Below are positions 1-25,358 of a DNA stretch of 25,358 nucleotides, piece by piece; position 1 is the first letter of the stretch, and each line of letters starts with the position of its first letter. This DNA is from a virus. Below the pieces are notes generated by a model, which was not told where the DNA came from, ran no database searches, and saw only the letters and a program-made list of their open reading frames with translations. The position numbers and the translations under genes were made by a program. Location: IMG/VR virus record IMGVR_UViG_3300020196_000218, positions 1 to 25,358 of that record. The stretch is one strand, 5' to 3'.

Positions 1-94
1 CCCCGCGTTGAGAAAATCCTTTCGGATTTGAGCAATCAATACTCTTTTTATATTTATTAGACCAATCTTCTTGGAATTGTTTAAATGTTTTCAT
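1..94 (-). CDS. N-terminal fragment of a small protein with a CSNPKGFSQR motif (runs off the window)
   Basis: A new ATG at 94 opens 14 bases inside the end of gene 16 and stays open for 31 codons to the window edge. The product starts MKTFKQFQEDW and later reads IDCSNPKGFSQRG. From memory, a motif of the type DCxNPKGFSQ-(K/R)-AHC followed by basic residues recurs in small uncharacterised proteins of marine T4-like phages, often behind a short KTFKQF-like leader. That match is recall, not a search. It is not the start of a gp17 large terminase as I know that family, so it probably sits between 16 and 17. No Shine-Dalgarno is visible; translation would be coupled to gene 16. Function unknown; a short basic or metal-binding peptide is possible, but the C-terminal part is not in view. 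Confidence 0.6.
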   Translation of the reverse strand, partial: MKTFKQFQEDWSNKYKKSIDCSNPKGFSQRG

Positions 95-518
95 CTGATG
101 TTTGCTGTTTTAATAATTTAGCTAATTCTGCGGTTGAACCCACAAAAAGAGCATTATTAACTGTTGTTGGTCCTTTAGTTTTTTCTTCTTCAACGTCTTT
201 TAACGTTTTCTGTAGAGATAATAGTTTTTCTGCAATTTCTCCAGTATTTTTAATAAGTTGTCCCGCAACCTCATATGCTCTAGGCATTTCACTTTCTTGA
301 GCCAATTCAAGAATTCCATTAATTGCTTCTTGACCTTTTTCTATGAGGGAGTATAAATTACCTCTAGCATATTCATAATCTTTTTGAACATCTGTTGATA
401 CTGATTCAACTTTTAGAGTATCTAATGCTTCTTTTGTCTTATCTATTTCTGTAGAAACGATTTCTCCAGAAACATTGAATGCATCGTTTAAATCGTCAAA
501 CTTTTTTGTCATTTTCAT
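81..518 (-). CDS. gp16: gp16, terminase small subunit
   Basis: A 145-residue, highly charged, helix-rich protein. In T4-like phages gp16 recognises the genome and stimulates the gp17 packaging motor at the portal. The N-terminal KKFDDLNDAFNV, the central EMPRAYEVAGQLIKNTGEIA and the C-terminal NNALFVGSTAELAKLLK are the pattern I recognise from marine T4-like small terminases. The family is usually about 140-165 residues (T4: 164), so this looks complete. Residues 35-110 are suited to the long antiparallel helical hairpin that builds the gp16 ring. There are two candidate starts, ATG at 518 and a second in-frame ATG at 512 (MTKKF); relatives tend to begin close to the second, and neither has a clear Shine-Dalgarno. 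It lies three bases after gene 15 and overlaps the next small gene by 14 bases, in the T4 order 13-14-15-16. Confidence 0.87.
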   Translation of the reverse strand: MKMTKKFDDLNDAFNVSGEIVSTEIDKTKEALDTLKVESVSTDVQKDYEYARGNLYSLIEKGQEAINGILELAQESEMPRAYEVAGQLIKNTGEIAEKLLSLQKTLKDVEEEKTKGPTTVNNALFVGSTAELAKLLKQQTSDENI

Positions 519-521
519 ATT

Positions 522-1520
522 TTAAACAGATCCACTAAATCCAAAATCATCCCCAACCTCAACTAGAGCATTATCGGAACTTGTAATAGATTTTACCGCA
601 GTTCCAGATACGTGTTCTGTCACTGGTGTATCATCAGATCCTCTTAAAACTGTTAGTTGATTGCCTGCAATTGACTTAACGTACATTTCTTCACTATCGA
701 TGACAATATAAGTTTCTGCCGTAATTTGAGATGCATCAACAACTGAAAATACATACTTGGTAAGATTTAAATCCTCTGATAAAGTTGCTATTGTTTGTCC
801 AGTATAATTTTTTATAGCTCTAAGTTCTGCGGTGTAAATAACTTCTCTCTTTGGCGTTGGTGTTGAGTCTCCAGATACAAGTCCAATAGAAACTTTTTTG
901 ATCGCATCTTTTGCACCAGAACTAACAGGACCAAACAAATAAGTTTTAGCAGTAAATCTTAAAGTATAAATTAACGCTCTTCTTTGATCGAAATTTCCCT
1001 CATAATCATCACTCATTGTAATATTTTCCAATACTACGGGAATGTCTCTTTTTTCATTAATCGAATCAATTAAGTCAACAGTCATTGAATATGAAGGTTG
1101 AAAATATGGAAGAATTTGTTCGATAATTTGAAGCATATCTTCATTCAATTTTGTATAGATATTCAACTCAAATTGCATATTATATGGCACGGGCATATAA
1201 ACTTTTTTAACTTCTGTTTTATTTGAACTTTCCCTAGTCAAAAAAGTTTGTGTAGTCGTTACTTTTCTTGTAGGATCATAAGTTAAAGAAACAAACTCAA
1301 AAGACATTCTTGGTAAACTAATTTGAGTTTTTTTGCTTAAATCTGGAGATTGTTCTAATCTAGCTAAAAACTTTTGTGTTGGACCATATGCTAAAGGAAC
1401 TTTCAAAACACTTTCAACATTACCAGAACTATCAGTATGCTTGATAGTTATGTTGTTGAATAGAGTTCCAAAAGAAACAACAGTTTTTCTTAGTATTTCG
1501 TGATAAAAATATTCAAACAT
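522..1520 (-). CDS. gp15: gp15, tail sheath stabiliser / tail completion protein
   Basis: A 332-residue homologue of T4 gp15, which forms the hexameric cap on the finished tail tube and sheath and joins it to the neck (gp13/gp14). The N-terminus MFEYFYHEILRKTVVSFGTL, followed by VPLAYGPTQKFLARL (about residues 41-55) and LPRMSFEFVSLTYD, is the conserved gp15 core. A second conserved region (about 120-205) reads YKMP-like to TLRFTAKTYLFGP. T4 gp15 is 272 residues; the surplus is near the C-terminus, where about residues 250-312 form an extra beta-type module (IVIDSEEMYV, LTVLRGSDDTP, HVSGTAV). A module of this shape also occurs in two other proteins of this window. The family-like end DDFGFSGS follows it. 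The gene lies 32 bases after gene 14, the gap holding a possible late promoter, and ends three bases before gene 16. Confidence 0.9.
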   Translation of the reverse strand: MFEYFYHEILRKTVVSFGTLFNNITIKHTDSSGNVESVLKVPLAYGPTQKFLARLEQSPDLSKKTQISLPRMSFEFVSLTYDPTRKVTTTQTFLTRESSNKTEVKKVYMPVPYNMQFELNIYTKLNEDMLQIIEQILPYFQPSYSMTVDLIDSINEKRDIPVVLENITMSDDYEGNFDQRRALIYTLRFTAKTYLFGPVSSGAKDAIKKVSIGLVSGDSTPTPKREVIYTAELRAIKNYTGQTIATLSEDLNLTKYVFSVVDASQITAETYIVIDSEEMYVKSIAGNQLTVLRGSDDTPVTEHVSGTAVKSITSSDNALVEVGDDFGFSGSV

Positions 1521-1539
1521 ATTTAAAACGCTTGTTTAC

Positions 1540-1546
1540 TATTTAA
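1540..1546 (-). promoter_or_regulatory. possible late-promoter core TTAAATA before gene 15
   Basis: On the minus strand the 32-base gap between genes 14 and 15 contains TTAAATA, with about 19 bases between its end and the gene 15 ATG. T4 late promoters are little more than TATAAATA, and marine T4-like phages use close variants. The placement is good, but in DNA this AT-rich a seven-base match is weak evidence. Confidence 0.25.
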
Positions 1547-1552
1547 CAATGT

Positions 1553-2965
1553 TTATACAGTTCCAAAAGGATTTACTTCAGAAAAATCTATTATTTGATC
1601 TGCTTCACTCTCAATTTGTTGATTCTGTGCATATTCATCATTTGGATTGTCAGTGTTTACTGTTCTTAGTTTATAAGAAGCTCCACTTGTAGCACCAGTA
1701 ATAGTTTCTCCTTTTGCAAAAGTTCCATCAATATTAGATACTTCTAGAAGATTTGTTGTAGAGTTCCAAGATTTAACTCTTGCAGTTGTCCCACTGGATG
1801 ATCCAGTTATTAACTCATTGAAGGAATAAGTTCCTATTCCAGTGGATCCAGACCCAGATATTGTAATCACTGGGGGTTGAGTATAACCAAGTCCTCCATT
1901 AGTCATTCTTATTGATGTTACGACTCCGGCATTATTGATGAATGCGACAGCAGACGCATTAATTCCACCTGCAGGCGCTGTGCTTATTGAGACTGTAGGT
2001 GCCGCGGCATATCCAGATCCACCAGAAGTTATTGTTACTAATCCAACAACACCATTACCAATCGTAGAGGTAGCTGCAACTCCAGATCCACCTCCACCAA
2101 TAAACACAACTTTTGGTGCTACTGTATATCCATATCCCGGATTTGTAATTTGAATATCTTGAACTTTGGATAAAGATTTATCAACCTGGCACAAATCTGA
2201 AAGTCCAGACAACATAGAAGCAATACCGACCGCAGTCATACCACCCGATGGCGCTGATGAAAATGCTACTGTTATACTTGATGTGTAATTTTTTCCTCTG
2301 TTTGACATGGTAACAATTCTCACTGAACCATTGAAAACACTTGCAATTGCTGTGGCAGTAGATGGTGCTCCAACTAAAGTAAGTGTTTGTGTATATCCTC
2401 CATATGTTGCAACAGTTCCGTCGTCTGCAACTTCTGAAAGATTGTCAATTTCTTCAATACTTGTATTAATAAGTTCGTCTTCGTATCTAAAGAGTTCGCA
2501 TTTTAATTGATATGTATATAATCCTTGTAATTGATAAAATGGTTTTTCGTGTTCTACATATTTGATTTCAAATAAACGATCACCTAAAGGAAAATAAATT
2601 AAATCACCCTCTTTTGGTCTGCTGTGTAATTTTATATTTGACTGATCTTTGATTAGAGGTGATATGTAACTTTTAAATCTTTCTCTTGAAATAATTAAAG
2701 AAAGTTCATTTAATGACTGAATTCCAAATTTTGATAATATGGTTGAATTATCTCCGTATCCTTCATATGTTTCTACATATGCTTCAATTGGATATGCGTT
2801 ATCGAATTCTGATTCTATAACTTCTTTTATTATTGTTTTTTCGGTTATATATTTTCTTGGCAAATAATATACCTCAACACCATACATTCTCAACTGCTCG
2901 TTGATTAGATCTCGAATAAGTCCTTGCTCGGTTGCAGATCCTTGAAGAAAAAATGGATTGAGCAT
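1553..2965 (-). CDS. gp14: gp14, neck protein, with a large repeat insertion
   Basis: A 470-residue homologue of T4 gp14, which with gp13 forms the head-completion neck to which the tail attaches. The N-terminal 175 residues are classic: MLNPFFLQGSATEQGLIRDL, YGVEVYYLPR, EAYVETYEGYGDN, and GDLIYFPLGDRLFEIKYVEH. The C-terminal end (YAQNQQIESEADQIIDFSEV, NPFG) is also family-like. T4 gp14 is 256 residues; most of the surplus is an insertion at about residues 200-432. It contains four degenerate Gly-Tyr modules (GKNYTSS, GYGYTVAP, GSGYAAAP, GLGYTQPP) and then a GETITGATSG-type module. The ATG is supported by an AGGA nine bases upstream, inside the end of gene 13; the spacing to gene 13 is six bases. 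The Gly-rich DNA here is noticeably less AT-rich than its surroundings, as its amino-acid content requires. Confidence 0.9.
   Translation of the reverse strand: MLNPFFLQGSATEQGLIRDLINEQLRMYGVEVYYLPRKYITEKTIIKEVIESEFDNAYPIEAYVETYEGYGDNSTILSKFGIQSLNELSLIISRERFKSYISPLIKDQSNIKLHSRPKEGDLIYFPLGDRLFEIKYVEHEKPFYQLQGLYTYQLKCELFRYEDELINTSIEEIDNLSEVADDGTVATYGGYTQTLTLVGAPSTATAIASVFNGSVRIVTMSNRGKNYTSSITVAFSSAPSGGMTAVGIASMLSGLSDLCQVDKSLSKVQDIQITNPGYGYTVAPKVVFIGGGGSGVAATSTIGNGVVGLVTITSGGSGYAAAPTVSISTAPAGGINASAVAFINNAGVVTSIRMTNGGLGYTQPPVITISGSGSTGIGTYSFNELITGSSSGTTARVKSWNSTTNLLEVSNIDGTFAKGETITGATSGASYKLRTVNTDNPNDEYAQNQQIESEADQIIDFSEVNPFGTV
1680..2335 (-). repeat. Gly-Tyr module array inside gp14
   Basis: This stretch encodes four copies of a roughly 35-60 residue pattern: an I-x-I/V-x-N/S-G-G-x-G-Y-T turn, then a P-x-V-x-I strand, then a Gly/Ala-rich strand. 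A two-part module with repeated G(E)xITGxxSG signatures follows at 1680-1830. The copies are similar as protein but diverged as DNA, so this is a family of protein modules and not a recent tandem duplication. A beta-helix or Ig-like decoration is plausible; no structure can be proven from sequence alone. Confidence 0.75.
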
Positions 2966-2971
2966 TTTAAA

Positions 2972-3826
2972 TTATCCTATCATATCCAGAGGAGGAAGTT
3001 CGTAAGTGCTTGACATTTTTTCCATTAAAATATCTATTTCTCTTTGCGCGTCATCAAACATTTGTCTTCCATTCAATTCAACGCCACCTGGCAATTTAAC
3101 CCCAGTAAATTTCATCATATTTTGACCCCATTGCCTCTTTACAAGAGAGGTCAAATAAGGTTTTAGAAAAGAATCATTCCATACTCTTGAATAATCATTA
3201 GGATCGAGAGTTGAATAACAATCAATTACAAAATACTGATCTTTTTTTACAGAAGACCAGTCAATATCCAAATATAACCTATCTTGTCTTTTGTTAAAAC
3301 GAATTTGTTTGTGGGTATTTAATAGAAAATCTAAATCTTCCAAATATGTTTTAACCATCGCATAACTTAACAGTTCTGTGGTTCCCCAATAGTAAATATC
3401 ATTTAAAAATAATTGATACTTTACGCTAAACATATTATGAGTTATAGTGTTTGAACCATCAAAAGTAAAAATTTTATTTACTCCAATAATATTAGGAGGA
3501 ACTTGTAAATAATTACTGTTCTCATAATAGGTAAATGTTGTCGCTGTACCAACTATATTTGAAGTAGCTGATGTACTAGCAATACCAACAGTGCTAATAG
3601 CGTTACCTCCATAACCAGCTCTTCCCCGATTGATATCATTCTCGGTTACTTGATACTTATAAAAAGTTGGATATACCCCATCAAAATGTCTTTCTTGAAA
3701 AAATTGAATGGCATCATCCACTAAGTCTTCAATTTGTTCGTCAGCAACATTTATTTCTAAAACTGGAGCTCCTAGTTTTCTTTTACAATAATCAATTAAT
3801 TCTTGTCTAGTGGATGGTTGTGCCAT
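2972..3826 (-). CDS. gp13: gp13, neck protein
   Basis: A 284-residue homologue of T4 gp13 (309 residues), which caps the DNA-filled head at the portal and provides the site for gp14 and the tail. The N-terminal half is characteristic: STRQELIDYCKRKLGAPVLE, then VADEQIEDLVDDAIQFFQER, then HFDGVYPTFYKYQVT. The second half has the usual YWGTTELLSYAMVKTYLEDL, LYLDIDWS and a C-terminal region with MKFTGVKLPGGVELNGRQMF. A short Ser/Thr/Gly-rich segment (about residues 70-100) replaces a loop. The start is well fixed: its ATG shares a base with the stop of the preceding 56-residue gene (TAATG), which implies translational coupling. No separate ribosome site is visible. Confidence 0.92.
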   Translation of the reverse strand: MAQPSTRQELIDYCKRKLGAPVLEINVADEQIEDLVDDAIQFFQERHFDGVYPTFYKYQVTENDINRGRAGYGGNAISTVGIASTSATSNIVGTATTFTYYENSNYLQVPPNIIGVNKIFTFDGSNTITHNMFSVKYQLFLNDIYYWGTTELLSYAMVKTYLEDLDFLLNTHKQIRFNKRQDRLYLDIDWSSVKKDQYFVIDCYSTLDPNDYSRVWNDSFLKPYLTSLVKRQWGQNMMKFTGVKLPGGVELNGRQMFDDAQREIDILMEKMSSTYELPPLDMIG

Positions 3827-3996
3827 TAGATTTTAAAACTTGCAACTACTTCTTGTTGTTTAAAATATAATTTAACATAAGATTTTGTTAAATTTTTTAA
3901 AACTTCAATATCATCTATACTATCTATATCTCTAGAAAGTTTTTCATATTCAAACATTTTATTGATAGTTTCTAATGAAATTTTATCGTGGTTCAT
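3826..3996 (-). CDS. small conserved-type protein, 56 residues, upstream of gene 13
   Basis: An ORF from ATG at 3996 to TAA at 3828-3826. The product begins MNHDKISLETINKMFEYEKL and ends QQEVVASFKI. It is a soluble, helix-rich, mixed-charge protein with no signal peptide, membrane segment or cysteine. Support for it being real: it starts with a good GAGGA eight bases upstream, overlaps the end of the 75-residue gene by 14 bases, and its stop shares one base with the gene 13 start. Without it there would be a roughly 155-base hole in an otherwise gap-free operon. I recall similar small proteins (KISLE..NK.FE.EKL) next to gene 13 in marine T4-like phages, but have not searched. Function unknown; its place suggests a role in, or expression with, neck or baseplate assembly. 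Confidence 0.75.
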   Translation of the reverse strand: MNHDKISLETINKMFEYEKLSRDIDSIDDIEVLKNLTKSYVKLYFKQQEVVASFKI

Positions 3997-4210
3997 CTGA
4001 CAATCCTCGTAATAAATTTTTTATTTCGGATAAATCATCCTTAATGTTGTTGAGATCATTTTCTATATTTTTTATTCTCTCAGACTCTTGCTGCTTTAAC
4101 TTTTTTTGTTGAATGTAATTGTTATATTCATTCATATTCGTATTGATAATTGCTCCACTAAAACTGTCTCTACATAAATTTGTATTATCAGATATTTTTA
4201 CGTATTTCAT
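3983..4210 (-). CDS. small coiled-coil protein, 75 residues
   Basis: Begins MKYVKISDNTNLCRDSFSGA, followed by IINTNMNEYNNYIQQKK and a C-terminal heptad-like coiled coil (about residues 33-70, with regularly spaced Ile/Leu among Lys/Glu/Asp/Asn). The N-terminal pattern (Y-x-K-[VI]-S-D-N-T-N-L-x-R-D, then S-G-A-I-x-N-T) recalls small hypothetical proteins next to baseplate genes in marine T4-like phages, with a loop followed by an oligomerising helix. It follows the 832-residue gene with one base between stop and start, and overlaps the next gene by 14 bases. Function is unknown; a small virion or assembly factor that trimerises is a guess from the coiled coil and context. Confidence 0.8.
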   Translation of the reverse strand: MKYVKISDNTNLCRDSFSGAIINTNMNEYNNYIQQKKLKQQESERIKNIENDLNNIKDDLSEIKNLLRGLSDEPR

Positions 4211-4211
4211 A

Positions 4212-6710
4212 TTATGCTAATGCGATGACTCTCAGATCTTTAAGTCTTGGCGGATAAGTTTGGTTTGTTGAGGTTGCTATAATTTTGATGCTAAAATATC
4301 TAAATGAGGGTAATCCATTGATAGTAAATTCAACATCTTTGTATGGGAGAATATTCGAATCAAATCCAATGACATCTGTTTTAGACAAAAAACTGTCAGG
4401 TAAACCATTACTATTGGAAATATTAATAATTTTTTTGTTAGCATCTAAGTTTGAATATCCTGGGAATGGATAATAAATTAATTCTTCTTGTGGATTGTTT
4501 GTTATTGCATAAAATACTCTTATATCATTATAAATGTTAACATAACAAGTTAAAAATGCCTTTATTGAACTTGCAGGATTTTCCAAAGATATTGGATTCG
4601 TCGCATAAACAAACGCTGACGGATCATCAATTAAAGTAGAAACACGATCATCAGTCACATAGTCTTCGACCGGTTTGTTTACTCGGTTTGAAGTTAAAAC
4701 TAAACCTAATCTATCAAGATCGACTACTGGAGAAATGTATGTATTTGTTGTAGAAAGATTTAAATTTAAAGTAAATGATTTATTTGAAGGTAAGGTTGTA
4801 AGTTTACTAGATTCATTAACTTTAGATGAAATGACTCTTGGTGAAGTTAAATAATTTGAAGAGTTTAAATCAATATCTTCAAATCCCTGGTTTACAAATG
4901 AAGCCTCTGATCCAGAAGCACTAGTTCCACTAACAGTTCTAATTGATGATTTGATATTAGTTCCGTTTAAGTTCATAGTTTGAACTATTGGACTTATGAT
5001 ATCATATTGAATATTTTGAGTTGCTTTTACTTGAATCCCACCGGTTGATTTTGATTGATTTGCAAATAATTTTGGATAATTTGATCCTAAAGTTCTATCT
5101 ACTTGTCCCTGGGGTAATGCACTAATTTTTCCATCCGATGAAGTATCTATTTTGATGTAATAGTAGTCTAAATCTATTGGATTTGAAATTGTGACATCTG
5201 CAAAATCGTGAGTTTTATTAATTCTTCGAAGAGAAACACCACCTAATTCATATTTGTAGACAGGAGTTCCTGACACATAAGAAAATTGCGGTGTTTGGTC
5301 TATTGATCTTGTAATACTAGTTAGAGTATTTCCTGATACTCCTTCATATGCAATTATTTCGTTTCCTATTGCAATATATCCTGGATTTGTTGAACCGACA
5401 CCTACATTTTCAAATGTAGAAAAATTAGTCGCGTCTTGTAAAGAAATATTTGAAGTAGATCCCTTATCGATTGCTGATGCTAATGTGGTTGGTCTTAAAT
5501 CAGATAAAACATTTGAAATTGTAACTTGATTGGAAATAGAGTGCATTCCGTGATTTTTATGATTGACTTTTACGTGCAATCCATCACTAATAACTTCGGG
5601 AGAAGTTAATATTAATACATCTGCCCCCGTTCCGTTTAAATCTGTTCTAACTCCAGAATTGTTGATATACTGAACGGTTTTTCCAACTCCTGTTTGAAAT
5701 TCACCTTGAACTTGATCTATAATTAATTCATTTACTCCGGAAATATTTCCTACAGATAAACGAAGATTTCTTCCCAAAGAAGTTGATCCTAATTGAGTTG
5801 CAGTCAAAACATCTCCAATTTGATATCCAGTTCCTCCCGATGTTATTGATGAACCTATAGAAACACCATTTTGAATGGTTATATTTGCAGTAGCATTTTT
5901 ACCGTTACCCGTTACTGATTCTAATGAAACAGAAGTAAAGGTAAATATTCCCGAAGAGGGTGTATATCCAATGCCCGCATTAATTATGGATAGTGATCCA
6001 AATGCTGAACCAGCAGTCCCAACTAGATTTCCTGTGACATTTGATACCTGCTGAACTATTGTATTTCCAAACGTCGGTATTTCATCTGATGCTAAAGTTG
6101 TACCTAAACCGACTCTCACCTTTTTAGAGGATAATTCTAAAGGATTACTTACTAAGGAAGCTACTTGATTATTACCTAAACTTAAATCTGGATTATATAA
6201 ATTAAAATTTCCATTGATAGAAAAACTTGCTCTATATAAAGTAAATTTTAAATCATCATAATCACTAGATGTCCATGTTAAACCATTTTGAGATTTAAAT
6301 AAAGATCCTGACAATGGTTGTTTAGTTACAATTATTTGTCTTGATTCTGTGCTGTTTTGACTTGTAACATCTACTTCACCCAATCTAGAAAGCCATACGT
6401 TGTAGTCACTTGAATTTGAAACTAAAACTACAGCGTGAAATTCTTTTCCCTTTAAATATACTGGAGATTCAAAAGTGACTGTAGTTGAAACTGACCCATC
6501 TTCAGAAACTTTAATATTTGCAGGATTTATGACAACTTCACTAAATGGATAAACCTCATTTGAAGGAACTCCCAATTTCATAGGACGAAGTTGAACTGTT
6601 AATGGGAGTTCTGAGTCTTTACTTTGAAAATATAATTGAACTGAAGTCGCAAAAATACCAGACTCGGGTTCAACATAAAAAGATTGTGCTAAAGGATCTA
6701 TTAATTTCAT
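4212..6710 (-). CDS. large tail / baseplate-fibre protein of DPLAQSF type, 832 residues
   Basis: The N-terminus IDPLAQSFYVEPESGIFATS, followed by LPLTVQLRPMKLGVPSNEVY (about residues 35-55), SPVYLKGKEFHAVVLVSNSS and LFKSQNGLTWT, is a segment I recognise from large structural proteins of marine T4-like phages. There it normally follows a DUF4815 region in one polypeptide; here it starts a separate gene. Further along are two Gly-Tyr modules (about 240-305: GIGYTPS, GTGYQIG) and an RG-type module (about 437-492: YIAIGNEIIAYEGVSGNTL). A conserved C-terminal region carries YISPVVDLDRLGLVLTSNRV, SLENPASSIKAFL, LPSFRYFSIKIIATSTN and PPRLKDLRVIALA at the very end. No membrane segment or enzyme motif is seen. 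Lying between gp8 and gp13, where T4 has genes 9-12, it is probably a baseplate-attached fibre or adhesin component. Whether it binds receptor is inference. Confidence 0.82.
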   Translation of the reverse strand: MKLIDPLAQSFYVEPESGIFATSVQLYFQSKDSELPLTVQLRPMKLGVPSNEVYPFSEVVINPANIKVSEDGSVSTTVTFESPVYLKGKEFHAVVLVSNSSDYNVWLSRLGEVDVTSQNSTESRQIIVTKQPLSGSLFKSQNGLTWTSSDYDDLKFTLYRASFSINGNFNLYNPDLSLGNNQVASLVSNPLELSSKKVRVGLGTTLASDEIPTFGNTIVQQVSNVTGNLVGTAGSAFGSLSIINAGIGYTPSSGIFTFTSVSLESVTGNGKNATANITIQNGVSIGSSITSGGTGYQIGDVLTATQLGSTSLGRNLRLSVGNISGVNELIIDQVQGEFQTGVGKTVQYINNSGVRTDLNGTGADVLILTSPEVISDGLHVKVNHKNHGMHSISNQVTISNVLSDLRPTTLASAIDKGSTSNISLQDATNFSTFENVGVGSTNPGYIAIGNEIIAYEGVSGNTLTSITRSIDQTPQFSYVSGTPVYKYELGGVSLRRINKTHDFADVTISNPIDLDYYYIKIDTSSDGKISALPQGQVDRTLGSNYPKLFANQSKSTGGIQVKATQNIQYDIISPIVQTMNLNGTNIKSSIRTVSGTSASGSEASFVNQGFEDIDLNSSNYLTSPRVISSKVNESSKLTTLPSNKSFTLNLNLSTTNTYISPVVDLDRLGLVLTSNRVNKPVEDYVTDDRVSTLIDDPSAFVYATNPISLENPASSIKAFLTCYVNIYNDIRVFYAITNNPQEELIYYPFPGYSNLDANKKIINISNSNGLPDSFLSKTDVIGFDSNILPYKDVEFTINGLPSFRYFSIKIIATSTNQTYPPRLKDLRVIALA

Positions 6711-6712
6711 TT

Positions 6713-6754
6713 TTATCTTTTACGACTCTTGTGATTGTTGGTTATTTTGGACAT
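6713..6754 (-). other. possible 13-residue leader ORF before the 832-residue gene
   Basis: In the 63-base gap, an ATG at 6754 opens a 13-codon frame, MSKITNNHKSRKR, whose TAA ends two bases before the ATG of the 832-residue gene. The peptide is strongly basic. Chance is a good explanation in a gap this short, and no Shine-Dalgarno is seen. It is listed because stop-start coupling would be ideal and because it lies directly behind a possible promoter. Confidence 0.15.
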
Positions 6755-6761
6755 GATATCT

Positions 6762-6768
6762 TATTTAG
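6762..6768 (-). promoter_or_regulatory. possible late-promoter core CTAAATA
   Basis: The minus strand reads CTAAATA between the stop of the 1969-residue gene and the start of the 832-residue gene, with about 51 bases between its end and that ATG. This is the longest intergenic gap in the window. The sequence resembles T4-type late promoters (TATAAATA) and the CTAAATA variant I recall from marine T4-like phages. Its presence in the only sizeable gap argues for use as an internal late promoter for the 832-residue gene and the neck genes. Confidence 0.4.
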
Positions 6769-6773
6769 TTTTA

Positions 6774-9700
6774 TTATTTTGGTGTTGGAGTTATAAGTAA
6801 TCCTTTAGAACCGGTAACTTTTGCTGCTTCAGTTTCTTTGTCAATTCTAGTCTTCTCTGCTTTTGCTTCTTTAGCTACGGCAGTATTATAAGCCTTTGTT
6901 GACTTATCTAATGCTTTTTGAGCTGCTTTAACATTTTTCTGTTTCGCATTCTGCAAATTGGTTGCTGCTTTCTTTAGGTTTGCTTCTGCAGTAGAAAGTG
7001 CTTTTTCTGCTTTTTTCTCTGCGGTTACTGCAACATTTTTTGCTTTTATTAGAGCTTTACCTGCAGTGCTTTCAGCTATAATTACATTAGTATCAAATAT
7101 CAATGTTGATCCGACTAGTCCTGTATTTCTCTTTCCAATAAATCCATCACTAGTTGATTTATTTGCTTTTGTAGTTAGGTTTTTATTAGCTAATAATTGA
7201 TTTGAAACTTTTTGTGTTGACGATCCAAATTTAGCGGCTAATTCCTGTACTTGTTCTAAGGTTAATATCTGTTTGTCATAAGTACCCGCTCTAACAGTTT
7301 TTTCAACTGTAAATGTTTCTAGTCTTAGATCATTCTCAGTTAAAACTATTCCAGCAGACTTGAATATTCTAATTGCACCATTCCTATCGATTTTTGGCAA
7401 TGCTTCCAATTCCGCAAAATTATAATACTTTCCTTCATAAAGAACAGTATTTAACTCTAACGCAGTTATTTGTCCTGTTGAATTATTAAATGTGACATAA
7501 TATTCTTTTCCGGTTGGTGCTGGAGGACCTGGAGGTGGTGGTAGAGGTAACCCTGCAATAGCTGGTGCTGGTTCTGGTGGAGTTGGTGGAATTGGAGGTT
7601 CTGGTACAACAATTGTTGGTTGTATGGGCACCACAACTTCTTGTGCTACAGTTGGTGTTGGAGTAACAGGACTTGGTTCTGGTGGTACTACTACCACTGG
7701 AGTAGGTAGTGGTGGTGGTGGTGGTGGAAGTACAATATTATTGTTAATAACAGTTGAAGAAACAACAGTTGATGATTCAGAAACTGCTGCTTGAGACTCA
7801 ATAATAATTTGTGTTTCTACTCTCTTATTGCGAACAGAAAGAACATTTTCTTGAAGGGTATTAATTTTTCCTTCAGAGAAGAACTTTTCTTCCGCGCTTG
7901 TAGTATTCAATCCACCGGTGGTAGCATTTATAGAATTACTAGACAATCTGAATAGTTTAGTACCGGCGGCAAAGGATGGATTGGTGTTTACGTTTGGATT
8001 AGGAACAAAGAAGGATCCTATTAAAGTTCCTATAGTATCTGTAAACAATCTAACTAATGTAACTGTAGCTTCTGCTCCACTTGTCTGCCCTCTCAGTTTC
8101 ATTCCTGTTTGAATGAACCCATAATAATTTCCTTGAGATTGTGAAGACAAACTGAAAGTATCTACATTTAGAATGGTTGAAGTTGAAGAATAATTTGCTG
8201 GAACCTTTAAACTTCTTTCATATGGATTTACATCATATACGTCTGTTGGTTCATTGAATGGTCCATACTTATGGTTTTGTTTTGCTACTCTAAACCTAAT
8301 AGAAGCTTCTGAATTTAGAGTTCGGGATGAATCGTTTATTTCTCCAATTACAGTTTCTCCAACTACGAAAGTTCCAGATGTCATTGAAATTTCAATTAAT
8401 TTGGGGACGACAAATTTACTTACATCTTTACCATCAAAAAATGGATATACGCGAGTCATAGGTTTCAGTCTATTTGCTGTAAATTCAATATTTCTAGATC
8501 TCATAAATGGAACAACGTCAGTGGAAACTACTCTATCTCCTAAAGAAACCGTATCAAAAGCTTCTTTAGTTATTGCTCTAGTCCCTTGTCTTGTTGATGT
8601 TCCTGTTTTAGTTACAGTTTCAATAGTTTTGTTTGTTATTTCTTCAGAATTATTTTCACTCTGTGTGGTCGTAAGAGTCTCTTGTTTTTTGTTTTCTCCC
8701 GTCCACAGAGTTTCCCAAGATCCCCAAGTAACAGGTGAAAATCCAACTTGCTGGTCTAACTGTCCTATTTGAATTTGTTCGGAAGTTTCTGTATAGTTTC
8801 CTAAAACATCTACCTTATTCGCTGCAAGTTTTACCGTATCGACCCAAACATCAGATGATGGATTTAGTTTAATTGTTCCACCATAATAAGTAACTCTAAA
8901 CGGAGTGACATTTTCAACTCTTGTTGCATATGGTTGTGTTATTTCCGGAACTTCATCATAGTTCAGTGTTATAACTTGACCCATTCTCTTAATACCATCA
9001 CCAATCAGATCAGTGGCAAATGCTGGATCTTCTGTATTTGATGCGAGAAGATTATTGGATCCTAATAGTAAATCAATTGAAGTTGTATATGGAGTTGGTC
9101 TTAATTCTGAATTTTTTACATCTATGCTATTTTTTACAATAGTATCTTTTCTTTGGTATTTTGTGGTTGAGAAATCATCAACAAAAAATCCAGACTTAAA
9201 CCTATCTAATCCATTTTCATCTTTAATAGAAAGATTTGAAGTATCTGATTCTAGTAGTGATAAACTAGTATACAATTCTAAATTTTTAATTCTATTCTCT
9301 AGTTTATTGATATCAGACATTTTATAATGTTTATATTCATTCAATATAATATTTGCTGAATCAATAGTATACATATAAGGTGGCAGATATGCCGTTCCAA
9401 CTTCTATTGCATTATCGATAGATTGTGGTGGTTGTGGATTATCTGAGGGACTTCCAACGCTAAGTTGGAAAAATCCTTCTTTTGATAGGAAAATTTTATC
9501 AATTCTTGGTAGATAATATGAATAGGATAATAATATAGATTCATCAGACGCTAAAACATTTGCAGAAGAACTACCACTAGAAGTAAAATCTCTTCCCAAA
9601 AATTCAAAAGGAGAACGAACTGATTCTGCAACACTGAATGTCGCTACTCTAGGTCTGATATCTAAAATATCAGAATTTCTAGTTCCATTTATTGTGGGAA

Positions 9701-12683
9701 TTTCTGCATAATCAAATTGATTATATGAACTTGCTGTTATTAAGTCGCCAGAATCTGCTGAAGAAAACTCTGCAGATTCGAACACAATTTTTAATTTATT
9801 AGTTGGTTCCTTAAAAGAAGATTTTCTTAAAATTTTACTATAATCATATATTACATTATTTTGACCGTTATCTAAAATATAATTTTTTGTAATATCTTTA
9901 TCACCCTCATCAGATGCTGAAATTGCACCTGTTATGCCAGATTCCATAAATACGATATTTTCTCCAATTTGGAATCTATTATCATTTAAATATACAATGT
10001 TAATTTTATCATCGTTAACTTTTTCGATATATATTGCTACAGCATCACTAGAGGAACCAATAATTTCTTCACCAACAATTAAATCTCCAGTTTTATTCGT
10101 AGGTCCACTTAAACTAGTAAGAGTTAAATTTGGTAAATCTGGATTTGATGTATCATTTGATTCAAATATTCCATAAAGTTTTGTAACATCTGGAACTAAT
10201 AGGCAAATTTGTTCGTCTTGAACACGAGGGGCATATGGATAATTTCCAAAAGTTAGTCCATCATTTAAAGTTGTTGCTCCAATACCTGATCCATCATACT
10301 TTGATTTATCTACAATAATAGTTTTTACTTTGTTTTTGTTTTTTACCTTTGCCTTTACGTTAATTTTTCTCAGAGTTGCTATTAGTTTAGCCGCACCAGA
10401 TCCAGACAATCCTTCTATAGATAATTCTTTAGATCCTGCTGAAAAAGAGAACTTATCTGCACTTAATGGTTCTATAGTTCCATCAATTCTAATTAAAACA
10501 TATCTTTCTTCATCATATGGTAAAAATGTTTCATTATCATTTCCCGATGAAATTGCACCAGTCGCTCCTAGAACAGAAATAGTTACGTCAAATTGTCTTC
10601 TAATTGTTAAATTAGATTCTGTGAGATCTACTGATGATATGTTCTTTTTGGGTAAAGCAGTGAATAAAGTATTATCTGTAGATGACTGTAAATTTGAAGT
10701 TAGGATTCTAAAATCACTTGGATTAATGATTGTCTGGGGTAATGCCCCATCACAAATTCCAGATACTGTTGTTACTCCAGAAATTGTAATATCATTTTGA
10801 GAAACTGACTGAATTTTTGCAAAAGTTGGTACGGTTAATCCTGGACTTGAAAACGCAACGATAGCGCCGGCAGTTACAATTCCAGCAAAAACAAAACTTG
10901 TTGATGATACTGTACTAACTCCGCTCTGGGCGGTTATATTTACTTGTCCTACCTGATATTGTATTGATTGTTTTACATCTCCACTGAACGTATGTGCAGT
11001 CCCTACGATTCCATACAAAGACTTTACGTCATTTGTTCCATATGCAGTGATTGCTGTAGAAACTCTGGTATTTTCTATTCCGTCGAAGATAAGTCTCTCT
11101 CCAACAATAAAACTACCTTTTGTGGAGTATGCCGTAATAATTCCACTATTGGAGGCATCATATCTTAAATATCCAACAGCTCCGCTTGACCTTCCCTTAA
11201 TATAAGTCGGAACAGAAAGAGTAATCGGTTCATTTACTTTTATTTCAGTGTAGGTTTGGATATCATACAGTGTTATGTCCCACTCATTTAAAGATAAAGC
11301 ACTAGAATTATATGACCCAGATTCTAGTGCAAAATCATAGACTCTTGACAATCCAATTTCTTTCCCAGGAGAAGTAATGCTACTGACACCAACTCTACTA
11401 TCTCTTAAACTTACGGTATAATTTGTAGAAATTCCTAAAATTGGAGAACCGTGAACTCTATTCAAAGTGTATGTTGGACCTGTAAAATAATTAACACTTT
11501 GATCTTGTAATTCTTTAGTTGTTCTTGGTTTTATGAAATCCAAAAATATTGGAGTAATAGTTTCTACTTCATACCCTTTTACATATGCTTTCAGGGGAGA
11601 TATTTGATATGATCCAAGATCTTTTGATGCAGATATCCCGTTATAAGTTACTTCACCTCGATTGAAAAGTCCGTTGTTTCCTTTTAAATCATTTAAAGTT
11701 TCTCTTACTGTAATACTTGGAGATTTTATATAATAATCTCCAGACTCTTCATATGTTCTTCTTGCAAATTCGTCCTCTATAAAATTATAATCTGTTTTTT
11801 GAGGTACTGTTTTAACAGACCCATTTTCTACTTCCATTAATGTGATAAAATTTTCAGCTTTAGTAGAACTCAGAGCAATTTTACTTGCAATTGCTCTTAT
11901 GGAAAGTCTATCAGCACCGGGAGACGTGTAATTAGAAAATCCTTTTGAGTTATCTGTTAAACTTAAGTCATCGTCTGGAGTAATAATATCTTCGAAAATT
12001 TCAAACCCAACTCTGTAACTAGGAGTATTTGAATACTGATCTAATAATATTGTCTGCTCTTGAACTTTTACAAATCTACCTCTTAAATAGTAAACCCCTT
12101 CATATATGGTGATAGCAGATCCAATTGAATTCGGATTTGTAGAAATTGTAGTTGCAAATCCTTGACCTGCTTGAATTAAAACCCTTTGTTGACGATTTAA
12201 AGTACTATCTCTATTTAAATTTTCTTCTAATATTAATACTTCACCGGAAGCAAATCCCTGATAACTTCCCGTTTGATAATCTGAACTTAAAAAATTAACA
12301 TATAAAGTATTATTTCCTCTTTCAGAATTGGTAAAATCTAAAGCTGCAACAACTTTTGCTCTTATGCCTGAGGATTGCCCCCTTATAGTCTTACCTAAAA
12401 GATATGGAAGATATGTTAAAACACTAATACCCAAATATTCTAATTGAATTTCTACCGCATTAAAATTTTCATTATAATTAACTCCACCTGGAATTACAAC
12501 CGAACCTTCTTTAAAGAAATGATTTCCTAAAGATTCTATTTGATTTTGAAGAGTTGATTGTAAAGTTGTTAACTCTCTTGCTTGAAGAGGATATCCTGGT
12601 TTAAATAAAACCTGATAGTAATCGCTATTTTTGTCAAAATCATCAAAATAAGGGGAGACGTTGAGATTAGTTTCCTGTGGCAT
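6774..12683 (-). CDS. DUF4815-type tail / baseplate-fibre protein with Pro-rich linker and Lys/Ala-rich tail, 1969 residues
   Basis: The N-terminus NLNVSPYFDDFDKNSDYYQV, LFKPGYPLQARELTTLQS, LGNHFFKEGSVVIPGG (residues 6-67) is the DUF4815 signature of large structural proteins in marine T4-like phages. Modules with G-x-x-SG turns follow: about 96-115 (IRGQSSGIRAKV), about 500-535 (IKGRSSGAVGYL), about 865-920 (GEEIIGSSSDAVA) and about 1525-1545 (LRGQTSGAEATV). Just before about residue 1640 the familiar SFFVPNPNVNTNPSFAAGTK and ENVLSVRNKRVET occur; relatives normally continue into the DPLAQSF half. Here the chain instead enters a Pro-rich stretch (about 1650-1725), a short folded-looking region, then a Lys/Ala-rich heptad tail (about 1870-1960, AEKKAEKALSTAEANLKKAA). 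The gene starts six bases after gp8. It is probably a baseplate-attached fibre or adhesin component in the T4 gene 9-12 position; no catalytic motif was seen. Confidence 0.85.
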   Translation of the reverse strand: MPQETNLNVSPYFDDFDKNSDYYQVLFKPGYPLQARELTTLQSTLQNQIESLGNHFFKEGSVVIPGGVNYNENFNAVEIQLEYLGISVLTYLPYLLGKTIRGQSSGIRAKVVAALDFTNSERGNNTLYVNFLSSDYQTGSYQGFASGEVLILEENLNRDSTLNRQQRVLIQAGQGFATTISTNPNSIGSAITIYEGVYYLRGRFVKVQEQTILLDQYSNTPSYRVGFEIFEDIITPDDDLSLTDNSKGFSNYTSPGADRLSIRAIASKIALSSTKAENFITLMEVENGSVKTVPQKTDYNFIEDEFARRTYEESGDYYIKSPSITVRETLNDLKGNNGLFNRGEVTYNGISASKDLGSYQISPLKAYVKGYEVETITPIFLDFIKPRTTKELQDQSVNYFTGPTYTLNRVHGSPILGISTNYTVSLRDSRVGVSSITSPGKEIGLSRVYDFALESGSYNSSALSLNEWDITLYDIQTYTEIKVNEPITLSVPTYIKGRSSGAVGYLRYDASNSGIITAYSTKGSFIVGERLIFDGIENTRVSTAITAYGTNDVKSLYGIVGTAHTFSGDVKQSIQYQVGQVNITAQSGVSTVSSTSFVFAGIVTAGAIVAFSSPGLTVPTFAKIQSVSQNDITISGVTTVSGICDGALPQTIINPSDFRILTSNLQSSTDNTLFTALPKKNISSVDLTESNLTIRRQFDVTISVLGATGAISSGNDNETFLPYDEERYVLIRIDGTIEPLSADKFSFSAGSKELSIEGLSGSGAAKLIATLRKINVKAKVKNKNKVKTIIVDKSKYDGSGIGATTLNDGLTFGNYPYAPRVQDEQICLLVPDVTKLYGIFESNDTSNPDLPNLTLTSLSGPTNKTGDLIVGEEIIGSSSDAVAIYIEKVNDDKINIVYLNDNRFQIGENIVFMESGITGAISASDEGDKDITKNYILDNGQNNVIYDYSKILRKSSFKEPTNKLKIVFESAEFSSADSGDLITASSYNQFDYAEIPTINGTRNSDILDIRPRVATFSVAESVRSPFEFLGRDFTSSGSSSANVLASDESILLSYSYYLPRIDKIFLSKEGFFQLSVGSPSDNPQPPQSIDNAIEVGTAYLPPYMYTIDSANIILNEYKHYKMSDINKLENRIKNLELYTSLSLLESDTSNLSIKDENGLDRFKSGFFVDDFSTTKYQRKDTIVKNSIDVKNSELRPTPYTTSIDLLLGSNNLLASNTEDPAFATDLIGDGIKRMGQVITLNYDEVPEITQPYATRVENVTPFRVTYYGGTIKLNPSSDVWVDTVKLAANKVDVLGNYTETSEQIQIGQLDQQVGFSPVTWGSWETLWTGENKKQETLTTTQSENNSEEITNKTIETVTKTGTSTRQGTRAITKEAFDTVSLGDRVVSTDVVPFMRSRNIEFTANRLKPMTRVYPFFDGKDVSKFVVPKLIEISMTSGTFVVGETVIGEINDSSRTLNSEASIRFRVAKQNHKYGPFNEPTDVYDVNPYERSLKVPANYSSTSTILNVDTFSLSSQSQGNYYGFIQTGMKLRGQTSGAEATVTLVRLFTDTIGTLIGSFFVPNPNVNTNPSFAAGTKLFRLSSNSINATTGGLNTTSAEEKFFSEGKINTLQENVLSVRNKRVETQIIIESQAAVSESSTVVSSTVINNNIVLPPPPPPLPTPVVVVPPEPSPVTPTPTVAQEVVVPIQPTIVVPEPPIPPTPPEPAPAIAGLPLPPPPGPPAPTGKEYYVTFNNSTGQITALELNTVLYEGKYYNFAELEALPKIDRNGAIRIFKSAGIVLTENDLRLETFTVEKTVRAGTYDKQILTLEQVQELAAKFGSSTQKVSNQLLANKNLTTKANKSTSDGFIGKRNTGLVGSTLIFDTNVIIAESTAGKALIKAKNVAVTAEKKAEKALSTAEANLKKAATNLQNAKQKNVKAAQKALDKSTKAYNTAVAKEAKAEKTRIDKETEAAKVTGSKGLLITPTPK
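6810..7075 (-). repeat. Lys/Ala-rich coiled-coil tail of the DUF4815 protein
   Basis: About 90 codons, almost entirely Ala, Lys, Glu, Thr and Asn in heptad-like order, are followed by a short end reading GSKGLLITPTPK. The composition resembles TolA/TonB-like spacers or histone H1-like tails and should form a long helix. It is strongly basic and differs from the Ser/Thr/Gly-rich beta-type remainder of the protein. Confidence 0.75.
7505..7735 (-). repeat. Proline-rich linker in the DUF4815 protein
   Basis: About 75 codons dominated by Pro, Val, Thr and Ala, starting with a run PPPPPPLPTP and ending LPLPPPPGPPAPTG. On the plus strand the DNA shows GGTGGT-type runs. Such sequence is extended and flexible, so it would act as a spacer between the baseplate-anchored part and the Lys/Ala-rich C-terminal part. 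Short GGT-type DNA repeats like this are prone to length change. Confidence 0.8.
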
Positions 12684-12689
12684 AATTCG

Positions 12690-14258
12690 TCAGAATTGCA
12701 AAATGACTTTGATATCTTCTTTTTGATTTTGAGACCTAGTTATTGAAGGTCTATTGTCAACATATAGTATGTTTCCAGAATATTTTTTTACTTCTGGATT
12801 AGAAATTCCTGAAGTGAATGATTGTCCTAGGTAATATGTTCTATTATTTATTTGAGTTGAAACACCACTAAAATTAGTATCAACATTCAGTGTCAAAGAT
12901 CCACCAGTAATATTTAGAGATCCCCCTGTTCCAGGACTAGCACTAAATTGATTTAAATCGAATCCATATGTTGGCGAAGAGTTTTGAGTTCCATCAGTAT
13001 TAAATCCGACTAAAGATCTATCTTGCCAATATTTTAAAACTCCAGTTGTTGAATCATATGAAACAACTCTACCTACAGTTGTAGACCCCGTGGAAACTGT
13101 TTGATAAATTTTCGAATCTCTTGTAAATGATGCAATTTTATAATCGTCTTCTGATCCTGGCAGTCCAATAAGTTTTAGAGCAGAAACTGCACTTACTTTA
13201 CTTAAGTCTAAAATTGTGTTAGAATTATATACCTGTGGATTTTGAACGATACCAACTCTGGCTATTTGGTTTCCAATAACAAAGTCTGGATTTTGTGTAT
13301 CATTTTCAATTCTAGAATAAATTAGAACATTATATGCTCCTAATTCTCTATAAACATCTGCTCCATGTCCACCTTTTGGTGGAATAATAACGTCAAAAGT
13401 TGGTGAAGTTGTACCAGTAGGTACGTTCCCACCAATTAAGTCAACAGAACCATAAGTATATCCAGATCCTCCATTTGATACAGAAATAGAACTTACTTTA
13501 GAATCACTCCCAACAACAATCGTTGCTTTAGCTCCGGTTCCGTCTCCTTTAATTGGAACCTCGCTATAAGTTCTATTAGCAGTTCCTAAACCAACACCTC
13601 TGTTTGTAACAGTAATTATTTTGAGTTGCTCTGATGTAGCAGCATTTTCTCTAACTGAAGCATTGTCCTCGTCAGTTTGCCAGTTTCTAGGAACAGGCAT
13701 AAAATTGATGGAATCAAATTTTACAATTTCACTGGGTTTGATTGTGTAGAGATATTTCCAAATATAACCATCACCACTTATTCCAGCAGTTCTTGGTTCT
13801 AAATCTGTAAAAGTTGGTTCATCGAGTGAAGATTTTCCCTCAGGATTTTCTGGATCTATACCATTATATAAACAAATATAAACTTTATAATCACTATTTA
13901 CAACATAAAAATTTGCAGAATATAAACTTGTAGCTCCTGATGGTTTAGATGTATTAGTTCTACTGATATCGTGTCTATACATATCATAAGTTGTTCCTGA
14001 GGTCCAGGTAATTTTTCTTATGACCTGTCTTACATCACTATCAGTTATTTTTTTGAGGGCAATCATAGTGTCCCAATAATCATTCTCCTGATCAAAATTA
14101 TCTTTAGGAGCAGGAGGACTTACGTCCCAGTTAGAATCATAATCAGTTGCATTTGGTAAAGCAATAAAAGAATAAAAAGAATTATCTGTTGTAGTTGCAG
14201 CCGCAACAAAACTTTTAGCGTTTAAAATTCTTAACTGATCAGTTATAATTGCAGACAT
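12690..14258 (-). CDS. gp8: gp8, baseplate wedge subunit, enlarged
   Basis: A 522-residue homologue of T4 gp8, a wedge component that binds gp7 and gp10 in the baseplate arms. The match to T4 rests on GDGYIWKYLYTIKPSEIV (162-179; T4 has GDGYVWEYLFEIPP), then NFMPVPRNWQ, and on the C-terminal ILYVDNRPSITRSQNQKEDI (T4 ends with YMENRPPI and then a Q-x-E-[ED]-I motif). The N-terminal block, MSAIITDQLRILNAKSFVAA to WDTMIALKKITDSDVRQVIR, is the marine T4-like form. T4 gp8 is 334 residues. The extra length is largely at about 210-300, with a Gly-Tyr module (SNGGSGYTYG, about 258-270), and at about 380-490, a Ser/Thr/Gly-rich stretch. It follows the gp7-like stop by 22 bases, with a possible late promoter over that stop, and precedes the DUF4815 gene by six bases. 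No clear Shine-Dalgarno. Confidence 0.88.
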   Translation of the reverse strand: MSAIITDQLRILNAKSFVAAATTTDNSFYSFIALPNATDYDSNWDVSPPAPKDNFDQENDYWDTMIALKKITDSDVRQVIRKITWTSGTTYDMYRHDISRTNTSKPSGATSLYSANFYVVNSDYKVYICLYNGIDPENPEGKSSLDEPTFTDLEPRTAGISGDGYIWKYLYTIKPSEIVKFDSINFMPVPRNWQTDEDNASVRENAATSEQLKIITVTNRGVGLGTANRTYSEVPIKGDGTGAKATIVVGSDSKVSSISVSNGGSGYTYGSVDLIGGNVPTGTTSPTFDVIIPPKGGHGADVYRELGAYNVLIYSRIENDTQNPDFVIGNQIARVGIVQNPQVYNSNTILDLSKVSAVSALKLIGLPGSEDDYKIASFTRDSKIYQTVSTGSTTVGRVVSYDSTTGVLKYWQDRSLVGFNTDGTQNSSPTYGFDLNQFSASPGTGGSLNITGGSLTLNVDTNFSGVSTQINNRTYYLGQSFTSGISNPEVKKYSGNILYVDNRPSITRSQNQKEDIKVILQF

Positions 14259-14277
14259 TTTACAGAGTTTTTTTATC

Positions 14278-14285
14278 TATTTATG
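14278..14285 (-). promoter_or_regulatory. possible late promoter CATAAATA before gp8
   Basis: The minus strand reads CATAAATA, seven of eight matches to the T4 late core TATAAATA. It overlaps the stop codon of the gp7-like gene (TAA at 14283-14281) and leaves 19 bases to the gp8 ATG. In T4 the core lies just upstream of the transcript start, so the leader would be about 14 bases. Of the candidates here this is the closest to the T4 core and the best placed. Confidence 0.45.
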
Positions 14286-17200
14286 AGTTATAACTAAAAT
14301 ACTTAAGAGGATTAATCCTTTCGACAGTTGGGGATGTAGATATTCCAGATATTCCGTTTTTATTGGAAATAAATTCTTTAGCGTCAATTCTAGTATTTAA
14401 ATTAATTTTGCCCCAACTATATCTTCCATAGAAATTACTGTACCCAAGTCCGGTCAAATTATTATATGAAGTTAGGTTGACTGTTACTTTAGCAACTTGA
14501 GTTAATCCAATTCCTAATACACTTGTTGTTCCTATGGAAACAGAAGATGCATAGTAAATATTATCTAAGAACGAAGTTCCAACTCCAACAACAGAATTTG
14601 ATGAGTTTAAGGAAGTGACACCATTTCCAACATTTGACTCTGATATTATAAAGTAAAATCCAGTTTGGATACCACTAATAGTAATTGCTGTTCCAACTAT
14701 TGAAGAATCTCTTAGGAAAGAATCATTTGGTATATAAAAATCAAAAACGAGAGCTGTAGAAGCGATTCCGATTGAAGTTGTATTAATTCCCGAAATAATA
14801 CCAAAATCACCACTAAATGAAGATGCAGTCACATTTTCTATATTTTTGGATGATGAGGGACTCTCAATCAATACAACAGGAGGAGTTGTTGAAGTATATC
14901 CAGTGCCTGGATTTGTGATAATAATTGAAGAAACTGTACCTCCCACAGAAATTGTTGAAGATGCTTCAGATCTTTGCGTTGTTCCCAAACCAACTGGATT
15001 TTCTATAGTTACTGTCGGTGAAGTTGTATATCCAACTCCTCCATCGGAAATAACAATAGAACTTATTGTTCCAAGTCCAGACACCACTGCCGTGGCCGAA
15101 GCTGAAACCAGTGTTTTTTGAGATACTATCTTAAGTTTTCCAATAAAGGAAGACGATGTATTTTCTTTTGAACTATCAAAGAAAGTCTTAACACTTTCGA
15201 CAAAAAGTATATTTGTAGTTACGCCAACATCAGCAATTATATTTGTTGTGGGTTGAATCAATGGTTCATAAGAAGTTCTATCTTTTGTAACTGGTTTACC
15301 GTCAATAAATTTATCTTCGGTTTGTCTACACCAAGTTACAGATTTGACAAATGTCTCATCTGTATTAATTCCAACTCCACTATAAACATTAGTTTTGACT
15401 ATGTTCGATGAATCAACTGAGTTTACAGTTCTTTCTTCTTCTCTATAAAGAATATTATCACTATAAAGAGTAATATCATCTCCTTTTTTAACAGTTTCTA
15501 AGATATCAACGTCTACAACGTCAACTCCTCCCGTTCCTTTATAGAATATAATCTTGCAAGTATCGCCTTCTTTAGGTGCTTCTACAAAATCAATTATGCT
15601 GCCACCATCAAAATTATACGCTACATTTGGAACTTGAAGTATATCATTATGGAATATCAACAAAGTAGATTCTATATCAATATCAGATCCTTTTTTAGAT
15701 CTAATTGTTTTAAATTCTCCATTAAATTTTAATTGGAAAGACTTTCTAACACCATCAAATAAATCACTAATATCATCTAGAGATTCTAAATCACCAACAC
15801 TCCAACCGACGAAAGAATCTTCATATGTTTTTTCTACTGTAATTTTAAACTCCTCAAAGGATAATCCTAGATTTGTTGGGATTCCCGTTATTCCGCCAAA
15901 TGGAACTGTTAAAACTTGTCCTTGACCGTATCCATAACCATAATTTTTAATTTCAAAGTTTATAACGCTAGATCCTTGTCCGACAGTAATATCAATAGTT
16001 GCACCCGTTCCAATTCCACTTGAAGAGGAACTATAGACTAATGGAATATCTGAATATGACAGGGGATCATCAAAAACAACTATTGGCGGATTGGTTGAGG
16101 TATATCCACTACCTGGATTAGTAATTGTAATCGTTGATGATAATCTTCCTGCGTTTACAGTAGAATAACCAACGTTAATAATGGATGTGATTCCCACAGT
16201 GCTAGTGGCAATTCCCACATTAACAATACCAATACTTGGATTGGATATTTTAACTGTCGCTTGAGTTCCTGATGGTATAGTGTATGAGGTAGTTGCACTA
16301 GTTCCAACTGTAATAAAAGTTGAACCAACAGAAGTAATTACAGATCCAATTCCAATAAAAGTTCCAACTCCAATACTACAATTAGATCCAGTATTTAAAA
16401 GATTTAGGATACTGAAAATGCTATTAGAATTTTCCAAATAAATTATTGTAGATCCTACACTAATAGGAGAAGAAATATCAGCACTTATTTCATAAACACT
16501 AGATGCACGATATCCAGAACCAGCACTTCCAATACCAATTGATTGGATTGTTCCAGCAGTAGAAACTACAGCAGTTCCTCCAGCGGAAACAAGTGGTTGA
16601 TAACCAAATCCTTGACTGGATCCAACAGAAACGATAAGACCACCAACTGGTACATTTGATGATTGAATATCATAAGAAGATACTGATGCTGGTGGTGTCG
16701 ATCCAGTAAAGAAAATACTGGTTATACCTGCACTTTCATTTAAATAATAGTTTCCAGAAACAAAAACTGGAGATGTTGATCTTCTTGGTTGTTGAAAAAT
16801 TTGATTAATCAGAACAATGGCATTGCTAGTTACAATTCCACTCACAGGACTTTCATTGCTTGACAATGTAAATGATGTAGTAACACCGGTAAAATTATTT
16901 GAAATATCATCAAAGATATAGTTTCTATCGTAGGTGCTATCTGTACTTCCAATTAATCCAGATCTTAAAAATATCCTACCATCAAAAGTTGAATGTGTAG
17001 ATATTCCTTCAAAATCTCTTTCTGATGGTGGATTTGTTGTACTAGAAATCGGAGTCAATCCATATGGCGCTTCGGCAAAGTTAATTTGATTTCTTACAAT
17101 ATTGAAATTACCATTGACTTTAGTAACTTTGCTGTTTATTGAATGAAGCTCTAAATCAGTTCCTAACGAGGGTCTCCTTACTGCAAATACGTTTGTACTA

Positions 17201-20200
17201 CCAAATCCAACTCGCGTAATTTGCATTATTTCTTGGTCAATTTTTATTAAATCTCCACCGAAGAAAGAGGTAATTCCGGCAACAGTTATTGAATCGTCCG
17301 TAGTTAAAACGGGAAAGATTATGTGAGTTGTAATTGCTGTAGAAACAACAGGAGATTGAATGACGTTATCTATAGAAATTAATACCCTTTGATTTTGACT
17401 AAATCCAACAAATGAATGAGACGTTCCAACTCCAACCGCAACAATATCAAATGTATCTGGAACTGTTAATAAAGCATTTTCAGCACTAGCGGTTAGTTTG
17501 ATATTTGAGTTATCAATTTTTACAACATAAACATTAGATGGAAGAAGATCTGTGCTTCCAATACCAGGAACGGTGGTTGTTGCTATTCCGATGGGAGTTC
17601 CACTATTAGAATATGCTAATTTTTCTCCGGTAACAAAGAAGTGATTTGGTAGAGAAATTGTATTTTTGGTTGTGTTAACAACTGAAGTTAAATCTCCTCT
17701 AAAAGATCTTTCGAATATTGAATATCCACTATGAGTTAAATCAAATTGTTTCTTTAAATCTTTTGAGGTTCCAAAATAACGTCCAGAGACACCTTCAATA
17801 CTGGATTGATTCATATCAATTGCTACTGATCCTAAAGTGGAATCTGTTGCAAGACCAATCGTAGACATAAATGTACGAACTTCAATTTGACTATTTGCTA
17901 TTGGAGTAAATCCAATTTCAACAAATGATCCTGAAATATCAGCATCAAAAGACCCTAAAGAAGTATCACTCTCAACAACACCATATTCGACAATATTTGG
18001 AGTTGTATCATCATCGACAACAGTTATTTCAGAAACCTGATATCTATTATTTGTTAGATCTTCAACGGAAACAATCAAGTAAGCTCCATTGTATTTTTCT
18101 GTTGAATATGTAATGATTCCAACTTTTGTGGGGGATCCTGATGCTGCTATTGAGGTATATCCAGATTTAATTTCACTAGTATTGCAGACTGTAGATCCTG
18201 TTCCAACAAAAGAACTATTACCAATAGAGACTGCTAATGTATTTGAATAGAATGAAACACCCAGTCCAGCATTGGGGTAAAAATCAATATTTAAATTGGA
18301 TCCTATTATTTCTGCACTATAGGTTCCCAATCCACTTGAAGATGGGACAAGATTATTATTCGTTTTTCCATATTCAAGTAGAAAAACATCGGAACCATTA
18401 TGAATTGCTGTCAATTCATTTGTTTCATAATATGATCCATTGGTAGAAGCAATACTAACTAAGAACTTAGATGCCCTGTAAGAAGAAGAAATGCCAATTA
18501 AATTTGCAGATGTGCTTAATCCTACAGGAAGTTTTGCCGCAGATGTTTGTAACTGAACTACATTTCCTATAGATGTGGTTCCAATGCCACTATAAACTTC
18601 TTCCAAATTAAATGACAGTAAACTGATGTCATAATCATTAACTTCATAATATATGGGATAGAAAAGAATTCTACCTTCAGATCCTAGAATGTCAAAATCA
18701 AATGTCCCAAGATCTTCTACTGTATATACCTTTGCATATTCGTTAATAAATGCATTGGTCCCATCTTGTAGCAAAGTAAATAGTGAAACTTGTCTTTCGT
18801 GGGAGAATCTTTTATCTCTAACAAATGTTAAATATTTTAAGAATCTGGCAGAATTAATATTAAAGGAAGAAATCACACTAAAAACAGTGCTTCTTGGCGT
18901 GTTATTAAAACTGTCACTGAAATTATCGACTATCAAAACTCTGTTTCCTACAGATTCCACATAATCTTGTAATATTTTTGATTTAAAGAACACCTGATCG
19001 GAAATTAATTTTGTTCCTATTTCTAAACTATTTTCAGTAACTAAATCAAAATCATAATAGCAGTTTAAATCTACTGACTCGAAAATGTCACAAATTCCAG
19101 ATACGTCCCCAAGATCTTGGTTTGTAGACATACCTGCCCCAACGCTTGGAGTTGACTCAATAACTAAATCACTAAACTTTTTGAATCCAAGAGTGTGATT
19201 TAATGTACTGACTGGTTCATTCCAAGTTTCAATTGGAACTCTTGATTTGATTGAATATGACATATTTTGATAATAGTCACTGTCTTTTTTTCTTTGAGAT
19301 TCGTCATTTAAAAATCCAGAACTGTTTTTCCATCCATCTATTTTTTCAACTGAAGAACTCATTGAATAAACTATTCTCGTATCCTTAACATCTTCAATTT
19401 TTGCTCTTGATTTTGAGGTTCTTCCTTCAATAATCTGATCAATCTCAAAATTATTGAAAGATGATATCTTCATATAGTTGTTTTTGCCATCCGAAACTTC
19501 CACAACACCAGTTGCAGAATCTGTAAAGACAACTTCTCCGGGTCTAAAATTATTTTTCTTAAATGTTGGGGCAAATATTGGGAAATATTTTTCTGGAGTT
19601 ATAATTCCAGCGGACAAATTAGTGTTGAATTTTCCAGGAACTTCATTTTCTCCCAAATATTCTGTTAGATTGTATTTTACGGATGCTCCCGAACCACCAA
19701 ACTGCGGAGTAACTTGAGTTAGAGTAAAAAGGGAATATCCATAGTTTTCTGAATTGTATCCCTTTCCGGTTGAAAAAACTCCTACACTTGTATTTTCAAT
19801 AATTACTTTATCACCAACTTGGAAAGGAAATACATTTCCAGTGCTATAAGTCGCTGCTAAACCAACGGTAACATCCTTAGTTGCTGGATCATATGTTATT
19901 GATTTTATACCAATACCGTTTGAATTATTAATAGGAATAAATTTTACATTATTTTCATATATGCCATAAGCGTTATTTCTTATCAAAACTTCTTGATTTT
20001 GTAATGAATATAAAAAATCAACCTCAGATAGTACTTGATTTGTTAGAGTATCAATTGTAACTAAGTTTGGTGCTTTTGTATAATATTTCCCAACTGATGA
20101 AATTCCAATCTTTTCGAAAGAAGAGAAGGCAGTTAATTTTACAATAATTGGTAATCTTCCGGTCAATGCTAAAGTGGGATCTGAAGGATAATCAAATCCA

Positions 20201-23200
20201 AAGTTTTCAATCTCTACCTTTTTAACTTTGCCAATAGAATCGTCAAAAATGTTCACTACACATCCTGTTCCAGTTTCGCTGAAAATTGATGAAATTCCGG
20301 GAAGTGATTTATAACCTCTACCATTAGAAATTACATTAATTTCTGACACTTCGCCTAAAGCTGATTTTGAATTTGTTTTATATTCAAATAATCCTTGATT
20401 TATAGTATAGAGACTTTGCTCTGGTCTTCTAGATATATTAAACTTAAATGTAGTAGATCCAATACCAGTTACATTGAATACTCCAAAGTAATCACTTGGT
20501 TGTACTGATAATAAATTACTATTTTGGTTATACTCCGAATCATTTATTATTTCTTTTTTAATATTTAAATTTGTAGTAGAAGGAATCGGATCTAGTGAAT
20601 AATATAATTTAGTTGGAGTAAGATCTGAAACAAATAGAGTTAATTTTGCATCAGCATCTATTCCAATCCTTCCTACTTTTACTACATCAAAGTTTTTAGA
20701 TGAAATAGATTCAAATTTGTTTTTAAACTTAAAATCCGTATACAGATTAAAATCAAATGCAGAGTATGTTGTTAATTGGCTTTGGTACGATAAAGAAGAA
20801 TCTGACAAGTCAAAAATTACAGTTTGATTTTCCGTAATTTTAATTTCTGGATTGACTTCAGATAAAGTTCCACTGGATGTTGATGTAATATCAACTACAT
20901 TAGGACTTAATAAAGATGTTTGATAATGATTATCAGTTAATCTAAAGATATTTTCGTCATCAACTATTGCATAGTAAATTGTATTATTAACCAATCCACC
21001 AGCTGGAGATGTTGAAGTATGAATTAATTTTTTACCAGTATAATAGTTGTGGTTATTGATTGTTATTTGATTTTTACTTGTGTTTATTCCAGATGAGGAA
21101 AAATCTCTTGGATTTACTACTAATCTTCTATGATAATCATTGTACTTAACTACAACAGTAGTTGTGATTCCAGATTTAACATTTATTAAAACCCTATCGT
21201 TATCCTCTAATCCGTGAGTAGATGCTGTTGATACAGTTACGATATTACTGTTTACTTTTCCACTTAAAACTTTATCATAATCTGTTTTAAAACTATGAAT
21301 AGCACCTGTCCCTAAACCAGTAATATAAACAGTTGAAACGTTCGTAGTAGAATTAATTCCGACAAAAAATCCAGTGGATCCTAATCCAACTCTCTCAGTT
21401 GCAATTCCGATGAGATCCGATGATAATTTTGCTGCATATAAAAGTTGGTTTTCGCTTAGTTGATAACTTGATATTCCATCAGTAGATATTGATAGTCTAG
21501 TTCCACCGTTAGAGTTGTAAATTAACTTGTCACCGGTGTTAAGTTTGTGATTTGGTAAATAAATCGATTTTGTTGGAACAAAAATTTGAGTGATTCCAAC
21601 TCCAGGATTGGAGAAAGTAAGTGTAGTTCCAATTCCAACTCCAGATATTGTACCGACCCCAATAGATTCGCTTGGATCAAAATAGATTTGCTTGTTTACG
21701 TTAAACGCGCCAGATGTTGAGAATCCAACATTAATATTGAATTTTCTTGGATTTTCTATTATAACGCTTGAAAATGTATGCGAAGAACCAACGGTTCCAT
21801 CATATCCTCTAATTATCCTTATTCTTGAAGAAGTTTTGTCTACAGATAAAACTTTTATTTTTTCTGTTCCAATACCTAAAATATCATTTTCTCTTATGTT
21901 GGGGAAACTTAAATTTCCATTGATTGAAAAATATGTTACTATTCCGGTAGAAGATATATCTCCAACTGCATTAGTAAGAACAAAAACATCAGTTTTAACG
22001 CCTATGGAGTAATTATCTTGTAAATAAAATCCATTGGTGGATATTCCACTAATGTTAATAACAGTATTATTAGTTAAATTGTGTGGAGTCGTCGAAAATC
22101 CTATAAGAGATTTAAGACCATTTGAATAGAATTCAACATTATCAATTGATCTACTTTCAGTTTGAATTGTATTGATTGGTTTTCCTTTTAAAATAGAAAC
22201 ATATGCAAATGCATTTGATCCTCCAGAATTTCTATCATCAAATACTAGTGGATCCCCAACAGAATAATTTGATCCTCCAGTAACTATACCAATCGAATTT
22301 ATGGATCCAGTTGAAGTATGAGATACTTTTAAGTTACTATTACTTAAATATTTTTTGTCTAACAAAAAGTCATAAGAAGTATTTTCTTCCGTTAATCCAT
22401 ATGGTGTTGTGTTTCTGAGTAAAGGAGAAGTTTCAAAATCAAAATCATTTTGAGTTGAATTTGTTTCAAAATTAAAATTGATTGGAATTGAGTTGTACTT
22501 ATTACCAATAAAGTAGGGAAAAATTGGTTTTTTGAAATTTTTAAATGGTCCTTCAGATTCTATTGAATTATTGATAGTTGAAAAATAAGCATATACACCT
22601 TTTGGATAATCTGGAGTTACGCAAAATCTTCCATTATATTCATCTAAATCACTATTTCCCCTATAGACATAATCTTCAATAAAAAAACCTAGAGGGAAAA
22701 TAGTTTGGCTTGGTCTATTTGATGAAATTTCTTGTTCTTTAATTAGTTCATATCCAGAACTCATTTGCTTAATAAAACCCCTACCTTCAGGATTTGAATA
22801 AGCATAAGGTCCGTAAATTGGGTTACCATCATACGCCCATCCAATTATTGGTGAATGAGCATCGGAGTTTAATTCTTGATTATTTTGGATTCTTAAATCG
22901 GGTACATAATTTAATTCACCATTTATATATTTTGACGCTAAAATTTTCTCTCTTAATAATCTAGGACTGTATAAATGGGTATACTGAAGTTCATTCTCAT
23001 CGTTGATGGAATTGGTAATGACTCCATCGTCAGAATATATTTGATTAGATAATAAAAGTTTTTCAAATAAATTTATTTGCCAGGATTTAATTTTAGATAT
23101 CAAAGAACATCCGTACTCTACGGGCACTACTAGAATTTCAGTGCTTTCACTCTCATAACCTACACCACCATTAATAACTTTAACCTCAGTTAAAACACCA

Positions 23201-25358
23201 TTTTCTATAATTGGAGTAAGAGAAGACCCTTCACCTGTACCTAAAATGGGGAAGTCCGGTATTTGAGTATATCCACTACCAGAATTTTTTACAATAACTT
23301 GTGTTATTTTTCCATTATTTACTACTGGTTCTAATTGAGCTTTTGTTCCTGATGAGATGGTTATATTTGGTTGTCTATTGTAATTTATAATTTCCGAAGA
23401 TCCATAATTTGATCCTCCATTAGAGACATATATTGATTTTATTGATCCTCTGAAAATTGGTTGTAAAACAGCACTAGTACTGAAGTTTGCTGTTGTTATT
23501 CCAGTATATCCTGATATTGATACTGAAATCGGTTCGTGATTAAAGATATGTTCTCCAGAACCTTGGGATGTAAAATCAACAAATTGTCTGGATTGATAAT
23601 AAAAATCTTTATTAGTATTTCCAACACCAATTTGTGATAATTTAAATTCATCTGAACTTATTTTTGTAACATAATATGATGTTGTTGACAATCCCCCTAC
23701 ATTTGTCCCATTATATGAATATGAAATAATATCACCACTAAGATACCTATGATTTTTTGCAAATACTATATCTGATGCTGTGTTTATTCCTACTGGTTCA
23801 ACAATAATCTTTCTGTTTCTATAAAGTGATCCTTTATTTTCAATTGAAATTGATCCAACTTTCTTTTTTAGGACAGATGAAATAAATCTATGATTGCCCT
23901 TTCCATATTGGGTTAGATTTATCGTATTAATTCCAATAGCTGCTTCATTTGAAGAATTATGTATGGTTACAGTATAATCATTTTTTACGCAAACATAATA
24001 CACAGATCCTGTTGAAAGACCGGAAATTGCATCTTGATCGTCTGTTTCGTAAATAACAGATTCTGCATTTCTAAATTTATGATATGTTGAAAATGCTACC
24101 GTATTATTTGATAAATCAACTAAATTTGCATTTGAAGTTGAATTAAATACTGCAGCATGTTGGAAAGTAATTAAATTTGCTTTTGCTAAAGCACCATATC
24201 CATTTCCCCCTATTATTGTTATAACAGGAGTATCCAAATAATCAAATCCACTGTCAATTACATCAATTCTATCTAAGTGTCCCTCCACCTCACAAAAAGA
24301 TGTTGCCCCAATACCAACTAAATCAGTTATCGTTATATTGGGTGGATTAATTACATCATATCCACTACCAGGAGACAAAACATTTATTTCTTCGATTCCA
24401 CCATGATAAACAAAATTATTTGATTTATAATTTGAAATTTCAACACCATTCACCAAAATTCCGATTGGTTTATTTGAAGTTTCATACTTGTTTGAAGTTT
24501 TTGTTACTTCAGATATTTTTCTAATAATTTTTTGTGGTTTCAGAGTTTTATTATAATGTTCTAACGGATAAATGGGATTATTCGTCGCGGCACCAGAAAA
24601 ACTTACATATTTTGAATCAAATAAATTTGATCTAGACTTTGAAAGTTTAATCGTAGTATCATCTATTTTTTTAATGAAATAAATTCCAGAAGAAATACCT
24701 ACATCAGATTGATTATCATAATATATGGCATCTCCAGTTTTGAATCCATGAGAAATAATTGATCCGTTATCATTAAAAGTTTCAACACTTTCTCCAGAAA
24801 GTGTTCCACTCAAATAAATTGTATTTACTCTAACTGGAGATGAACTATAATCGGGTAATGAATTAGATGTTATATAAGTTGAAACGTAGTCACTATAAAC
24901 ATTTTGAATATTTGATGTGTAATTGTTTAATTTTGAATAATAGAAAAAGTTTGGTTTGGAAATATTTCTTCGGACTTTAATGATTCGAGAAATATCAATG
25001 TTTCCAATATCTTTAATTTGAAATACGTTTTTGTTTAAAATTGAAAAAACAGTTCCTATAATCTCGGTTCCGTCTGATAAAAATAATGTTATCGAATCAT
25101 TAGGGAGAAAAATATTTTTATCGTAAGTTGTAATATTACATGTAAAATTTACATTATTAACTTTTTCTATTTTTTTTACTTCATAAGAAACCGAAATATT
25201 AAACAACCAGTTATTATCTCTTAGATTCTCTGAAGATACCCCAAAAGATTGAATTTTTCCAGTGTCTCCTACTTTAAAAAGAGAAGTCCCATCAATAATA
25301 TTTGCCCCAGAGATAATCGAACAAATTCTAAATGTAATTTTTTTATCAGGGTCTCCCC
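14281..25358 (-). CDS. gp7: Giant gp7-like baseplate wedge protein with YHYH-type domain and many repeat modules (5' end outside window)
   Basis: The frame is open from the window edge to TAA at 14281: at least 3,691 codons against 1,032 residues in T4 gp7. Residue numbers below count from a TTG at 25206, which is not a true start because the frame continues upstream (RICSIISGANIIDG). The gp7 call rests on position just before gp8 and on blocks I know from marine T4-like gp7: NLFEKLLLSNQIY with YTHLYSPRLLREKILASKYI (about 720-760), the YHYH-type domain (about 780-880), SVGNRVLIVDNFSDSFN (about 2085-2100), TWCRQTEDKF (about 3285), and YGRYSWGKINLNTRIDAKEF near the end. In between are about 14 Gly-Tyr modules, about eight H-x-x-x-x-GD modules, three tandem units of about 125 residues and two RG-type modules. 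T4 gp7 holds the wedge together in the baseplate; the extra mass is probably exposed. No membrane segment or protease motif was seen. Confidence 0.82.
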   Translation of the reverse strand, partial: GDPDKKITFRICSIISGANIIDGTSLFKVGDTGKIQSFGVSSENLRDNNWLFNISVSYEVKKIEKVNNVNFTCNITTYDKNIFLPNDSITLFLSDGTEIIGTVFSILNKNVFQIKDIGNIDISRIIKVRRNISKPNFFYYSKLNNYTSNIQNVYSDYVSTYITSNSLPDYSSSPVRVNTIYLSGTLSGESVETFNDNGSIISHGFKTGDAIYYDNQSDVGISSGIYFIKKIDDTTIKLSKSRSNLFDSKYVSFSGAATNNPIYPLEHYNKTLKPQKIIRKISEVTKTSNKYETSNKPIGILVNGVEISNYKSNNFVYHGGIEEINVLSPGSGYDVINPPNITITDLVGIGATSFCEVEGHLDRIDVIDSGFDYLDTPVITIIGGNGYGALAKANLITFQHAAVFNSTSNANLVDLSNNTVAFSTYHKFRNAESVIYETDDQDAISGLSTGSVYYVCVKNDYTVTIHNSSNEAAIGINTINLTQYGKGNHRFISSVLKKKVGSISIENKGSLYRNRKIIVEPVGINTASDIVFAKNHRYLSGDIISYSYNGTNVGGLSTTSYYVTKISSDEFKLSQIGVGNTNKDFYYQSRQFVDFTSQGSGEHIFNHEPISVSISGYTGITTANFSTSAVLQPIFRGSIKSIYVSNGGSNYGSSEIINYNRQPNITISSGTKAQLEPVVNNGKITQVIVKNSGSGYTQIPDFPILGTGEGSSLTPIIENGVLTEVKVINGGVGYESESTEILVVPVEYGCSLISKIKSWQINLFEKLLLSNQIYSDDGVITNSINDENELQYTHLYSPRLLREKILASKYINGELNYVPDLRIQNNQELNSDAHSPIIGWAYDGNPIYGPYAYSNPEGRGFIKQMSSGYELIKEQEISSNRPSQTIFPLGFFIEDYVYRGNSDLDEYNGRFCVTPDYPKGVYAYFSTINNSIESEGPFKNFKKPIFPYFIGNKYNSIPINFNFETNSTQNDFDFETSPLLRNTTPYGLTEENTSYDFLLDKKYLSNSNLKVSHTSTGSINSIGIVTGGSNYSVGDPLVFDDRNSGGSNAFAYVSILKGKPINTIQTESRSIDNVEFYSNGLKSLIGFSTTPHNLTNNTVINISGISTNGFYLQDNYSIGVKTDVFVLTNAVGDISSTGIVTYFSINGNLSFPNIRENDILGIGTEKIKVLSVDKTSSRIRIIRGYDGTVGSSHTFSSVIIENPRKFNINVGFSTSGAFNVNKQIYFDPSESIGVGTISGVGIGTTLTFSNPGVGITQIFVPTKSIYLPNHKLNTGDKLIYNSNGGTRLSISTDGISSYQLSENQLLYAAKLSSDLIGIATERVGLGSTGFFVGINSTTNVSTVYITGLGTGAIHSFKTDYDKVLSGKVNSNIVTVSTASTHGLEDNDRVLINVKSGITTTVVVKYNDYHRRLVVNPRDFSSSGINTSKNQITINNHNYYTGKKLIHTSTSPAGGLVNNTIYYAIVDDENIFRLTDNHYQTSLLSPNVVDITSTSSGTLSEVNPEIKITENQTVIFDLSDSSLSYQSQLTTYSAFDFNLYTDFKFKNKFESISSKNFDVVKVGRIGIDADAKLTLFVSDLTPTKLYYSLDPIPSTTNLNIKKEIINDSEYNQNSNLLSVQPSDYFGVFNVTGIGSTTFKFNISRRPEQSLYTINQGLFEYKTNSKSALGEVSEINVISNGRGYKSLPGISSIFSETGTGCVVNIFDDSIGKVKKVEIENFGFDYPSDPTLALTGRLPIIVKLTAFSSFEKIGISSVGKYYTKAPNLVTIDTLTNQVLSEVDFLYSLQNQEVLIRNNAYGIYENNVKFIPINNSNGIGIKSITYDPATKDVTVGLAATYSTGNVFPFQVGDKVIIENTSVGVFSTGKGYNSENYGYSLFTLTQVTPQFGGSGASVKYNLTEYLGENEVPGKFNTNLSAGIITPEKYFPIFAPTFKKNNFRPGEVVFTDSATGVVEVSDGKNNYMKISSFNNFEIDQIIEGRTSKSRAKIEDVKDTRIVYSMSSSVEKIDGWKNSSGFLNDESQRKKDSDYYQNMSYSIKSRVPIETWNEPVSTLNHTLGFKKFSDLVIESTPSVGAGMSTNQDLGDVSGICDIFESVDLNCYYDFDLVTENSLEIGTKLISDQVFFKSKILQDYVESVGNRVLIVDNFSDSFNNTPRSTVFSVISSFNINSARFLKYLTFVRDKRFSHERQVSLFTLLQDGTNAFINEYAKVYTVEDLGTFDFDILGSEGRILFYPIYYEVNDYDISLLSFNLEEVYSGIGTTSIGNVVQLQTSAAKLPVGLSTSANLIGISSSYRASKFLVSIASTNGSYYETNELTAIHNGSDVFLLEYGKTNNNLVPSSSGLGTYSAEIIGSNLNIDFYPNAGLGVSFYSNTLAVSIGNSSFVGTGSTVCNTSEIKSGYTSIAASGSPTKVGIITYSTEKYNGAYLIVSVEDLTNNRYQVSEITVVDDDTTPNIVEYGVVESDTSLGSFDADISGSFVEIGFTPIANSQIEVRTFMSTIGLATDSTLGSVAIDMNQSSIEGVSGRYFGTSKDLKKQFDLTHSGYSIFERSFRGDLTSVVNTTKNTISLPNHFFVTGEKLAYSNSGTPIGIATTTVPGIGSTDLLPSNVYVVKIDNSNIKLTASAENALLTVPDTFDIVAVGVGTSHSFVGFSQNQRVLISIDNVIQSPVVSTAITTHIIFPVLTTDDSITVAGITSFFGGDLIKIDQEIMQITRVGFGSTNVFAVRRPSLGTDLELHSINSKVTKVNGNFNIVRNQINFAEAPYGLTPISSTTNPPSERDFEGISTHSTFDGRIFLRSGLIGSTDSTYDRNYIFDDISNNFTGVTTSFTLSSNESPVSGIVTSNAIVLINQIFQQPRRSTSPVFVSGNYYLNESAGITSIFFTGSTPPASVSSYDIQSSNVPVGGLIVSVGSSQGFGYQPLVSAGGTAVVSTAGTIQSIGIGSAGSGYRASSVYEISADISSPISVGSTIIYLENSNSIFSILNLLNTGSNCSIGVGTFIGIGSVITSVGSTFITVGTSATTSYTIPSGTQATVKISNPSIGIVNVGIATSTVGITSIINVGYSTVNAGRLSSTITITNPGSGYTSTNPPIVVFDDPLSYSDIPLVYSSSSSGIGTGATIDITVGQGSSVINFEIKNYGYGYGQGQVLTVPFGGITGIPTNLGLSFEEFKITVEKTYEDSFVGWSVGDLESLDDISDLFDGVRKSFQLKFNGEFKTIRSKKGSDIDIESTLLIFHNDILQVPNVAYNFDGGSIIDFVEAPKEGDTCKIIFYKGTGGVDVVDVDILETVKKGDDITLYSDNILYREEERTVNSVDSSNIVKTNVYSGVGINTDETFVKSVTWCRQTEDKFIDGKPVTKDRTSYEPLIQPTTNIIADVGVTTNILFVESVKTFFDSSKENTSSSFIGKLKIVSQKTLVSASATAVVSGLGTISSIVISDGGVGYTTSPTVTIENPVGLGTTQRSEASSTISVGGTVSSIIITNPGTGYTSTTPPVVLIESPSSSKNIENVTASSFSGDFGIISGINTTSIGIASTALVFDFYIPNDSFLRDSSIVGTAITISGIQTGFYFIISESNVGNGVTSLNSSNSVVGVGTSFLDNIYYASSVSIGTTSVLGIGLTQVAKVTVNLTSYNNLTGLGYSNFYGRYSWGKINLNTRIDAKEFISNKNGISGISTSPTVERINPLKYFSYNS
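14846..16620 (-). repeat. C-terminal Gly-Tyr module cluster of the gp7-like protein
   Basis: Five copies of the Gly-Tyr module lie at about 14880-14950 (GTGYTSTTPPVVLIE), 15000-15075 (GVGYTTSPTVTIE), 15900-15960 (YGYGYGQGQVLTV), 16070-16140 (GSGYTSTNPPIVVFD) and 16490-16560 (GSGYRASSVYEI). More copies occur at about 20060-20340 (three), 22250, 23140, 23265, 23400, 24230 and 24360, for about 14 in the protein. They resemble those in gp14, gp8 and the 832-residue protein. Confidence 0.75.
17850..18862 (-). repeat. Three tandem units of about 125 residues in the gp7-like protein
   Basis: Units lie at about 18595-18862, 18228-18490 and 17850-18135. Each has a leading strand region (RFLKYLTFVRD, ASKFLVSIAST, NGAYLIVSVED), then EYAKVYTVEDLGTFDFDILG, EYGKTNNN with LGTYSAEIIG, or EYGVVESDTSLGSFDADISG, then an alternating strand ending in FYP, FYP or FTP. 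The spacing is regular at roughly 370 bases. The copies are clearly homologous as protein but well diverged as DNA, so the duplication is old. Confidence 0.75.
20905..24765 (-). repeat. Dispersed H-x-x-x-x-GD ... YYV modules in the gp7-like protein
   Basis: About seven copies of a 45-55 residue pattern lie here, with an eighth at about 17460-17650. Each starts with His and a short turn (HGFKTGDAIYY, HKFRNAESVIYE, HRYLSGDIISYS, HKLNTGDKLIYN, HNYYTGKKLIHT; eighth copy HFFVTGEKLAYS). After a Gly/Ser loop come a Y-Y-V-like strand and a K-L-S or R-L-T strand (YYVTKISSDEFKLS, YYAIVDDENIFRLT, YVVKIDNSNIKLT). The HNLTNN and HGLEDND copies are the most diverged. This is a compact all-beta module; its function is unknown. 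Confidence 0.7.
22570..22862 (-). other. YHYH-type domain within the gp7-like protein
   Basis: Encodes AHSPIIGWAYDGNPIYGPYA, then a linker, then LDEYNGRFCVTPDYPKGVYA followed by YFST. This is the layout of the YHYH domain family (S-P-[IL]-[IL]-G-x-A-x-D-G-x-P-I-Y-G-P ... L-D-E-x-N-G-R ... Y-P-x-G-x-Y-x-Y). The last Tyr-x-Tyr corresponds to the end of the family's namesake Tyr-His-Tyr-His type motif, but the His is Ala here (VYAYF). The biochemical role of the domain is unknown to me. Confidence 0.75.

Follow-up and report, generated by a model that had tools for sequence, protein, structure and literature searches.

The DNA analysed here, referred to as the window, is the whole of the 25,358-base viral contig IMGVR_UViG_3300020196_000218. 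Its minus strand is free of stop codons from position 25356 down to 14281 and holds no start before the contig edge. The stop codon of this frame lies at 14281, and the frame of gp8 begins close behind it, at 14258. The genes and modules discussed below are as follows, with residues numbered along the encoded fragment.

14281–25356, minus strand: giant baseplate wedge gene of gp7 type, 3,691 codons long and truncated at its 5′ end where the contig stops
24571–24771, 23884–24102, 23542–23772, 21289–21570 and 20857–21072, minus strand: HGFxTGD modules 1–5 of the core insert (span 20857–24771; HMM E 4e-14 to 2e-17)
24070–24267, 23239–23394 and 23119–23253, minus strand: GGSGY modules 1–3 (span 23119–24267; HMM E 1e-10, 4e-13 and 8e-5)
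22567–22875, minus strand: YHYH domain (PF14240), residues 828–930 (Pfam E=5e-25, 89 bits against a gathering score of 25)
21751–21915, minus strand: 'RG' module 1, residues 1148–1202 (HMM E=5e-19)
19153–19281, minus strand: half B of the gp7 core, residues 2026–2068 (SDYYQNMSYSIKSRVPIETWNEPVSTLNHTLGFKKFSDLVIES), matched by hhalign, with its counterpart at about residues 861–896 of T4 gp7
17854–18852, minus strand: three tandem HDGT/EYG modules, residues 2169–2247, 2292–2379 and 2421–2501 (HMM E 4e-23 to 3e-26)
17410–17664, minus strand: HGFxTGD module 6, in the C-terminal part (HMM E=2e-21)
17116–17292, minus strand: 'RG' module 2, residues 2689–2747 (HMM E=3e-23)
16063–16254, 14995–15168 and 14857–15051, minus strand: GGSGY modules 4–6 (span 14857–16254; HMM E 4e-10, 3e-9 and 5e-19; phrog_460 match)
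12690–14258, minus strand: gp8 baseplate wedge protein, the next gene downstream of gp7 (phrog_438 E=4e-165; PF09215 Phage-Gp8 E=1.6e-13)

A second record, IMGVR_UViG_3300020109_002404, is 99.98% identical over its positions 1–4048 to window positions 11303–15350 and comes from the same or a near-identical phage. Beyond gp8, at 4212–12683 on the minus strand, lies a VrlC/DUF4815-type protein (phrog_358) that is split into frames of 1,969 aa and 832 aa, 63 bases apart; in the 43 fetched proteins with both parts, it is a single frame. The first part has a Pro-rich and coiled-coil-like tail of 330 residues, to which nothing in the fetched loci corresponds.

The frame at 14281–25356 is a genuine open frame. 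ORF analysis on the minus strand and an alignment with homologues, in which the frame is conserved over its whole length, bear out the sequence-only reading of a single uninterrupted frame of at least 3,691 codons that is open at the window edge. A chance origin is excluded by the base composition of the contig. Ser, Ile, Thr, Gly, and Asn are abundant in the fragment, whose calculated mass is 400 kDa. Since its residue 2 corresponds to position 386 of the phrog_2885 profile, approximately 390–400 N-terminal residues are missing, giving a full protein of approximately 4,080 aa. This is 3.9 times the length of T4 gp7 (1,032 aa), as anticipated by the claim of a gp7-like protein more than three times the T4 size. 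The frame could in principle be an assembly or annotation artefact produced by fused or read-through genes, given the metagenomic origin and open end of the 25-kb contig, and the break-up of the locus into several frames in a few relatives, S-SSM7 among them. However, the 3′ end of the gene is covered by a separate contig (99.98% identical over 11303–15350), a single frame of the same length occurs in isolates with complete genomes, and 88 non-redundant complete relatives exist, which together make an artefact extremely improbable.

The encoded protein belongs to a known family. The profile phrog_2885, 'baseplate wedge subunit', matches residues 2–2970 (E=0) through profile positions 386–3362 of 4,179, and the tblastn matches along the full length are genes that Synechococcus and Prochlorococcus phage records annotate as gp7 or 'baseplate wedge initiator', including full-length matches to the annotated gp7 of S-SM2 and Bellamy. 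The protein is colinear with these relatives from end to end, at an identity of 33–43% to the nearest isolates and approximately 50% to a metagenomic IMG/VR contig. The phage belongs with these cyanophages, since its neck protein gp13 shares 71.5% identity with that of SynMITS9220M01. Judged by sequence, then, the frame encodes gp7 of a marine, T4-like member of the Kyanoviridae related to S-SM2, Bellamy, and SynMITS9220M01.

Within this group, the size of the protein is typical. Annotated gp7 proteins measure 4,156 aa in S-SM2, 5,195 aa in P-SSM2, 4,307 aa in P-TIM68, 4,067 aa in both Bellamy and SynMITS9220M01, 3,884 aa in S-CAM9, 4,225 aa in ACG-2014f, 3,495 aa in ACG-2014e, 4,024 aa in S-B05, and 1,915 aa in S-B68, while a 'structural protein' at the gp7 locus of S-RIM14 reaches approximately 6,200 aa. 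For 88 complete, non-redundant proteins drawn from both isolates and metagenomic contigs, the median is 4,098 aa, a value that describes the giant gp7 family, by similarity to which these relatives were collected, rather than all T4-like phages. Short annotated forms are those of T4 and of phiM12 (1,007 aa). Thus, the protein of the window is ordinary for marine cyanobacterial T4-like phages, almost all of which, among those examined, have a gp7 of comparable size. The exceptional size claimed from the sequence alone did not survive the length comparison across marine T4-like genomes, in which relatives at the locus are as large or larger and already annotated.

Homology to T4 gp7 is concentrated in two stretches, termed core halves A and B. 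Half A falls outside the window contig and is assumed for its phage; its profile was built from relatives. Among all PDB chains, the best match of this profile is T4 gp7 at residues 725–758 (E=4.7e-5), and chains of nitric oxide synthase and enterotoxin A, found at E 0.04–0.8, were taken as chance matches. Against the T4 gp7 family, hhalign gives E=1.5e-8, compared with 0.16 or worse for nine other T4 tail proteins, and the counterpart of half A in T4 gp7 lies at about residues 644–760. An AF2 model of the half A region has a mean pLDDT of 70, and a fold search of the PDB with it returned gp7 of T4 and KP1 at ranks 1–2 and T4 gp7 at rank 4 (E 1.6e-4 to 2.4e-3); the global TM-scores are low, and these matches are hence supportive only.

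Half B matches the T4 gp7 family weakly (T4 residues 866–889; hhalign E=4e-4 with 13 sequences and 0.06 with 65), and its profile found no chain in the PDB. Folded alone by AF2, it has a pLDDT below 50, so no fold was assigned. Stronger matches were obtained to gp7 of Desulfovibrio phage 7757 (hhalign E=2.5e-10) and of phiM12 (E=3e-8). The Desulfovibrio phage 7757 protein, 586 aa long and unannotated, contains both halves 114 aa apart; it matches half A at E=1.5e-8 and aligns to T4 residues 644–893 at E=1.6e-6. It provides a useful bridge from T4 gp7 to the giant forms.

The searches with existing models were negative for the window protein. The Pfam models Gp7_helical, Gp7_5th, and Gp7_6th, which describe the T4 subfamily, gave no match at E≤1 in either the window protein or Bellamy gp7. 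No PDB match to the window protein was found by phmmer at E≤1, and none in NCBIfam, where TIGR02242 matched phiM12 gp7, but only below its cut-off. Phage XM1 encodes a minimal gp7 homologue, gp17, of 242 aa that lacks the extra mass of the T4 protein (PMC10457771), and thus the additional T4-type domains are not required in a gp7 homologue.

The literature and the genome records disagree on these phages, with the records labelling the protein gp7 and a published analysis stating that T4 gp7 is absent from cyanophages and pelagiphages and apparently substituted by VrlC (PMC7029224). On that view, the giant protein would be an unrelated structural protein or adhesin at the gp7 locus, with the VrlC-like pair of 1,969 and 832 aa replacing gp7. 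This substitution has been published for pelagimyophages and cyanomyophages (PMC7029224), the Pfam gp7 domains are unmatched, and the majority of the protein mass has no T4 counterpart. Nevertheless, the homology of core halves A and B, including its specificity controls, and the bridging gp7 proteins of 586 and 1,007 aa argue against it. Moreover, the gene sits between gp6 and gp8, and the VrlC-like protein forms its own family (phrog_358, DUF4815) encoded downstream of gp8. Replacement by VrlC is therefore largely refuted for the family and very unlikely for this phage. The gene order is 25-6-7-8 in relatives, where alone gp6 and gp25 are visible upstream, and 6-7-8 in T4; in the window itself, gp7 is encoded directly upstream of gp8, as in the giant gp7 loci of Kyanoviridae. 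The core A profile, the predicted fold of the half A part, and the 6-7-8 order agree with the gp7-like identity first proposed from the sequence. A comparison with T4 gp7 by profile and AF2 model had also been suggested, and it succeeded for core A of the relatives in both respects and for core B through the bridging proteins, but failed for the Pfam gp7 domains. With high confidence, the protein is regarded as a gp7 with a split core, a correction to the published view that these phages lack T4 gp7.

The split is a matter of what lies between and beyond the halves. In T4 gp7, domains V (766–861) and VI (920–1012), as delimited by Pfam, flank half B, and halves A and B are separated by approximately 105 aa; in Kyanoviridae, the separation is approximately 2,180 aa. 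Across the 88 proteins, this insert has a median of 2,181 aa, an interquartile range of 2,171–2,203, and a coefficient of variation (CV) of 0.047. The tail after half B comprises approximately 1,600 residues, with a CV of 0.24 and a range of 17–2,965, and gp7 of S-B68 ends 17 residues past half B. Since insert and tail were measured in the same proteins, the difference in their variability does not arise from shared ancestry alone. The insert of the giant gp7 looks length-constrained and the tail looks accessory, even dispensable. The existence of small gp7 homologues in XM1, Desulfovibrio phage 7757, and phiM12 would suggest that the insert was gained in the giant forms rather than lost in T4. 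The layout of the extra approximately 3,000 residues had previously hardly been described.

This added mass is modular. Iterated HMMs (E≤1e-3) identified 17 copies of four types in the window protein, namely six GGSGY, six HGFxTGD, two 'RG', and three 'HDGT/EYG' modules, and none in shuffled proteins, in agreement with the at least four repeat families noted from the sequence alone. The insert contains five HGFxTGD modules, three GGSGY modules, one RG module, and the YHYH domain, and the tail contains three HDGT/EYG modules, one HGFxTGD module, one RG module, and three GGSGY modules. Copy numbers are identical or almost identical in the closest full-length relatives, which makes the modules a property of the whole family and nothing peculiar to the window. 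Elsewhere on the contig, GGSGY modules are found in gp8 and gp14 and the RG module in gp15, as if small modules had spread within one operon. More broadly, GGSGY, RG, and an F-x-x-G-E-x-V motif recur across the neighbouring baseplate and neck genes (gp7, gp8, gp14, and gp15; 522–2965 and 12690–25356).

The YHYH domain of the insert is present in all family members aligned. YHYH domains are predicted to be Zn-dependent hydrolases and occur fused to baseplate proteins (PMC7824862), with a His triad plus Asp as the predicted Zn ligands. On this basis, together with a match above the Pfam threshold and the presence of tail-fibre-like modules, the modules of gp7 could serve mainly in catalysis or receptor binding and not as a scaffold, the YHYH domain being, for example, a metal-dependent hydrolase. 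However, the only conserved candidate ligands are H834 and three Asp residues (843, 895, and 905), and the Y-H-Y-H motif reads YAYF in the window gp7 and in the cellular relatives inspected, with Ala and Phe at the H-x-H positions; catalysis by this domain is accordingly uncertain. The constant length of the insert further suggests a structural constraint, and a mainly enzymatic or receptor-binding role is rather unlikely. The idea that the histidines were lost in phages only was dropped, given that relatives from cellular assemblies, some of which are probably phage contigs, also carry YAYF.

The HDGT/EYG modules at the start of the tail weakly resemble beta modules of the gp9 C-domain or tail-fibre type. 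Their best fold match in the PDB is T4 gp9 (E=9e-4), and hhalign scores them at E=5e-5 against a gp9 family of five members and at 0.16 or worse against the gp10, gp11, and gp7 families. Compared singly with gp9, module 3 gives 3.6e-4, module 2 gives a marginal 0.004 (gp11 0.008), and module 1 gives no signal, and the Pfam model T4_gp9_10_C has no match in the window protein. In BFVD, the fold is found in many uncharacterised phage proteins, including several tail fibres, at 1.5–2 Å over approximately 95 residues. In T4, the long tail fibre is held by gp9, which binds a domain of gp7 (PMC3004832), and for this reason a fusion of gp9-type domains to gp7 would make functional sense. A separate connector gene of gp9/10 type lies beside or between the gp7 frames of S-SSM7, S-RIM14, and P-TIM68. 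These 'tail fiber connector' genes have an N-terminal gp9/10 Pfam match and do not match the HDGT/EYG modules, leaving a simple transfer of gp9 into gp7 unsupported.

Returning to gp7 as a structural scaffold with a split core, it can be proposed that halves A and B join and clamp the gp6 dimer, forming a (gp6)2-gp7 wedge core like that of T4 and XM1. The insert of fixed size would then leave the core as one arm reaching the baseplate periphery, and the variable C-terminal tail, beginning with its three gp9/tail-fibre-like domains, would form an accessory platform at the rim, bearing fibres or touching them. Perhaps the insert is such an arm and the tail such a platform, a proposal for which the chances seem about even. 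A location of the extra modules at the baseplate rim is plausible by analogy, as the added modules replace the peripheral domains V and VI of T4 gp7; the sequence-only reading had placed them there too, speculating on adhesion or stability in dilute seawater. More tentatively, the constant arm of approximately 2,180 residues may set the distance from core to rim, and the three gp9-type domains of the tail may form a covalent fibre socket in place of the gp9 trimer; neither a fixed-length arm nor a covalent gp9-type socket in Kyanoviridae gp7 was found described in the literature searched. Taken singly, the gp7 of the window matters little, its size being normal for the group. The value of the comparison lies in locating the extra mass, as an insert of near-fixed length within the core and a tail that looks dispensable, and the resulting split-core map offers precise targets for structures of cyanophage baseplates and for tracing baseplate growth by module addition.

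Compared with the giant gp7 proteins of other Kyanoviridae (S-SM2 gp7, Bellamy gp111, and SynMITS9220M01_083), the window protein shares the locus, length, and module order, with similar copy numbers, and differs in sequence divergence only, with nothing categorical to set it apart. T4 gp7 (PDB 5IV5 and 5HX2) has both core halves of the giant family and likewise lies between gp6 and gp8, but in T4, a 640-residue N-terminal region precedes the core, whereas the giant form begins at the core. The 96-residue domain V of T4 corresponds to the approximately 2,180 aa of the giant insert, and domain VI to the approximately 1,600 aa of the tail. Both phiM12 gp7 and the Desulfovibrio phage 7757 protein contain the two halves and, like the giant form, carry them from the N-terminus, though with far fewer or no repeat modules. 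With the halves approximately 800 aa apart in phiM12 and 114 aa apart in Desulfovibrio phage 7757, these proteins look like intermediate and near-minimal forms, respectively. Weak profile and fold similarity links the HDGT/EYG triplet to the C-terminal domain of T4 gp9, the tail fibre connector; gp9 exists as a homotrimer in its own right, whereas the gp7 of the window holds its three copies within one chain.
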